Positions 1 to 64,000 of a stretch of 64,000 bases of DNA are shown here, one piece after another; the first letter of the stretch is position 1, and each line of letters starts with the position of its first letter. Below the pieces are notes generated by a model. The model did not search any database and had not been told where the DNA came from. It saw nothing but the letters and a program-made list of their open reading frames with translations. This DNA is from Methanosarcina barkeri str. Wiesmoor. Lineage in GTDB: Archaea > Halobacteriota > Methanosarcinia > Methanosarcinales > Methanosarcinaceae. Position numbers and translations under genes: made by a program. Where the stretch lies: NCBI RefSeq assembly GCF_000969985.1, contig NZ_CP009526.1:4278001-4342000 (forward strand), written 5' to 3'.

Positions 1-251
1 CTCAGTTTACAAAACCCACTGAAATATATTGTAAATGCCAAACACTCTAAATTACAGCTTTTAATGTCAATTTATGGTGCCTGAATAGTTACCCCGTTTT
101 TTATTTCCGGTTTTGATTTTACTTACTTTTTGATTCTATTCGCTTTTTACTCCTGTTCTTTTTCTGGTCTGCTTGTGCGCAACTTTAAGGATAGAAAGAG
201 TGCATCCAGGCCTTGAATCTCCGGTTTTTTACCATCAATTTTTTTCCAGAG

Positions 252-566
252 TTATCCTGTCTGTTTGTTACATACCCTTTTTCCTTTTTCGGTCAGCCTG
301 TAAATCGTACCCGTTGAAACAGTAGAGTTTTCTAAAAACCCACAATATCCACAGTTTTTACAGGAACCGGAACAGGACGAGGATAGGACGGAACTGTTGT
401 CCATGACTTTTTCAACATGCCCCATTTTTTCCATTATTTCGAGTAAGCCTTTAAGCTGCTGCATACTTATTTTCAAATGTCTTGATATTTCATTGAAAGA
501 CAACGTATTGCCTTTCTTTTCTACTTCTGCGATCTGTTTTAACACATACATGTATCCGAGTACCAT
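252..566 (-). CDS. FeoC-like winged-helix protein
   Basis: This is a 104-residue protein encoded last in the ferrous-iron operon. The N-terminal 55 residues read as a winged-helix DNA-binding fold (pattern TLSFNEISRHLKISMQQLKG followed by a second helix). The middle carries a cysteine cluster (C-x3-C-x2-C-x2-C around residues 65-75) that could hold an iron-sulfur cluster. The C-terminus has the wing-like segment IYRLTEKGKRV. This matches the general plan of FeoC and related small iron-operon regulators, which sense iron or stabilise FeoB. It lies about 60 bases downstream of the membrane protein gene on the same strand. Family assignment is by architecture only; it could equally be a stand-alone Fe-S transcription factor. 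Confidence 0.65.
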   Translation of the reverse strand: MVLGYMYVLKQIAEVEKKGNTLSFNEISRHLKISMQQLKGLLEIMEKMGHVEKVMDNSSVLSSSCSGSCKNCGYCGFLENSTVSTGTIYRLTEKGKRVCNKQTG

Positions 567-625
567 AGAGTATTATCCTCCGTATTTTGTAATTTCGTCT
601 TATCTTCTTATCCTGTAATTTTCTC

Positions 626-1066
626 TTAATCCTGCAATCTGAACTCTTTTTTCCAGCCTGCGTATACTACAACAGAAAGCAGGCCAAGGTACAGGGCAGG
701 CTTGAAATCGACAAGAGGCGTCCACTGCTCAAATCCTTCTGCAAACAGTACCCAGGCATTACTAAGGTCGGCAGCAAAGGTCAGGAAATATATAATTCCA
801 AAGAGTATGGAAAGTACGATTCCTACATATGCATAGGCTCTTCCTTCAAAGGAACCTTTTGAAAACTCAAGAGTTCCGTATAAGTAAACTGCACCCACTA
901 GTGCAAGTACAAGCCCGCCTGCAAGCTCAGGAGGGAGCAAATTTACAGATAAAAAATCATCAGGCAAAAGTTTAGCTCCCTTCAGGGCCTGTAAGAGTCC
1001 CAATATCATGTACATTACCCCCCAAAGAAGGGTAAAATAGGTAAGATTTTTGTTTTTGTTTTCCAT
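626..1066 (-). CDS. four-helix membrane protein of the feo operon, unknown function
   Basis: This 146-residue protein has about four hydrophobic segments (roughly residues 10-27, 47-66, 77-98 and 125-140) and no signal peptide or catalytic motif that I recognise. It starts 12 bases after the feoB stop and is followed by the feoC-like gene, so it is probably cotranscribed and translated with FeoB. I do not recognise the family. A role in the FeoB complex or in iron uptake is inferred from position only. Confidence 0.7.
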   Translation of the reverse strand: MENKNKNLTYFTLLWGVMYMILGLLQALKGAKLLPDDFLSVNLLPPELAGGLVLALVGAVYLYGTLEFSKGSFEGRAYAYVGIVLSILFGIIYFLTFAADLSNAWVLFAEGFEQWTPLVDFKPALYLGLLSVVVYAGWKKEFRLQD

Positions 1067-1078
1067 TCAATTCCCTCG

Positions 1079-3076
1079 TTATGCAAGCACAATAGTCCCT
1101 ATGTTTACTGTTACAAAAGCCATAATCCACGCTACAGTTGTAGAATAAGCCACTGAAAAAAGCATCCACTTCCAGGAACCTGATTCTTTTTTTATTACTG
1201 CAACTGTTCCTATGCAGGGTACGTAAAGTAAGGTAAACACCATAAGCCCCAGTGCAACAGCAGGTGTAAATATCGGATCTGCTATCAGAGCAGAAGATAA
1301 CATCCCGTCATCTGCTCCTGTTCCATAAAGTGTTCCAAGAGACCCAAGGACGACTTCTTTAGCAAGAAATCCGAATATAAGTGAAACTGCTATTTTCCAG
1401 TCAAAGCCGAGTGGAGATACTAGAGGTTCAAGGAGTCTACCAAGACTTCCAACATAACTTTCTGCACTTCCATACTCAACTCCCTGAGGGAAATATGCAA
1501 ATAACCAGATAATCACTACTCCCCCAACGATTACAGTACCTACTCTTTTGAGATATAGGGAACCCTGGTTCCACATATACTTGAAGGAGTTGCCAATAGA
1601 AGGTTTGTGATAGGGAGGAAGTTCCATAATAAATGGAGACGGCTTTCCCTTGAAAATCACAGTTCTAAAAAGCTTGGCAGATACTATTGCTATAATGATA
1701 CCAAGCACATATATTCCAAAGATAACTGATCCGGCCTGCCTTCCAAAAAATGTCCCTGCCAATAACACATACACAGGCATTCTGGCTCCACAGGATATGA
1801 AAGGTGTAACCAGCATAGTAATAAGACGATCTTTCTCATCCTCGAGAGTGCGGGTTGCCATCACGGCTGGAACAGAACACCCAAATGCCATAAGCATCGG
1901 GATAAAGGATTTTCCCTGGATTCCCATCGAATACATCAATCTGTCCATAATGAAAGCAGCTCTTGCAAGATATCCGCTGTCTTCCAGAAGGGATAAGAGG
2001 AAAAACAGAATGAAAATATTGGGTACAAAAAGCAGAACTGCTCCGACCCCTGATATTATTCCATTTCCAAGGAGTGATGAGAGCCAGGGGGAGCCAATGC
2101 TTTCTGAAACTACTTCGGCAAGTATGCCGAAAAACTTGTCAATGAGTTCCATGAAAGGAGTGGCAAAATTAAAGGTTAATTCGAACATTCCCCACATCAG
2201 AGAGAGAAATATAGGAATCCCAAGATATTTGTTGGTAAGTACTCTGTCAACCATATCCGAAGGGGATATCTCATCTACATGGGAACTGGATACCTGAGAT
2301 ATCAGTTTACTTATGAATTCATAACGCTTATCGGCCATTTCGGCTTCATATTCTTCAGTATCAAGTTCGGAAAGAAACTTTTCAACTTCAAGATGTATAC
2401 TTGACGAGGATAGCTTTGAGCGGACATTTTCATCTCCTTCAAGAAGTTTTATACTTAACCATCTGGAAGGATACTTACTCGTCAAGTCATTATCTTTATT
2501 CAAAATTTTTTCAATTTTGTGAATCTTCTCTTCAATTTTTTTCCCATAATCTATCGCATGAGGGTGAGGGGTTTCAGAACTGGATTTTGAAATGACTGCA
2601 TCAAGAAGAGAGTTAATGCCTAAATCATGGTTTGCAGTTGTCCTGACTACAGGAACACCTAGCAATTTTTCAAATTTTGAGATATCTATCTTGTCTCCTC
2701 TATTTTCTGCAAGATCAGTCATATTAAGGGCAAGGATAATGTTCTTATCCATTTCCAGCAATTGAGTGCTCAGATAGAGGTTACGCTCAAGATTTGTAGA
2801 GTCAAGGATCTGTACTACAATATCAGGTTTTTCTTCAAGTATGTAATTCCTGGCAACAACTTCATCTGCAGAATAGGCTGTGAGACTGTAAGTCCCCGGA
2901 AGATCTACTATTTCAAGAACACAATCTCCGTATTCCTTTATACCTATTTTTTTCTCAACTGTTACCCCTGGCCAGTTTCCAACCTTTTGTCTGGCTCCGG
3001 TGATAGCATTGAAAACTGTTGTCTTACCAACATTGGGGTTTCCGGTAAGTGCAACCCTTATCTTTTTTTCAATCAA
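1079..3076 (-). CDS. feoB: ferrous iron transporter FeoB
   Basis: This 665-residue polytopic GTPase imports Fe(II) across the cytoplasmic membrane. The N-terminal G domain shows G1 GNPNVGKTT (near residue 12), G3 DLPGTYS and G4 NMTD. A helical GDI-like linker follows (about residues 170-275), then a large membrane domain with the conserved gate motifs GCSVPAVMATRTL and FISCGARMPVY, containing the cysteines expected in the permeation path. Length is normal for archaeal FeoB, which lacks the long bacterial tail. It lies 16 bases downstream of the proximal feoA gene. Regulation is probably by iron through the operator-like palindromes upstream of the first feoA. Confidence 0.97.
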   Translation of the reverse strand: MIEKKIRVALTGNPNVGKTTVFNAITGARQKVGNWPGVTVEKKIGIKEYGDCVLEIVDLPGTYSLTAYSADEVVARNYILEEKPDIVVQILDSTNLERNLYLSTQLLEMDKNIILALNMTDLAENRGDKIDISKFEKLLGVPVVRTTANHDLGINSLLDAVISKSSSETPHPHAIDYGKKIEEKIHKIEKILNKDNDLTSKYPSRWLSIKLLEGDENVRSKLSSSSIHLEVEKFLSELDTEEYEAEMADKRYEFISKLISQVSSSHVDEISPSDMVDRVLTNKYLGIPIFLSLMWGMFELTFNFATPFMELIDKFFGILAEVVSESIGSPWLSSLLGNGIISGVGAVLLFVPNIFILFFLLSLLEDSGYLARAAFIMDRLMYSMGIQGKSFIPMLMAFGCSVPAVMATRTLEDEKDRLITMLVTPFISCGARMPVYVLLAGTFFGRQAGSVIFGIYVLGIIIAIVSAKLFRTVIFKGKPSPFIMELPPYHKPSIGNSFKYMWNQGSLYLKRVGTVIVGGVVIIWLFAYFPQGVEYGSAESYVGSLGRLLEPLVSPLGFDWKIAVSLIFGFLAKEVVLGSLGTLYGTGADDGMLSSALIADPIFTPAVALGLMVFTLLYVPCIGTVAVIKKESGSWKWMLFSVAYSTTVAWIMAFVTVNIGTIVLA

Positions 3077-3092
3077 GTTCTACACCCTTAGA

Positions 3093-3347
3093 TTAATCCG
3101 GCTCTACCATAATCTTCATCGCCATACCCTTTCCCAGGGCATAACGTGCTCCGTTCACGTTAACAAGCAGGTTTCCTCTCTCGCATCCTATAAGACGAAT
3201 AGAAGACGAAGGTGTAAAACCCATTTCTGTCAGTCTTCTTTTGAGAGCCTTGCCTGCTAGCACTTCTCGAATTTTACAGTCTTTTCCTTCAGAAAGCATT
3301 GGAAGAGGTATTTGTGGGATCAAATTAACCCTCCAGTGGTTCAACAA
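3093..3347 (-). CDS. feoA: FeoA domain protein (second copy)
   Basis: This 84-residue SH3-like FeoA protein has the typical pattern of an N-terminal LSEGKDCKIREV strand, the helix LKRRLTEMGF and the C-terminal GARYALGKGMAMKIMV. FeoA is a small cytoplasmic partner of FeoB needed for Fe(II) uptake. Its start overlaps the end of the upstream feoA by 23 bases, suggesting translational coupling, and it lies just before feoB. Two tandem FeoA proteins of different sequence suggest a heteromeric partner for FeoB, a layout seen in several archaea and clostridia. Confidence 0.93.
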   Translation of the reverse strand: MLNHWRVNLIPQIPLPMLSEGKDCKIREVLAGKALKRRLTEMGFTPSSSIRLIGCERGNLLVNVNGARYALGKGMAMKIMVEPD

Positions 3348-3573
3348 CTATCATTTCAGCTTCCTGCTTCCTAAGAGAGAGGTTGTATCCTTTCAACTTA
3401 AAATCGACAGGGTCTCCCAATGGAGCTTTTTTGGTTACGCTCAGTACTGTCCCGGGAACCATGCCCATCTCAAGAAGTCGCTTGCGAGAATTTCCCTTAC
3501 CTTTTATCTGGATAACGCGAGCTCTCTGACCTGTTACCAGCATGTTGAGGGTTTTATCGATTATTTCTGCCAC
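3325..3573 (-). CDS. feoA: FeoA domain protein (first copy)
   Basis: This 82-residue FeoA family protein is the first gene of the iron operon. It shows the hallmark RKRLLEMGMVPGT turn and the C-terminal GYNLSLRKQEAEMIVVE strand pair. It is clearly paralogous to the next gene, which it overlaps by 23 bases. The N-terminus is about 12 residues longer before the first strand than the usual FeoA. A TATA-like element and palindromic operator candidates lie directly upstream, so this gene probably marks the transcription start of the operon. Confidence 0.93.
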   Translation of the reverse strand: MAEIIDKTLNMLVTGQRARVIQIKGKGNSRKRLLEMGMVPGTVLSVTKKAPLGDPVDFKLKGYNLSLRKQEAEMIVVEPLEG

Positions 3574-3591
3574 TTTTGTACCACCATAATA

Positions 3592-3687
3592 TTTTGGGAT
3601 ATACTAATTTTTTGCTTAACTTTGAAATGTAATAGTAATTATTTATAGTTTTCGTATATCCGAAAATATTGTGCATATCTGAAAAAT
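3592..3687 (-). promoter_or_regulatory. feo operon promoter with three operator-like palindromes
   Basis: Reading the minus strand, a TATA-like box CTATAAATA lies at about 3640-3648. Directly upstream at 3649-3666 is an 18-base palindrome TTTTCGGATATACGAAAA with perfect 6-base arms. A second copy matching 14 of 18 positions lies on the plus strand at 3592-3609, just downstream of the expected transcription start. A third, weaker copy lies at 3670-3687 on the minus strand. Sites flanking the TATA box suit a repressor that blocks initiation, plausibly a DtxR/Fur-type iron regulator. The rest of the gap, 3688-4002, is AT-rich and I see no gene in it. Confidence 0.5.
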
Positions 3688-4002
3688 ACTATTTTTGAAA
3701 GAAATATTTTTTGAGAAAATCTGATAGCCTTTGCTTAACCGGCGAAACTTTCCTATCCAATTGAATAGAAATTACGCGCATAGAGTTCAAAATCAATCAC
3801 AGTAAAAACGATGAGTTTAACTCATATCTTAAACAGTTAAATCTTAAATGTTTAATGATATTTAGGTTTCTCTAAAAAAGATTCCTTTTCTATGGGTTTT
3901 AAACCTCGGTTTTAAACCTTATTTCTCTGGTTAATTAGGTACTAGCGATTTTTCGATAAAAATACGTATTAATATTGATTTATTTATAATTTTGCCGGTT
4001 TA

Positions 4003-4314
4003 TTATCCAGTTATATGATTTAAGTATAAAATTCGCATTTCAAGAGGTGTGGAATCTTTGCTTGATTGTTCGCCAAGCACTTCCATTGTAGCAAGCCCGC
4101 TATATGCCATTTTTGTAAGGGCAAGCATTATGAAATTGAATTCAGGTACTAGCTCCCTATATATTTGAACAGGTTTTTCTTCTGGGGACTTGGAGGGAAC
4201 ACCTGTAAAATAAGCTTTTTTTGCATAAAAATAGTTGTCATGCTTGAGTTCAGTCAAGGGGACAAAGACTGTGCCAAGCTGCTTATCTTCCCAGACTTCA
4301 GTCTGCAGTTGCAT
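4003..4314 (-). pseudogene. internal fragment of a DUF3160 gene
   Basis: The 103 residues align with the middle of the large DUF3160 protein encoded at 10867-13164. Shared runs include QTE-WEDKQL, TGVP, EEKPVQ, VPEF and LALTKMA. Both ends of the family are missing, and the last 15 residues diverge. This is therefore a truncated relic left by duplication of the 4.3-10.7 kb units rather than a working gene. Its apparent start codon falls at the point where similarity begins, overlapping the neighbouring membrane protein gene by 17 bases. Confidence 0.75.
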
Positions 4315-4747
4315 ATAGATTCTTTTTCATTATAACATAAATGAAAATTATTATAATGTATCCACCGGCTATATTGAGAGAATAAGGGATAGTAATTTTA
4401 GATAAGAAAGTAATTATTGCTATTAAGAGCCACAGAATAAAGCCTATTAATGAGCTTTTCATACCGACGATGTCACTATTTTTTTCAATTCTGTTCATAT
4501 TCTTACTATAAAATAAATAGTGTCCAAAAATCAAAAAAAATAAAATAAGACCTATCCCAAGCCATTGGTCTACTTGACCCCAATATTGAGCCTTGGTTAT
4601 TTCGTTGCCATTTACAACTGTCATTTCTGAAAAAAATGACAGTTTTATATTATATATAAATATGAGCCAAGAATAAAATAATACAACTCCAAATAAAACT
4701 CCGGCTACTTCCTGAGTTTTATTTGAAATCGAGGTCGTATCTTTCAT
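4298..4747 (-). CDS. four-helix membrane protein, copy 1 of a duplicated gene
   Basis: This 149-residue protein has about four membrane segments (near residues 16-36, 63-82, 97-117 and 124-141) and a short soluble loop after the first. The protein at 9426-9878 is almost identical apart from a handful of residues and the C-terminal tail. The upstream non-coding DNA is also duplicated. I do not recognise the family. It follows, on the minus strand, a small secreted-protein gene, an order that is repeated at the second copy. Here the C-terminus runs into the DUF3160 fragment, so the duplication junction lies close to the stop codon. Confidence 0.7.
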   Translation of the reverse strand: MKDTTSISNKTQEVAGVLFGVVLFYSWLIFIYNIKLSFFSEMTVVNGNEITKAQYWGQVDQWLGIGLILFFLIFGHYLFYSKNMNRIEKNSDIVGMKSSLIGFILWLLIAIITFLSKITIPYSLNIAGGYIIIIFIYVIMKKNLYATAD

Positions 4748-4833
4748 ACAATAAAACCTCTCAATAATTCAATTTGAGTCTATATAATTAAATTACATTA
4801 AATGTTTCCAAAGATATGTTATATAAATTGTAA

Positions 4834-4872
4834 AGTTTTTAACTAGAGTTTATAACTAGAGTTTTTAACTAG
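4834..4872. repeat. 13-bp tandem repeat, 3 units, upstream of membrane protein gene
   Basis: Three head-to-tail units of AGTTTTTAACTAG (the middle unit has one change) lie about 90-125 bases upstream of the membrane protein start. The homologous site at 9965-10042 carries six units. The copy-number difference between otherwise near-identical promoter regions marks this as a variable tandem repeat. Confidence 0.85.
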
Positions 4873-4978
4873 ATCATTAACAATTTATGTTTAATTGCTG
4901 TCAGTATTTTCGAGGAGAATAAAGCACCTTGAGACTTTAGAATGGTTTTTTCCTGAAAACCACGATTCAGAATACACT

Positions 4979-5584
4979 TTAAGGTTCCTCTTCCGAAACT
5001 TCTGTAATTGTAGGTTCTGTAGTCCATTCAGGCAATTCATCCACCTTTTCAATCGATTTCACGGTCTCATTTGGCGTGTCAATAGTTATCATATAAAATT
5101 CTCCACCGGTCATTTGCGAATAAGTGGATATTACGGTCCCGTTCAGGTAATCAGCTTCTCTACAGAGCTTTTCCTCGGAAACATCCGGTCCAAGGTTTTT
5201 TAATGTACCGTTTTGCAGCTCAACAGTTACTTCGTGAATATACCAGCCGTTAATCCGGATATATACTATAGATTTCCCTGTTTCATTGAAGATGGCACCT
5301 GTGCCTGAATAGTTTCCTTTTGTCAGGTTTTGGAAATCGCTATCATTCTCATAGATTTCATGTAATACTTGTGAAGCAGGTTTCCTGTCAATTCCTCCAA
5401 AGTCATCAGAGTCATTCATACCCAGGGGCAAATCGCCGGATTCATAGAGGGATAAAAGAAAAATTGCCGAGAATAAACCGATAATTATCAGCGAAAACCA
5501 TTTACTTCCATCCAAGATTATTCCTCTTTGACATTTGCTTTTAACATTCTGTACCTTACTTTTCAAGTTCTGTACACCTGACAT
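4979..5584 (-). CDS. small membrane-anchored extracellular protein, paralogue A
   Basis: This 201-residue protein has a basic N-terminus, one hydrophobic anchor (about residues 29-47) and an extracellular domain rich in Asn-x-Ser/Thr sites. It belongs to a local family with the proteins at 7734-8240 and 10149-10736. All share the block INGWYIHEVTVELQNGTLKN, a DVSEEKLC segment and the C-terminal GGEFYMITIDTPNETVKSIE. I do not recognise a named domain. The single anchor and N-glycosylation-like sites suggest a cell-surface protein. Near identity of the C-terminal halves at DNA level indicates recent duplication or gene conversion. Confidence 0.72.
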   Translation of the reverse strand: MSGVQNLKSKVQNVKSKCQRGIILDGSKWFSLIIIGLFSAIFLLSLYESGDLPLGMNDSDDFGGIDRKPASQVLHEIYENDSDFQNLTKGNYSGTGAIFNETGKSIVYIRINGWYIHEVTVELQNGTLKNLGPDVSEEKLCREADYLNGTVISTYSQMTGGEFYMITIDTPNETVKSIEKVDELPEWTTEPTITEVSEEEP

Positions 5585-5904
5585 ATTATTGCTTTTTCTA
5601 ATTCGTACAATGAATAGGATCCAAAAATGTACTTTTTGGAGAAGTTTGTTCGAGTATATATTTCAAGGGAGACAAGACCAAGTAAGCCTTAAGAATTTTC
5701 AAAGTTAGCACAGCCATACCTTTGATACAATAGTGTTAAAAACAGACTCAATTTATTTAAATTTCAACACTATTTTGTGACTATAACTATTATCAGTAGC
5801 TTTTGAAGCGAAATGAAAAAGGTGCCTGTAAAACTTTACAACTTGTCACATGAAAATCGGTTTCAAGCGTCATTATGTACACTTCTTTTCGATCAGTCAC
5901 TATA

Positions 5905-6100
5905 CGTGCTATCGATTCTCCAGTCTCATTGAAGATTCCACCTGCATAGGTGTAGTCCTTACTACAGGACTTTGAAAATTGATATTATTCACATATATTT
6001 CTTAGTATTTCGATCCGGGTTCTCTTTTGACCCCACAATTATTAGCAGAAAGATCATTAGAGCGATTATTACTTTATAAAAGAAAAATAACGACAACTTT
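5905..6100 (-). pseudogene. decayed remnant of the small surface-protein family
   Basis: On the minus strand this stretch aligns, with frameshifts and stops, to the N-terminal half of the proteins at 4979-5584 and 7734-8240. The recognisable part covers the segment ending in IFNETGES and the residues just after the membrane anchor. No open frame remains. The surrounding DNA at 5640-5760 and 6140-6260 also shows similarity to itself, and 6255-6345 resembles the promoter region at 4795-4890. The interval 5585-6493 is therefore a worn-down duplicate unit with no intact gene. Confidence 0.6.
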
Positions 6101-6493
6101 TCTATTTCGTAACATTATATAGCACACCTCTTTGTTTAGTCATCCCGAGAGGCAGAATCAGGCAAGCCTTAAATAACCGCAAAACTAACACTAGCCATGC
6201 CTCCGGGCACAATGGAGTTCAAATCTACTCTGGAAGGTTCTTTTGAACTTCATTAAATATATTCAAAAACATGCTATATAAAGTGTAAAGTTTTTAACCA
6301 AATCATTAAACAATAAACGCTGCATTTACGATTACTTTTATCAATTGTAACACTTTATGTGAGAAATTACATGATGATTTTGACAGGCTGATTGTAACTC
6401 CCAAATGTCGCCAGTACTTTTTTTTACAACAAAAAAGAATGTGAAGTCTGTAACTTCACCTTTTATTTTATTCGTTCTGAAATTTCTCGGATA

Positions 6494-7693
6494 TCAGGAG
6501 AAGGATTCGGAAATATTAAGCAGCTCCCCCTTATCAAGAGAAGAAATAATAGTAATTTCGAATTCCCCATCTTGCCAGGTCAGAGCTTTCATATTTCCTC
6601 CAAATACCGAAGAAATCGTACCGGACTTGTTATTGACCAGAACAGGCTCTCCTTCACTTTCAAGATCCTGAGTTGCAGGCAAACTCTTTTCAGAAATGCT
6701 TTCTACAATACGTATTTCGTCGTCCCCTTTTGTATATACCATAGTGATCTTTTCTTGAGGGTATCCTGCAAAAATACCGAAGCTGTTATGGAGAAAAGTG
6801 GAATAAGGCGTATCGACACCGGAAGATACCGTTGAATAATTAAATTCATATCCTTCCGGGAGATATTCAGGGATAAGTATTTCAAAATCAGTAAGTTGTT
6901 TTGCTTCTTCAAGCGTTATTTTTTCAGGCTCATTTTTTAAGTCTTCCAGCTCCAATACCTTTACCTGCGCCCCATCCGGAATTTTAAACTCAAAATCAGA
7001 ATATGGAATTCCCGTATTCAATCTCAGGTCCCGAATTTCCATTTCAAGATAAACATTTCCTTTGCTGTCATATAGTTCATACCCGAGAAGCATCCAGTTT
7101 TCGCTGTCGACCCATATTTTTGGTTTCCATTGAAGTGATTCATTATTCTCAGAAGGTGTGAGCTCAAGCAAATATACGCTTTCTCCATCTATTTTTTCGG
7201 TTCCAAGGAGGAAAGGTGACCCCCCACTAAGGACGAAACCGTTCAAAAAACCAGCATAAACATCAGGCTCAAAAAGTTTCAAACCGTCAAAATCATCTGA
7301 AGTTTCCGCTTTGAAAACAATCTCGGATTCGGAACTGTAAATCCATTGGAAATCTCCGTCAGAGACCATAATTATTTTCGTATCATTATCCGGACCTAAA
7401 AGAATCATTTTCATTAAATCAGGCTTTTTCCAGACAACTTCATATATTTCCGGATTCTGCTCTCTTGAACTTGAATTTACATACATTGTAAAAGAATAAT
7501 CTTCAAGACTATCCATTTTCATCTGCATGTTGGATACGATTTCTTCACCGTCGGGCCGTATGTCAGATGTAACCCCTTCAACATCGGATTTCTCCCCGCA
7601 ACCTGAAATAAAAATGGATAGGGATGCCAGGAACAGAATGAGCAGTAAATGTCTTTTGGATTTATTCTTCATATAGGGTTCTCCCCCGATCAT
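6494..7693 (-). CDS. lipoprotein with LolA-like and DUF4367-like domains
   Basis: This 399-residue secreted protein has an N-terminal signal ending in a lipobox (IFISGC, cysteine near residue 32), so it is probably lipid-anchored outside the membrane. Residues of about 45-245 resemble the LolA/MucB-type lipid-binding beta fold found in archaeal outer-membrane-lipoprotein-sorting-like proteins (VNSSSREQNPEIYEVVWKKP and WVDSENWMLLGYELYD are typical). The C-terminal 140 residues, beginning at the ILIPEYLPEGYEF motif, look like a DUF4367 domain. The start may be the internal Met seven residues later (MKNKSKRHLL), which gives a better signal peptide. It is flanked by members of the small surface-protein family and is probably part of the same envelope locus. 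Confidence 0.75.
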   Translation of the reverse strand: MIGGEPYMKNKSKRHLLLILFLASLSIFISGCGEKSDVEGVTSDIRPDGEEIVSNMQMKMDSLEDYSFTMYVNSSSREQNPEIYEVVWKKPDLMKMILLGPDNDTKIIMVSDGDFQWIYSSESEIVFKAETSDDFDGLKLFEPDVYAGFLNGFVLSGGSPFLLGTEKIDGESVYLLELTPSENNESLQWKPKIWVDSENWMLLGYELYDSKGNVYLEMEIRDLRLNTGIPYSDFEFKIPDGAQVKVLELEDLKNEPEKITLEEAKQLTDFEILIPEYLPEGYEFNYSTVSSGVDTPYSTFLHNSFGIFAGYPQEKITMVYTKGDDEIRIVESISEKSLPATQDLESEGEPVLVNNKSGTISSVFGGNMKALTWQDGEFEITIISSLDKGELLNISESFS

Positions 7694-7733
7694 TTTATTA
7701 TTAAACGAATTTGCATGATCATGTCAAGTCATG

Positions 7734-8240
7734 TCAGGGAATAAGCTCAGATCCCACTACTTCGGCTTCTGCAGTCCATTCAGGCAATTCATCCACCTTT
7801 TCAATCGATTTCACGGTCTCATTTGGCGTGTCAATAGTTATCATATAAAATTCTCCACCGGTCATTTGTGAATAAGTGGATATTACGGTCCCGTTCAGGT
7901 AATCAGCTTCTTTACAGAGCTTTTCCTCGGAAACATCCGGTCCAAGGTTTTTTAATGTACCGTTTTGCAGCTCAACAGTTACTTCGTGAATATACCAGCC
8001 GTTAATCCGGATATATGCTACAGATTCCCCTGTTTCATTGAAAATTCCAACTTCATATGTATAGTTTCCTTTTGTCAGGTTTTGAAAATCACTATCACTC
8101 ACGTATATTTTTCTTAATATTTCCGATCCGGGTTCTCTGTTAATCCCTCCATAATTATCAACGTCATTCATACCCAGGGGCAAATTTCCGGATCCGTAGA
8201 GAGATAAAAGAATAATTGCCGAAAGAAAACCAAAAATCAC
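7734..8240 (-). CDS. small membrane-anchored extracellular protein, paralogue B, start uncertain
   Basis: This 168-residue member of the local family has an extracellular domain nearly identical to paralogue A over its C-terminal 100 residues. The start shown is a GTG inside the membrane anchor. The reading frame continues upstream through GGIILEEGKWFLL, homologous to the N-terminus of the paralogues, to a TAA at about 8313 without an ATG. Either a non-standard start is used upstream, or this copy has lost its start and is degenerating. The C-terminal tail (AEAEVVGSELIP) differs from that of the paralogues. Confidence 0.6.
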   Translation of the reverse strand: MIFGFLSAIILLSLYGSGNLPLGMNDVDNYGGINREPGSEILRKIYVSDSDFQNLTKGNYTYEVGIFNETGESVAYIRINGWYIHEVTVELQNGTLKNLGPDVSEEKLCKEADYLNGTVISTYSQMTGGEFYMITIDTPNETVKSIEKVDELPEWTAEAEVVGSELIP

Positions 8241-8937
8241 CAGCAGAAACCATTTACCTTCTTCCAGAATTATTCCTCCCTGACCATCAGTATCTATAAA
8301 TATTCTGTATCTTATTTAGAATTTTAGAGTTATAGAGCTCTTGATGTTACTGCTTTTTTCCGGGCTACGCAAGCACATCCATGAAAGAAAAAGGCTCTTC
8401 GCTGTTTCGAGTGGGTAACTTACATTCATCTATTGAAATGTCGAAGTAATACATCTAACCCACTTTCCGCAGTAAATTTACGTAAATTCATATTTTTACT
8501 GCTATCGATTTTCAATCAAATGTAGATTTATTGGACTTTTATGCAGTAGGTAAAAGCAACGATGTGGTGTATTTAGAGACCAAAAATGATATCATTCAAT
8601 TTTCACCAAATACCATTAAAAATTCAAATTATTTACTCTGTTCCAAAAACGCTATCAAGAAAAATATTGATTTTCAAAAAAATACTGCGGAATGTAGGAT
8701 ATAATAAAATATATGCAATTAACCATATTTTTTGGGTCGACTTTTTTTGAAAATACCTGATTCCTGAAAAAAAGCCCTATGGATAACACGACAAGGCTTG
8801 ACAGACAAAAAAGAAATATGTTGCATTTGAAATCCCTCTATGACCGCGGGTTCAAAAGCTTATACGGTTTTTCTGTTATGCAGATTTGAGAGTTAGAATC
8901 ATTCTCTTCATCTCTATCTATAGTTATACTTTAAAAA
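8241..8937. other. gene-free interval
   Basis: About 700 AT-rich bases separate two surface-protein units. Apart from the N-terminal extension of paralogue B up to about 8310, I see no open frame, tRNA or convincing repeat. The stretch may hold remnants of a mobile element, but I cannot identify one. Confidence 0.5.
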
Positions 8938-9420
8938 TCAATTGATTCCACTTAAGAAAACTGGAATCCATAGAATTCCAAAAAAAATGGAAATAATAAG
9001 GTACTTAAATTCTCTCTTTGATGAAAAATACCCGGCTAAACCACCAAGAGTCGCCAAACTCACAGCATAGACAAGAACAGTCAAAAACCGGCTGATATTG
9101 AGACCGTCCTTATAGATAAGATTTCCAAAAAATAAATTTCCAAAAAACAAAAGAATGAAAATAGGAACTGTTCCAACTATAATTGCCCCTACCTTATCTT
9201 TTACAATCCACCCATAAATAATCGGAGTTACAGGGAAGATAAGCAGATTAATAACTGTCTCAAATCTCTCACCATAAGTTCCAAATATCCTGTAAAGATC
9301 TATAGTTTCAAGACCAGCTACGATGCAAACAACTGCAAAAGAGATTATCAAAGGATGAAATAATTTCTTTTGGAAATTAATGTTTAAGCCCCCTAAAAAT
9401 AGGAAAGATGATTTTTTCAC
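8938..9420 (-). CDS. multi-pass membrane protein, unknown function
   Basis: This 160-residue protein is almost entirely hydrophobic, with about five membrane segments and a short basic N-terminus. No catalytic or transport motif is recognisable. It starts five bases after the end of the membrane protein at 9426-9878 and probably shares its transcript. No equivalent is present at the first copy of the duplicated unit, where the DUF3160 fragment occupies this position. Confidence 0.65.
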   Translation of the reverse strand: MKKSSFLFLGGLNINFQKKLFHPLIISFAVVCIVAGLETIDLYRIFGTYGERFETVINLLIFPVTPIIYGWIVKDKVGAIIVGTVPIFILLFFGNLFFGNLIYKDGLNISRFLTVLVYAVSLATLGGLAGYFSSKREFKYLIISIFFGILWIPVFLSGIN

Positions 9421-9425
9421 ATTAG

Positions 9426-9878
9426 TTATTGGTTAAGTGAGGAATATAGATTCTTTCTCATTAAAATATAAATGGAAATTATTATAATGTATCCACCGGC
9501 TATATTGAGAGAATAAGGGATAGTAATTTTAGATAAGAAAGTAATTATTGTTATAAAGAGCCACAGAATATAGCCTATTAATGAGCTTTTCATACCGACG
9601 ATGTCACTATTTTTTTCAATTCTGTTCATATTCTTACTATAAAATAAATAGTGTCCAAAAATCAAAAAAAATAAAATAAGACCTATCCCAAGCCATTGGT
9701 CTACTTGACCCCAATATTGAGCCTTGGTTATTTCGTTGCCATTTACAACTGTCATTTCTGAAAAAAATGACAGTTTTATATTATATATAAATATGAGCCA
9801 AGAATAAAATAATACAACTCCAAATAAAACTCCGGCTACTTCCTGAGTTTTATTTGAAATCGAGGTCGTATCTTTCAT
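9426..9878 (-). CDS. four-helix membrane protein, copy 2 of a duplicated gene
   Basis: This 150-residue protein is nearly identical to the one at 4298-4747; differences cluster in the last 50 residues. It has about four membrane segments and no recognised motif. The upstream 170 bases are also conserved with the first copy except for the number of 13-bp repeats. Strong conservation of promoter and coding DNA points to a recent duplication, possibly maintained by gene conversion. Confidence 0.7.
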   Translation of the reverse strand: MKDTTSISNKTQEVAGVLFGVVLFYSWLIFIYNIKLSFFSEMTVVNGNEITKAQYWGQVDQWLGIGLILFFLIFGHYLFYSKNMNRIEKNSDIVGMKSSLIGYILWLFITIITFLSKITIPYSLNIAGGYIIIISIYILMRKNLYSSLNQ

Positions 9879-9964
9879 ACAATAAAACCTCTCAATAATT
9901 CAATTTGAGTCTATATAATTAAATTACATTAAATGTTTCCAAAGATATGTTATATAAATTGTAA

Positions 9965-10042
9965 AGTTTTTAACTAGAGTTTTTAACTAGAGTTTTTAAC
10001 TGGAGTTTTTAACTAGAGTTTTTAACTAGAGTTTTTAACTAG
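9965..10042. repeat. 13-bp tandem repeat, 6 units
   Basis: Six head-to-tail units of AGTTTTTAACTAG (the third reads AGTTTTTAACTGG) lie upstream of the membrane protein gene. The homologous repeat at 4834-4872 has three. Because the units lie between two duplicated genes, changes in number could alter promoter spacing. Confidence 0.9.
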
Positions 10043-10148
10043 ATCATTAACAATTTATGTTTAATTGCTGTCAGTATTTTCGAGGAGAATAAAGCACCTT
10101 GAGACTTTATAATGGTTTTTTCCTGAAAACCACGATTCAGAATACACT

Positions 10149-10736
10149 TTAAGGTTCCTCTTCCGAAACTTCTGTAATTGTAGTTTCTGTAGTCCATTCA
10201 GGCAATTCATCCACCTTTTCAATCGATTTCACGGTCTCATTTGGCGTGTCAATAGTTATCATGTAGAATTCTCCACCTGTCATTTGCGAATGAATGGATA
10301 TTACGGACCCATTCAGGGAATCAGCTTCTCTACAGAGCTTTTCCTCGGAAACATCCGGTCCAAGGTTTTTTAATGTACCGTTTTGCAGCTCAACAGTTAC
10401 TTCGTGAATATACCAGCCGTTAATCTGGATATATGCTACAGATTCCCCTGTTTCATTGAAAATTCCACCTGGGCCTGAATAGTTCCCTTTTGTTAAGTTT
10501 TGAAAATCGCTATCATTTTCATATATTCTCTGCATTGTTACTGCGGGGTCTAATCTGTCAATTCCTCCAAAGTCATCAGAGTCATTCATACCCAGGGACA
10601 AATCGCCGGATTCATAGAGGGATAAAAGAAAAATTGCCGAGAATAAACCGATAATTATCAGCGAAAACCATTTACTTCCATCCAAGATTATTCCTCTTTG
10701 ACATTTGCTTTTAACATTCTGTACCTTACTTTTCAA
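10149..10736 (-). CDS. small membrane-anchored extracellular protein, paralogue C
   Basis: This 195-residue protein is the closest relative of paralogue A at 4979-5584. It has the same basic N-terminus (SKCQRGIILDGSKWF), one membrane anchor (about residues 23-41) and the shared extracellular domain ending in DELPEWTTE. Variation is concentrated between residues 60 and 85, just outside the membrane. It sits between the DUF3160 gene upstream and the four-helix membrane protein downstream, all on the minus strand. Function is unknown. Confidence 0.72.
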   Translation of the reverse strand: MKSKVQNVKSKCQRGIILDGSKWFSLIIIGLFSAIFLLSLYESGDLSLGMNDSDDFGGIDRLDPAVTMQRIYENDSDFQNLTKGNYSGPGGIFNETGESVAYIQINGWYIHEVTVELQNGTLKNLGPDVSEEKLCREADSLNGSVISIHSQMTGGEFYMITIDTPNETVKSIEKVDELPEWTTETTITEVSEEEP

Positions 10737-10866
10737 GTTTTAGAAATCTGGCACATCACCTATTTTTTCTGAACTACGCAGGTGCGCCCTTAAAACAAAA
10801 AACGGAAAAGATAAGCTATCTAGAATGGCATCTTTTACACGTAGCATCTTTTACACGCAGTATCTT

Positions 10867-13164
10867 TTACACCTTAAAAGACTCACCCCATTCCGGCCTT
10901 TCAGGAGGGTTATTTTTCAGCATATCTCTCCATTCTTCATCTGTCAACCTCTGTCCTGATGGCTGCCAGAACTCATAATAACTCATTACAGGGCCTGCTC
11001 CAAGAACAATCCTACCATCGGGCTGTTTATAAGCTACTATTATCAGGTCCAGTTTTCCGGTTCCTTCTTCCAAAACTCCAGCAGGAGAGGTGTAAACATC
11101 CGCGACCATGACCGATCTCTGGGAATCCTCATCTACGTTCTCAAGCATTGGAGATATATTCTGGCCAAAATTCCTGATGAACTCATACTCTGCATCTGTC
11201 AGCTCTTTGTTTTCAAGCTCTTTTATCGAGATTTCCAGCAACTTTTCAAGGGTGTTTTCAAGAGTTGTGAACTCTTTATCTGATTTTTCGTCAAGTACTT
11301 CCATTTCAGCCAGCCCATTGTGTGCCATTTTTGTAAGGGCAAGCATCCTGGAATAGAATTCGGGAACTGGTTCCACATATCCCTGAACAGGCTTTTCTTC
11401 TGGAATATAGGGTACACCTGTGTAACGAGCCTGTTTTGCATAGAGGATGGTATCATGCCTGAGCTCGGTCCAGGAAGCAAGTGCTGTATTAAGCTGTTTA
11501 TCTTCCCAGGCTTCAGTCTGCATAAATGTAGGATAACCCTCTGGATAACTTATTAGGAGAGGCTTTAAAGCGTACAGTTGAGCCCAGTATAGATTTTTAT
11601 TCCAGTCTTCTTCATCAAAAGCTCTAAATTCATTTTCCAGAGATGTGTGAGCTTTTTTGTATTCTTCATTTTCAGAAATACCCTGATTTTTCAGGTGTTC
11701 TCTGGCTCTTTCAGAACCAAGGAGATCCATAATGTTCAGGGCAGGAGGATGGAGCTTCTGGAGAATATAGGAGTCTGGAGTATATCGCTGACCCATGAAT
11801 CTGAACCCTTTTGTAGCCTCAAGAGTTTTGTTTTCGGTTTCAGAGCCTGCCTGAATTATTTCCCCTGTTCCGCTGTAGATTTTTGGGCTTTCATATTTTT
11901 CAAGTTCAGTTTTCAGTGCTGTAAGACTTTCGTTGTCGAAACTTACTCCGTTTCTATCATTCCCAAAAACAGTATCCAGAGCTTTTGTATATTCATAGGG
12001 CCCGAGGTCATCAGAAAAACCGACATAAAAAGCAGTTACGTTATAGATTCTGTCCCATCTCTCTCGGAGGTTTTTGTCCTTATCACAATGGTCAGAAATC
12101 AAAAAAGCCTGTATAGTCTGGATTCTCGCTTCATTTTCCGGGTCTTCTGTATTAATCATGTCCGGCTTAAGTAGCATACTCATTCTACCATGCCACATCA
12201 TGGCCTTGAAGTATTTCTGAAGTTTTTCAGAGGATGTATAGTGTCCCCGTGGAGTGTACTGAGAGTAATCTTCACTGTACTTGAAAATCGGAGACACTCC
12301 CTCTTTTTGAGCTTCTATCAAAGCGAGTTCAGCCTCTACATCTTCCTGCACATATTTCGGGACTTCAAAGCTATATTCTTCGGAACTTGAAGTCTCTGTA
12401 GACTTGACCTGTATCCGATTTGGATCTGGTTTTTCTTCAAGCAAACTAAGGGCAACCGCAAAGTATGCAACATTTCTTCTTGCAGCTTCCTTTACTTCAT
12501 CAGATGAAGAACTGTTTTCTTTTATCTCGTTATAATCTTCTATGGAAGATTCAAGGAGCATTTTGTCAAGTCTCCAGAGCTCGTCGTAAAACTCATTTTC
12601 TTCGACCCTTTTTAATGTCTCATCAAACTGGACATGGTAAAGGTGGAGGAGAGAATCCGACGTTATGAATATAGGAACGTCAGCCACTTTCAGGTCTCTG
12701 TAAGTTGCATTTACTTGCTCCACTTTAAATTGATTTTTGGTAACTTCATTTTCAATTACAACAAACCCATTTGTGTACAGTAAGTTTCTGCTTTCGTTTG
12801 TTAGGTGAATCTTTTGGATGAAACTATTATAATTCGTAATTTCGGAAGCCTGTAGAGGTAGAGAATAGATGGGAACTACAGCCTCGAACTACAGATTTTC
12901 TTTACTGTAATATTTGGAAAAGGAGCTTTGTCCTTCAAGTTTAGGGGTATTATTGGTCTTTTCAGAAGAGTTCTCTATAGAAACGTCTTCTTCGGTGGAA
13001 TTAAATGAACTAGTCTGACTGTATGTTTCATTAACTGGATTTGTTTCATTAATTGGACTTGTTTCATTGACTGGCTCACTGCTACTGTCAATGCAACCTG
13101 ATCCTAGTATCAATAGTATCGCCAGAAGGCAGACAAATCTCAGTAACTTTATTCTCAAGTACAA
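10867..13164 (-). CDS. DUF3160 family lipoprotein with in-frame UAG codon (possible pyrrolysine)
   Basis: The frame from ATG 13164 to TAA 10867 encodes 765 residues if one UAG (12889-12891, codon 92) is read through. Upstream of it are a signal peptide and lipobox (LILGSGC) and a Ser/Thr/Asn-rich linker ending SKENL. Directly after it the frame continues with FEAVVPIYSLPLQ and LLYTNGFVVI, then the DUF3160 core with PIFITSDSLLHLYH. The conserved start of the domain thus lies beyond the UAG and before the next start-like codon (GTG at 12723), so re-initiation would give a protein lacking secretion signal and domain start. Methanosarcina reads UAG as pyrrolysine. Either this is a pyrrolysine protein, a UAG-tolerant gene, or a nonsense mutant. 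DUF3160 proteins are secreted and of unknown function. Confidence 0.75.
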
Positions 13165-13756
13165 TTCCTCACACTCTGATTTATTGTTTAGCGGAAAAAT
13201 TATAAGAAAAATGAATAGTTTAAATAATTATATAGAGTTGACTCGCTGCTGCAAAGAATTACAATTAACTAGTTGAAAACCAAAATTTATTGAATGAAGA
13301 GAAACATCGTAATTTGAAACTTTGTTAATTATACACTCAAAGAATATTTAAAATTTATTCTATATATTTATTTCTTTTATGAATTTTTGTCAGTTGATTA
13401 AGATTCATCATATCGATCAGCTTTTTACCTAAAATAATGATGTATCAGAGTTTTAGTAAACGTCAATAATTCTATTTACTTACAGTAAATAATCTCAATA
13501 TTTTGCTCTTGACTGAGCAATAAAATTGGCAAAATGATACCGACGTACATGCCCGAAAGAAGATAAAACAACATAGTGTATGTAGAAGAATTAAACAGTA
13601 ACATAAGAAAAAGTCTGTAAAGATGGCGAGAGGAAATGAACAAGGTCGAAAATTAAAATCTCTTATATGAATAATTAGAGACTCTTACATGAATATAAAA
13701 ACTATGAATAATGAAAAATCGAAAAAGTTATTTTTAGTGAATCCTTGTTTTGTTTA
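13165..13756. other. divergent intergenic region
   Basis: About 590 bases lie between the leftward DUF3160 gene and the rightward methyltransferase gene. The DNA is very AT-rich and must hold promoters for both directions. I see no open frame, RNA gene or clear repeat. Confidence 0.5.
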
Positions 13757-14431
13757 ATGTCAAAAGAATATCTAAGTTGGGATAATTTTATTGTGACAAA
13801 AATTCCCTCAAGTGTCAAATTGGACCCTATAATTTATGAGTATATAAAAAAAGATCATTTGATTCTTGATATCGGTTGTGGTTTTGGAAAAGTTTCCCTT
13901 CAACTTGCTTTTCAAGGTTTTTATGTGGAAGGAATAGATATTAATGAAGCTGGAATACTTGCTGCACAGGAAAGTGCAAGAAAACTAAACCTGGATGATA
14001 AAGCACATTTCAGAGTTGGAGATGCTACAGATCTACCATATATAGAAGATAAATTTGACATTGTTATCATGCATGGACTTTTGACCATTATTGTGGATAA
14101 AAGTGATAGAAACAAAATTATACAGGAAGCTTATAGGGTTCTAAAACCAGAAGGGCATTTATATATTGTAGACTTTGGTCAAACATGGCATTCTGATATA
14201 TACAGAGAAAGATATCTGAAAGATTTCCCTCTAACAAAGGAAGAAGGATCTTTTTTAGTTTATAATAAAGATACAGGGGAAAAAGAATACATTGCACATC
14301 ATTATACCGAAAAAGAATTGATTTTTCTTTTAGTAAATAATGGATTCAAAATAGATTCTTTTGAGACTAAAGAATTTGTTTCAAGATCGGGAAATAAAGT
14401 AAATGGGTTTGTTATAATATCAAAAATTTGA
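13757..14431 (+). CDS. class I SAM-dependent methyltransferase
   Basis: This 224-residue Rossmann-fold methyltransferase has motif I ILDIGCGFGKVSLQLA (about residues 40-55), the acidic residue that binds the SAM ribose in VEGIDINEAG, the motif II region FRVGDATDLPY, and motif III RVLKPEGHLYIVDFG. I chose the ATG at 13757 over the TTG four codons earlier because it gives the compact start MSKEYLSWDNF. The substrate cannot be told from sequence; the closest general type is the UbiE/Methyltransf_11 group. It stands alone with AT-rich flanks on both sides. Confidence 0.85.
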   Translation: MSKEYLSWDNFIVTKIPSSVKLDPIIYEYIKKDHLILDIGCGFGKVSLQLAFQGFYVEGIDINEAGILAAQESARKLNLDDKAHFRVGDATDLPYIEDKFDIVIMHGLLTIIVDKSDRNKIIQEAYRVLKPEGHLYIVDFGQTWHSDIYRERYLKDFPLTKEEGSFLVYNKDTGEKEYIAHHYTEKELIFLLVNNGFKIDSFETKEFVSRSGNKVNGFVIISKI

Positions 14432-14854
14432 GTATAAATAGAAAATTTAATTAGAGGTGAATAAATAAAAATAATCAGATCTAAACTCAAAAACTACGTA
14501 TTTAAATCTTGATCTTGAAATAATCACTCGAGATCCCAACCAAGAAAATAGTTATGAAACTCTATGATATGTGAATAAATATGGGTTTTGATAAATAGGT
14601 TCTTGATTTATATTCATACGAGATACTTTCATTACCAAACTCAGAATCTTTACTGTCTGAGTTATTGAGCTCTCCGGTATTTTTTCTTCAAATATAGATA
14701 GGTTTGATGGTTCGTCAGCAAGTCCATCAGTACTATATTCTAAAATTTCCAAGAACTATATTCTAAAATCTCCATCTCCTTGAACGCATTGGATGAATAC
14801 TACACGACACAAACGACTTTTTCATTGTGTGTTTATTGATTTGCTGTATCTTCT
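14432..14854. other. intergenic region between convergent genes
   Basis: About 420 bases lie between the methyltransferase and the leftward aroC. A short open frame on the minus strand (14552-14752) lacks codon bias or a ribosome-binding site, and I do not believe it is a gene. Nothing else is recognisable. Confidence 0.5.
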
Positions 14855-15952
14855 TCATTCCAGCAGAGTTCTCGGATTAATAAACCCGCTCCTGAGCATA
14901 TGATCAGCAATCACAAGGGCAACCATAGCTTCGGCAACCGGAACCATGCGCGGAGGAATTGTGGGATCATGCCGGCCTTTTATTGCAATTTCAGTATTTT
15001 CCAGGGTTTTGAGGTCAACTGTCTGCTGAACTTTTCCTATGGACGGAGTTGGCTTTACTGCTGCCCTGCAGACAATGTCCAATCCGGTTGAAATACCTCC
15101 AAGAATTCCACCTGCGTTATTGCTTGAAGTGGTTATTTTTCCTTCCTTTATTCGGAAAGGATCGTTCATTTCACTACCGTACAGGCGAGCAGCTTCAAAT
15201 CCGGCCCCAATTTCAAAGCCTTTGACGGCAGGAATACTCATCAGAGCTTTTGCAAGGTCTGCATCCAGTCGGTCAAAGACAGGTTCTCCAAGGCCTGCAG
15301 GCACACCTCTTATAATAAGCTCGACAATGCCACCGATACTGTCTCCTTCCTGCCGAAGGGCCGCAACTTTCTCAAGCATTTTTTCAGCAGCCTCAAGATC
15401 GGCACAGCGTACAGGGGTCTTTTCTACATTTTCAAGAATTTCTTCAAAAGAAAGAGGTTTTGCGCGGAGGGCTCCGAGTTCAAGCACATGTCCAGCAATT
15501 AGGATTCCGAATCTGGAAAGCAGGAGTTTTGCAAGGGCTCCACCTGCAACCCTGCCTATTGTTTCCCGAGCTGAAGACCTGCCTCCACCACGGTGGTCCC
15601 TCATTCCGTAGCGGGCCATGTAAGTAAAATCGGCATGTCCGGGCCTGGGAGTGTCTTTAATGACATCATAAGCTGAAGACCTGGCATCCGAGTTCCAGAC
15701 AAGCATAGAAACAGGAGTGCCTGTACTCATCCCTTCAAAAATTCCCGAAAGAATTTCCACTCTGTCAGCTTCATGCCGCGGAGTTGAAACCTCGCTCTGC
15801 CCCGGGCGCCTCCTATCCAGTTCTTTTTGAATATCAGCCTCGGAGAAAGGAAGCCCTGCAGGCAATCCATCTACTACAACACCTACAGCCTTGCCGTGGG
15901 ATTCACCCCAGGTAGTAATTCGAAACATCTGCCCAAAAACGTTTCCAGCCAT
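14855..15952 (-). CDS. aroC: chorismate synthase
   Basis: This 365-residue enzyme makes chorismate from 5-enolpyruvylshikimate 3-phosphate using reduced FMN, the last step of the shikimate pathway to aromatic amino acids. All three family signatures are visible: the N-terminal [18 protein letters not shown], the central [18 protein letters not shown], and the C-terminal [16 protein letters not shown]. The start codon at 15952 gives [20 protein letters not shown], the usual archaeal N-terminus. It starts five bases after the cation efflux gene and probably shares its transcript, although no functional link is obvious. Confidence 0.97.
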
Positions 15953-15957
15953 GCATC

Positions 15958-16869
15958 TTAACTGGTTTTTTTGCTATTTGATCCTTGGGGTCGTTGGGAG
16001 AAGGGTTCAAGATGTACAACCACATCAGAGACATCTTTGTATTCACTCTTCAGTTTTTTGCTGACTTTGTGAGCGATAAGGTGTGCATCCTCAAGTGGCA
16101 TATCCGACTGGACAAGCAGGTGCATATCAATCTTGATATCCCCCATGCTACCTCGAGTCCGAATTTTATGGCAGCCCTTTACTCCTTCAACTCCCATAAC
16201 CAGGTCACAAATTTCTTTCTCTTCAATTCTAGACATGTCCAGAAGGTCCCTTGAACCTTCTTTAATAATCCTGTACCCTGCCCTGAAAATGATAAAAGCA
16301 ATTACTATGGCTATTAAAGGGTCCACGAGAGGGAAGCCGAGCTCTATGGCAGCAAGACTTAATACAACCGAGAGGGAGACATAAATGTCACTTTTTGTGT
16401 GCATGGAGTCTGCTATAAGTATCTGGCTTCTGAGAGATTCACCCTGTTTATATTCGTATCGTGTAACCAGATAGTTAATACACATCGTTCCGAGAATTAT
16501 GAGAAAACTTATAGCTGTGACCTCTGGCACGCTCTGTTCAAGGAAACGGTTTAGAGCGCTTTGTAAAATCTCAAAGCCTACAAATATCAAAAGTAAAGCA
16601 ATAAAAATAGAGGCTACTGTTTCATACTTCCGATGTCCGTAAGGATGATCTATATCAGGTGGGCGAGCTCCGATAAAACTCCCAGCCAATCCTATAATAT
16701 TGGAAACTCCATCAAAAAGAGAGTGGTAGCCGTCTGCAGTCATGCTTAATGTGCTGGTCAAGGTCCCGTAAATGATTTTGGCAAACGCAACTGCAAGGTT
16801 CAGAAATAGTACATAGATAAGAACTTGCTGTACTTTTTTGAATCTCTGTAACGTTGATCTGACCCCCAC
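15958..16869 (-). CDS. cation diffusion facilitator (CDF) family efflux protein
   Basis: This 303-residue transporter has six predicted membrane helices. Metal-site residues are visible in helix II (DGYHSLFDG) and helix V ([12 protein letters not shown]). A cytoplasmic C-terminal ferredoxin-like domain begins near residue 210 ([17 protein letters not shown]). CDF proteins export Zn(II), Fe(II), Mn(II) or related cations in exchange for protons. The helix II/V motifs have the H-x3-D/D-x3-D layout of the Fe/Zn and Mn groups, but the metal cannot be fixed. It is encoded just upstream of aroC on the same strand. Confidence 0.92.
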
Positions 16870-17021
16870 TACATCGAATGTTCAAAACCGGAAAGTAGAC
16901 GGCGGATAATAAACAATTAAGAAAATAAATCCTGAGAGAATTAATTTGGTCAAAGACTATCAAGAAGATATCAATGATATACTGATTTAGTTTTATATAA
17001 AATCTCCTTTTTAAAAAATAG

Positions 17022-18185
17022 GTGAAATACAGAACTCTTGAGCTTTTGGGACGTAACAAAGAGGAAATTCTGTGTGATATTCTGGACTCTCTATTTTCTA
17101 TTTATGGTTTTGAAGAGACGAATATAAACCTGGATTGGACGAGTATAGTTCTTCACGGGACTAAAGCCAACCTTGGTAAATTCGGATATAGCAGAGATCA
17201 CAAACCTGACAAGTTGCAGATAACAGTTGGAGTTAGTGAGTTAGCTGACCCCATAAACATACCTATTGGAATTACGGTGAATAAAGGAACCATTCTTGAT
17301 CTTGAGCACTTTTCTGACACTTTTAACCAGGTTAAAAGTAGGCTTAAAAAAGGCTCTCTTATTGTTTTTGATAAAAGAGCTAATACTAAAGATAATCTCA
17401 ACCTTATACTGGATGCTGAAATAGACTATCTCACTTCCATGAAACTGAATTCAAGTGATGATAAAATAATTGAGAACTTTGATCTGGAAAGAGCAGAACT
17501 GATGAGCAGAACTGATCGATCCCGAAACAGGTATATATGGAATAAAAATCATCAAGTCAAGTAGTATAAAGTACTTCTATTTCTCTGAATCTCTACAGAA
17601 AAAACAGCTAGAAGCAAAATCAAGAGCTGTTATGAAGAAGTTACAGGAAGCAAAAGAGGTTCAGAAAGTAGTCGAAAACAAAAAAGCTTCCTAAGAAATT
17701 CAGAGTAAATAATGAGTTGATAGAAATTAACTACTCTTTTAGAACTAAGCTTGAAAAGCTTAGTGACGAAGAAGCTATAGAGCTTCTAAAAGATTCACTA
17801 AATAATGGAAGAGAAGGATTTTTCCCTGAAATCAAACAGGAATTTGACACTTGAAGATGCGTTGATAACATACAGAAAAAAAGATTCTATTGAGAAAATA
17901 CTCCATTCATTGAAGAACGAAATAAACATTAAACCGTTGAGAGTGTGGTCGGATGATAGCATTTATGGAGCTATTATCCTTGGCTTTATCGCTCAATTAT
18001 TCATATCGCTGATGCGATATGAATTTGAGGACCTGAAACACATATCTACAAAATTCATTAAAAAAAGCTTGAAGAATTTGACACTTACAATCAAATTCAA
18101 GATAAATGGAGTAAAAAACTATATTTTTGCGAATTTTGACTGGATCAATAGCTTGATAGTAGCAAAAATGAATGGAATTACATAG
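17022..18185 (+). pseudogene. decayed IS1634-type transposase
   Basis: Three pieces in shifting frames reconstruct a large part of an IS4-superfamily IS1634-like transposase. The first (17022-17564) has the catalytic-region motif GKFGYSRDHKPDKLQITVG. A second piece follows in another frame from about 17540 (KYFYFSESLQKKQLEAKS), and after a further shift near 17685 comes KKFRVNNELIEINYSF. The last piece (17805-18185) carries the conserved C-terminal YRKKDSIEKILHSLKNEI. At least three frameshifts and a missing N-terminus show it is dead. The first piece ends in TAG, but the family sequence continues in a different frame, so read-through does not explain it. Confidence 0.85.
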
Positions 18186-19427
18186 AATATATAACAAATT
18201 TTTATAAACTTAAACAAATTGTCAAGTCCATTTGGGATAAAAAATAAAGGAAATATTCAGTACCAATTAGTGGATACTGTCAAAGTCAGGTTACTACTTA
18301 TTTCTGTGTCTTTCGTTCTTTATGTGGTTTTCAAAATTCATTTTTGACATACTTTGGAATCAATGCACTAGTTTTTCTCGTATATTCAGCATGAATTTGG
18401 ATTTTATGGTATAAAACCGCATCAAGCAATATATTAAACAAGAATTGTAACCAAAAAAGAAGTTTGAGGACAAGAATTAGAAATATTTTAATATATAAAA
18501 TCTAAATATAGAATAAATCTGTGATTGTGGAACAAAATAGCTAATTTACCACCATGCAGGATCTAATATATAATCGATATAACAAGAATTCACATAATGG
18601 TTCTTTCTTATAGAGAATGTGGAAACGATATAAGTACAGACCGTGGACCAGTTCAAGATGGAATAACGCAAAAATTGAACTACATGAGTCAGGAACTCAA
18701 TACATTTTAATTAGATCTGCAGATTATCTATATCTACATCCCGATTTTCATGATATTATAAACCCCAGTTCAATCTGTTAATTAAAATAATGGTTATGTA
18801 GAAATCCTCTGAAATCAAGAACTTCCAATTGTTTAAACTGAAATACCTGATACACTAGTACATATTTATATCAGATCCAATCAAAGCTAATTTAGATAGA
18901 GCTTCTACAAAACCAAAAACGAAAAAACTACTAGATTTTGAAACTGAGTTTTAGAAAAAGAAACCTGTATTCGGCAGATCGACATTAAATTTGGATATTT
19001 TTCAGGATAGGTATCCTCTTCAAATTGTACAGGAAAAGTAGATTTCATATATTCACTGAAAGTTTAAAAATTTGCTTAAGTCTAAAAATAAATTAAGACT
19101 AAAAACACATTAAGACCAGATAATAAATTAAGATGCCAATTTAACTTTCAAAATATGTAATAAAATTGTTGTAGTTTTTGGTTAGAATGTCTTTCCTTGA
19201 AATGAAGAGGATGCCAGGATAGCGCTTTTCAAACACCCAATTAATTTGCCCTGTATTTAACATGTGTTAACATATAGCCCAAGAGCCACAATATAAAAGA
19301 GTAGCAGTCTACTTTTACAAATATATGATATAGAACTAATATAAGCCTCCACAAAAACGCTATCATTGAAAATATTTGGAAAAACATTTACCTGCTGGAT
19401 GTAGGACGAAATATAAGGAGTGAGACA
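18186..19427. other. long AT-rich gap with one tiny open frame
   Basis: About 1.24 kb follows the IS1634 relic. Most of it is AT-rich with no recognisable gene. The only stretch with coding character is at 18617-18781 (separate entry). The right part (19250-19427) should contain the promoter of the propeller protein; GGAGTG ten bases before its ATG is a good ribosome-binding site. Confidence 0.5.
18617..18781 (+). CDS. possible 54-residue protein or gene fragment
   Basis: An ATG-to-TAA frame encodes 54 residues rich in aromatic and charged amino acids (MWKRYKYRPWTSSRWNNAKI at the start, YLYLHPDFHDIINPSS near the end). The composition looks more protein-like than the surrounding DNA. I see no ribosome-binding site and no homologue from memory. 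It may be the remnant of a longer gene. Confidence 0.2.
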   Translation: MWKRYKYRPWTSSRWNNAKIELHESGTQYILIRSADYLYLHPDFHDIINPSSIC

Positions 19428-20435
19428 ATGAAAATGAACAAAAAACTGTGTTCAATAGCTTTAACTTCAATAGCCATTGTTTTATTTTTAATTTTGACAT
19501 TACCTACTACATCGGCAGCTACTGAACAAAATACTGCGAGTGCGGCTAAATATGCCTACATTACGAATAGCGGCAGCACCACTGTCTCTGTAATTGACAT
19601 CACAACAAACAAGGTTACAGCCAAGATAAACGTAGGAAAACAGCCTTACGGAGTTGCAGTAAACCCCGCCGGAACTAAGGTATATGTATCGAAAGACAAA
19701 AGCGGCTCCGTCTCCGTAATTGACACCGCAACAAACCAGGTTACAGCCACAGTGAAAGTAGGAAAACATCCATGGGGAGTTGCAGTTAGCCCAGATGGAA
19801 CAAGAGTATATGTGGTAAATGAAGGCAGTAAGACCGTCTCTGTAATTGACACTGAAAAAAATAAGGTTACAGCCACAGTAACTGTAGGAAAATATCCTTG
19901 TGGAGTTGCAGTAAACCCAGAGGGAACAAAAGTATATGTGACGAACACTCTCGCTAACACCGTCTCTGTTATTGACACAGCAAAAAATAAAGCTACAGCC
20001 ACAATAAAGGTAGGAAACCTCCCTACCGGAGTTGCAGTTAATCCAGAGGGAACAAGAGTATATGTGACAAATGAGTACGATATTTCTGTAATTGACACAG
20101 CAAAAAATAAAGTTACAGCCACAATAAAGGTAGGAAAATACCCATGGGGAGTTGCAGTAAACCCGGCTGGAACAAAGGTATATGTGGCGAACTATGGAGA
20201 TGGTACTATTTCTGTAATTAATACAGCCACAAACAAGGTTACAGATACATCGAAGGTAGGAAGTTGTCCTTTTGGGGTTGCTTTCAGTCCGGATGGAACT
20301 AAAGCATATGTGGCGAAAGAAACAAGCGGCGCTGTCTCGGTAATTAACACAGCCACAAACAAGGCTACAGCCAAAGTGTGGGTAGGAAAAAAGCCTGTTG
20401 CATTCGGGCAGTTTATAGGTTCTGCCGCAATATAA
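19428..20435 (+). CDS. secreted YVTN beta-propeller surface protein
   Basis: This 335-residue protein has a signal peptide (residues 1-30, ending near TTSAATEQ) and seven tandem repeats of about 42 residues of the YVTN type. Each has the core VSVIDTATNKVTATVKVG followed by GVAVNPxGTKVYV, and together they form a seven-bladed propeller. Blade five is shortened before its ISVID strand. Such proteins are abundant surface or S-layer-associated proteins in Methanosarcina. The frame stops at TAA 20433-20435, but the DNA just after it still encodes a broken PKD domain, so the ancestor was longer. The ribosome-binding site GGAGTG lies at 19416-19421. Confidence 0.9.
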   Translation: MKMNKKLCSIALTSIAIVLFLILTLPTTSAATEQNTASAAKYAYITNSGSTTVSVIDITTNKVTAKINVGKQPYGVAVNPAGTKVYVSKDKSGSVSVIDTATNQVTATVKVGKHPWGVAVSPDGTRVYVVNEGSKTVSVIDTEKNKVTATVTVGKYPCGVAVNPEGTKVYVTNTLANTVSVIDTAKNKATATIKVGNLPTGVAVNPEGTRVYVTNEYDISVIDTAKNKVTATIKVGKYPWGVAVNPAGTKVYVANYGDGTISVINTATNKVTDTSKVGSCPFGVAFSPDGTKAYVAKETSGAVSVINTATNKATAKVWVGKKPVAFGQFIGSAAI

Positions 20436-20720
20436 CCCCTAATACTTCCTGTTGCAAACTTCAAAGGCTCGCCACTCTCAGGAAAAGCACCGTTAACTTG
20501 TTGTCTTTACTGACAAAAGCACAGAAACACAAACTAAATTGAAATGGAGTTTCGGAGACAGAACCCCCTTAACCCACAGGATCCAACGCATAAACTGCTG
20601 AAAGTTCAATTTACTGACAAAACACCAGTCAAGGCCATTTACTGACAAAAACACCAGATCAAGGCCAGGAACAGAAGGAATAAGATAGAAGCTAAAGGGT
20701 CTATGATTACTGATCAAATC
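20436..20720 (+). pseudogene. remnant of a C-terminal PKD domain
   Basis: Directly after the propeller stop codon, in the same frame, the DNA reads LPVANFKGSPLSGKAPLT, the typical start of a PKD domain. An extra T near 20494 then shifts the frame, and the match continues as VFTDKSTETQTKLKWSFGDR. After another shift it reads NPQDPTHK. Partial copies of the FTDK segment recur at about 20605 and 20637. The PKD domain was therefore cut off by one nonsense change and later lost its frame. Confidence 0.75.
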
Positions 20721-20836
20721 TTGAAAAGATGGACCCTTTCTCCTTAGTTATGCTTGTTCTTAACTTTGTCTCCACTTATTTCATTATTCTCATTTTTTCA
20801 TATATGTTCTAATTTTAGATTAATTATCTCTTTTCT

Positions 20837-21964
20837 TCACCTGTTCCGCCTCAGGAAATAGGCTGCTCCTACAGCCAGCCCCACAATTTCAGGCCCAGGA
20901 CCGGGCGATTCTTTTTCTTCTGAACCCTCTGCATTAGTAGCATTTTCATCAGTAGTATTTTCGTCACTAGCATTTTCGACTGCCGGTTCTGTAGATTCTT
21001 CGGTTTTGTTCACAGTTGTATCGGAGCTGGTTGATTTTTCCCGGCCGGCCAGGCCCTGCTCATAAGCACTGGAATTCAGACTGCTTTCAAGGACCTTAAC
21101 GGCACTTGGAACTTTTGGGAAGAGAGGGTAATTATCGTTTCCTCCACCTGTGATGTTATATGATGTATCACAAATTCCGTTGCTGTTTTCATCCACACCG
21201 TTTTCGCTGTAACCTTTGCCTTCAAGATCTGCCCAGAAATTCCCTCCTATATAAGGTCCCCCGACAATATTCTTTTTTGTTTTAAGGGGGCTTTGCCAGA
21301 GATTTTCTGCGTTTGCGGCTTTTTCATCCACGTTTTCGGCGTTTTTGAAGTAATTATTATAAATAAGATTCTTGCTGCTCACCTCAAGTGAGATTCCCGG
21401 GCCGTAATTATAGGCAATTGTATTGCCAATGATATCATTTGAGTTTGAACTTTCGAGCCTTATTCCTTCTTCGTCAAGGGTAATGAGATTGTTGCTTATG
21501 GTATTACTGTCAGAACCTTTGAGAAGAATGCCATATTCGGCTCCCTGAACTCTATTGTTGTTAATGTAGCAGCTGTTAACTCCTGTAAGCAAGATTCCTG
21601 CATTTTCCGAGCCTTCAATGGCAAACCCGCTAAAAGATGCCCTGTCCACGCTGATTTCAACAGCGCTTTTCGTGGGATTAGCTGCTTTTATCACGGTATC
21701 CTCTGGCTTTCTGGATTCCGACCAGATCTGGACTTGCTTATTTATGTTAAGATTTTCAACATAGGTTCCAGGGCTTACAAAAATTGTGTCTCCTGCTTCT
21801 GCTTCATCGATTGCGGCTTGTATAGAGATATAGTCCCCGTCAGTTGCCGAGCTTACCCTTAAATTCGAGGCAGAGGAGGCAGAGCAGGTGCAGAGAACTG
21901 CCAGAGTAATCGCAAGTGCTGTCAGCTTAAAAGCTCTGAAATTATGTCCTTTTATTCTTCTCAT
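20837..21964 (-). CDS. secreted NosD-type right-handed beta-helix protein
   Basis: This protein of about 375 residues has a signal peptide (starting MRRIKGHNFRAFKLTALAIT) and then a pectate-lyase-like beta-helix of NosD/PbH1 repeats. These are visible as DGDYISIQAAIDEAEAGDTI, GTYVENLNI and repeated SNTISNNLI/NDIIGNTIAYN units to about residue 230. A Thr/Glu/Asn-rich stalk follows, then PGPGPEIVGLAVGAAYFLRR. That tail resembles the PGF-CTERM signals used for archaeosortase processing, though its hydrophobic stretch is short. I chose the ATG at 21964, with GGAAG just upstream, over the ATG 11 codons earlier because it gives a cleaner signal peptide. It is probably a surface protein. Confidence 0.83.
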   Translation of the reverse strand: MRRIKGHNFRAFKLTALAITLAVLCTCSASSASNLRVSSATDGDYISIQAAIDEAEAGDTIFVSPGTYVENLNINKQVQIWSESRKPEDTVIKAANPTKSAVEISVDRASFSGFAIEGSENAGILLTGVNSCYINNNRVQGAEYGILLKGSDSNTISNNLITLDEEGIRLESSNSNDIIGNTIAYNYGPGISLEVSSKNLIYNNYFKNAENVDEKAANAENLWQSPLKTKKNIVGGPYIGGNFWADLEGKGYSENGVDENSNGICDTSYNITGGGNDNYPLFPKVPSAVKVLESSLNSSAYEQGLAGREKSTSSDTTVNKTEESTEPAVENASDENTTDENATNAEGSEEKESPGPGPEIVGLAVGAAYFLRRNR

Positions 21965-22278
21965 ATTAGTTCTTCCTTTACACTTTGAAGCTTCCATTTT
22001 CTTTAGTCAGGAATTGACTCTTTAGAAAAAATAAAGCCTTTTTTTCCAGATTTTTTAGCGTTTTTAATAAAAACTTTCTCAATACTTTGTCAAGTAAGTA
22101 ATTTTATCCCGAAATTAATATACCTTTGGAAATAAAAAATTCTAAACAGCTATCCTTAAATAATAGTTCAATATCCTCTGATAAAAGAAGTTAATCTTCA
22201 ATTAAAGTCTTAAATACTGTAAAATCCGATATTACACTGAAATTTTATTTTATCATTGTCTCGAATGGAGGCCTAAAA

Positions 22279-23604
22279 ATGGATGAAAAGATTGCGCCCC
22301 ACCTTGAAGAGTTAACCAGGGCGCTTGGAAACCTTGAAAATACTGGCGTCCGGGCAGAGTTTGAGAAACTCATTGCTTTTCGTGTCCCACCTGATGTCGC
22401 AAAAGAGAGTATCCTCCGCAAGTTTGGAGGAAAAAGGAAAGTTTTGAAAGTAAAAGATCTGTCTGCCAATCTTAAGAATTTTGAGCTTACAGGCAGGATT
22501 CTGGACCTTGGGGAAAAATCAATTCGTCCGCAAGCAGGAGCTCAGGAAAAACCTTCCAGGCTTTATACAGGGGTTCTTGCGGACGAAACAGGGGCAGTTC
22601 TGTTTTCTTCCTGGAAGGAACTGCCAGGTTCAATGGGGGATGTGATTAACATCAAAAATGCCTATACCCGGATCTGGCAGAACCGGATTAGGCTTTCTAT
22701 AGGAGAACAATCTCCGGTGTCGAAAATTTCGGACTCCTCACTTCCTCCCCTGTCCGAACTTTCAGCAAGCCAGAAAAAAAAGTTAATTGATATAGGAGCT
22801 GCAGATTTTTCTGTAGATACAATAGCCTGCGTGCTTCAGCTTTCATACAGAGAAATCTTTGTAAAGGGACGCCAGTCCAGAGTGATCTCAGGTGTGCTTG
22901 CAGATGAGACCGGCAGGCTGCCTTTTACAGCCTGGATTGAACTGCCTGGCATTGATATAGGGAGCATTATACGAATTGAGGGAGCTCAGGTGCGTATGTT
23001 TAGGGGAATGCCATCAGTAAATATCCTGAGCAGCACAAAGGTTTCTTCGATCGGGTCGGAAGAAGCCGGAAAACTTGCATTTACCTTTGAATCTGCAGCA
23101 AAAGATCCGGCGCCTATCAAAATTAGGGAGATAAATTCAAGAGACAGCCTGTTTGACGTGTCCGTAGCAGGTAACCTGGTTTCAGTTAGGCCCGGTTCAG
23201 GCATTATCTCCCGATGCCCTGAATGCAGTCGTGTAATCCAGAAAGGAAACTGCAGGGTTCACGGGAAGGTCGAGGGCATATGGGACATGCGGATCAAAGC
23301 CATACTGGATGACGGAACAGGTTCCGTGTCAGTTATGTTTCCAAGGGAACTTGCAGAAATTATCTATGGAAAAACTCTTGAGGAAGCCGAACAGCTGATG
23401 TTCTCGGATGTCTCAAAAGATGCAGTCTATGAAGATTTAAGGCGTTTTCTTACGGGTCGTTATCTTGCAGTACGCGGGAACTCTTCAAAAAATGAATTTG
23501 GGGTTTCTTTCGTAGCTGAAAATGCCTGGGTACCCGAAGATGATCTTGCAGTAAGGGTAGTTGAACTCCTTCACAGGCTCGGGCCTGATGAAGAGGATGG
23601 ATAG
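22279..23604 (+). CDS. rpa: replication protein A (single-stranded DNA-binding), zinc-finger type
   Basis: This 441-residue archaeal RPA binds single-stranded DNA during replication and repair. After an N-terminal helical region (about 65 residues) come OB folds beginning near residues 70 (LTGRILDLGEKSIRP) and 178 (VLQLSYREIFVKGRQSRVIS). A C-terminal third OB fold carries a zinc-finger insertion, CPEC (near 313) with CRVH about 12 residues later. This matches the multi-OB, zinc-containing RPA of Methanosarcina. The start overlaps no other gene, and the 3' end overlaps the RPA-associated gene by 17 bases, indicating translational coupling. Confidence 0.9.
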   Translation: MDEKIAPHLEELTRALGNLENTGVRAEFEKLIAFRVPPDVAKESILRKFGGKRKVLKVKDLSANLKNFELTGRILDLGEKSIRPQAGAQEKPSRLYTGVLADETGAVLFSSWKELPGSMGDVINIKNAYTRIWQNRIRLSIGEQSPVSKISDSSLPPLSELSASQKKKLIDIGAADFSVDTIACVLQLSYREIFVKGRQSRVISGVLADETGRLPFTAWIELPGIDIGSIIRIEGAQVRMFRGMPSVNILSSTKVSSIGSEEAGKLAFTFESAAKDPAPIKIREINSRDSLFDVSVAGNLVSVRPGSGIISRCPECSRVIQKGNCRVHGKVEGIWDMRIKAILDDGTGSVSVMFPRELAEIIYGKTLEEAEQLMFSDVSKDAVYEDLRRFLTGRYLAVRGNSSKNEFGVSFVAENAWVPEDDLAVRVVELLHRLGPDEEDG

Positions 23605-24511
23605 GAGAAAAATTCACAGGTTTCTAGGGGAGGAATCGAGCTTGCTTAAACGAGAGGTTGCAAAAAGAGTTTTTGCAAGAGAATTCGAAGCCTGCAGAGA
23701 ACTTGAAAAACCCGAACGAATTGGCTCGGAAGATGCAGATTCAAAAACTCCAAACCTGCTTATTAGCCCTCTGGGGCTTATTCTCAATCGTGTTTTTGTG
23801 GTTGGAGTAGTCACAGAACTTGACAATATCGGAACACAGAGTGAGATGTGGAAAGCGAGAATAGTTGATCCCACAGGGGCTTTTACGGCATACGCAGGGC
23901 AGTATCAACCTGAAGCTTCGATCTTCTTTTCAACGGTACAGGTTCCTGCTTTCATTGCCCTTACAGGAAAAGCCAGGACATATGAACCCGAACCCGGATC
24001 GGTTTATGTTTCTATTCGGGCTGAAGAAGTAAATGTAGTGGATGAGGAAATTCGCAACAGATGGGTCGTGGATACCGCAGAGCAGACCGTTGAGAGGCTT
24101 GAAGCCTTCTCAGATGCTCTGGCCAGCAGATACCATGGGGAGAAACTTAGGGAATACCTTCTAGAGAAAGGCATCTTTTCCGAGCTTACTGAAGGAATTG
24201 TAATTGCTCTTGAACGGGAACGCTCTCCTGATGAATTTGCAAACATCCTTAGGGCTTCCATCAGAGAGGGCCTCAAAACCCTGGATCTGGATTCAGAAAA
24301 TAGTACAGATGCTAAAGCTGACCAGAAAGAGTTCGTGATCGAATTGCTCAAGGAAATGGGTGGAAGCAAAGGAGTTGATTACGCAGCTTTTATGGATGCT
24401 GCGGCTTCCCGAGGCATTTCTGAGCAGGTTGTAGAAGAGGTTATACGTTTCCTGCTTGCAGGCGGGCAATGTTACGAACCGAAGATAGGGATAATAAGGC
24501 TTGTAGGATGA
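23588..24511 (+). CDS. RPA-associated protein (COG3390 type)
   Basis: This protein of about 307 residues is encoded directly after, and overlapping, the RPA gene. The N-terminal part (from KRMDRRKIHRFLGEESSLLK) leads into an OB-fold segment near residues 60-160 (VFVVGVVTELDNIG, ARIVDPTGAFTAYAGQYQPE). A helical C-terminal region ends in a winged-helix-like segment (GVDYAAFMDAAASRGISEQ). Archaeal RPA-associated proteins bind RPA and are always encoded next to it. I chose ATG 23588, because the earlier TTG lies inside rpa and gives an unnatural leader. Confidence 0.88.
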   Translation: MKRMDRRKIHRFLGEESSLLKREVAKRVFAREFEACRELEKPERIGSEDADSKTPNLLISPLGLILNRVFVVGVVTELDNIGTQSEMWKARIVDPTGAFTAYAGQYQPEASIFFSTVQVPAFIALTGKARTYEPEPGSVYVSIRAEEVNVVDEEIRNRWVVDTAEQTVERLEAFSDALASRYHGEKLREYLLEKGIFSELTEGIVIALERERSPDEFANILRASIREGLKTLDLDSENSTDAKADQKEFVIELLKEMGGSKGVDYAAFMDAAASRGISEQVVEEVIRFLLAGGQCYEPKIGIIRLVG

Positions 24512-24694
24512 CCAGAAATAGGATTTATAAGGCTTGTAGGAAATCGTACAGGAAAGAAAACCTGCGGTAAAGATAAAATTAGAAAGAATTGGCTCCTATA
24601 TATGTGTGATAATGCTTAAGTGTGATTAGGTTAATTGGTATTCTCTGTTAAAATTTAATATTTCATCTTTATTGTATTAATTGGAGAAATTGAC

Positions 24695-26266
24695 ATGAAA
24701 GTATTAGTCAGCGACTCACTCTCCAATGAAGGTTTGGAGATTCTAAAAGAACACTTTAAGGTTGATGTTTCCACCGGGCTTTCCGAAGATGAGCTGGTGA
24801 AAAAAATTAAGGATTACGATGCTCTTGTAATACGCAGCGGTACCCATGTTACTCAGAAAATAATCGAAGCTGCCGACAACCTGAAAATTATCGGGAGAGC
24901 CGGAGTCGGAATTGACAATGTTGATGTGGATGCAGCTACAAAGAAAGGCATTATTGTGGCTAACTCTCCCGAAGGCAATATGATTTCGGCAGCAGAGCAC
25001 ACAATTGCTATGATGATGGCAATGTCCAGGAACATCCCCCAGGCAAATGCCTCCCTTAAAGGCAAGGAATGGAAACGTAGTAAATTCACAGGTGTCGAGG
25101 TCAAAGGTAAGACCCTAGGAATCATAGGTCTCGGAAGAATCGGTTCCGAAGTCGCAAAAAGGGCTTCCGGACTTGAAATGAACCTGATGGGGTATGATCC
25201 ATTTGTTTCTGAAAAGCGGGCTATTGAGCTTGGTGTCAAGCTGGCAACAGTTAACGAAATCGCAAAAGAAGCCGATTACATCACAGTGCACACTCCTCTT
25301 ATAAAAGAAACCAGAAACATTCTTGATGAAGAGCAGTTTGCCCTGATGAAGCCTACAACCAGAATTCTCAACTGTGCCCGCGGCGGCATTATCAACGAAG
25401 AAGCTCTGGCAAAAGCTCTTGAAAGCGGAAAAATAGCCGGTGCAGCAATAGACGTTTTCATTGAGGAGCCTCCTTTTAACAGCCCTCTTCTGAGCTTTGA
25501 CAATGTTGTAGTAACCCCTCACCTTGGTGCTTCTACAAAGGAAGCTCAGGTCAATGTGGCAGTAGATATTGCAAAGGAAGTAGCGTCTGTCCTTACAGGT
25601 GGACCTGCAAAGAACGCAATCAATATCCCCTCGGTAAAGCCGGAAGCTATGGCAGTCCTTGCCCCTTACATCAGGCTCTCAGAAATTATGGGTAAGATTG
25701 CAGGGCAGCTCGTAGACGGAAACTACGAAAAAGTCGAAATCGGATATAACGGAGAGATTTCCGGAAAGGATACAAGGCCTCTTACAGTCTCGGCTCTCAA
25801 AGGACTGCTTGAAATGGCCCTCGGTTCCGGAGTAAACTATGTCAATGCTCCCACTCTTGCAAAGTCCAGAATGATTGCAGTCGTGGAAAGTAAATCCGAA
25901 TCTTCTGAGGAATACTCTTCAACTATCAGTATCAAACTTAGCAGCAACGGCAAGGAAAAGCTGGTTGCAGGTACTGTTGTCGGAGACGATCCAAAGATCG
26001 TCGCAGTCGATGATGACAGAGTAGATATCTTCCCTGCAGGCCGTATGATTTTTGCCAAACATATCAACAGGCCCAACGTTATCGGACCTTGCTGCATGGT
26101 ACTCGGTAAAAACAATATCAATATCTCAGGCATGCAGGTTGGCAGATCAGAAATAGGAGGCGTGACCATGATGGTTCTTAACATAGACTCCGAAGTTTCT
26201 GACCCAATCCTTGAGGAAGTCCGGAAAGTCGATGGAATCCTGGATGCCAAACTTGTGACACTCTAA
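24695..26266 (+). CDS. serA: D-3-phosphoglycerate dehydrogenase
   Basis: This 523-residue enzyme oxidises 3-phosphoglycerate to 3-phosphohydroxypyruvate, the first step of serine synthesis. Residues 1-315 form the catalytic and NAD-binding domains: GRAGVGIDNVDV, the dinucleotide motif GIIGLGRIGSEVA, the catalytic Arg in NCARGGIINEEAL, Glu in FIEEPP, and His in VVTPHLGAST. After an intervening substrate-binding (ASB) domain, the C-terminal 75 residues form an ACT domain (NRPNVIGPCCMVLGKNNINI) for feedback control by serine. Length fits the long type-1 PGDH. It stands alone with an AT-rich promoter upstream. Confidence 0.97.
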   Translation: MKVLVSDSLSNEGLEILKEHFKVDVSTGLSEDELVKKIKDYDALVIRSGTHVTQKIIEAADNLKIIGRAGVGIDNVDVDAATKKGIIVANSPEGNMISAAEHTIAMMMAMSRNIPQANASLKGKEWKRSKFTGVEVKGKTLGIIGLGRIGSEVAKRASGLEMNLMGYDPFVSEKRAIELGVKLATVNEIAKEADYITVHTPLIKETRNILDEEQFALMKPTTRILNCARGGIINEEALAKALESGKIAGAAIDVFIEEPPFNSPLLSFDNVVVTPHLGASTKEAQVNVAVDIAKEVASVLTGGPAKNAINIPSVKPEAMAVLAPYIRLSEIMGKIAGQLVDGNYEKVEIGYNGEISGKDTRPLTVSALKGLLEMALGSGVNYVNAPTLAKSRMIAVVESKSESSEEYSSTISIKLSSNGKEKLVAGTVVGDDPKIVAVDDDRVDIFPAGRMIFAKHINRPNVIGPCCMVLGKNNINISGMQVGRSEIGGVTMMVLNIDSEVSDPILEEVRKVDGILDAKLVTL

Positions 26267-26462
26267 ATTTTCTAAACTTTCCTTTTTGGGAAGACTTCAC
26301 TCCGGCAGAAATTAAAGGTAGAAAATCCTGAGCCGGAGACTTTTAATTTTTGAGTCTTTATCTTAAATTTCGTGATTTTAGACTTCTATATCTTAAACGT
26401 TTAAATTACATTCTCAATAATATTATATTTTTCAATAATAGTATATTCTAAACAGTAATTTA

Positions 26463-26611
26463 CTTTCAGCAATATTATGCATTTAAAATATTATACTTTC
26501 AATAATATCATACATTTAAAATATTATATTTTCAATAATATTATGCATTTAAGATATTATACTTACAATAATAGTAAAATATTATATTCTCAACAATACT
26601 AAAATATTAGA
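26463..26611. repeat. AT-rich tandem repeat, 33-bp and 25-bp units
   Basis: Three consecutive units of 33 bases (beginning CTTTCAATAATATTATGC or a close variant) at 26463-26561 are followed by two shortened 25-base units to 26611. Unit boundaries carry the sequence AAAATATTATA. The array fills the gap between serA and the DUF2240 gene; it has no spacers and is not CRISPR. Low complexity makes an exact count uncertain. Confidence 0.7.
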
Positions 26612-26666
26612 CTCTCAATATCAAATTAAACTCTCCTTGCCAGATTAATTTTTATGGGTGCAGTTA

Positions 26667-27170
26667 ATGGAAGAACTTAAACGCGTAGTTTCCGTTCCTT
26701 TTAAAAAAACTCTTGCAACTTCTCTCTCGGAAAAGGATTTTGAGTATTCCCTGGCTTTTGACCTGAAATGGTTTTCTCCGAAAATTGCCTCAAAAGTAAA
26801 GGAAAAAGCCCTTGAAACAGGTTATCTCATTCTTAAAGCCGGGGCTCTTGTACCTGGTTTTGATGTGGAAAATATCCGGCTCCCTCATGCTTTCAAGCCG
26901 TCGGAAAATTTTCTTGAAAATCCGAACAGTTCCGGAGAAAAAGTGTCGGTGAAAGAAGAAATTTCCTTTGAGCAGGTTCTGGAATTTATCTCCGCAGACA
27001 TTGGGATAAGCCGGCAAAAATTGGTTTCCGAGATTAATTTTATGCAGGACCGGCTTTCCTATCTTGTGGATATCCGGATCGTGGCACTTATTGTTGCAAA
27101 AAAGTTCGGATGCGATATTTCGGGAATTTATGAAAGGGTCTCGAGGTCGATACTTGGTACATCTTATTAA
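26667..27170 (+). CDS. DUF2240 family archaeal protein
   Basis: This protein of about 167 residues has the features of the archaeal DUF2240 family. The N-terminal half (EELKRVVSVPFKKTL and FDLKWFSPKIASKV) resembles a winged helix. The middle is a polar linker. A helical C-terminal domain contains FISADIGISRQKLVSEIN and then VALIVAKKFGCDIS. The function of this family is unknown. I prefer the ATG at 26667 over the GTG three codons earlier. Confidence 0.8.
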   Translation: MEELKRVVSVPFKKTLATSLSEKDFEYSLAFDLKWFSPKIASKVKEKALETGYLILKAGALVPGFDVENIRLPHAFKPSENFLENPNSSGEKVSVKEEISFEQVLEFISADIGISRQKLVSEINFMQDRLSYLVDIRIVALIVAKKFGCDISGIYERVSRSILGTSY

Positions 27171-27306
27171 TAAATTTCTGCAACTACTTAAATAGAAGAG
27201 AAGCCGCAGCTTTCTCGAGCCATTAAATATTATCCAAACATATAGGAGGCAGGTTGCCTGAGATAACAACCGTCCCTAACTCCCTAATAGACTTAAATTG
27301 TACCTT

Positions 27307-28935
27307 TTACAAGTTTTTGTGAATAGTTTCCATAAGCTGAGGGGCCGATAGTTTTGGTGTGATTATTTCTATATACGCACCCACCTTAGCATTATCTAGT
27401 TCTCTCATGACCTTATCAAGGTCTCCGCAGGTAGTAACCTTGCTAGTAATCCAATCATTGCAGCCGAAAACATCCGGTAATTTATAATATTGCCACTCTA
27501 CAAGGTCATTATAGCAATAATCTACTTTTTCAGACAGCATTCTTTCTATCAGGTAGCCGTGATTATTCAGCACGAAGATAATAGGCTTCAGGCCATGACG
27601 ATAAAATTGGCTGATTTCCTGAGCGGTCATCTGGTGTGACCCTTCTCCAGTAATAAGAATTACTCGTCTGTCAGGTGCAGCCAGTGCAGTACCAAAGGAA
27701 GCGGGAGTGGCCCAACCAATTGCTCCCCAGAGCATCTGGCTCTCGAACTTAGCTCCTTTCGGTAAAAGTAGAGGTATTAACCCATAAAATGATGAACTTG
27801 AGTCAGCTATGATTATGTCATCGGGCTTAAAGAACTCCGCGTACTTCGCGTATAAATAGTCAGCCGTTATTGGATCTTCAGCATTTACCTCTGGAACGGC
27901 AGGACGTCTGGCAACAGGGCCGCTGATATCGGTACGCTTGTTAAGCCTTCGGGTGAGTTCCTCCAGTACATCAAGCATTTTTACATTGATATAATCAGTA
28001 TACCCTATATGGACACTTGAAGGCATGATATTGATGATTCGGGACTTATCCAAATTAGCCGTGAACTTACCCGTGTTAACATCAGACAGGATAGTGCCCA
28101 TAGCAAGGATACAGTCACAGGATTCCACAAATTTCCGGATTTCAGGATTGATAAGTTGTCCCATGTATAATCCCAGGTAGGAGGGATTAGTCTCATCAAG
28201 AACTGATTTATCCAGAGCCATAGTAACATAAGGCAAACCCGAAGCAGTAATAACAGCCATAGACAGGTCCTTGAGTCCAAACCGGTCAACAAGAAAACCT
28301 GGAATAACACAGGCTTGCTTTGCATTCAAGAGTTTACCTGCAATAATCGAGACTACTTCTTCAAGAGCCACAGGGTCGCTTTTTACAGGTTTTCTTGCAG
28401 GTGAATTAAAGGATGAAATATCCGCATTCACATAGTCGTGAGGTATTGCAATATAGACAGGACGGTGGTTCTCCAGGGCTGTTTCGATAACACGCTCGAC
28501 TTCTTGAACACAGTTTTCTGGGGTGAGCATCGTACTTGCACATACTACTGGCGTAGCCATTTCCATAAATATGCTGGATTTTCCGGCGCCCAGCGAGTGA
28601 TGCACTATGGCATGCGTCTTCTGTGCCTGCATTTTTGGCATTCCGACAATATGGAATACCAGATTGTACTCCGCGTAAGAGCCTGCTATACCGCATAGTG
28701 TGGAAAGTTCACCTACACCAAAAGTAGTAGACAGTGCAGACATTCCTTTAACACGAGCATAACCGTCAGCAGCATAAGCAGCATTCAGTTCATTGCAGCA
28801 GCCTATCCAGCGAAGTTCTTTATCATCACAGATGGCGTTGTTGATTGGAAATGCAAAGTCCCCTGGCACGCCGAAAATATCCCTTATTCCCAGTTGCTTT
28901 AATCTATCCAGAAGGTATTGAATAACTGTCAGCAT
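27307..28935 (-). CDS. thiamine-diphosphate alpha-keto acid decarboxylase (pyruvate/indolepyruvate type)
   Basis: This enzyme of about 542 residues has the three-domain plan of the pyruvate decarboxylase group. The ThDP-activating Glu is in CCNELNAAYAADGYAR (near residue 47). The active-site His pair lies in AIVHHSLG (near 110). The C-terminal ThDP/Mg motif runs from GEGSHQMTAQEISQF to NNHGYLIE, whose last Glu matches the catalytic Glu of pyruvate and indolepyruvate decarboxylases. The HH pair together with LIE argues for a decarboxylase rather than acetolactate synthase. The substrate is undefined. I chose ATG 28935 (MLTVIQYLLDRL), the standard family start. The gene is isolated, and such an enzyme is uncommon in a methanogen, so acquisition from bacteria is possible. 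Confidence 0.88.
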   Translation of the reverse strand: MLTVIQYLLDRLKQLGIRDIFGVPGDFAFPINNAICDDKELRWIGCCNELNAAYAADGYARVKGMSALSTTFGVGELSTLCGIAGSYAEYNLVFHIVGMPKMQAQKTHAIVHHSLGAGKSSIFMEMATPVVCASTMLTPENCVQEVERVIETALENHRPVYIAIPHDYVNADISSFNSPARKPVKSDPVALEEVVSIIAGKLLNAKQACVIPGFLVDRFGLKDLSMAVITASGLPYVTMALDKSVLDETNPSYLGLYMGQLINPEIRKFVESCDCILAMGTILSDVNTGKFTANLDKSRIINIMPSSVHIGYTDYINVKMLDVLEELTRRLNKRTDISGPVARRPAVPEVNAEDPITADYLYAKYAEFFKPDDIIIADSSSSFYGLIPLLLPKGAKFESQMLWGAIGWATPASFGTALAAPDRRVILITGEGSHQMTAQEISQFYRHGLKPIIFVLNNHGYLIERMLSEKVDYCYNDLVEWQYYKLPDVFGCNDWITSKVTTCGDLDKVMRELDNAKVGAYIEIITPKLSAPQLMETIHKNL

Positions 28936-29916
<981 letters not shown>

Positions 29917-29926
29917 GGTGTCGAAG

Positions 29927-30349
29927 ATGACGGTTATCGATGCAAATGGGCTTATACTAGGGCGTCTTGCAAGTACAGTTGCAAAACAGTTGCTTTCAGG
30001 AGACGAAGAAATATATATTGTAAACGCTGAAAAAGCCGTAATTTCTGGCTCAAGGGCGACCACCCTCAAAGAATACCGGGAAACCCGGGAGAGAGGTAGT
30101 ACGGAATTCGGGCCTTACTTCCCGAAGCGTCCGGACCGCATCCTTAAGAGGACTATCCGTGGCATGCTACCTTATAAGAGAGCAAGAGGCAGAGACGCAA
30201 TGTCCAGGCTTAAGGTCTATGTAGGTGTTCCCACCGAACTCAAGGACACTGAAACAATCACAATTGCAGATGCCGATATGAGGCTTTTAAGCTCAAGTAA
30301 ATATATTGAACTTGGTGAAGTGAGCCAGAAAATGGGTTCAAAATTTTAA
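29927..30349 (+). CDS. rpl13: ribosomal protein L13
   Basis: This 140-residue L13 starts [20 protein letters not shown], contains the archaeal motif [20 protein letters not shown] and ends QKMGSKF. The ATG at 29927 is chosen over the GTG nine bases upstream; GAGGTG just before it serves as ribosome-binding site. It follows L18e by ten bases and is cotranscribed with S9. Confidence 0.96.
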
Positions 30350-30356
30350 AGGGTGA

Positions 30357-30767
<411 letters not shown>

Positions 30768-30771
30768 GACT

Positions 30772-30960
30772 ATGATCCCAGTCCGATGTTTCTCATGTGG
30801 AAAAGTAATCTCAAACTATTGGGATGAGTACAAAAGACGTGTCAGTGATGGCGAAAACGCTGCTGCAGTACTGGATGATCTTGGGATCACCCGTTACTGC
30901 TGTCGCAGAATGCTGTTAAGCCATGTTGAACTCGTTGATGTGCTTTCGCCGTACCAGTAA
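30772..30960 (+). CDS. rpoN: RNA polymerase subunit N
   Basis: This 62-residue archaeal RNA polymerase subunit (homologue of eukaryotic Rpb10) has its zinc-binding set: C-F-S-C near residues 6-9 and the adjacent Cys pair in RYCCRRM near 43-44. The start [11 protein letters not shown] is invariant in the family. Its TAA stop at 30958-30960 directly abuts the 5' end of the tRNA-Pro. Confidence 0.97.
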
Positions 30961-31035
30961 GGGACCGTAGGGTAGCTTGGTCCATCCTTCGGCGTTCGGG
31001 ACGCCGGAACCTGAGTTCGAATCTCAGCGGTCCCA
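30961..31035 (+). tRNA. tRNA-Pro (anticodon CGG)
   Basis: The acceptor strands GGGACCG and CGGTCCC pair fully. The anticodon arm is CGGCG-TTCGGGA-CGCCG, giving anticodon CGG for proline CCG codons. The T arm is CTGAG-TTCGAAT-CTCAG, with discriminator base A and no encoded CCA. The first base follows the rpoN stop codon with no spacer, so the tRNA must be cut out of the operon transcript by RNase P and RNase Z. Confidence 0.95.
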
Positions 31036-31148
31036 TTTCCCGATTATATGGGTGCTGGTTTTAAGGCATGTACTGTAAAATATCAAACTTATCATGATTC
31101 TAAATTATTGGAATTCATCGGAGCGTTTTTAAATTTCAGGGTGATCAG

Positions 31149-31331
31149 TTGGTCAAGGAAAAGTATACCCGGTTTGAGCGTGCACGGATCATAGGTGCAA
31201 GAGCATTGCAAATTGCAATGGGAGCTCCTGTCCTTGTTGAAGATGACGGGCGACTGGACCCTCTAAATCTTGCTATTAAAGAGTTGAAGGCCGGAGTTAT
31301 TCCTATAACGGTCAAACGTAAAACCAATTAA
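31149..31331 (+). CDS. rpoK: RNA polymerase subunit K
   Basis: This 60-residue archaeal homologue of Rpb6/omega has the signature [20 protein letters not shown] and a C-terminal [14 protein letters not shown]. The start is TTG at 31149, which gives [14 protein letters not shown]; no ATG is available. It lies 113 bases after the tRNA and 70 bases before S2. The enolase gene found between these two in haloarchaea is absent. Confidence 0.95.
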
Positions 31332-31392
31332 AAACGCAGTGGGATACATTTTCAGATATTGAATGTGTTTTATTGTTGATTCTATATTATGA

Positions 31393-32145
<753 letters not shown>

Positions 32146-32215
32146 TTTCGAAAGGCAGCCCTGCAGACTGCAAGGATATATAAAAATAGCCCGTATCTTA
32201 TATGGGTGATCATAA

Positions 32216-33013
32216 ATGAGACAGCCAGCAGTTGCAGGGCAGTTCTATCCCCTGCGTCCTGATAATCTGGAGAAAGAACTTAAGCAATGTTTTGAAGGTC
32301 TGGAGATCCGGGAAAGGAATATCCTGGGAGCAGTGTGCCCACATGCAGGATATGTCTATTCAGGGAGAGTTGCTGCACACGTTTATGCAGTTCTTCCCAA
32401 AGCCGATACATATGTCCTTTTTGGCCCCAACCATACGGGATATGGTTCACCGGTATCAGTATCCACAGATACCTGGAAAACTCCCCTGGGTATTATCGAG
32501 GTCGATCGAGAACTTGCCGAAGGACTAACAGGAAGTATTGTTGATGTGGATGAGATTGGGCACCGATATGAACATTCGATCGAAGTTCAGCTTCCTTTCC
32601 TTCAATACCGCTTTGATCAGGATTTCAGAATTCTTCCTATTTGTCTGGGTATGCAGGATGAAGAGACCGTAATTGAAGTGGGGACTCTTATTGCCAACCT
32701 TGTTTCAAAAAGTGGAAAAAAAGTAGCTTTCATTGCATCCAGCGATTTTACTCATTATCAGCCTGCAAATCTTGCAAGGGAAACGGACAATGAAATTATA
32801 GAAGCCATCCTTAATCTGGATGTTCCTGGAATCTATGAAAGGCTTTATAGAAGAAATGCATCCGTATGCGGATATGGCCCTATTTCTGCGATGCTAACAG
32901 CCTCAAAAAAGCTTGGTGCAACTCGAGCTGAACTTCTTAACTATTCAAACAGTGGGGAGGTCTCCGGAGATATGAACGCAGTTGTAGGATATGCCGCAAT
33001 TATTGTGGAATAA
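32216..33013 (+). CDS. MEMO family protein (AmmeMemoRadiSam protein B)
   Basis: This 265-residue MEMO/YjjR-type protein has the conserved His-rich core: CPHAGYVYSG near residue 40, FGPNHTGYG near 69, a central EHSIEVQLPFLQ, and SSDFTHYQP near 178. These residues line a metal-binding pocket related to class III extradiol dioxygenases. MEMO proteins in archaea usually sit with the ribosomal S2 and mevalonate genes, as here. The enzymatic role is not established. It lies about 70 bases after S2. Confidence 0.92.
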   Translation: MRQPAVAGQFYPLRPDNLEKELKQCFEGLEIRERNILGAVCPHAGYVYSGRVAAHVYAVLPKADTYVLFGPNHTGYGSPVSVSTDTWKTPLGIIEVDRELAEGLTGSIVDVDEIGHRYEHSIEVQLPFLQYRFDQDFRILPICLGMQDEETVIEVGTLIANLVSKSGKKVAFIASSDFTHYQPANLARETDNEIIEAILNLDVPGIYERLYRRNASVCGYGPISAMLTASKKLGATRAELLNYSNSGEVSGDMNAVVGYAAIIVE

Positions 33014-33313
33014 AAATTTTCTACAAAATGGAGCATGCTCTTTTTAATTCAAAGCTACCGGGATAGTTATTTGTACCCAAATAATTTTTTATGAATTTTT
33101 CCTCTTATTTATTTATGGCAGGTCTGTAAAACAGATTAAACATCCACAAGTAAGTATTTTAACATTCGGAAACAAATTAACGGCGTATTCATAAAGAAAA
33201 TTCACCGTTCATTAAAAACAAATTAACGTTCATTAAAAACAAATTAACGTTCATCTTCAAGTATAAATTTATTGTTTATCTTCAATCAAACTTGTAACTT
33301 TAAGAGGAGTAAT

Positions 33314-34219
33314 ATGATTTCGTGTTCTGCCCCCGGGAAAATTTATCTTTTCGGAGAACATGCGGTTGTCTACGGAGAAACCGCAATAGGATGTGCAATT
33401 GAATTAAGGACTCATGTGCGGGTGGAATTATGTGACTCTATAATAATTCAGTCGGAAATTGGCCGAACAGGGATTGATTTTGAAAAACATCCTTATATCT
33501 CCGCAGCCATTGAGAAAATGAGAGAAATAGTACCAATAGATGGTGTTCATCTGAAGGTTAATTCTGAGATTCCTGTAGGCTCGGGACTCAGCTCATCTGC
33601 TGCTGTTACGATTGCAAGTATAGGTGCGCTCAATAAAATGTTTGGCTGTGGCCTCTCTCTCGAAGAAATCGCTAAAATGGGGCATGAAATCGAAATTCAG
33701 GTACAAGGAACCGCAAGCCCTACTGACACTTATGTTTCTACATTCGGAGGGATTGTAACAATTCCCGACAGGAGGACGCTGAAGACTCCCGATTGCGGGA
33801 TTGTTATTGGGGATACAGGAGTTTTCGCTTCTACAAAAGAGCTTGTAACAAATGTGAGAAAACTCCGTGAAAGTTATCCACATCTTATAGAGCCTCTAAT
33901 GGTTGTCATTGGAAGAATTTCCAAGACCGCAGAACCTTTTTTCCAGACAGGAGATTACTCTTCAATTGGCAAACTTATGAATGTGAACCAGGGTATTCTG
34001 GACGCACTTGGCGTAAATACTTTTGAACTCTCCAAATTAATATACTCCTCTCGGGGAGCTGGAGCTTTCGGAGCAAAGAGTACAGGTGGGGGAGGAGGAG
34101 GATGCATGGTTGCCCTTACAGCACCTGACAAATGTACACAGGTTGCTGAAGCCATTTCAGGTTCAGGGGGTAAAGCAATAATAACAAAACCCACGGAACA
34201 GGGCTTAAGGTTAGAATGA
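33314..34219 (+). CDS. mvk: mevalonate kinase
   Basis: This 301-residue GHMP kinase phosphorylates mevalonate in archaeal isoprenoid synthesis. It shows motif 1 SAPGKIYLFGEHAVVYGE, the ATP loop IPVGSGLSSSAAVTIASIGA near residue 93, and motif 3 AKSTGGGGGGCMVALT near 250. I chose the ATG at 33314 with GAGGAG upstream; the in-frame ATG at 33272 would add 14 residues not found in the family. It is the first gene of the mvk-ipk-fni-RNase J-idsA series. Confidence 0.97.
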   Translation: MISCSAPGKIYLFGEHAVVYGETAIGCAIELRTHVRVELCDSIIIQSEIGRTGIDFEKHPYISAAIEKMREIVPIDGVHLKVNSEIPVGSGLSSSAAVTIASIGALNKMFGCGLSLEEIAKMGHEIEIQVQGTASPTDTYVSTFGGIVTIPDRRTLKTPDCGIVIGDTGVFASTKELVTNVRKLRESYPHLIEPLMVVIGRISKTAEPFFQTGDYSSIGKLMNVNQGILDALGVNTFELSKLIYSSRGAGAFGAKSTGGGGGGCMVALTAPDKCTQVAEAISGSGGKAIITKPTEQGLRLE

Positions 34220-34316
34220 ATAACTCAAACCTTGAGTTCTTTGGAGTCTCATTTCGTAATTTCGCGTTATTCATAAAGGAAGCTGGAAATTTTAAAAAGG
34301 TATTAAGTGATATTGC

Positions 34317-35099
34317 ATGAATGTCTCAACAGAACCTGTTATTCTGAAACTTGGGGGCAGCGTCATCACTGACAAAGCCGCAAATCAAGGGGTTGTAAGA
34401 GAGGATGCCCTCATGAGAATTGCAAAGGAAGTTTCCGAATACCGGGGAAAAATGATTATTGTACACGGTGCAGGTTCTTTTGGGCACACCTACGCTAAAA
34501 AATATGAGCTTGGTAAGGTTTTTGATCCTGAAGGAGCAATTGTAACACATGAGTCTGTCAAGAAACTTGCATCCAGAGTGGTAGGTGCTCTAAACGAATA
34601 TGGAGTCCGGGCTATAGCCGTACATCCTATGTGCTGTACGGTTTGCAGAAACGGGCGAATCGAGAGTATGTATCTTGACAACATAAAACTCATGCTCGAA
34701 AATGGGCTTGTTCCAGTGCTGCACGGAGATGTTGTTATGGATCTCGAACTCAAAGCGTGCGTGCTTTCAGGGGACCAGATAGTCCCCTATCTTGCAAAAG
34801 AGCTCAAGATTACACGGCTCGGGTTAGGCTCGGCAGAGGATGGAGTGCTTGATAACGACGGAAAAACCGTACCTGAGATCACCCCGGGAACTTTTGAAAA
34901 TTTCAAACGTTACATAAGAGGGTCGGGAAGTACCGATGTCACGGGCGGCATGCTCGGAAAGGTGCAGGAACTTCTGGAACTTAGCAAAACGTCTTGTATT
35001 ACATCATATATATTCAATGCCAGGAAAGAAGATAATATATATCGGTTCTTAAATGGGGAATCTATGGGAACCACAATCAGTCCGGACAAAAGGGTATAA
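34317..35099 (+). CDS. ipk: isopentenyl phosphate kinase
   Basis: This 260-residue amino-acid-kinase-fold enzyme converts isopentenyl phosphate to isopentenyl diphosphate in the modified archaeal mevalonate pathway. It starts with the phosphate-binding LKLGGSVITDK, has the diagnostic active-site HGAGSFGH near residue 50, and the C-terminal GSTDVTGGMLGKVQELLEL. It lies about 100 bases after mvk and four bases before fni, so those two are tightly coupled. Confidence 0.97.
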   Translation: MNVSTEPVILKLGGSVITDKAANQGVVREDALMRIAKEVSEYRGKMIIVHGAGSFGHTYAKKYELGKVFDPEGAIVTHESVKKLASRVVGALNEYGVRAIAVHPMCCTVCRNGRIESMYLDNIKLMLENGLVPVLHGDVVMDLELKACVLSGDQIVPYLAKELKITRLGLGSAEDGVLDNDGKTVPEITPGTFENFKRYIRGSGSTDVTGGMLGKVQELLELSKTSCITSYIFNARKEDNIYRFLNGESMGTTISPDKRV

Positions 35100-35102
35100 A
35101 GT

Positions 35103-36200
35103 ATGATTAGTACGACCTCAAAGCGAAAGATCGAACATTTGAAATTGTGTGCTGAAAGCCCGGTTGAATCCCGAAAAGTCAGCGCGGGCTTTGAGGATGT
35201 GACCCTGATCCACAGGGCACTTCCAGAACTCGATATGGATAAACTGAACCTGTCTATAGACTTTCTTGGAAAACGCCTGCAAGCTCCCTTTCTGATCGCT
35301 TCAATTACTGGAGGTCACCCTGACACTACTCCTGTAAATGCTGCACTTGCCGCTGCAGCTGAAGAGCTGGGGATAGGAATGGGAGTTGGAAGCCAGAGAG
35401 CTGCAATTGATGACCCTACCCAGGAAGAGTCTTTCAGGGTTGTCAGGGAAAAAGCTCCGACTGCTTTTATATACGGAAATGTAGGTGCTGCCCAGATTCG
35501 TCAGTATGGGGTTGATGGAGTTGAGAAACTCATAGAAATGATCGACGCAGACGCCCTTGCTATTCACCTTAATTTCTTACAGGAAGCTATTCAGCCAGAA
35601 GGAGATAGGGATGCCACAGGCTGCCTTGACATGATAAAAGAAATCTGCTCCGTACTGGGCAAGCCAGTAATTATTAAAGAAACAGGAGCCGGGATCTCAA
35701 GGGAAGATTCAATTCTCCTCCAGAAAGCAGGCGTTTCTGCAATTGATGTCGGAGGTGCTGGAGGCACAAGCTGGGCAGGCGTCGAGGTCTACCGAGCCAG
35801 GAAAAGTGGAGATTATGCCTCCGAACACCTTGGGGAACTTTTCTGGGACTTTGGAATTCCCACGGTTGCCAGCATTATAGAGTCCAGGGTCTCCCTGCCA
35901 ATTATCGCAACCGGCGGTATCAGAACAGGAATAGATATCGCAAAATCCATTGCTCTCGGAGCCAGTGCGGCAAGTGCAGCCCTGCCTTTTGTAGGTCCTG
36001 CCCTTGAAGGAAAAGAATCAGTTGTCAGAGTCCTTTCCCGCATGCTGGATGAATTCAGGATTGCGATGTTTCTCTGCGGCTGTGCAAACATACAGGACCT
36101 GCGTAATGCACCTGTAGTTGTTACTGGCTGGACTCTTGAATATTTGGGGCAGCGTGGCTTTAACGTAAAAGACTATGCCATAGCAGGAGACTCGTTCTGA
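35103..36200 (+). CDS. fni: type 2 isopentenyl-diphosphate delta-isomerase
   Basis: This 365-residue FMN-dependent enzyme interconverts IPP and DMAPP. It is a TIM barrel with flavin-binding motifs ITGGHPDT near residue 68, GVGSQRAAI near 97, LNFLQEAIQPEGD near 155, and the phosphate loop ATGGIRTGIDIAKSIALGA near 265. Length is normal for the archaeal enzyme. It follows ipk with a four-base gap. Confidence 0.97.
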   Translation: MISTTSKRKIEHLKLCAESPVESRKVSAGFEDVTLIHRALPELDMDKLNLSIDFLGKRLQAPFLIASITGGHPDTTPVNAALAAAAEELGIGMGVGSQRAAIDDPTQEESFRVVREKAPTAFIYGNVGAAQIRQYGVDGVEKLIEMIDADALAIHLNFLQEAIQPEGDRDATGCLDMIKEICSVLGKPVIIKETGAGISREDSILLQKAGVSAIDVGGAGGTSWAGVEVYRARKSGDYASEHLGELFWDFGIPTVASIIESRVSLPIIATGGIRTGIDIAKSIALGASAASAALPFVGPALEGKESVVRVLSRMLDEFRIAMFLCGCANIQDLRNAPVVVTGWTLEYLGQRGFNVKDYAIAGDSF

Positions 36201-37298
36201 CTCCTTCAACAGAATTCAGCTACCTTGTACCTATCTATATAAAATCCAATATGTATTAAAATTCGGATTATATCGGTAAGATATAATAACAGATATGTTA
36301 ATTAGAAAGGTCGTTCTACAACAATATTTATACATAATATGAAAGTAATGTTCGGGAATAAAGCGTTAATATGAACAAGTAGTCCTTATTCCGAATCTTG
36401 GAAAACTGACTTGGACTATACGGACAGGCATAGGATTCACCTGAATGATCTGGAGTTTATAGCAATACATTAGATCTGCTTCAGGTTCATAAATTGCCAG
36501 AATATTATTGCTGTAAAATCGATGAAATTCAGAAGTCTGCTTCATAGAAATACCGTAAAGGCGATGAAACTGAGAGTTAGTTTCATAGAATTATTGTAAA
36601 ATCAATTAAACTAAAGAGTTCTTTCACAGTTATTCAGGCTGAAATTACTTAGTATGAAGGAATTTCGTTATAGAAATAGAATTATTATGATAATTGTAAA
36701 CTCAGGGATTTTCTGGTGAAGGTTAGAATCACCTGATGAGGTTATCATGATAGAATTATCCAGATGAGAATAGGTTGATGAGAAGCAGCTGGGATAGAAT
36801 TAAAATAAATTAGAATAAACTAAAATAAATCATAGTAAATTAAAATAAGTCAGAATAAATCAGTATAAGTCAGAATAAATCAGAGTGGATTGAATAAAAC
36901 CAGAAATTAGTTAGATAAACCAGAATAAAGCCATGAATAAACCAGAAAACCAAGTATGAAAAAGCCCCAATACCAAAACCAGGAATAAAAAAACCCCAAC
37001 TATAACAAAGCAGATTGCTAAATAAGCCTAGAAGAATCGGCTAAAATAGAAAAGCGGATGTTTTCAAAGCATTTTAAAGGCGGAAATCTAACTTTACAGG
37101 GTTGATTGAAATCAGGTTCTTAAGAAATACTAGCCAATAAGAGAAGAGCACGTAAAGACTCCTGTTAATTGAAATAATAGCAGATTTTGTTTGATCTGGA
37201 AAGATAGAATCCTTTAAGAAATGTGTATATAAAGAGAAGAGGGTCTAAAGGCAGTTCTGGGGCAATTCTGGAGCGTGCTTGACAAACATTTGAGTATC
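36201..37298. other. long intergenic region with degenerate repeats
   Basis: About 1.1 kb between fni and the RNase J leader contains no open frame. Three diverged repeats of about 40 bases lie at 36511-36640 (separate entry). From 36785 to 36960 the sequence is built of short imperfect repeats of the type AGAATAAATC/AAATAAGTC. Base composition changes sharply at about 37300, where a TATA box begins the leader of the next gene. Confidence 0.55.
36511..36640. repeat. three diverged repeats with a hairpin
   Basis: Units begin at about 36511, 36552 and 36594. Each has the form GTAAAxxCGATGAAA, about 12 variable bases, then TTTCATAGAA or a variant. In the second unit ATGAAACT (36564-36571) and AGTTTCAT (36579-36586) form a perfect 8-bp stem with a 7-base loop. 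The third is the most degenerate. Function is unknown. Confidence 0.5.
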
Positions 37299-37542
37299 TG
37301 TATATAAACAGATATATTAAAGTAAAATTCTTCTGCAAGAGATGTAGCCTGATTCGTCTCATCGGGAGTGGAGTTATTCCTGCAACAGGGTTGGGTATGG
37401 CTGCTCTAAGGCTAATTCTGTGTTAGACTCTATACTATGCTGTACCATTCACATCGCGGCTATCATTTTAAGGTCATCACCTGATCCGTTTTCTAAGGAT
37501 TGGGGTTCACAAGGATAAAAAAAATAAATAAGAGGTAAAAAT
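37299..37542 (+). promoter_or_regulatory. promoter and long leader of the RNase J gene
   Basis: A TATA box TGTATATAAAC lies at 37299-37309, which predicts a transcription start near 37333 and a leader of about 210 bases. The leader is more GC-rich and less repetitive than the DNA before it. It contains a hairpin CCTGAT-TCGTCTC-ATCGGG at about 37349-37367 and another, ATCC-GTTTTCTAA-GGAT, near 37485. AGAGGT just before the ATG is the ribosome-binding site. A structured leader upstream of a ribonuclease gene suggests autoregulation, but this is inference. Confidence 0.45.
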
Positions 37543-38886
37543 ATGACTGAAATAGGAATTGTTGCAGTCGGCGGTTACAATGAGATGGGCCGTAACATGA
37601 CTGCAGTCATTGTAGGCGAAGATATCATCATTCTGGATATGGGGCTTCGTCTCGATAGGGTTCAGATCCATGAGGATGTTGAAATTGATAAAATGCATTC
37701 TCTCGAACTTATTGAGATGGGAGCAATTCCTGATGATACTATTATGAAAGAAATCAATGGAACTGTCCGGGCAATTGTCTGTACTCATGGGCACCTTGAC
37801 CACATAGGTGCAATTCCAAAACTTGCCCACAGGTATAATGCCCCAATTATCTCTACACCCTATACAACGGCTCTTATCAAACAGCAGATCGAAGCCGAAC
37901 GCAAGTTTGAGGTTTGCAACAGGGTTATTCCATTAAATGCGGGCGGAACTTACCAGGTTACGGAAGATATTTCCATTGAGTTCATCAACGTCCAGCATAG
38001 TATTATTGACTGTGTGCTTGCAGCAGTTCACACTCCAATTGGGGCGGTCCTTTACGCCTGCGACTTTAAGCTGGACCGCACTCCGACAATGGGGGAAGCT
38101 CCTGATTTCGAGCGCCTTAAAAGCCTCGGGAAAGAAGGAGTTATAGCAATGATTGTAGAGAGCACGAATGCCGGACGTTCAGGTAAAACTCCGTCGGAAA
38201 AGATCGCAAAGGATATGGTCAGGGACGTACTGCTTGGAACAGAAGAGTCCGAAGTAGGGATGATTATTACCACCTTTGCCTCCCACATTCCCAGACTAAA
38301 AGCAATTATTGAAGCGGCAGAGGAAATGGGCAGGATTCCTGTGCTCCTGGGGCGTTCAATGGAACGCTATGTTGGAGCTGCTAAAGACCTTGGCTATCTG
38401 GAACTGCCTTCCAATGTCGAGATGCACGGACAGAGGAAAGATGTAGATAGAGCTCTCAAACGCATTATCCAGGAAGGAAAGAACAAGTACCTGCCAATCG
38501 TCACCGGACACCAGGGAGAGCCAGGCTCCATACTTGTGCGCATTGCAAACGGGGAAACTCCATATACAATTGAGCCAGGAGATCGGGTTATTTTCTCTGC
38601 AAACGTGATTCCGAGTCCCATGACTCAGGCTAACCGCTATGCCCTTGAGACCAAGCTCAAGATGCGGGGCGCCAGGATTTATGACAATGTGCACGTATCA
38701 GGGCACGCATATCGGGAAGACCACTGGGAACTCTTGCGTATGGTGAATCCTGAACATGTAATTCCTGCCCATGGAGATATGGAGATGCACGGACACTACA
38801 TCGAGATGGCGGAAGATGCCGGGTATGTACTCGGAGATACAGTACACCTTCTCAGAAACGGTGAAGTGTTATATATAGAAGAATAA
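37543..38886 (+). CDS. rnj: archaeal ribonuclease J
   Basis: This 447-residue metallo-beta-lactamase/beta-CASP nuclease is the archaeal 5'-3' exoribonuclease RNase J. Metal ligands are in THGHLDHIGAIPK near residue 78. Beta-CASP motif A is IVESTNAG, and later VTGHQGEPGS and the C-terminal HVSGHAYREDHWELL and VIPAHGDMEMH complete the active site. Length is typical of euryarchaeal RNase J without extra domains. It lies within the isoprenoid gene series, 35 bases before idsA, an arrangement shared by related methanogens. Confidence 0.95.
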   Translation: MTEIGIVAVGGYNEMGRNMTAVIVGEDIIILDMGLRLDRVQIHEDVEIDKMHSLELIEMGAIPDDTIMKEINGTVRAIVCTHGHLDHIGAIPKLAHRYNAPIISTPYTTALIKQQIEAERKFEVCNRVIPLNAGGTYQVTEDISIEFINVQHSIIDCVLAAVHTPIGAVLYACDFKLDRTPTMGEAPDFERLKSLGKEGVIAMIVESTNAGRSGKTPSEKIAKDMVRDVLLGTEESEVGMIITTFASHIPRLKAIIEAAEEMGRIPVLLGRSMERYVGAAKDLGYLELPSNVEMHGQRKDVDRALKRIIQEGKNKYLPIVTGHQGEPGSILVRIANGETPYTIEPGDRVIFSANVIPSPMTQANRYALETKLKMRGARIYDNVHVSGHAYREDHWELLRMVNPEHVIPAHGDMEMHGHYIEMAEDAGYVLGDTVHLLRNGEVLYIEE

Positions 38887-38921
38887 CTGATAGGAAATCT
38901 ATTCCGTACCTCGTGATAATT

Positions 38922-39887
38922 ATGACGTTAGTTGATGAGATTAAAAAAAGAAGTGTACATGTTGACGCCGCAATTGACGAACTGCTTCCGGTAGCCCATC
39001 CAGAGGAACTATATAAAGCTTCTCGCTACCTGGTAGACGCAGGGGGAAAGCGCCTCCGCCCCGCAGTTCTTATTCTGGCAGCCGAAGCTACAGGCTCGGA
39101 CCTCAAATCGGTTTTACCTGCAGCGGTGGCCGTGGAACTTGTACATAATTTCACTCTGATCCATGATGACATAATGGATAAGGATGACATCCGTAGAGGG
39201 ATGCCTGCAGTCCACACGATATGGGGTGATGCCGGAGCGATTCTTGCAGGTGACACTCTTTATTCTAAAGCTTTTGAGATCCTGTCAAAAGTTCAAAATG
39301 AGCCGGCAAGGATTTTAAAATGTATGGATGTTATTTCAAAAACCTGTACCGAAATCTGCGAAGGCCAGTGGCTTGATATGGATTTTGAAAAGAGGGAAAA
39401 GGTTAGTAAAGCTGAATATATTGAGATGGTGGAAAAAAAGACCTCAGTCCTTTATGCAGCTGCAGCCAAGATCGGAGCTCTTCTTGGAGGAGCTTCTGAT
39501 GAGATTGCTGCAGCTTTATCCGAGTATGGGCGCTTTATAGGGATTGGGTTCCAGATGTATGATGATGTTCTGGATATGGTCACCCCGGAAGAAGTGCTCG
39601 GTAAAGTAAGAGGCAGCGACCTTATGGAAGGAAAACATACCCTTATTGTAATCGACGCTTTCGAAAAAGGTGTGAAACTGGACATTTTCGGAAAAGGGGA
39701 AGCTACTCAGGAAGAAACCGACGAAGCCGTCCGGATTTTAACCGAGTGTGGATCAATTGATTATGTAAAGGACCTTGCAATTTCATATATCAATGAAGGC
39801 AAAGCAAAACTGGATGTCTTGCGGGACTGCCCGGAAAAAGAGCTTCTCCTTCAGATTGCCGATTATATGATCTCAAGAAACTACTGA
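38922..39887 (+). CDS. idsA: geranylgeranyl diphosphate synthase (polyprenyl synthetase)
   Basis: This 321-residue trans-prenyltransferase has the first Asp-rich motif LIHDDIMDKDDIRRG near residue 85 and the second MYDDVLDMV near 212, plus GGKRLRPAV for IPP binding near 46. In archaea it makes the C15/C20 chains of ether lipids. I chose the ATG at 38922 over the GTG three codons earlier. It ends the isoprenoid series, directly before the accessory glycan region. Confidence 0.95.
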   Translation: MTLVDEIKKRSVHVDAAIDELLPVAHPEELYKASRYLVDAGGKRLRPAVLILAAEATGSDLKSVLPAAVAVELVHNFTLIHDDIMDKDDIRRGMPAVHTIWGDAGAILAGDTLYSKAFEILSKVQNEPARILKCMDVISKTCTEICEGQWLDMDFEKREKVSKAEYIEMVEKKTSVLYAAAAKIGALLGGASDEIAAALSEYGRFIGIGFQMYDDVLDMVTPEEVLGKVRGSDLMEGKHTLIVIDAFEKGVKLDIFGKGEATQEETDEAVRILTECGSIDYVKDLAISYINEGKAKLDVLRDCPEKELLLQIADYMISRNY

Positions 39888-40560
39888 TTGAGTTTATTCC
39901 AGAACTTGATTTAACTTGGCTATTGTCGCAAACATTATAATTCGGGTTCCCAAGTTTTAGGCGCAGATGTCTAACTCCACAAGTCTGATAGATCAAATGA
40001 TTGTGGTTTAGAAATTTTAGCCTTCGTTTCATGTGCGAAGTTGAAATACAAAATTCGATATCATAAGAAGTTTATGCGTCTAAAAAGTGGAACATAAGTT
40101 ACAGCTCCGAGGTATGATACTGCTTTGAATTCATATCTTGGAAATATTCTTTTATATAATTTTACTTAGCTAAAATATCTATTGTATACTTTTTATTGGT
40201 TTTCTTCTCTTTTCTCTCACTTTTCACTGTTTTGAGTAGATAACTTTATTCTTTTCCTAAAATATTTATAAATAATATCAAATAATATAAATTGTTAATT
40301 AATTTATTATTTATATACTTAGTAGATAAATTTGAATAGTATTATATAGTAGGTTGTCAAATAGATATATTCATACTCTGGAGATGCCATCTAAAAATAA
40401 AGCTTGAAAACTCTAGGTAATACTTTTCTCTTCATTTAAAAACTGGTAGTGCCTTTGAGTAACTGATTATGGATGTGTTTTTTAATTCTTGCAAATAGGT
40501 AAGTATACTATTGTTGATCAGGTTTGATAATTAAATGAAATTAAATCAAGGTGAACGTCT
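39888..40560. other. border between core genes and glycan region
   Basis: No gene is visible in these 670 bases. From 40211 onward the DNA is nearly identical to that from 52198, so the left edge of the large duplication lies here. AT-rich TATA-like sequences at about 40260-40320 (TTTATATACTTAG) and the ribosome-binding site GGTGA before the GTG at 40561 should drive the first cassette. Confidence 0.6.
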
Positions 40561-41523
40561 GTGAAAATCGTAGACTATAATCTAAAAAGCGTCTACTTTA
40601 TTTCGAGAAGAGTCCTTAAGGTTTTTAAGGATTCACAGTTTATATATATTACAAAAGTAAAAATTATCAAAGAAATTATTATATCAATGCGTCCAAAACA
40701 ATGGTACAAAAATTTTGTATTATTTGCAGGCATTATCTTTTCATTAAACTTATTCCACGTTTATATGTGGATTACTGTATTTTTCTCATTCATTATATTT
40801 TGTACAGTATCTGGGTCTGAGTACATCATTAATGACATAATGGACAAAGAAAAAGACAAAAATCATCCCAAAAAGCGTAATCGTCCCATTGCTTCAGGAA
40901 AATTAGATACATCAAATGCACTCATTTTTGTAGCTATTATGCTCTGCACAGCATTTACTGGAGCATATCTAATAAACGTTCAATTTTTAGGAGTCACTTT
41001 GGCTTATTTTCTTTTAATCGTTTTATACTCTTTATTTCTAAAGCATATTGTTCTTATCGATGTTATTACTATTTCATTGGGTTTCGTACTAAGGGCAATT
41101 GCAGGCTGTTTAGCAATAAAAGTTTCCGTTTCCCCCTGGCTGATTGTATGCACCTTTTTTGCCGCGCTTATCCTTGCACTTGGAAAAAGAAAACATGAAG
41201 TTATATCGCTGGAAAATGGAGCAAGCAAACATCGTAAAGTACTAGGTGATTATTCACCAGAAATGCTAGACAAAATGATGACTGTGGTTACCAGTACATT
41301 GATTATGTCTTATTCTCTTTATACATTTTTTATAAGTAATACTTGGATGATGGTAACAATACCCTTTATAATTTATGGAGTATTTAGGTATACTTTTCTT
41401 GTTAATTTAAAAAATATGGGAGGAGAGCCGGAAATATTGCTTAAAGATAATGGAATATCCACGTGTATAGTTCTGTGGATGCTCCTAATCATCTTTATAC
41501 AATACAAAAACAGCTTATTTTAG
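40561..41523 (+). CDS. UbiA-type polyprenyl-phosphate transferase (DPPR synthase-like), copy 1
   Basis: This 320-residue integral membrane prenyltransferase has about eight to nine helices. The first Asp-rich motif is in YIINDIMDKEKDKNHPKKRN followed by RPIASG. The second region is VLIDVITISLGFVLRAIAGC. The RPKQWYKNF start and NDxxDxxxDxxHPxKxxRPIASG pattern are those of the decaprenyl-phosphate phosphoribosyltransferase branch of UbiA, so it may make polyprenyl-phospho-5-phosphoribose from PRPP. It uses a GTG start with GGTGA upstream. The first 200 residues are nearly identical to the copy at 52549-53505; the C-terminal third differs. Confidence 0.85.
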   Translation: MKIVDYNLKSVYFISRRVLKVFKDSQFIYITKVKIIKEIIISMRPKQWYKNFVLFAGIIFSLNLFHVYMWITVFFSFIIFCTVSGSEYIINDIMDKEKDKNHPKKRNRPIASGKLDTSNALIFVAIMLCTAFTGAYLINVQFLGVTLAYFLLIVLYSLFLKHIVLIDVITISLGFVLRAIAGCLAIKVSVSPWLIVCTFFAALILALGKRKHEVISLENGASKHRKVLGDYSPEMLDKMMTVVTSTLIMSYSLYTFFISNTWMMVTIPFIIYGVFRYTFLVNLKNMGGEPEILLKDNGISTCIVLWMLLIIFIQYKNSLF

Positions 41524-44183
41524 AAGGTGTTATCATTAAAAAAGAAAAAATAATCATTCTAGTAATATTTGCCATAATAGCTCTACTTTATACTTTCCAT
41601 TACTTATTTTTTTGGAATTACATAGTTGATGATGCAGGTATAACATTTGGTGCATCGAAAACTTTGGTGGAGTATGGTAGATTTTCAATTGACAAATATG
41701 CTGAAACAGTAGAAACTTATTCTAATCCTTCTTTAATGGCGATTTACGCTTTCATATACTGGCTTGGTATTGATATACCAATTGGTTCAAAAATATTAAA
41801 CTGGGTAATAGGATTGATTGTCCTCCTTTTTGTGTATAAGATAAATAATTTATATGGAGAAAAAATACCATCTCAAACAAGTTGGATGAATTTATTAAGC
41901 CCACTTTTATTATCCCTGATGACAGAGTTTATTTTATGGGGAGTGGCTGGATTAGAAAATATACTATATGGATTTGCAACTGCAGGCTTAATATTAGGAG
42001 CATTAAAATATGAAAAATCAAAAGATATTGTATTGTTAACCTGTTTTTCGGGACTGATTTCCATAACTAGACCAGAAGGAGTTATTTTTGCGATATTTAT
42101 CTATTGTGGGATATTTTTAAGAAATTATGTGATAAACAAATCCTACAAAAAAATAGCAGTATCATTTTCGTTATTTTTTATGTTTTATTGTTTATTCATA
42201 GCATTTAGATATTATTTATTTTCATGGGTTTTTCCAAATACATACTATGCTAAAATCAATCCATCATATATTGGAAGCTTTTTGGAAGGAGGATATTATC
42301 TTTTCAATTTTGTCATATCGTATCTTTCATTATTTATATTAACATTAGTATTGTTATACTTTTATATTTATTTTTCAGATAAATATGTTGAAGGAAACTG
42401 TGCCAGAAAAATCAAATTTATTTTCTCAACTCTAGCATTTTTTGATCTTTTAATTATATTAGGATTAAATTCCTATTATTTCTTCAAAGAAAATCCTTTT
42501 TTGTCATTTTTCCCGAGCTCTGATTCGTTTTTATTACTGGTAGGCTTTGTAGAAATCGATTCACTCCTATTACTAGCATTCATAGGAATTAGATATTTAT
42601 TATTTGATAACAATTTAAACAAATTAATATCCATGCTAAAATTAACTTGCGGATACACATTTAAGAACAGTGTAATCTATTTTTCTACAGTAATCATTTT
42701 TGCAAATGTGGTTTACATTTTCAGATCTGGTGGAACATGGGGAAATGCAAGATTTTTGACACCTGTTCTAATTGCATTGCCTATAATTTCTACTGAAATA
42801 TTTAAAAGTGTAACTAATTTGATGGTTAATTATAATCATAGTGAGATCAGTGATTTGAGTAATCATAATCATACGAGAATCTCTAAAATATTTAGTGTAG
42901 CTGTCCTTTTTATTTTGATACTATTTTTTTTGCAGATGGCATATAATTCTGGAAATGTAGATATGATTTCATTTTGGGATATTAAGGCAACACACGCTGA
43001 CTTTGGTAATGAAGTAGGGAGTTACTTAATTACAAATCATTATGCTTCTAATCCTAAACAAATATCTTATGTGGTTCCAGATTTAGGAGCAACTTCGTAT
43101 TATGCAAAAAATTATACTATTATTGATAGTGCCAGATTGGGAAGTGTTCCAATAGCCCACAATGGTTATGAACCTGGGTTTTTCAGACATTATGTATTTG
43201 ATATTGAAAATCCTGCGTTGATTGAAACACATCACTATTGGTCAAAAATAACTAACATTCTTTCTTATGACCAATTTAATAAGAATTATGTACTTATCAA
43301 AGGTCCTGGGATTGTTAAATATAAAGGAATTAATGTTCCAGTTGGTTATTATATTAGAAAAGATATTTTTGCATCGCAAAATTTAAATTCAATTAATAAT
43401 TTTACGAATCGATTGAATCTAAAAAATTTTGATACTGGTAGTACTATTTTTTCTCCGAAAGGAGAAATAGAATTAAACACCTATTGGATAAAAAATCCTA
43501 ACATAAATTCTAAGATTATCGACAATCATACTATTGAAGTATATTTAAATGGCTCTTCTGGAGATTATTTAATCGATAGTCATAAACTCACGGGTGGATA
43601 CTATATTCCTAGTCGATGGGATACAAACCTAGTAATTCTAGATAAAAAAGTGATTTATCCAGAAAATATTCCAGATGGTAATTACTCTTTAGTGATAAAA
43701 GTGATTTATCCAGATAATATAATGGAATCAAATTTTTTGGAGAACATTACGATTGGTTTAAAAAATAGTTCTGTGCTATATGAGCACGTAAATAAATTTA
43801 AAATTAATATGGCAAAACAAAATTATAGCGTAGCTAAAAAAGAACTGCGAATAATAAAGGGAATTGACATTCCTCTTTATGAAACCTATTATTATAATTA
43901 TCTAAATAGTGAACTAAATTTTATTAATATGTTAATTGCTAACAATAATCTGAAAGAGGCAAATCAGTTGCTAAAGCCAATTACTGGCCTCCAGACTACT
44001 GACACTCAAATAAATACTAGATTAAGAGATACTGAATCTAAATTGGCTAATTTATATGAAACAACAGGAAACTTATGTGAAGCAAAAGGAGACTTTTCGT
44101 CAGCGATTGATTATTTTGAATATTCAATTTGGTACAATCCAGATAACCACAAATTAAGGGCACACATAGAAGCGATTAGATGA
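41463..44183 (+). CDS. GT-C membrane glycosyltransferase, AftB/ZomB-like, with TPR tail
   Basis: This protein of about 900 residues has a multi-helix membrane domain (about residues 25-490), an extracellular beta-rich domain and C-terminal TPR-like helices (from about 780). The first external loop DDAGITFGASKTLVEYG followed by ETYSNPSLMAIYAF matches the DDAxI...EGYTNPLW pattern I associate with AftB arabinofuranosyltransferases and ZomB. WVFPNTYYAK near residue 255 matches the PNTxYAK motif. It probably transfers a sugar from a polyprenyl phosphate outside the cell. The start is uncertain: GTG 41463 or 41475, both inside ubiA; no later ATG precedes the first helix. This gene is absent from cassette copy 2. 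Confidence 0.78.
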   Translation: MYSSVDAPNHLYTIQKQLILEGVIIKKEKIIILVIFAIIALLYTFHYLFFWNYIVDDAGITFGASKTLVEYGRFSIDKYAETVETYSNPSLMAIYAFIYWLGIDIPIGSKILNWVIGLIVLLFVYKINNLYGEKIPSQTSWMNLLSPLLLSLMTEFILWGVAGLENILYGFATAGLILGALKYEKSKDIVLLTCFSGLISITRPEGVIFAIFIYCGIFLRNYVINKSYKKIAVSFSLFFMFYCLFIAFRYYLFSWVFPNTYYAKINPSYIGSFLEGGYYLFNFVISYLSLFILTLVLLYFYIYFSDKYVEGNCARKIKFIFSTLAFFDLLIILGLNSYYFFKENPFLSFFPSSDSFLLLVGFVEIDSLLLLAFIGIRYLLFDNNLNKLISMLKLTCGYTFKNSVIYFSTVIIFANVVYIFRSGGTWGNARFLTPVLIALPIISTEIFKSVTNLMVNYNHSEISDLSNHNHTRISKIFSVAVLFILILFFLQMAYNSGNVDMISFWDIKATHADFGNEVGSYLITNHYASNPKQISYVVPDLGATSYYAKNYTIIDSARLGSVPIAHNGYEPGFFRHYVFDIENPALIETHHYWSKITNILSYDQFNKNYVLIKGPGIVKYKGINVPVGYYIRKDIFASQNLNSINNFTNRLNLKNFDTGSTIFSPKGEIELNTYWIKNPNINSKIIDNHTIEVYLNGSSGDYLIDSHKLTGGYYIPSRWDTNLVILDKKVIYPENIPDGNYSLVIKVIYPDNIMESNFLENITIGLKNSSVLYEHVNKFKINMAKQNYSVAKKELRIIKGIDIPLYETYYYNYLNSELNFINMLIANNNLKEANQLLKPITGLQTTDTQINTRLRDTESKLANLYETTGNLCEAKGDFSSAIDYFEYSIWYNPDNHKLRAHIEAIR

Positions 44184-44187
44184 TAAA

Positions 44188-44832
44188 ATGTTTATTTTTG
44201 ACCTCCATCTTCACTCAAAATATTCATCGGATGGTATCTTGGACCCTAAAACAATCACAAAAGTCGCAATAAGAAGGGGGCTCAACGGAATTGCTATAAC
44301 TGACCATAACACAATAAAAGGAGGATTAAAAGCAAAAGAGTACGAAACCAAAAATTTCAAAGTGATCATTGGTTCTGAAATTATGACTAATAATGGAGAA
44401 GTTATTGGTTTATTTCTTTCAGAAGAAATTAGATCTACAGATCTAATAGAAGTAATCTCAACAATCAAAGCTCAAAATGGCATAGTAGTTATCCCTCACC
44501 CCTTCGACAAAATGAGGCACTCTGCCCTGTACCCTACTGATGAAGAAGCTCATTTAATCGACTGTATAGAAGGCTTTAATTCCAGATGTATTTTCCAAAA
44601 GTACAATGATAAAGCTGTTGAATATGCTAATAAACATAACTTACCACTTGTCGCTGGAAGCGATGCCCATTTTGCAAATGAAATCGGAAATGCGGGAATC
44701 GTTACCCAGAGTGAAGATTTGCAAGACGCGATAATTAAAAATAACATTGAGATATTCGGAAGCCGATCAATGCTTATTAACCATGCTTTTACCAAGGGAC
44801 TGAAAAGATGGCGAAAAATAAGATATGGATGA
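44188..44832 (+). CDS. PHP-domain phosphoesterase, copy 1
   Basis: This 214-residue PHP-type metal-dependent phosphoesterase has all four motifs: DLHLHSKYSSDG at the N-terminus, ITDHNTIKG near residue 40, VIPHPFDKMR near 103 and GSDAHFANE near 157. It probably removes a phosphate from a small substrate or lipid-linked sugar phosphate. It begins four bases after the glycosyltransferase and overlaps the next gene by 25 bases. The C-terminal 95 residues are identical, apart from one residue, to the copy at 55161-55808, while the N-terminal half is only similar. The recombination boundary therefore falls inside this gene at about 44553. Confidence 0.88.
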   Translation: MFIFDLHLHSKYSSDGILDPKTITKVAIRRGLNGIAITDHNTIKGGLKAKEYETKNFKVIIGSEIMTNNGEVIGLFLSEEIRSTDLIEVISTIKAQNGIVVIPHPFDKMRHSALYPTDEEAHLIDCIEGFNSRCIFQKYNDKAVEYANKHNLPLVAGSDAHFANEIGNAGIVTQSEDLQDAIIKNNIEIFGSRSMLINHAFTKGLKRWRKIRYG

Positions 44833-45764
44833 TAGTTCTTTTTACAATTATAGTTTACATTATAATGGGAGTATATGCTGATTTTGGAAAATTGTCCCTT
44901 ACTATATCCGAATTCCGATGGCAGTACTTTCTCCTTTTGATAGGCCTAACTACAGTAGGTTATTTTATTAGGTATATCAAATGGGATCTTTTTCTGAGAG
45001 CTACAGGTTTACACCTTGATTATAAAGAAAATCTCTTCATATTTTTCAGTGGACTTTCAATGATTGTAACTCCAGGCAAGTTAGGTGAAATCTGGAAAAG
45101 CTGGCTTATTAAAGATATTTCTGGGGAAGAATTAAGCAAAACTCTTCCTGTTGTAATTATGGATCGAGTGACCGACATAGTAAGTCTGGTACTTCTTTCT
45201 TTTCTGGGTATTTTTTACTACAGAAAAGGAATTTCTTTTCTAATCGTTCTTTCTATTTGCTGCATAGGATTTTACATTGCCATAAGATCACAGTCAATTT
45301 CTGGTAAAATGAAAAAAGTTCTTGAGAAAAAATTTAGTAAGTATACAACTGATATGCAATTGATGCACGAAACTATGAATAAAATAACAGAGCCCAAAAT
45401 CTTTGCTTCGCTATCCCTGTTGAATATTCTTGCGTGGTTTTTCGAGTGCATGGGACTTTATTATGTAGTCATCGGTTTTGGGCATTACATAAAGATTTCA
45501 CTCTCAACGTTTATATTCAGTTTTTCCTCCCTAGCAGGAGGAATGAGCATGGTTCCTGGGGGTATAGGAGTGGCAGAGGCAGGTATATCAGGGCTTTTAA
45601 TTTTAAACGGTATTTCTCCAGCACTGTCTGTTGGAATAGCCCTGATTCTCCGACTTGGATCCTTCTGGTATGGAGCACTTTTAGGATTTACAGTTCATAT
45701 GATATTTAAAAAGAAATTTATGAGAACTAAGGAAAATTTAGGTGACGGAGTTAAAAATGTCTAA
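44808..45764 (+). CDS. flippase-like membrane protein (LPG_synthase_TM/YbhN-AglD type), copy 1
   Basis: This 318-residue protein has about eight membrane helices and the family signatures IVTPGKLGEIWKSWLIKD near residue 85 and SLAGGMSMVPGGIGVAEAG near 240. Relatives of this type include the lysylphosphatidylglycerol synthase membrane domain and archaeal AglD-like proteins, and a role in lipid-linked sugar translocation or transfer has been proposed. It overlaps the PHP gene upstream and the DUF362 gene downstream, so translation is coupled. It differs from the copy at 55784-56740 by about eight residues. Confidence 0.85.
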   Translation: MAKNKIWMIVLFTIIVYIIMGVYADFGKLSLTISEFRWQYFLLLIGLTTVGYFIRYIKWDLFLRATGLHLDYKENLFIFFSGLSMIVTPGKLGEIWKSWLIKDISGEELSKTLPVVIMDRVTDIVSLVLLSFLGIFYYRKGISFLIVLSICCIGFYIAIRSQSISGKMKKVLEKKFSKYTTDMQLMHETMNKITEPKIFASLSLLNILAWFFECMGLYYVVIGFGHYIKISLSTFIFSFSSLAGGMSMVPGGIGVAEAGISGLLILNGISPALSVGIALILRLGSFWYGALLGFTVHMIFKKKFMRTKENLGDGVKNV

Positions 45765-46884
45765 AGTTGCAGTGCTAAAAACACATCCGAGTACCATTAC
45801 AGATGATTACTCTAAATTGATGAGACTTGCAGAATATGAAAAAATAGTTCCAAAACAAAATAAGACAGTACTAAAAATAAACCTTTCCTGGTCTCTTTAT
45901 TACCCAGCTTGTTCGACACCTCCCTGGCAACTTGAAGGAGTATTAAAAACGCTTCGAAATGACGGATACAAGAATGTAGTGGGAGTGGAGAATCAGACCG
46001 TTGTAACCCATCCATGGAAAGGATCTTACTTGAATAAATGGCTTCCAGTACTCAAAAAGTATGATACAGAATTTAAACCACTAACAAATGTGAAATGGAC
46101 ACCCTATAATCCGAAGTCTGAAATGCTTGCAATGTACGATATATTTGACGAAATAATCGTTCCTGAGGCATTTATAGAAAGCAATGTGATTCACCTCCCA
46201 ACAGTGAAAACTCATGGACATACAACGACCACTGGTTCGATGAAAAATGCATTTGGAGGCCTGATCCCTAAAAGAAGACACCATGCCCATATAAAAATAC
46301 ATGAAGTTTTGGTTGATCTTCTATCCATCCAGAAAGAGATCCATAAAGGAATTTTTGCAGTTATGGATGGGACTGTATGTGGAAATGGGGCTGGCCCAAG
46401 AACAATGATTCCATACATAGGAAATCTAATTCTGGCAAGTGATGATCAGGTTGCTATCGATGCAGTCGCTGCAAAGATGATGGGTTTTGACCCTTTAAAT
46501 ATAAATTATATTCACATGGCTCATGAAAGAGGATTGGGGATGGGTGATACTGACCAGATAGAAATTGTAGGGCTGGAAAAAAGCGAGTATAATAAGATCA
46601 ATTTTGGCTTTGAAGTCCAAAAAAGCCCGGTCGTCAAATGGGATCAGAGGATTCGAAAGGGTACATCAAATATAAAGTGGCTGCATTCCTTGTTATTTCA
46701 CTCCCCAATTTTCAGGACATTTATCTTTGCATCCGAAACTTACCATGATAAACTGTGGTATCCTACTACAGGGAAAAAGAATATTGAAACATTTATGAAA
46801 ACCGAATGGGGAAAACTATTTGAAAGCTACGAATACGGAGATTATCCCAAATATACTGAAGTAAAAGAGTGGAACCCTTACTGA
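45757..46884 (+). CDS. DUF362 family protein, copy 1
   Basis: This 375-residue protein shows DUF362 features: VLKINLSW near residue 38, HLPTVKTHGHTTTTGSMKNA near 147, and DGTVCGNGAGPR followed by ASDDQVAIDAVAAKMMGFDP. It lacks the ferredoxin-type C-x2-C-x2-C clusters attached to many DUF362 proteins. Biochemical function is unknown. I chose ATG 45757, which overlaps the flippase stop by eight bases, over an ATG five codons earlier, because copy 2 has only the later start. It differs from copy 2 by about four residues. Confidence 0.85.
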   Translation: MSKVAVLKTHPSTITDDYSKLMRLAEYEKIVPKQNKTVLKINLSWSLYYPACSTPPWQLEGVLKTLRNDGYKNVVGVENQTVVTHPWKGSYLNKWLPVLKKYDTEFKPLTNVKWTPYNPKSEMLAMYDIFDEIIVPEAFIESNVIHLPTVKTHGHTTTTGSMKNAFGGLIPKRRHHAHIKIHEVLVDLLSIQKEIHKGIFAVMDGTVCGNGAGPRTMIPYIGNLILASDDQVAIDAVAAKMMGFDPLNINYIHMAHERGLGMGDTDQIEIVGLEKSEYNKINFGFEVQKSPVVKWDQRIRKGTSNIKWLHSLLFHSPIFRTFIFASETYHDKLWYPTTGKKNIETFMKTEWGKLFESYEYGDYPKYTEVKEWNPY

Positions 46885-46923
46885 TAATATTTTGTAACGA
46901 ATATAAAATGTTATGGTGAACTC

Positions 46924-49097
46924 ATGACCAATTACACAAACAAAAAATCTGTTTTTAGAAATTTTGATCGATTAGATTTTTATTTGATTACATTATGTAT
47001 TTTATTTACTCTTTTAATCTTTTTATTATTCACCAACTCATCAATGCCTCCTTTTGAAGACGCTGCGATGTTAATGCGATATTCACAAAATTTTGTATAT
47101 GGACATGGAATAGTATGGAATATAGGCGAACATCCTGTAGATGGAGCGACTGATTTCTTATTTATGATTTGCGTAGCTATAACAGCAAAAACAGGACTTT
47201 CAATTGAAAATTCAGTACTTTTAATTGATATGAGTTCTCATATATTAACAGGAATCATAATATATATATTCATTCGAAAATTTTTATTTGCAGGTAGATG
47301 GATGGCTTTTACTTCTTTATTATTTTTTATATTAGGGACTGGACTTATATACACAGCTGTATTTTTTGGAACTCCTTTTTTTGCATTGTTTTCGGCAATT
47401 ACATGGTTTTGTGCAAATGAAGCAGTTATAGATCCAAAATATTCCAATTCACTTATATTTTCGGTTTCTGGTTTAATATTAGGTTTGATTAGACCAGAAG
47501 GGGTATTTCTAGCTATTTTTATGTTAATTGCTATTCTATTTAAAATTGGATTTAAAAAATCAAAAAAAATTGTATTATCATTTTTGATAATTTTTGGGAT
47601 TATTGGCAGCATTTACTTTATATGGAGATGGGGATACTTTGGTTATCCACTTCCTAATCCTTATTATAAAAAAGGTGGTTTTACTCTTCACCTCAGGGGA
47701 TTAACTCAATCAATAGGTACGTTTGTTATATTTTCTTATCCTTTTATTCCTGCATTTATTTTAGGTGGGAGATCCAAAGAAAATCTACAGCAAACAATAT
47801 TCTCTTTGATACCAGTAATTGGATTTATACTATAGTTCCTTACTTAACAAATTACACTTTTTATTTGCTGATGGAAAGTTTCCATCCATCTCTTTGCAAA
47901 TGACAATGAGTTTTCTATTCTAATAAACTCGTTTTTGATTATGTTTCTTAAATGTTCTTTAGATTGAACAAATGTTACAGATACTTTTCTTTTTATCGTT
48001 TTCCATACATATTCTACAGGATTTAGATCTGGTGAATATGGTGGTAGAAACACAAGTATAATCCCTAATTCTTTGGCTTTTGTTACTGTTTTTATTGAGT
48101 GATGTGTTTTTGAATTGTCAAGTATAAGCACAACTATTTTTCCTTTGTTTTTTTCCACTATTTTTTCCAGAAATTCACATACGTTTTCTGCCTTTGAACA
48201 ATTCTTGAATTCAATAAGATTATTTCCATTAAGTGAATAAAAGGCAAATGCATTTGCCTTTATATAATCAGTATTTTTTATCATCAAAGGTTTTTTAAAA
48301 GACCATAAACGTTGTGTATTAGCTTTTGTTTGTGGTGAAGATTCATCCAGAAAACCTATGACATATTGTTCATCTGAACCAATATGTTCTGGAATTGCTT
48401 CTGTTAACTTTTTTTAAAATGTCTTCTGCGTTCTGTGGTCTTCAGTAATCTAGAACATAAGGTTTAGAATGATACATGTTAAAACTATGTAGTATTACTC
48501 CGATTTGCTTTTGTGAATATTCTACATCATATTTTTCCTTTATTAATTCCAAAACTTCTCTGGTACCAATAATCCTTCTCATTCAGTAAATTCCTTAATT
48601 TTATCATTTGTTCATCGGTAAGTTTAGATCTTCTTCCCCCACAAAATTGTGGCATTAAGGCGGTGTAGCCGCCTTTGTCCCAATCTTCCTGCCAATAATA
48701 TCCTGTTTTCTTAGTAACTCCAAGTTTAATAGCAGCTTCTTCAACAGAATCTCCTAAATATCTGAATTTGACAAAATAAAGTTTTTTAAGCACTCTAGAG
48801 TTCTTTTCATGAGTAATCAAGGAGTTAAGTTCATCAACAGTTACCTTTCTATCAATGATAATTTGTTCCTTCCCCACCATAAAGGGATATAAGACCTAAT
48901 ATGTGTAATAGTTTACGTTAAGAACTATAATTTGGATTTTGATGTCGGATGAAATGAATTATTATGGAAGATTCCAATACGCTGTCTTTCCCATAATACT
49001 TATGTCTTGGCCATCTGTCATCAAAGGGATTGACGAAGAACTAAAACTCCAAAAATTAACATTCTCAACGTCGATGAAAAAATATTCATTTATTTAG
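46924..49097 (+). pseudogene. GT-C glycosyltransferase gene interrupted by IS630
   Basis: The N-terminal part (46924 to about 47832) encodes a membrane glycosyltransferase of the AftB/ZomB-like type, with FEDAAMLMRYSQNFVYGHG, WNIGEHPVDGATDFLFM and GYPLPNPYYKKG. At the TA dinucleotide 47831-47832 an IS630 element is inserted. Removing it with one TA rejoins the frame exactly, giving GFILIWILMSDEMNYYGRFQ and then YAVFPIILMSWPSV up to 49094, where IS110 begins. A 68-base fragment between the two IS110 elements (50612-50679) can be read as RIGMQQVVMLRFLSFNP and may be more of the same gene. The gene is inactive as a whole. Confidence 0.82.
47833..48927 (-). mobile_element. degenerate IS630-family element
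   Basis: This 1,095-bp element is bounded by imperfect inverted ends (TAGTTC..TTA at left and right) and flanked by a TA duplication, as IS630 members are. The transposase on the minus strand is broken. The N-terminal helix-turn-helix piece is at 48527-48880 (AAIKLGVTKKTGYYWQEDW). The catalytic piece is at 47844-48287 (VVLILDNSKTHHS, LPPYSPDLNPVEYVW). The 240 bases between carry frameshifts. The DDE Asp and the terminal Glu are still visible, but the element cannot make a full transposase. Confidence 0.9.
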
Positions 49098-49123
49098 CAT
49101 GAAAGTACATGAGGAAATCTTCC

Positions 49124-50368
49124 TCACGTGCTCTCTTCATTCTGTTTTTCCGTTATTGCAAATATTTCACTCATTATTTTTATTCGTTCATCAACGGAAA
49201 ATATCTCGGTCTCGACAATCTTCCTCTTTTGAGTTTCTCCCTTTTTATATCCAGTTTCATCTTCGTACATCTCATCGTTTACGATAAGATGCCATATTAT
49301 CGTTGCAATTTTCCTTGCCAAGGCAATTATTGCCTTGGAATGTCCAATTGACTTCTTTTTTCTGTTAAAAAACTCTTTTAACTTGCTATTTTTCGTTCTT
49401 GCTGCTGCCTGAGAAATCTGCGTCAGAATCCATCTTGCTGTTTTCGATCCTCTCTTTGTGATTCTTCCGTTGTGGTATTTATCTGCAGATTGATACACAT
49501 TAGGAACCAGACCAAGCCAGGAAGCAAGCTTATTTCCAGAAGAAAAATCCTTAAAGTTGCCTATCTCAGCAAGTAGAGTTGCAGCACCAAGTTCTCCTAT
49601 GCCAGGAACTGACATTAAAATCTCCATTTCTCTTTTATGCTTTTGATAAGCATAATTGAAAATTTCTTTTTCTAAAGCTTCGATCTCATCATCAAGACTC
49701 TTTATGAGTTTCAGACAGATCTGAAGTCTGAATGCAGCACTTTGAGAGATTTCTCGATCAAGAATTTCTCTTATCTGAGCAGCTTTTTTCCGAACATTTG
49801 GAGAGAGGCTTGCTATAATCTGGTCAACACTCTTACCTGAAGAGATTCCTGATAAGATCATTCTGCCATTCTTGCCAAAAATGTCTGTCAGTGCATTCTT
49901 CAGGTTTAACATTTCAGATGCAAGAATTGAGTGAGCTTTATTTTTTATATCTGTTCTTTTTTGTACAAGTGTTAACCGAAGTCGAACATATGACCTAAAA
50001 TCTCTCTGATCCTTTGGGAAAACTCTTGATGGCTGAATCATATTATTAAGTGCAAGTTGCGCAATGACTTCTGAGTCGATCTTATCTGTTTTTTTATGAG
50101 TAAATACCTTCATATCTCGTGCATTTCCAACTATTACAGGTAGATAATTTATCAATGAATCATGAATCGGAACCCAGAAATCACTTGTTGATTCACATGC
50201 AACAACATTACATTTTTCTGAGATTACCCATTTTTTAAGGGCTAAAATTCCCTCATCATCTCTGTTAAAACGTTGCTGTTGTTTTTCACCAGATAGACTG
50301 AGAATTGTAGCAATGAAAAAGAGTTTGTGAATATCTAGACCACAAGCTTTGTTTATGACTTCAATCAA
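49124..50368 (-). CDS. IS110-family recombinase, copy 1
   Basis: This 414-residue DEDD/serine recombinase has an N-terminal RuvC-like domain (ACGLDIHKLFFIATILSL; second acidic site DKIDSEVIAQLAL). Its C-terminal Tnp20 domain has SVPGIGELGAATLLAEIG, KLASWLGLVPNVYQSADKYH and GRITKRGSKTARWILTQ, including the conserved Ser. Full length, without stops, so it may be active. It is similar but not identical to the copy at 50711-51955, so the two arrived separately or diverged after an old duplication. Confidence 0.93.
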   Translation of the reverse strand: MIEVINKACGLDIHKLFFIATILSLSGEKQQQRFNRDDEGILALKKWVISEKCNVVACESTSDFWVPIHDSLINYLPVIVGNARDMKVFTHKKTDKIDSEVIAQLALNNMIQPSRVFPKDQRDFRSYVRLRLTLVQKRTDIKNKAHSILASEMLNLKNALTDIFGKNGRMILSGISSGKSVDQIIASLSPNVRKKAAQIREILDREISQSAAFRLQICLKLIKSLDDEIEALEKEIFNYAYQKHKREMEILMSVPGIGELGAATLLAEIGNFKDFSSGNKLASWLGLVPNVYQSADKYHNGRITKRGSKTARWILTQISQAAARTKNSKLKEFFNRKKKSIGHSKAIIALARKIATIIWHLIVNDEMYEDETGYKKGETQKRKIVETEIFSVDERIKIMSEIFAITEKQNEEST

Positions 50369-50611
50369 ATTAGATCACCCAATTTGGTTTGGGCAGTGGA
50401 ATTGCCTAAAAGGCCAATTTAGCATCCATGATCAAAGTCACATTTGAGCCTTCGATGGCAATTCACTGATTAGTTTTAGTACGGTTTTGATAAACCAAAA
50501 ACAAGACAACCTTACTGCCCAAGGTAATGAGGAGATCAATAGTCAAAAAATGTGGGGTAAACTACTTTCATTTATTTGTGCCTGTTATTCGAAGAATTTC
50601 ATGTGCGTTTT
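50369..50611 (-). ncRNA. candidate IS110 bridge RNA region, copy 1
   Basis: This is the long non-coding end upstream of the recombinase. IS110-group elements are known to express a bridge RNA from this end, with loops pairing to donor and target DNA. Minus-strand hairpins are visible, for example GGTTTATCAAAACC and TTGGCCTTTTAGGCAA. The equivalent region is kept in copy 2 and, in part, in the MITEs. The transcript is predicted from position and structure only. Confidence 0.5.
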
Positions 50612-50710
50612 AGTGGATCTTGCTCACGAATTGGAATGCAGCAAGTGGTGATGCTCAGATTCTTAAGTTTCAATCCTTGTTTAGCATGAAAGTACATGAG
50701 GAAATCTTCC

Positions 50711-51955
50711 TCACGTGCTCTCTTCATTCTGTTTTTCCGTTATTGCAAATATTTCACTCATTATTTTTATTCGTTCATCAACGGAAAATATCTCGGTCTC
50801 AACAATCTTCCTCTTTTTAACTTCTCCTTTTTCGTACCCGGTCTCATCTTCATACATCTCATCATTTATGATAAGATGCCATATTATCGTTGCAATTTTC
50901 TTTGCCAAGGCAATAATTGCCTTGGCATATCCAATTGACTTCTTTTTCCTGTTAAAAAACTCTTTTAACCTGCTATTTTTCTTTCTTGCTGCTGCTTGAG
51001 CAATCTGGGTTAGAATCCATCTTGCTACTTTTGATCCTCTTTTAGTGATTCTACCGTTGTGGTATTTATCTGCAGATTGATACACATTCGGAACTATTCC
51101 AAGCCATGAAGCAAGTTTATCTCCCGATGGAAAATCACTAAAATTTCCTATTTCAGCAATAAGAGTTGCTGCACCAAGTTCTCCAATACCTGGAACTGAC
51201 ATTAAAATTTCCATTTCTCTTTTATGCTTTTGATAAGCATAATTGAAAATTTCTCTTTCCAGAGTTTCAATTTCATCATCCAGATGTTTTATGAGATTTA
51301 GACAGATCTGAAGTCTGATTGCAGCACTCTGAGAGATTTCTCTGTCCAGAATCTCTCTTATCTGAGCAGTTTTTTTCCGAACATTTGGAGAAAGGCTTTC
51401 TATAATCTGATCAACATTTTTACCTGAAGCAATTCCTGACAGAATTGCTCTACCATTTTTTCCAAAAATGTCTGTCAGTACGTCACCTAGACGTAGCATT
51501 TCAGAAGATAGAATTGCATGAGCTTCATTTTTTATATCTGTTCTTTTCCTTACAAGAGTTAACCTGAGCCGAACATATGACCTGAATTCTCTGTGCCTCT
51601 TTGGGAAAACTCTTGATGGCTGAATCATATTATTCAATGCAAGTTGTGCAATGAATTCTGAATCTATCTTATCTGTTTTTTTGTGTGTAAATGCTTTCAT
51701 ATCTCGAGCATTTCCAACTATAACAGGCAGATGATCTATCAATGATTCATAGATTGGAACCCAGAAGTCACTTGTTGATTCACAAGCAACAACATCACAT
51801 TTTTCTGATGTTACCCAATTTTTAAGGGATAAAATTCCCTCATCATCTCTCTCAAAACGCTGTAGCTGTTTTTCCCCAGATCTGCTGAGAATAGTAGCAA
51901 TGACAAAAATTTTGTGAATGTCTATACCACAAGCTTTGTTTATTTCCCCTTCCAA
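50711..51955 (-). CDS. IS110-family recombinase, copy 2
   Basis: This 414-residue recombinase has the same RuvC-like (ACGIDIHKIFVIATILSR) and Tnp20 (MSVPGIGELGAATLIAEIG) domains as copy 1. Substitutions are scattered through the whole length, most densely in the N-terminal 150 residues. No frameshift or stop is present. The divergence shows the neighbouring elements did not arise from one another recently. Confidence 0.93.
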   Translation of the reverse strand: MEGEINKACGIDIHKIFVIATILSRSGEKQLQRFERDDEGILSLKNWVTSEKCDVVACESTSDFWVPIYESLIDHLPVIVGNARDMKAFTHKKTDKIDSEFIAQLALNNMIQPSRVFPKRHREFRSYVRLRLTLVRKRTDIKNEAHAILSSEMLRLGDVLTDIFGKNGRAILSGIASGKNVDQIIESLSPNVRKKTAQIREILDREISQSAAIRLQICLNLIKHLDDEIETLEREIFNYAYQKHKREMEILMSVPGIGELGAATLIAEIGNFSDFPSGDKLASWLGIVPNVYQSADKYHNGRITKRGSKVARWILTQIAQAAARKKNSRLKEFFNRKKKSIGYAKAIIALAKKIATIIWHLIINDEMYEDETGYEKGEVKKRKIVETEIFSVDERIKIMSEIFAITEKQNEEST

Positions 51956-52200
51956 TTTATATTACCCCATCATTTCCATGGACAGTGGAATTGCCTCAAA
52001 GGCAATTTGGCATCCGTGATCAAGGTCACATTTGAGCCTTCGATGGCAATTCAACGATTAGTTTTTTCACGGCTTCGAAGAACCAAAGAGAAGACAACCT
52101 TACTGTCCTAAGAGAATGATGGAGCACATAAACAAAAAAGGTAAGTTAAAAGGACTTTCATTGATTTGAGCGTGTTATTCAAAGAATATCATGTGCGTTT
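51956..52200 (-). ncRNA. candidate IS110 bridge RNA region, copy 2
   Basis: This is the non-coding end upstream of the second recombinase, alignable with 50369-50611. The hairpin seen there is also present here with changed bases (GGTTCTTCGAAGCC on the minus strand), which supports a conserved RNA structure. Differences in loop sequences would predict different target specificity. Confidence 0.48.
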
Positions 52201-52548
52201 TCTCTCACTTTTCACTGTTTTGAGTAGATAACTTTATTCTTTTCCTAAAATATTTATAAATAATATCAAATAATATAAATTGTTAATTAATTTATTATTT
52301 ATATACTTAGTAGATAAATTTGAATAGTATTATATAGTAGGTTGTCAAATAGATATATTCATACTCTGGATATGCCATCTAAAAATAAAGCTTGAAAACT
52401 CTAGGTAATACTTTTCTCTTCATTTAAAAACTGGTAGTGCCTTTGAGTAACTGATTATGGATGTGTTTTTTAATTCTTGCAAATAGGTAAGTATACTATT
52501 GTTGATCAGGTTTGATAATTAAATGAAATTAAATCAAGGTGAACGTCT

Positions 52549-53505
52549 GTGAAAATCGTGGACTATAATCTAAAAAGCGTCTACTTTATTTCGAGAAGAG
52601 TCCTTAAGGTTTTTAAGGGTTCACAGTTTATATATATTACAAAAGTAAAAATTATCAAAGAAATTATTATATCAATGCGTCCAAAACAATGGTACAAAAA
52701 TTTTGTATTATTTGCAGGCATTATCTTTTCATTAAACTTATTCCACGTTTATATGTGGATTACTGTATTTTTCTCATTCATTATATTTTGTACAGTATCT
52801 GGGTCTGAGTACATCATTAATGACATAATGGACAAAGAAAAAGACAAAAATCATCCCAAAAAGCGTAATCGTCCCATTGCTTCAGGAAAATTAGATACAT
52901 CAAATGCACTCATTTTTGTAGCTATTATGCTCTGCACAGCATTTACTGGAGCATATCTAATAAACGTTCAATTTTTAGGAGTCACTTTGGCTTATTTTCT
53001 TTTAATCGTTTTATACTCTTTATTTCTAAAGCATATTGTTCTTATCGATGTTATTACTATTTCATTGGGTTTTGTACTAAGGGCAATTGCAGGCTGTTTA
53101 GCAATAAAAGTTTCCGTCTCCCCCTGGCTGATTGTATGCACCTTTTTAGCCGCACTTGTCCTAGCAATTGGGAAAAGAAAGAATGAACTGATGTTGCTGG
53201 AAAATGGAGCAACCAAACACCGTAAAGTCCTGAGTGATTATTCACCAGAAATACTAGACAAAATGATGACTGTGGTTACCAGTACATTGATTATGTCTTA
53301 TTCTCTTTATACATTTTTTACAAGTAATACTTGGATGATGATAACAATACCCTTAATAATTTATGGATTGTTCAGATATATCTTCCTCGTTAATTCTAAA
53401 AATATGGGAGGAGAGCCAGAAATGTTGTTTAAAGATAAAGGAATGCTATCGTGCATGGTTTTGTGGGGATCCTCAATAATTGTAATGCTTGGATCGAGGT
53501 TATGA
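52549..53505 (+). CDS. UbiA-type polyprenyl-phosphate transferase (DPPR synthase-like), copy 2
   Basis: This 318-residue protein has the same Asp-rich motifs (NDIMDKEKDKNHPKKRNRPI) as copy 1. Only one residue differs in the first 200, after which differences accumulate up to a distinct C-terminus (SCMVLWGSSIIVMLGSRL). It starts with GTG at 52549. The downstream glycosyltransferase begins one base after the stop codon, so the operon is tightly packed. Confidence 0.85.
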   Translation: MKIVDYNLKSVYFISRRVLKVFKGSQFIYITKVKIIKEIIISMRPKQWYKNFVLFAGIIFSLNLFHVYMWITVFFSFIIFCTVSGSEYIINDIMDKEKDKNHPKKRNRPIASGKLDTSNALIFVAIMLCTAFTGAYLINVQFLGVTLAYFLLIVLYSLFLKHIVLIDVITISLGFVLRAIAGCLAIKVSVSPWLIVCTFLAALVLAIGKRKNELMLLENGATKHRKVLSDYSPEILDKMMTVVTSTLIMSYSLYTFFTSNTWMMITIPLIIYGLFRYIFLVNSKNMGGEPEMLFKDKGMLSCMVLWGSSIIVMLGSRL

Positions 53506-53506
53506 A

Positions 53507-55177
53507 ATGTCAATACTACAAAAATATACTAATGAAATACTGATCAAAAAAGAATATATAATCGTTTCTATTATTTCATTATTTATATTTATAATCGGAA
53601 TCCAAATAACTCCTGGTCTTACAGTAGATTCATTGAGGTATATTTCTGTTGCAGAAAAAATCGTCACAGAGGGAGCACTTTATCCTATAGAAGTACATAG
53701 TAGTTCATATGCCTCTTATGCAACAACAATAAGTCCTCCACTGTTTGAATATTTAATTTCGGCGTTTTTACTCCTTGGCTTTGAAAAGCTCACCGCTGGT
53801 GGCATGGTTTCTTTGCTTTTTTTGGCACTTCTTCCATTTCCAATTTATTACTTAGCAAAAGAAGTGAATAATCGGAAAATTGGCTACTTATCAATTCTAT
53901 TTATGATTTCGATGGTTTCAACGTGGTATGTTGGTACATATGTATGGACTGAGATGACTTTTACTTTTCTTTCTTTATCTTCACTTTATTACTGTATAAA
54001 ATATATAAATATCAATCGGACTAGAAATCTCCTCTTATGTTCTATCTTTTGTATGCTATCGTGCCTGACAAGATGGTTTGGAATCATTTTAGGTATCTCA
54101 ATATTTTTAGTATTTTTATACAGACATTATACAGAGAATCGCCCTTCTAGAGTTGTGTTATTACTTTATTCAATAATTTCTTTTTCCCCTGTTAGTATTT
54201 TGCTTTTGAGAAACATTCTATTTAAAAGATCTGTCTACCCAACTTCAGGACTAAGAGTGAAATTCTTAGATATTTTCATTGTTCCTATCGGATCGATTTT
54301 AATGGATTTTTTCTATCCATTTTATATGTATTTCTACAAATTAATTCTTCTTATTTATCATAACAAAATTTCTATCAGCTCAATAAATCTCAATTTTAAC
54401 TTTATATATAGTTTAGCAATATTGGTATCAATAATTTTATTCATTTTGCTGATTAGACTCATAATTAAGTTCATAGATAACTATCGATCCATAAAAGATA
54501 AAATATTGTTGTGTAAAAGAAAAATTGTTATTTTACCGGTGATACTATATCTGGTTTTATACCTTCTTGGATTAATGTTTTTGAAATGTATCTCTTCTTT
54601 TGATCCTCTTGGCACAAGATTTCTTTTCCCAGTGTACCCTTTAATAATCATAATATTTTTTTACTTGTATAATACAATGATTTCATGTTTATACGGAATT
54701 GACAAGTTACAAGTAAAAAAATGCTTTTTTGCATTCGTAATATTATTTTTATTATTTCAGAGTATTAGAACTTCGTACTTATTGATATATCAAAAAGATG
54801 GGAAAGGATACAGTTCCCCAGAAGTTAAAAGTTTTACAACATCCAACTCGTTTATTTTTTTGAAGAGTAATTGAAATAAATTAGATCCAATCTACACTAA
54901 TGTTGATACCTATGCTCTGTATACGAATGTTGACATTAATATGATGAAATACTATCTTGACTCAAATTTAAACGATAATATTATAAAAATTAATGAAAAC
55001 GCAATACAAAAATCGTTAGATAATAGAACTATTTTCTATATTCAAACAAATAAACAAAAAGATGAAGAACAAATATTGGAAAATCTGATGACTAGTAATA
55101 TGTTTACCAGATGCATAAAAGATGAGAGCTATGAAGTGTGGATAAAAAAAGGCAGAGAACATGACTTTAAGATTTGA
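53507..55177 (+). pseudogene. GT39/ArnT-like glycosyltransferase with an in-frame TGA
   Basis: The gene starts MSILQKYTNEILIKK at 53507 and encodes a polytopic protein with the external loop TVDSLRYISVAEKIVTEGAL, resembling GT39/ArnT-type transferases. The frame hits TGA at 54872-54874 after FIFLKSN. It then continues without shift as NKLDPIYTNVDTYALYTN and on to 55177, where it overlaps the PHP start. The whole would be 556 residues. TGG to TGA at a Trp codon is the simplest explanation. The truncated 455-residue product still contains the membrane domain and might function. Confidence 0.75.
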
Positions 55178-55808
55178 TCTACATATTCACTCGAAGTATT
55201 CTTCAGATGGTGTTCTAGACCCAAAGAAAATTGTAAAAACCGCGATTAAAAGAAACTTGAAGGGAATTGCTATTACCGACCATAATACGATAAAAGGAGG
55301 ATTAAAAGCAATAGAGTATGAAACTAAAGATTTTAAGGTAATAGTAGGTTCAGAAATTATGACTGATCAAGGAGAAGTTATTGGACTTTTCCTTTCAGAA
55401 GAAATAAAATCAAATAATTTGATAAATGTGGTATCTGAAATCAAAGCTCAAAATGGAATTGTAATCGTTCCGCATCCTTTCGATGAAATGAGACGTTCAG
55501 CACTTCACCCAAAAGAAGAATGTGCTTCTCTAATCGACTGTATAGAAGGCTTTAATTCCAGATGTATTTTCCAAAAGTACAATGATAAAGCTGTTGAATA
55601 TGCTAATAAACATAACTTACCACTTGTCGCTGGAAGCGATGCCCATTTTGCAAATGAAATTGGAAATGCGGGAATCGTTACCCAGAGTGAAGATTTGCAA
55701 GACGCGATAATTAAAAATAACATTGAGATATTCGGAAGCCGATCAATGTTTATTAACCATGCTTTTACCAAGGGACTGAAAAGATGGCGAAAAATAAGAT
55801 ATGGATGA
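55161..55808 (+). CDS. PHP-domain phosphoesterase, copy 2
   Basis: This 215-residue phosphoesterase has an intact set of metal-binding motifs: DLHIHSKYSSDG, ITDHNTIKG, VPHPFDEMRR and GSDAHFANE. The first half differs from copy 1 at many positions, but from about residue 124 it is almost identical. It overlaps the preceding glycosyltransferase frame by 17 bases and the flippase gene by 25. Confidence 0.88.
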   Translation: MTLRFDLHIHSKYSSDGVLDPKKIVKTAIKRNLKGIAITDHNTIKGGLKAIEYETKDFKVIVGSEIMTDQGEVIGLFLSEEIKSNNLINVVSEIKAQNGIVIVPHPFDEMRRSALHPKEECASLIDCIEGFNSRCIFQKYNDKAVEYANKHNLPLVAGSDAHFANEIGNAGIVTQSEDLQDAIIKNNIEIFGSRSMFINHAFTKGLKRWRKIRYG

Positions 55809-56740
55809 TAGTTCTTTTTACAATTATAGTTTACATTATAATGGGAGTATATGCTGACGTTGGAAAATTGTCCCTTACTATATCCGAATTCCGATGGCAG
55901 TACTTTCTCCTTTTGATAGGCCTAACTACAGTAGGTTATTTTATTAGGTATATCAAATGGGATCTTTTTCTGAGAGCTACAGGTTTACACCTTGATTATA
56001 AAGAAAATCTCTTCATATTTTTCAGTGGACTTTCAATGATTGTAACTCCAGGCAAGCTAGGTGAAATCTGGAAAAGCTGGCTTATTAAAGATATTTCTGG
56101 GGAAGAATTAAGCAAAACTCTTCCTATTGTAATTATGGATCGAGTGACCGATATAGTAAGTCTGGTACTTCTTTCTTTTCTGGGTATTTTTTACTACAGA
56201 AAAGGAATTTCTTTTCTAATCGTTCTTTCTATTTGCTGCATAGGATTTTACATTGCCATAAGATCACAGTCAATTTCTGGTAAAATGAAAAAAGTTCTTG
56301 AGAAAAAATTTAGTAAGTATACAACTGATATGCAATTGATGCATGAAACCATGAATAAAATAACAGAGCCGAAAATCTTTGTGTCGCTTTCCCTGTTGAA
56401 TGTTCTTGCGTGGTTTTTCGAGTGTATGGGGCTTTATTATGTGGTCATCGGTTTTGGGCATTACATAAAGATTTCACTCTCAACGTTTATATTCAGTTTT
56501 TCCTCCCTAGCAGGAGGAATAAGCATGGTCCCTGGGGGTATAGGAGTGGCAGAGGCAGGTATATCAGGGCTTTTAATTTTAAACGGTATTTCTCCAGCAT
56601 TGTCTGTTGGAATAGCCCTGATTCTCCGACTTGGATCCTTCTGGTATGGAGCACTTTTAGGATTTACAGTTCATGTGATATTTAAAAAGAAATTTATGAG
56701 AGCTAAGGAAAATTTAGGTAACGGGGTTAAAAATGTCTAA
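55784..56740 (+). CDS. flippase-like membrane protein, copy 2
   Basis: This 318-residue protein is nearly identical to 44808-45764, with about eight scattered conservative changes. It has eight or so membrane helices and the GKLGEIWKSW and VPGGIGVAEAG motifs. It overlaps both neighbours, so stoichiometry with PHP and DUF362 is probably translationally controlled. Confidence 0.85.
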   Translation: MAKNKIWMIVLFTIIVYIIMGVYADVGKLSLTISEFRWQYFLLLIGLTTVGYFIRYIKWDLFLRATGLHLDYKENLFIFFSGLSMIVTPGKLGEIWKSWLIKDISGEELSKTLPIVIMDRVTDIVSLVLLSFLGIFYYRKGISFLIVLSICCIGFYIAIRSQSISGKMKKVLEKKFSKYTTDMQLMHETMNKITEPKIFVSLSLLNVLAWFFECMGLYYVVIGFGHYIKISLSTFIFSFSSLAGGISMVPGGIGVAEAGISGLLILNGISPALSVGIALILRLGSFWYGALLGFTVHVIFKKKFMRAKENLGNGVKNV

Positions 56741-57860
56741 AGTTGCAGTGCTAAAAACACATCCAAGTACCATTACAGATGATTACTCTAAATTGATGAG
56801 ACTTGTAGAATATGAAAAAATAGTTCCAAAACAAAATAAGACAGTACTAAAAATAAACCTTTCCTGGTCTCTTTATTACCCAGCTTGTTCGACACCTCCC
56901 TGGCAACTTGAAGGAGTATTAAAAACGCTTCGAAATGACGGATACAAGAATGTAGTGGGAGTGGAGAATCAGACCGTTGTAACCCATCCATGGAAAGGAT
57001 CTTACTTGAATAAATGGCTTCCAGTACTCAAAAAGTATGATACAGAATTTAAACCACTAACAAATGTGAAATGGACACCCTATAATCCGAAGTCTGAAAT
57101 GCTTGCAATGTACGATATATTTGACGAAATAATCGTTCCTGAGGCATTTATAGAAAGCAATGTGATTCACCTCCCAACAGTGAAAACTCATGGACATACA
57201 ACGACCACTGGTTCGATGAAAAATGCATTTGGAGGCCTGATCCCTAAAAGAAGACACCATGCCCATATAAAAATACATGAAGTTTTGGTTGATCTTCTAT
57301 CCATCCAGAAAGAGATCCATAAAGGAATTTTTGCAGTTATGGATGGGACTGTATGTGGAAATGGGGCTGGCCCAAGAACAATGATTCCATACATAGGAAA
57401 TCTAATTCTGGCAAGTGACGATCAGGTTGCTATCGATGCAGTCGCTGCAAAGATGATGGGTTTTGACCCTTTAAATATAAATTATATTCACATGGCTCAT
57501 GAAAGAGGATTGGGAATGGGTGATACTGACCAGATAGAAATTGTAGGGCTGGAAAAAAGCGAGTATAATAAGATCAATTTTGGCTTTGAAGTCCAAAAAA
57601 GTCCGGTCGTCAAATGGGATCAGAGGATTCGAAAGGGCACATCAAGTATAAAGTGGCTTCATTCCTTATTATTTCACTCCCCAATTTTCAGGACATTTAT
57701 CTTTGCATCCGAAACTTACCATGATAAACTGTGGTATCCTACTGCGGGGAAAAAGAATATTGAAACATTTATGAAAACCGAATGGGGAAAACTATTTGAA
57801 AGCTACGAATACGGAAATTATCCTAAATATACTGAAGTAAAAGAGTGGAACCCTTACTAA
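56733..57860 (+). CDS. DUF362 family protein, copy 2
   Basis: This 375-residue protein differs from copy 1 at about four positions. It shares VLKINLSW, THGHTTTTGSMKNAFGGL and DGTVCGNGAGPR. No Fe-S cysteine clusters are present. It is the last gene of cassette copy 2; downstream lie IS605-like hairpins instead of the AftB-like gene that follows copy 1. Confidence 0.85.
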   Translation: MSKVAVLKTHPSTITDDYSKLMRLVEYEKIVPKQNKTVLKINLSWSLYYPACSTPPWQLEGVLKTLRNDGYKNVVGVENQTVVTHPWKGSYLNKWLPVLKKYDTEFKPLTNVKWTPYNPKSEMLAMYDIFDEIIVPEAFIESNVIHLPTVKTHGHTTTTGSMKNAFGGLIPKRRHHAHIKIHEVLVDLLSIQKEIHKGIFAVMDGTVCGNGAGPRTMIPYIGNLILASDDQVAIDAVAAKMMGFDPLNINYIHMAHERGLGMGDTDQIEIVGLEKSEYNKINFGFEVQKSPVVKWDQRIRKGTSSIKWLHSLLFHSPIFRTFIFASETYHDKLWYPTAGKKNIETFMKTEWGKLFESYEYGNYPKYTEVKEWNPY

Positions 57861-57871
57861 TAAATCAAATT

Positions 57872-58117
57872 GCGTGCGGCCACCCCAACCTAAAGGATGG
57901 GGTATGCTTCGGGCCGCCCGCCCGGTTTCTGGGGAATAGTTAAGTATCCATTTACAAGACTTTCTTGATGCAGAGTTTCATTACCACCTTATGTAACCAT
58001 GAGACTAAGAAACCTACTTTACAAAGAAGCAACGGTACAGAGGTTTAAACGAAACCAAAAAGAGGCGAGGGTTCACTTCATCCCCAATCTAAAGAATGGG
58101 GTATTCGTGACCCTCTG
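57872..58117 (+). mobile_element. IS200/IS605-like terminal hairpins (element remnant)
   Basis: Two nested hairpins occur. The first is at 57875-57916: outer GCGGCC/GGCCGC and inner CCCCAACC-TAAA-GGATGGGG. The second is at 58066-58117: outer GAGGGTTCAC/GTGACCCTC and inner CCCCAATC-TAAA-GAATGGGG. They share the same inner design and resemble the subterminal palindromes of IS605-type elements, whose right end also forms the 3' part of the TnpB guide RNA. No tnpA or tnpB gene is present. The rest of 57861-58689 shows no gene; the short frames in it overlap these hairpins. Confidence 0.42.
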
Positions 58118-58689
58118 CGCTCCCGTAGTAATAAACTTTCTTCGTGGGGAAAATTCCAAGCGAATCTCCCACAATGAAAGTGTTTCTGAAATGTCCTAGA
58201 TGGTTAAGGAGTGAGACCTGATTTCCAAAACTCCAAATTGCTTCCTTTAGATTACGAACTAACAATTATCAGTCGAATACAGAATTCGGCTATAATGGAG
58301 TTGCCGACATAATAGCAAATGGACAAATGATTCTCGATTTATAGATTGCTTCTAGTGTTGCGTCAATCTTCAAAGATTCAACGCTTACGAATAATTACAA
58401 TTGATTTGATACGACATTTTACTGTTGACGCGACACTAGGGTATTCACAGTATTTGTAGTACAGAACTTGGTAAACTCTATATGCTCTTTTTTTTGAAAA
58501 AAAGAAAAGTAGAGACTCTGTAAAGGAAAATGATGAAATAGAAGGAGAGGAGTCAGGCAAAAATTCAAAGAAGTTACAGACTTCAATATATAGTCACGAG
58601 GTTAAACAATGCAACTGCTCAATAAGGTACGACATTAGAAGTTCACGTAAACTACAACAAATAACTCAAACACAAAGAAGGCTACCTAT

Positions 58690-60066
58690 ATGAATTTAAA
58701 AAATAATTTAGCAAAAGTTACACAAGCTTACTGCAGCATTGTCGATAATTTTTTCCAATGGATACTCATAAGAATTTTGATTAAAAAAAGTACTTATCTA
58801 AAAATTTTAAAATCGGTATATATAAATGAAAAAACAATCTTAGCATGTTTATTTTTAATTGCTCTCACTATTCGAATCTCAGTATATGCAATTTTATCCC
58901 CTGCATATTATCCATTAGATCCATCTGACCTTTCAAGCGATTCAAGAGCTTATGATCTGAATGCTATAAATGGGATCACAAATGGTGAATTTTCAACATA
59001 TTGGCAGCCAGGAATCAGTTTTATCTTAGGTATTATATATCTTATTTTTGGACATAATATAATAATTGCATCCTTATTATTAATTCTGATTGGTTCATAT
59101 GTGGGAATTATCTCATATTTAATTTCTAAGTACATATTCTCTCAGAAAAAAGCTGGATATTTATCTTTTTTTTTAATAGCTATTTATCCCTATCTTATCT
59201 TAGAATCTCCAAAAATAATGTCTGATACCTTTGCTCTGTTTATTTTTACATCATCTTTATACTATATTATAAAAGATTTCAATGAGAAAAGGCTAAAATA
59301 TTCTTTAATTATTGGCTTTCTTACAGGAGTATTATTGTTAACAAGGCCAAATTATTTTTGGGTTCCTCCATTGTATTTAATACTCACAGCCAATTCATTT
59401 AAAGGTGAAGGATATTTATTTTTGCTAAAAAAATACATATTTTTTTCAATCACGCTTTTATTGGTAATAACGCCTTGGATTATATATACAGATACGAAAC
59501 TAGGAGAACCAACGCTTACAACTAATGGAGGAGTGAATTTTTATATAGGCAATAATCATAATTCAACAGGAAGGTATTGTGACCCATATGGCCTTAAAGA
59601 GAATAATAGTGAAATATTAAGAAGTAGAGAGGGTTTTAAGAAAGGATTAGACTATATTTTTACTTATCCAGCAGATTATTTCGCGTTGTGTTTAAAAAAA
59701 ATTGATTTATTACTATATATTCCCCAAAGATTACCATCTGAGTTGACAACTCATTCAGACTCAAATATTACAGAAATGTTGTTCAGTTCTATTATTAATC
59801 TGGGATTCATTGCTATCCAACTCGTTGGTATAAGAGGACTAATATATTCAAAAGGGCAAATTAAAAATAAACAAATATCTAATTTTATAATAGGTAGTCT
59901 TTTTTTCTTGTACACAACACCTATCGTTTTTTTTGTTTATGTACGAGCTACCATTCCTATCATATTTATATGGATACTTATTTCAAGCCCATACTTAGTT
60001 TATATAATCAAAGTTGCGCTGGCGCACCCAGCTGCAAGCAATGGTGTATGTTCGCACCACCACTAA
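58690..60066 (+). CDS. GT39-like membrane glycosyltransferase, 3' end altered
   Basis: This 458-residue polytopic protein has about ten membrane helices. The first external loop contains LDPSDLSSDSRAYDLNAI and STYWQPGISFILGIIYLIFG, the layout of GT39/PMT-type transferases with an acidic catalytic pair. ITPWIIYTD and TNGGVNFYIGNNHNSTGRYC follow near residue 265. The last 16 residues (VALAHPAASNGVCSHHH) are encoded by a hairpin of the IS605-like type at 60016-60062, so the natural C-terminus has been replaced. It probably acts on surface glycans with the adjacent cassette. Confidence 0.72.
   Translation: MNLKNNLAKVTQAYCSIVDNFFQWILIRILIKKSTYLKILKSVYINEKTILACLFLIALTIRISVYAILSPAYYPLDPSDLSSDSRAYDLNAINGITNGEFSTYWQPGISFILGIIYLIFGHNIIIASLLLILIGSYVGIISYLISKYIFSQKKAGYLSFFLIAIYPYLILESPKIMSDTFALFIFTSSLYYIIKDFNEKRLKYSLIIGFLTGVLLLTRPNYFWVPPLYLILTANSFKGEGYLFLLKKYIFFSITLLLVITPWIIYTDTKLGEPTLTTNGGVNFYIGNNHNSTGRYCDPYGLKENNSEILRSREGFKKGLDYIFTYPADYFALCLKKIDLLLYIPQRLPSELTTHSDSNITEMLFSSIINLGFIAIQLVGIRGLIYSKGQIKNKQISNFIIGSLFFLYTTPIVFFVYVRATIPIIFIWILISSPYLVYIIKVALAHPAASNGVCSHHH
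60016..60062 (+). mobile_element. third IS605-like hairpin at the end of the glycosyltransferase gene
   Basis: The stretch CACCCAGCTGCAAGCAATGG followed by TGTATGTTCGCACC aligns with the hairpin at 57881-57915 (CACCCCAACCTAAAGGATGG followed by GGTATGCTTCGGGCC) with scattered changes. It lies inside the last codons of the upstream reading frame. The following 60067-60253 holds no gene. Confidence 0.35.
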
Positions 60067-60253
60067 ATTCCGTTAAAGGAAATAATACCCCTAAACAATT
60101 TAGTTTGAGCAGAAGTTAATAACCGAAAATGGAATTGAGAAATCACATTATCATCAACGGTTACCGGGGAAGTTTCCCATCCCCGCAGCAAGCTAGCTAG
60201 GTATTCGACTGAAATAATGATGGGAAACCAAATTTTACATAAAAAAGATTTTA

Positions 60254-60485
60254 TTTAGCATGAAAGTACGAAATAAAACTGGCTCCCAACGCTCCTTTTA
60301 ATCTTCTGCTCCTTATCAAATTTAAGCCTTCTATGGCAATTCACTGATTAGTTTAGCAATGGTTTGAAAAACCATAGTTAGAACAACCTTACTACCCAGG
60401 ATAATGACGAGATCGATAGGCAAAGAAAGGTAAAGTAGAATACTTTCATTTCTTTGTGCCTGTTATTCGAAGAATATCATGTCCG
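60254..60485. mobile_element. IS110-derived MITE, unit 1
   Basis: This 232-bp element starts with the IS110 left end TTTAGCATGAAAGTAC and ends with about 160 bases related to the recombinase-upstream end of the IS110 elements at 49093 and 50680. The shared part runs from the CTATGGCAATTCACTGATTAG block to ATTCGAAGAATATCATG. A filler of about 55 bases replaces the recombinase gene. The hairpin ATGGTTT-GAA-AAACCAT is kept. Confidence 0.85.
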
Positions 60486-60717
60486 TTTAGCATGAAAGTA
60501 CGAAATAAAACTGGCTCCCAACGCTCCTTTTAATCTTCTGCTCCTTATCAAATTTAAGCCTTCTATGGCAATTCACTGATTAGTTTAGCAATGGTTTGAA
60601 AAACCATAGTTAGAACAACCTTACTACCCAGGATAATGACGAGATCGATAGGCAAAGAAAGGTAAAGTAGAATACTTTCATTTCTTTGTGCCTGTTATTC
60701 GAAGAATATCATGTCCG
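60486..60717. mobile_element. IS110-derived MITE, unit 2 (perfect tandem copy)
   Basis: This unit is identical to unit 1 over all 232 bases and joined head-to-tail to it, sharing the TTTAG core at the junction. Perfect identity shows the duplication is recent and fits insertion of a circular IS110-type intermediate next to an existing copy. Confidence 0.9.
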
Positions 60718-60819
60718 TTTAGTAGAAAATCCTACTTGAAAAAAGCCATGATGGACTTGAAGGCAGTGTGCCTAATCTTCTGTAAATTTTACTATATACC
60801 CCTTATTCTTCTTTTTTGA

Positions 60820-61440
60820 TTACTGCTCCATTACTATATACCTGTTTCCTGTAATCCAGTCTTCATTAATGTCTATCAGTATTGAGACTACCAGTCTCAA
60901 TACTGATTCTTGGTTCGGAAATGCTCCCACAACTCTACTTCTTCTTTTTATTTCCTTGTTAGTTCTCTCCATCATATTTGTTGTCCTTATTCCTCTCCAA
61001 TGACTCTGTGGAAACTGCATGTAGTTCATTACATCATACTGAAAATGTTCAAGAGTATCAGCTGCACTTTTATATCCCATATTATCCAGTTCTCTGATCA
61101 AATCCTGTAACTTCTGACGGTCTACCAATGCTTCTTTTATTTTCTCTGATACTTCTTTCTGTTTCTTTTTTGGAACCTTTTTTAGAACTTGTCTTATCAG
61201 ATGAACGTGACACATCTGCCAGCTTGATCCAATAAAGGATTCTCTAACTGCTTTTTGTATCCCTTTATGACCATCAGAAACAACTAACTTTACACCTCTT
61301 AACCCTCTTTCTTTAAGGTCTTCGAATAGACCTTCCCAGAATAGAGAGTCTTCACTGTCTGCCAATCTTACTCCAAGAATCTCACGTAAACCGTCATCTC
61401 GGATTCCAGCAACTACAAAAAGAGCTTTAGGGACCTTAAA
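60820..61440 (-). pseudogene. IS256-family transposase, C-terminal half
   Basis: The minus strand encodes the C-terminal half of a Mutator-type transposase: VAGIRDDGLREILGVRLADS (frame open to about 61437), KLVVSDGHKGIQKAVRESF with the second catalytic Asp, WQMCHVHLIRQVL, and RTTNMMERTNKEIKRRSRVV with the catalytic Glu. The N-terminal half and the left end are missing beyond 61440, where unrelated DNA begins. The element is inactive. Confidence 0.88.
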
Positions 61441-61609
61441 AATTGTTTGAGATAACCAGTTATTTAAACGCTTTATTCTTGGAAAAGATGATTCAGTTTA
61501 ATTTCCCCGCCAAAAATACACCCTATTTTTGTCTAAAAACTAATTTTACTCAATTATAAAGCGCAAAATTTATTGAGGAGGACAGCTAATCCTCCTCTGG
61601 TGTTTGTCT

Positions 61610-62668
61610 ATGAAACCTCCGCTTATCCCAATAAACGAAGATTACAAATGGAAATTGCTTTCAGAGATATTAAACGTTTTTGATTTGCGATCCACTAAAC
61701 AAATTCTTTCACAATATGAGATACTACCTCTCGAAAAATCCATTCCTTCCCTGAAAATCGTCATTCTAAGCATGTATTTTTGCCTTGAGATTTCCTACGT
61801 AGTCAGAGAATTGGAAGAAAAGAAGAAATTACGGAAATTTATGAGAATCAAGTTAGTGCCTTCTGAAGATGAAGTCTACAGCATTATGAGTAGCTTTGAT
61901 CCAGATCAGTTCATCAACTTCGTTATTGGGTTACTTAATAACATTTGTTCTCGTCATAAAAGAGGTATAAGCCACATCATAATCGATAGCACAGACATCA
62001 ATCTTGACCTTAACTGGTTTAAGAGGAAAATTAGCAAAAAAATGCTAAAAGATCGAGATTTTAAGTGGGGACACTCTAAACATAGAGGTTATTTCATAGG
62101 GATGAAGCTAAGTCTTGCTCTGGAATATCCAAGCTTAAAACCGTTAGCATTCATTGTTAATGAAGCAAACATTAGTGAGTACACGGTTTATCCACAGATT
62201 CTTGAAGAGCTAAATAGAAGAAGGAAAGAAAGAGCAGGAGACATACTTTATTTCTACAGAAGTTATTACTCATATGAAAATTATGTAATAGGAATAGCAA
62301 AATAAAAGATAGTTCCTGTAATTTTTCCAAGGAGTAATTGTAATTTTAACAAACTTTTTGGTATGCTAAGCTATCCTCTTAATATATTTGATTCAAAAAG
62401 AAATACAGAGGAAGAAAAGAAGCTTTACGGGAAACTGGTTGTAAAGTTTAAGTCTTTGATTGAAAAATGGGGAGAACTTAGGCCTATTAGATATCTCATA
62501 GAGGACGTGTTTAAATTAGCCAAAAAGACATGCAATATGGAGAATTTACACAGATATACGATGCGTTCTGTAAAAAAATACTGTTCTCTAACTGTATTTT
62601 TGACAGGGACAGTCATAGCTTTCTTTATTAATGATAAAAAGGGATTAAAACGCTTGACTGAGAGTTAA
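61610..62668 (+). pseudogene. DDE transposase (IS4/IS5-like) with an in-frame TAA
   Basis: The frame starts MKPPLIPINEDYKW at 61610, contains HIIIDSTDINLDLNWFKRK (first catalytic Asp) and stops at TAA 62303-62305. It then continues unshifted for 19 codons (KIVPVIFPRSNCNFNKLFG) into MLSYPLNIFDSKRN and the C-terminal RYLIEDVFKLAKKTCN, where the last catalytic Glu lies. One nonsense change therefore splits an otherwise complete protein of about 352 residues. A GAGGAGG/CCTCCTC inverted repeat lies just upstream (61575-61597). Confidence 0.78.
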
Positions 62669-63917
62669 GAATAAAAGCACCATATATCGTTTCAAAAGTC
62701 CTCTGAATCCCACATATATGCAGAATTACTGTCAACAAATCTGATACATTCTCTGCAAATATTGTACTCCAACGTAACTGTGTATATCTAGCCATTTTTT
62801 CAGGATGAGTTGTTGAGTTTCTTACAAGAGAATATATTCTTCTGCTAACGATTAGTGCCAATATTGCTGTCCAGATTAGAGCTTCAATTACCTGCACATT
62901 CTTTGTTTCAAGAACGTCTAGCGCGTATTTGCTTTTCAATTCTTTGAAAAGCAGTTCTATGTCCCATCTTGCTCCATATAGGTTTGCAATATCTTTTGCA
63001 TTCAAAATATCTTTCTGAATATTTGTGATATAAATATGGTACTTTTCATCCTCGTCATTATAGACTGCAACAAGACGTACAATCATCTCATCCTGTTTTT
63101 GTTTACCTTTGTATACTCTTCTTTTAAACTTTATTTTCACAACAGCATCAAGATCTTTCCCAGAAAGTTGTTTAATGCATTCACTAACAGTTTTTCCAGC
63201 GAACTCCTTGCTTTTTGTCTTAGAAAGTCCCTCTTCAACAGAAACAAGAATAGGATCCATATTTTTCCTTATTCTTGAAACAAAATATCCTCCATTTTCC
63301 TCAACCCTTGCAAACATCTGAGTTTTGTAAAAACCAAGATCAACAAGCAGAATACGATCTTTGATCCAGGGACCTATTTTTAATGTCTTGATCTCAGCTG
63401 TTTTTTCAGAATACAGGGCAACTGTTTTAGGTCCGTTAGCAACTGCGCTTACCATAACCCCCACTTTTATGCCTGCAGCTACTTTTCTTGTTCTTGCTAC
63501 TGGAAATTTGTCTGCTAAAGAAGAGTGAAGACGAACAATTGTACTGTCCTGAATGAGAACATCTTGGAAGTTTTCGAGTTTCTTGCTAAGTTTTCTACCA
63601 GGTTCTTTTGCAAGTTCTTCTATGCCGTGAATTACACACTGATGTAGGAACTCAACAAGTTCTGGAGTGAAACGATAGTACCAACTGCTATCGCTTATGA
63701 TTTTATGAGACTCAGTTTCATATTCTCGTTTCAAACTGGCAAGTGTACGCTGCAAGCGTACACCAAAACTCAGAGTTAAAACCCAAAAGATGATGACAGG
63801 GTCAATTTTACGTTCACGTATTATAAGACCAGTTTCTCTGGCAGTTTGCCTTAACCACTCTTCGGGAAACATTTCCCGAAGAGAGTCCTCAAGAGTAGGT
63901 GGAGAACGAGGAGACAT
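62628..63917 (-). CDS. IS4-family transposase (ISH8-like), intact
   Basis: This 429-residue DDE transposase has VLIQDSTIVRLHSSLADKFP (first Asp), ILLVDLGFYKTQMF (second Asp) and the IS4 signature Y-(2)-R-(3)-E-(6)-K in NLYGARWDIELLFKELKSKY. The frame is open throughout, so this may be the only complete transposase in the right-hand cluster. Its 3' end overlaps the convergent transposase relic by about 40 bases. The flanking 63918-64000 is non-coding and may include the element end. Confidence 0.9.
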   Translation of the reverse strand: MSPRSPPTLEDSLREMFPEEWLRQTARETGLIIRERKIDPVIIFWVLTLSFGVRLQRTLASLKREYETESHKIISDSSWYYRFTPELVEFLHQCVIHGIEELAKEPGRKLSKKLENFQDVLIQDSTIVRLHSSLADKFPVARTRKVAAGIKVGVMVSAVANGPKTVALYSEKTAEIKTLKIGPWIKDRILLVDLGFYKTQMFARVEENGGYFVSRIRKNMDPILVSVEEGLSKTKSKEFAGKTVSECIKQLSGKDLDAVVKIKFKRRVYKGKQKQDEMIVRLVAVYNDEDEKYHIYITNIQKDILNAKDIANLYGARWDIELLFKELKSKYALDVLETKNVQVIEALIWTAILALIVSRRIYSLVRNSTTHPEKMARYTQLRWSTIFAENVSDLLTVILHICGIQRTFETIYGAFILNSQSSVLIPFYH

Positions 63918-64000
63918 AGATACAAAGATTAGAATATTATTATAAAAGCATATACATTTCCTGGAGGCTGCTGATTATTCTTCGAATCAACGTGCTTGGG

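Follow-up and report, generated by a model that had tools for sequence, protein, structure and literature searches.

The window, a stretch of 64,000 nucleotides of the Methanosarcina barkeri str. Wiesmoor genome, carries on its minus strand a DUF3160 lipoprotein gene that is interrupted by a stop codon (Table 1). The frame running from 13164 to 10867 spans 765 codons and is broken by one internal stop only, the TAG at codon 92; translation thus bears out the sequence-only reading, in which the frame was open through a single in-frame UAG and had no other defect. The signal peptide and lipobox have the same layout in the orthologues. They are followed by a linker that is mostly predicted to be disordered (pLDDT <50, residues 17–71) and by the DUF3160 domain, the Pfam match to which lies wholly 3′ of the TAG (E about 1e-223, 745 bits, with a cut-off of 25, over profile positions 2–631 of 632). 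The family-invariant residues are retained, at 29 columns that are invariant across 49 sequences, the protein of the window included. The domain is predicted to be ordered and α-rich, with a C-terminal β-sheet (AlphaFold model, pLDDT 84); searches of the Protein Data Bank, by fold with this model and by sequence, gave no match. The family (PF11369) corresponds to arCOG03316, described as 'secreted enzyme ... duplication in Methanosarcina acetivorans' (PMC4158269). The Wiesmoor copy resembles it in its full-length domain match, its signal peptide with lipobox and its tandem duplication, and differs from the rest of the family by the TAG alone.

The start of the gene is probably the TTG at 13158 rather than the codon at 13164 from which the sequence-only reading had begun the frame. 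The TTG is preferred because GAGG, a probable ribosome-binding site, lies 8 nt upstream of it and because the orthologue in genome G002 (L050) starts at an aligned TTG, ahead of which GTGAGG is kept. Both flanks of the TAG align without a break with intact orthologues, and therefore the locus is one interrupted gene; a chance open frame is ruled out by this unbroken homology. A frame scan confirmed the GTG at 12723, 55 codons after the TAG, as the first possible restart. This codon was considered as the intended start of a second gene and rejected, since its product would lack the signal peptide together with 25 residues at the N-terminal end of the domain, and the orthologues are single genes. 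No Shine-Dalgarno-like sequence was seen ahead of it.

Table 1. Features of the interrupted DUF3160 gene and its neighbours, in positions of the window.
Feature	Position	Strand	Basis
Probable ribosome-binding site, GAGG, 8 nt 5′ of TTG 13158	13167..13170	-	Sequence; G002 orthologue
Signal peptide with lipobox LILGSGC (Cys codon at 13093–13095); TTG 13158 is the probable start	13093..13158	-	Translation
Low-complexity Asn/Ser/Glu-rich linker	12892..13092	-	Translation, structure model
In-frame TAG, codon 92	12889..12891	-	Translation and orthologue alignment
DUF3160 domain (PF11369, residues 123–759), without stops or frameshifts	10888..12798	-	Pfam
GTG, first in-frame ATG/GTG/TTG after the TAG, 55 codons on	12721..12723	-	Frame scan
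TAA, terminator of the full-length frame	10867..10869	-	Translation
Small-protein ORF accompanying the DUF3160 gene, downstream	10149..10736	-	ORF list, self-comparison
Decayed second DUF3160 copy, a fragment about 75% identical to 11256–11522	4038..4307	-	Profile and self-comparison

Downstream of the gene, the region 4038–10767 contains a tandem duplication in which the block 4313–5569 is 93% identical to 9444–10739; the small-protein gene is copied again within this block and, as a third copy, at about 7734–8240 (or about 7767–8317). At the other end, homology to the closest orthologues stops sharply at 13112, 17 codons into the frame, and the G002 gene matches to 13640. The locus upstream of 13112 matches the G002 type only, which suggests that the 5′ end of the gene has been recombined. 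About 1 kb between the DUF3160 gene and aroC, which is absent from the closest orthologous loci, carries a SAM-dependent methyltransferase gene (13693–14368, plus strand; DNA 94% identical to a locus in G001); the gene has the appearance of having been transferred or inserted recently. The noncoding stretch upstream of the DUF3160 gene (13313–13658) is repeated over about 300 nt, at 69–75% identity, across many genomes of Methanosarcina (five times in G009), and may be a repeated leader or the remnant of a mobile element; neither this stretch nor the rest of the 64-kb window gave an Rfam match. In genome G003 (C2:540611, L246), a small membrane-protein gene near DUF3160 has TGA where Wiesmoor has a Trp codon, which reads as another sign of decay in this neighbourhood.

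Codon 92 in the orthologues

The orthologue search covered 31 Methanosarcina genomes, one per species. Relatives of the DUF3160 gene were found in 29 of them, many full length and intact. Among the 18 full-length orthologues that were aligned, codon 92 is CAG (Gln) in 15, CAT in two and CGG in one, and a stop in none, so that the UAG is not conserved between species. The closest orthologue (UBA289, 90% identical) reads GAAAATCTG CAG TTCGAGGCT and Wiesmoor reads GAAAATCTG TAG TTCGAGGCT. The CAG of this neighbour and the sense codon in all 18 indicate that the TAG is one C-to-T transition (CAG to TAG, Gln92 to amber), found in the Wiesmoor genome only. As a single base in one assembly, it might be a sequencing or assembly error over a true CAG; this is improbable, given a chromosome-scale contig, an assembly 99.95% complete, the absence of nearby indels and the fact that CAG-to-TAG transitions are common real mutations.

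The codon lies 5′ of the Pfam domain, between the lipobox and linker part and the domain itself. The corresponding column of the family is variable and hydrophilic (Q, D, S, E, N, G, H or R), with conserved hydrophobic neighbours, and in the structure model residue 92 falls in a confident irregular stretch ahead of the first domain helices; the column pattern and the model together suggest that its side chain is exposed. A PYLIS-like stem-loop is helpful to pyrrolysine insertion, though not required for it. None was found after this UAG, and the 103 nt that begin there fold no better than shuffled sequences (z = -0.28). The lack of a special RNA structure downstream is what would be expected for read-through by competition.

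A selected, functional pyrrolysine, which would make DUF3160 the new class of pyrrolysine protein proposed by the sequence-only reading, would agree with the intact frame, the presence of the pyl machinery and the absence of decay in the domain. The proposal is nevertheless unsupported and very unlikely to be right: the TAG occurs in no orthologue of the other pyl-bearing Methanosarcina species, residue 92 varies within the family and precedes the conserved domain, and a PYLIS-like structure is lacking. The same reading had named codon alignment with relatives as a check, and sense codons in the close relatives as one half of what would speak against the proposal; that half is what the alignment returned. 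Its fallback, a tolerated mutation, is the reading to which the private TAG points.

Constraint on the domain and loss within the family

Changes in the DUF3160 domain, to which this analysis was confined, were polarised with six outgroup orthologues. On the Wiesmoor branch 12 changes are nonsynonymous and 26 synonymous (for 1431 and 401 sites, respectively); the corresponding counts on the sister branch are 28 and 20. These counts indicate that the domain has been constrained for most of the Wiesmoor branch since the split from UBA289, which does not date the TAG. Because the constraint spans the branch since that split and not since the mutation, tolerance and recency are inseparable; from a domain without decay it follows that the mutation is either young or tolerated. 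No signs of a pseudogene (further lesions, relaxed selection) are seen after the TAG, although a very young pseudogene would look alike.

The main rival explanation is a plain loss-of-function allele, in which the TAG ends translation and read-through is negligible or its product unused, which would make the gene a pseudogene of very recent origin. Losing the gene would be unremarkable for this family. A Methanosarcina sp. DH2 paralogue has a TAA at residue 655, and thus a DUF3160 gene can be lost; several frameshifted, broken or fragmentary copies are present in other Methanosarcina genomes, and the window itself holds the decayed second copy. From these cases the family appears to be gained and lost readily. 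The Wiesmoor genome also retains three further intact DUF3160 genes, in addition to one fragment. Moreover, the 5′ end and the upstream region differ from those of the closest orthologues, so the regulation of the gene may already be altered. Against a null allele stand the lack of any further decay over 674 codons and a constraint on the domain at least equal to that on the sister gene. The reporter data also weigh against it, since UAG is an inefficient stop in Methanosarcina: introduced into uidA of M. acetivorans, it was read through at 20–30% without a PYLIS (PMC2933860). On balance a null allele is a real possibility, though on the unlikely side.

Pyrrolysine decoding and probable read-through at codon 92

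The pyl cassette of the Wiesmoor genome is complete and intact, with tRNA-Pyl (cta) at L119:5840–5911 followed by pylS, pylB, pylC and pylD, and the PylS profile score is far above its cut-off; the sequence-only reading was right to take the organism for a Methanosarcina with UAG-decoding machinery. The usual in-frame TAG is present in mtbB- and mttB-type genes (dimethylamine and trimethylamine methyltransferases) elsewhere in the genome, and therefore UAG is read in this organism. TAG is the terminator of 21 of 695 long ORFs in the sampled Wiesmoor DNA, compared with 386 for TAA and 288 for TGA. Pyrrolysine insertion has been described in a review as a competition between Pyl-tRNA and release factor (PMC9499178). 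Some read-through of the UAG in the DUF3160 gene is expected, because the cassette is intact and the usual TAG-interrupted mtbB and mttB genes are present.

The account towards which the evidence leans is that of a neutral amber codon with partial pyrrolysine read-through in competition with termination, as in the Thg1 gene (tRNA-His guanylyltransferase) of M. acetivorans, and it is held with moderate confidence. A single CAG-to-TAG mutation would have arisen in an otherwise intact lipoprotein gene. At codon 92, release factor and Pyl-tRNA would compete, since the cell has tRNA-Pyl(CUA) and PylS. Most ribosomes would stop and leave a fragment of about 89 residues, consisting of the signal peptide and linker, and a minority would insert pyrrolysine and complete the full-length lipoprotein. 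Pyrrolysine would be tolerated at residue 92, without a specific role, because the position is variable, hydrophilic and ahead of the conserved domain. In this scheme the TAG, its confinement to one genome, its unbroken flanks, the pyl genes and the variable nature of the site are shown by the sequences; we infer that the gene is transcribed, how much read-through takes place and that the change is neutral.

In Thg1 a dispensable in-frame UAG is found in M. acetivorans alone (Heinemann et al. 2009, as cited in PMC2933860 and PMC3639795). The two cases have in common a UAG in one species, a sense codon in the relatives, an intact downstream frame, the pyl machinery and a residue that is not expected to matter. 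In the DUF3160 gene the UAG is likewise confined to one lineage and separated from the relatives' sense codon by a single base, and the gene has no other lesion and a constrained downstream frame. The difference is that the DUF3160 case is known from sequence, whereas the pyrrolysine of Thg1 was physically observed and the enzyme shown to be active, according to PMC2933860 and PMC3639795. The methylamine methyltransferases MtmB, MtbB and MttB are also Methanosarcina genes with an in-frame UAG in genomes with a pyl cassette; however, they share their UAG across species and use the residue it encodes in catalysis, while the UAG of DUF3160 occurs in one genome and at a variable position. A regulated variant, in which synthesis of full-length DUF3160 would require a supply of pyrrolysine and surface display would thereby depend on the growth substrate, with the TAG kept for that purpose, is highly improbable.

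Most probably, then, the DUF3160 TAG is a point mutation, recent and harmless, which is partly read as pyrrolysine, and not the mark of a new class of pyrrolysine protein. As such it would be a clean example of a pyrrolysine-decoding archaeon in which a gene that the cell can do without has newly acquired a nonsense codon, and it could act as a natural reporter, at the cell surface, of background UAG read-through.

In-frame TAG codons elsewhere in the genome

A test for an overall excess of TAG interruptions covered 2.0 Mb of Wiesmoor by a coding-potential scan and comparison with 0.8 Mb of G003, and candidates outside Pfam matches were classified by reading their translations. Clean interruptions of genes other than methyltransferases numbered about 4–7 for TAG, three for TGA and two for TAA. 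With a mutational opportunity for TAG of about 0.32–0.39, the excess of TAG in the 2.0-Mb sample is not significant (one-sided P = 0.34 for 5 of 10 and 0.14 for 7 of 12, on small numbers). TAG interruptions are not clearly commoner than those by TGA or TAA, and therefore tolerance is not shown statistically. That TGA and TAA interrupt other genes as often as mutation predicts favours, for the DUF3160 gene, the null allele.

The gene for protein-L-isoaspartate O-methyltransferase (PCMT; G000:C2:4190008–4190760, plus strand; L120:8–760) resembles DUF3160 in being a non-methylamine gene whose frame is intact apart from a single TAG. Its TAG (L120:527–529) lies inside the Pfam domain, and the PF01135 match spans the stop. 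Twelve Methanosarcina genomes have a TAG within one common stretch of 45 residues, where no other type of stop is found, and it is the same codon in all four genomes that were read directly. This in-frame TAG was already predicted for M. barkeri by Chaudhuri and Yeates 2005 (PMC1242214). PCMT shows the pattern of a retained pyrrolysine codon, with TAG across the 12 genomes, and the DUF3160 gene does not; by this comparison PCMT is a much better pyrrolysine candidate. A rule for sorting such genes suggests itself, which separates a TAG conserved across species (PCMT and, in part, a radical SAM gene) from one confined to a single genome (DUF3160).

That radical SAM/SPASM gene (G000:C2:3971414–3972574, plus strand; L188:1414–2574) has its TAG at L188:1675–1677, inside the radical SAM domain. 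Within a shared stretch of 50 residues, five Methanosarcina genomes have a TAG and a further 19 are free of stops, which looks like repeated gain of the TAG or its repeated loss to a sense codon. No earlier report of this TAG was found in a literature search of more general scope. A YVTN/YNCE β-propeller gene (G000:C2:3798740–3800089, plus strand; L179:8740–10089) carries an in-frame TAG at L179:9139–9141 within a repeat unit, at a position occupied by Trp, Tyr or Glu in related repeats.

What the first reader, a model, noticed from the sequence alone, without database searches (positions are those of the whole stretch)
60254..60717. Perfect tandem pair of 232-bp MITEs that keep the IS110 bridge-RNA end
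Both units are identical and head-to-tail. They retain one 16-base end and about 160 bases of the recombinase-upstream end of the local IS110 elements, where bridge RNA is encoded in the IS110 group. The recombinase gene is gone. These could be non-autonomous elements carrying their own guide RNA and mobilised in trans by recombinases at 49124 and 50711. The tandem form fits insertion of a circular intermediate at its own core.
Basis: partly seen in the sequence, partly recalled or inferred. Interest (0 to 1): 0.7.

Follow-up and report, generated by a model that had tools for sequence, protein, structure and literature searches.

The report
Tandem passengers of an RNA-guided transposon
Two identical 232-base stretches side by side in a methane-making archaeon are cut-down copies of a nearby RNA-guided jumping gene that have lost both the enzyme and a working guide RNA, so they most likely travel on the enzyme and guide RNA of full-size relatives; even smaller 70-base passengers seem to do the same, which offers a natural test of how such guides act at a distance.

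Summary
In detail: two identical 232-bp units lie head to tail, the perfect repeat running 60254-60722. They share 16 bp of the right end and about 170 bp (82/76% identity) of the left end of the two local IS110 elements. They belong to an old family: 10 copies in this genome, present in 6 of 30 genomes of the genus, inserted precisely without target duplication. 'Own guide RNA' is not supported. Full elements have a readable bridge RNA: 33 fold well (mean z -3.4), target loops predict insertion sites (p=5e-5), donor loops covary with the right end (45/48). The MITE keeps the target-loop arm but not the donor loop or the fold (mean z 0.05 over 27), and its guides predict its flanks no better than IS guides. 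About 70-bp relatives without any guide region are abundant, so bridge RNA very probably acts in trans. Tandem junctions recur (15 places, control 0), including mixed 70/232-bp pairs that duplication cannot make. Side result: IS-A's target loop matches this genome's CRISPR repeat, where it sits.

The parts
60254..60485 (-). MITE unit 1 (core TTT 60254-60256, body 60257-60485); strand is the recombinase orientation of the parent
   Evidence: 232/232 identical to unit 2; CM hit 60266-60399, 55.2 bits
60486..60717 (-). MITE unit 2 (core TTT 60486-60488), followed by the outer core 60718-60720
   Evidence: CM hit 60498-60631
60470..60497 (-). Abutted junction: right end - AAA - left end (rc TTTCATGCT AAA CGGACATG...), the sequence a circular form would have
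   Evidence: zero-mismatch hit of the junction pattern at C2:4338470-4338497
60254..60269 (-). 16-bp right end shared with the IS110 elements (second copy 60486-60501)
60346..60390 (-). Kept target-loop arm of the bridge RNA in unit 1 (60578-60622 in unit 2)
   Evidence: alignment of loops, positions
49093..50611 (-). IS-A: full IS110 element, recombinase 49124-50368
   Evidence: PF01548 + PF02371, NF033542, ends
50680..52201 (-). IS-B: full IS110 element, recombinase 50711-51955; donor loop has C where its own right end has T
50389..50522 (-). IS-A bridge RNA (target loop 50468-50513, left donor guide from 50414)
   Evidence: CM 149 bits; fold z -3.09; positions
51978..52110 (-). IS-B bridge RNA
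   Evidence: CM 153.7 bits; fold z -3.44
50608..50682 (+). CRISPR repeat half - spacer - repeat half between IS-A and IS-B; IS-A sits inside the repeat
   Evidence: positions; same repeat in intact array C2:4403633-4404881
40204..40220 (-). Uninterrupted copy of IS-B's target in a duplicated segment (40210-41478 = 52198-53466, 96%)

Best explanation
The pair is two copies of a 232-bp non-autonomous derivative of an IS110-family element of Methanosarcina. It keeps the two ends that the recombinase acts on, plus a truncated, probably non-functional bridge-RNA gene (target-loop arm without donor loop). Shown by sequence: it is dispersed, it inserts precisely into AAA-containing sites without duplication, and full relatives encode a bridge RNA whose loops match their targets and their own right end. 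Inferred: recombinase and bridge RNA from full elements act on the MITE ends in trans, through a circular form whose junction is right end-AAA-left end. Inferred: the tandem arose when a circle (or a dimeric circle) was recombined at the AAA core of a copy already in place.
For: Ends and homology; 10 copies in the own genome, 35 matches in 5 genomes, 6 of 30 genomes. Clear empty sites for 5 of 25 MITE insertions searched (L150, L151, L155, L162, L165). Bridge RNA of full elements: 33 sequences mean z -3.41, 27 of 33 at or below -2; 23-sequence alignment 91.4% paired cells, 12 cells with changes on both sides against 4.7 in shuffles, 0/500; guides against flanks 6.86 of 9 versus 5.01 permuted, p=5e-5, 43 insertions in 18 groups; donor guide and right end agree in 45 of 48. 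MITE RNA: mean z 0.05, 1 of 27 at or below -2. Elements of about 70 bp with both ends and no guide region, 69 loci read, so for those guides must come in trans. One of them, L310 in G029, lies at a site whose right side (AATCTAGT) matches the target loop of that genome's full element L337. Junction pattern at 15 places in 6 of 30 genomes, reversed-pattern control 0; mixed 70/232-bp tandems L160 and L164.
Against: No RNA or circle was observed; everything is from sequence. Which helper moved the MITE is open: no extant guide explains its flanks well (best 4.76 of 9, against 6.86 for full elements with their own guides). The 232-bp copies other than the pair are only 70-91% identical to the query, so the family may be mostly inactive now. 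A structure-fitted alignment of 21 MITE hits (20 distinct) still pairs 77.8% of cells with some changes on both sides, though inserted columns and the fitting favour that.
Confidence: 0.75

Rival explanations
1. One reading: the MITE expresses a working guide RNA of its own and only needs the recombinase in trans.
For: It keeps the target-loop arm; 12 of 21 MITEs have CT before the AAA, as their left guide (..GCTAAA) predicts, against 0 of 41 full elements and 2 of 67 minis, Fisher p 9e-10; in L150, L151, L155 and L162 relatives without the insertion show the CT already there (not in every relative: L155 has AT in G003, one L150 copy has CC, one L151 relative has TT).
Against: No donor loop: an LDG-like GC[TCA]AAA after the target loop in 3 of 27 copies, all GCAAAA; fold at shuffle level; own guides score 4.76, equal to guide B (4.76) and near IS-A (4.71). 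IS-A's left guide (TACT-AAAA) explains the left flanks at least as well (2.43 against 2.00 of 4).
Confidence: 0.07
2. The tandem is a plain replication-slippage or unequal-crossover duplication between short TTTAG repeats.
For: Both units are identical, so the pair is recent; a 5-bp repeat flanks it.
Against: Same junction at 15 places in 6 of 30 genomes with control 0; unlike pairs (70-bp next to 232-bp element in L160 and L164; two different minis in L318) cannot come from duplicating one element.
Confidence: 0.2
3. Fossil only: ancient deleted IS110 copies spread by segmental duplication and homologous recombination rather than transposition.
For: IS copies here do recombine: IS-B is chimeric and its flanks belong to different sites; L152 shares only its right flank with L007.
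Against: Empty sites show exact insertion of the unit in unrelated contexts; many 70-bp copies are over 90% identical to the query in different flanks.
Confidence: 0.1

Closest known systems
IS110 group with bridge RNA in the left end (IS621; PMC11208160, PMC11208158)
   Same: DEDD recombinase, long non-coding end upstream of the gene, RNA with target and donor loops; in the published assay a 22-bp donor with bridge RNA in trans recombines (passages read).
   Different: Here the 5' side of the target loop is complementary to the top strand on the right and the 3' side to the bottom strand on the left; IS621 has the reverse order. Core AAA, not CT. Natural guide-less derivatives exist.
IS1111 group / seekRNA (PMC11187229)
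   Same: Order of guides: top-strand complement first (passages). A 7-bp subterminal inverted repeat CATGAAA in IS-A.
   Different: IS1111 usually carries the non-coding region downstream of the gene; here it is upstream.
Classical MITEs, e.g. archaeal SMN1 and SM3A (PMC3718332 passages)
   Same: Short, no gene, mobilised in trans.
   Different: Those belong to other families and, as described there, have terminal inverted repeats and flanking direct repeats; these have no target duplication and only short subterminal inverted repeats.
QMITE1/2 of Coxiella (PMC5896051, abstract read)
   Same: MITEs that give rise to small RNAs; QMITE2 is a target for IS1111.
   Different: Not described in the abstract as IS1111-derived or as carrying a guide.

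Membership tests
IS110 family (IS-A, IS-B) | DEDD_Tnp_IS110 and Transposase_20 domains | tested here: met
   NF033542 272-277 bits against cut-off 140
IS110 family (IS-A, IS-B) | Bridge RNA with target and donor loops that match target and donor | tested here: met
   computed, no RNA data
IS110 group (as opposed to IS1111) | Non-coding RNA region upstream of the recombinase gene | tested here: met
   CM hits lie in the left end; right end about 30 bp
IS110 group (as opposed to IS1111) | Bottom-strand match 5' of top-strand match | tested here: not met
   top-strand complement comes first in the groups that could be scored; order stated in PMC11187229. The order does not depend on which strand is transcribed
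IS1111 group | Non-coding RNA region downstream of the gene | tested here: not met
IS1111 group | Subterminal inverted repeats of 7-17 bp | tested here: inconclusive
   CATGAAA, 7 bp in IS-A; only 5 bp (CATGA) in IS-B and group C; length range from PMC11208160 section 12
MITE (232-bp unit) | No transposase gene, ends of an autonomous relative, dispersed copies | tested here: met
MITE (232-bp unit) | Target-site duplication | tested here: not met
   5 empty sites carry the A-run once; expected for IS110
Bridge RNA gene (232-bp unit) | Target loop present | tested here: met
Bridge RNA gene (232-bp unit) | Donor loop matching the element's own end, and stable fold | tested here: not met
Bridge RNA gene (232-bp unit) | Transcribed small RNA bound to recombinase | not testable with these tools
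   no expression data

The most novel reading that the evidence does not exclude
A natural half bridge RNA: the MITE supplies only a target-binding loop and borrows the donor-binding loop from a full element's RNA. This is mechanically thinkable because in the IS621 synaptic complex the two loops come from two different RNA molecules (PMC11208158 passage). The left guide of the window copy (TTGCTAAAC) shares eight bases with the right end-core-left end junction (TGCTAAAC), so such a half guide would favour insertion beside itself, i.e. tandems.
Probability: 0.07. Interest if true: 0.85.

Novelty: new variant of a known kind. Interest (0 to 1): 0.52.

Why it matters
Bridge RNAs were shown to work in trans on a 22-bp donor in engineered assays (PMC11208160 passages); these genomes hold what looks like the natural counterpart: swarms of about 70-bp elements that have shed both recombinase and guide. 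They suggest the minimal natural donor (about 52 bp left end plus 18 bp right end), give a natural record of trans guiding, and offer many AAA-core target sites with readable guides. The family also mixes features used to separate IS110 from IS1111 (guide RNA upstream, guide order reversed), and one member's guide is matched to the host's CRISPR repeat.

Tried and rejected
Rfam: no family fits the bridge-RNA region; three chance-level hits. First attempts to parse target loops by regular expression failed; left-end parsing was wrong and off by one base for CT-type copies (corrected); one search was a check only. I first thought the CT before AAA proved use of the MITE's own guide; one search showed its own guides score no better than guide B or IS-A's, so I dropped that. 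I first took the donor loop to have opposite polarity to the target loop; the consensus fold places the left donor guide on the 3' side, so both loops have the same polarity. The MITE's own block was sought in 30 genomes and seen only on MITE-type copies among the places listed. Printed work on IS110-derived MITEs or IS110 tandems: none seen in the listings, nor in 50, 63, 76. Most of those papers I saw only as listings; I read sections 6 and 12 and passages of PMC11208160, passages of PMC11208158, PMC11187229, PMC3718332, PMC9769881, PMC11578231 and PMC10359306, and the abstract of PMC5896051. Subscription papers and ISfinder were not available.

Rows dropped before counts: 8 of 29 MITE flank sets (L154, L157 orthologues; L160, L164 tandems; L152 rearranged; L008, L166, L167 unclear ends); L154 and L157 also. 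One mini (L269) was not parsed and one (L296, left flank of N) was skipped; tandem minis L281 and L250 carry a partner unit as one flank. In one search IS-A and IS-B were scored against reconstructed targets (CRISPR repeat; uninterrupted copy at 40204), because their present right flanks come from other sites and do not match; of the other full elements with both ends found, L061 and repeats of loci already used were left out. Guide offsets of 0-2 were allowed, equally for permuted guides. The 33 full elements folded are 41 non-redundant ones less 8 with truncated or MITE-type regions; 23 of the 33 went into the alignment.

Full report
What is there. The two units are identical over 232 bases and the period-232 identity covers 60254-60722. 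In recombinase orientation each unit is AAA-CGGACATG...CTTTCATGCT-AAA: the left end of IS110 relatives (about 170 bp, 82% to IS-A and 76% to IS-B), a block of about 46-60 bp of its own, and a 16-bp right end. There is no recombinase ORF. IS-A (49093-50611) and IS-B (50680-52201) are the only intact relatives of the recombinase found in the genome; the other 11 of 13 matches are fragments. Both carry the two Pfam domains of the family and exceed the NCBIfam cut-off for RNA-guided IS110 transposases.

The family. A query specific to the MITE's own block finds 10 copies here (the pair included), 35 matches in five genomes, and at least one match in 6 of 30 genomes of the genus. Related named records are mostly Methanosarcina. 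Of 25 flank pairs joined and searched, 5 gave a clear uninterrupted site in a relative or in another repeat copy (L150, L151, L155, L162, L165; a sixth, L166, was unclear). The insertion is exact and the A-run occurs once.

Even smaller relatives. A 72-base query of the two ends found matches in 28 of 30 genomes, many of them to left ends of larger elements. The 69 loci I read (20 each from G014, G023, G029 and 9 from G000) are mostly elements of about 70 bp: about 52 bp of left end joined to about 18 bp of right end. They have neither recombinase nor any part of the target or donor loops; the model of the bridge RNA gave no hit on the 7 minis tested (L270, L272, L281, L290, L309, L310, L329).

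The bridge RNA of full elements. In recombinase orientation the left end holds GGGCAG - GGTTGT[guide]GG-hairpin-CC[guide]CTAACC - GTGAATTGCC...donor arm...GGCAATTCCAC - CTGCCC. On 23 distinct sequences 91.4% of cells pair, and 12 cells change on both sides against 4.7 in shuffles (0 of 500 reach it), half of them in one outer-stem pair (GC to AU); the number of pairs with such a change, 5, is not unusual (73 of 500). IS-A and IS-B fold at z -3.09 and -3.44; 33 full elements average -3.41.

Guides read. The 5' side of the target loop is the reverse complement of the right target and the 3' side equals the left target: group A TGATAAAA/AAAATAAGT, B TAGAAAAA/AAATAAAAG, C-D TCAAAAAA/AAAGTAAAA, with insertion sites such as ATA-AAA-TAAG and GAA-AAA-TAAAAG. 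Each multi-copy group matches its own guides best, and over 43 insertions in 18 groups own guides score 6.86 of 9 against 5.01 (sd 0.32) after permuting guides between groups, p 5e-5. L051 is a poor fit (2 of 9). The donor-loop base T, C or A agrees with the right end in 45 of 48; the exceptions are L111 (nested in another copy), L060 (truncated) and IS-B. IS-B looks like a chimera: its left flank equals a site whose uninterrupted copy lies at 40204 and matches its right guide AAAGAGAAG, while its right flank is a CRISPR repeat.

The MITE's RNA. The target arm is kept but the donor arm is not recognisable: the covariance model scores 55 bits against 149-154, an LDG-like motif is present in 3 of 27 copies, and the fold averages z 0.05 with 1 of 27 at or below -2. 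Against this, an alignment of 21 hits fitted to the model still shows 77.8% paired cells and more paired changes than shuffles; it uses many inserted columns and is fitted to the structure, so I weigh it less. The MITEs' own guides score 4.76 on 21 flank sets, no better than guide B (4.76) or IS-A (4.71). One signal remains: CT before AAA in 12 of 21 MITEs, 0 of 41 full elements and 2 of 67 minis; it fits the MITE's left guide GCT-AAA and, with the A often seen before it, the left guide of IS-A (TACT-AAAA). The chimeric copy L168 has the guide of another element (TCAGA/TAAGG) and sits at TTCGA-AAA-TAAGT, which fits its own loop and equally that of a full-type left end in the same genome (L149).

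Trans action. Minis cannot encode a guide. L310 in G029 lies at GTACCA-AA-TCTAGTG; the element L337 of the same genome has guides TTCCAAAA/AAATCTAGT and sits at the same kind of site. Its recombinase is broken into pieces in that assembly. Minis of G023 match group-A guides best, the guide type of that genome's decayed element L088. For G029 as a set, guides of groups B and C score higher than L337's, so that case rests on single loci.

Tandems. The pattern right end-AAA-left end occurs at 15 places in 6 of 30 genomes; the reversed pattern at none. Some pairs are identical or nearly so (L309 57/57, L281 55/56), others diverged (L312 50/57). L160 and L164 join a mini to a 232-bp MITE, and L318 joins two kinds of mini. 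This argues for insertion at an occupied core, or insertion of a mixed dimer, over simple duplication.

A side result. The stretch between IS-A and IS-B is half of a CRISPR repeat, a spacer and half of the next repeat; the same repeat forms an intact array about 75 kb away. IS-A's loops (TACTAAAA/AAAAACAAG) match the repeat (CACT-AAAA-CAAGG) at 4 of 4 and 4 of 5 scored positions. A scan for this kind of junction found it in 1 of 30 genomes, the own one; three further two-mismatch hits are not it.

Comparison. The order top-strand complement first, bottom-strand second is that reported for IS1111, whereas IS110 members have the reverse (PMC11187229 passages; PMC11208160 section 6), yet the RNA lies upstream of the gene as in IS110. 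This order does not change if the RNA were read from the other strand. I did not place the recombinase on a tree; by sequence the nearest solved structures are IS621 and ISCro4, C-terminal part only.

Noticed in passing
window 50608-50682: CRISPR repeat half, 35-nt spacer and repeat half between IS-A and IS-B; IS-A's bridge-RNA target loop matches this repeat, and an intact array of the same repeat lies at C2:4403633-4404881.
   Followed up: partly
window 44197-46887 and 55173-57863: A 2.7-kb block of three ORFs is present twice at 95% identity; 40210-41478 is also repeated at 52198-53466 (96%), the second copy starting exactly at the IS-B left end.
   Followed up: partly
window 60007-60250: Just beside the MITE pair lies a repeat (ATCCCCGCAGCAAGCTAG..GGTATTCGACTGAAATAA) also found beside MITE L009 and at many places in related genomes; looks like the end of another mobile element.
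   Followed up: no
L153 (G029:C2:632880-633318): Three copies of the 15-mer ACTAAACGCACATAA/G precede a MITE left end, as if only the end had been repeated.
   Followed up: no
L391-L394 (own genome and G003): MITE L150 sits in another dispersed repeat (GGGGAAACTCTAAATGCATACCTATCATCTAAAATAAGC...) with over 20 matches in the own genome.
   Followed up: partly
window 19572-20396: Overlapping self-matches of 72-75% identity at regular shifts of about 126 bases indicate an array of diverged tandem repeats.
   Followed up: no
window 60820-61365: Mutator/IS256-like transposase fragment next to the MITE pair, named from its sequence by recall only.
   Followed up: no
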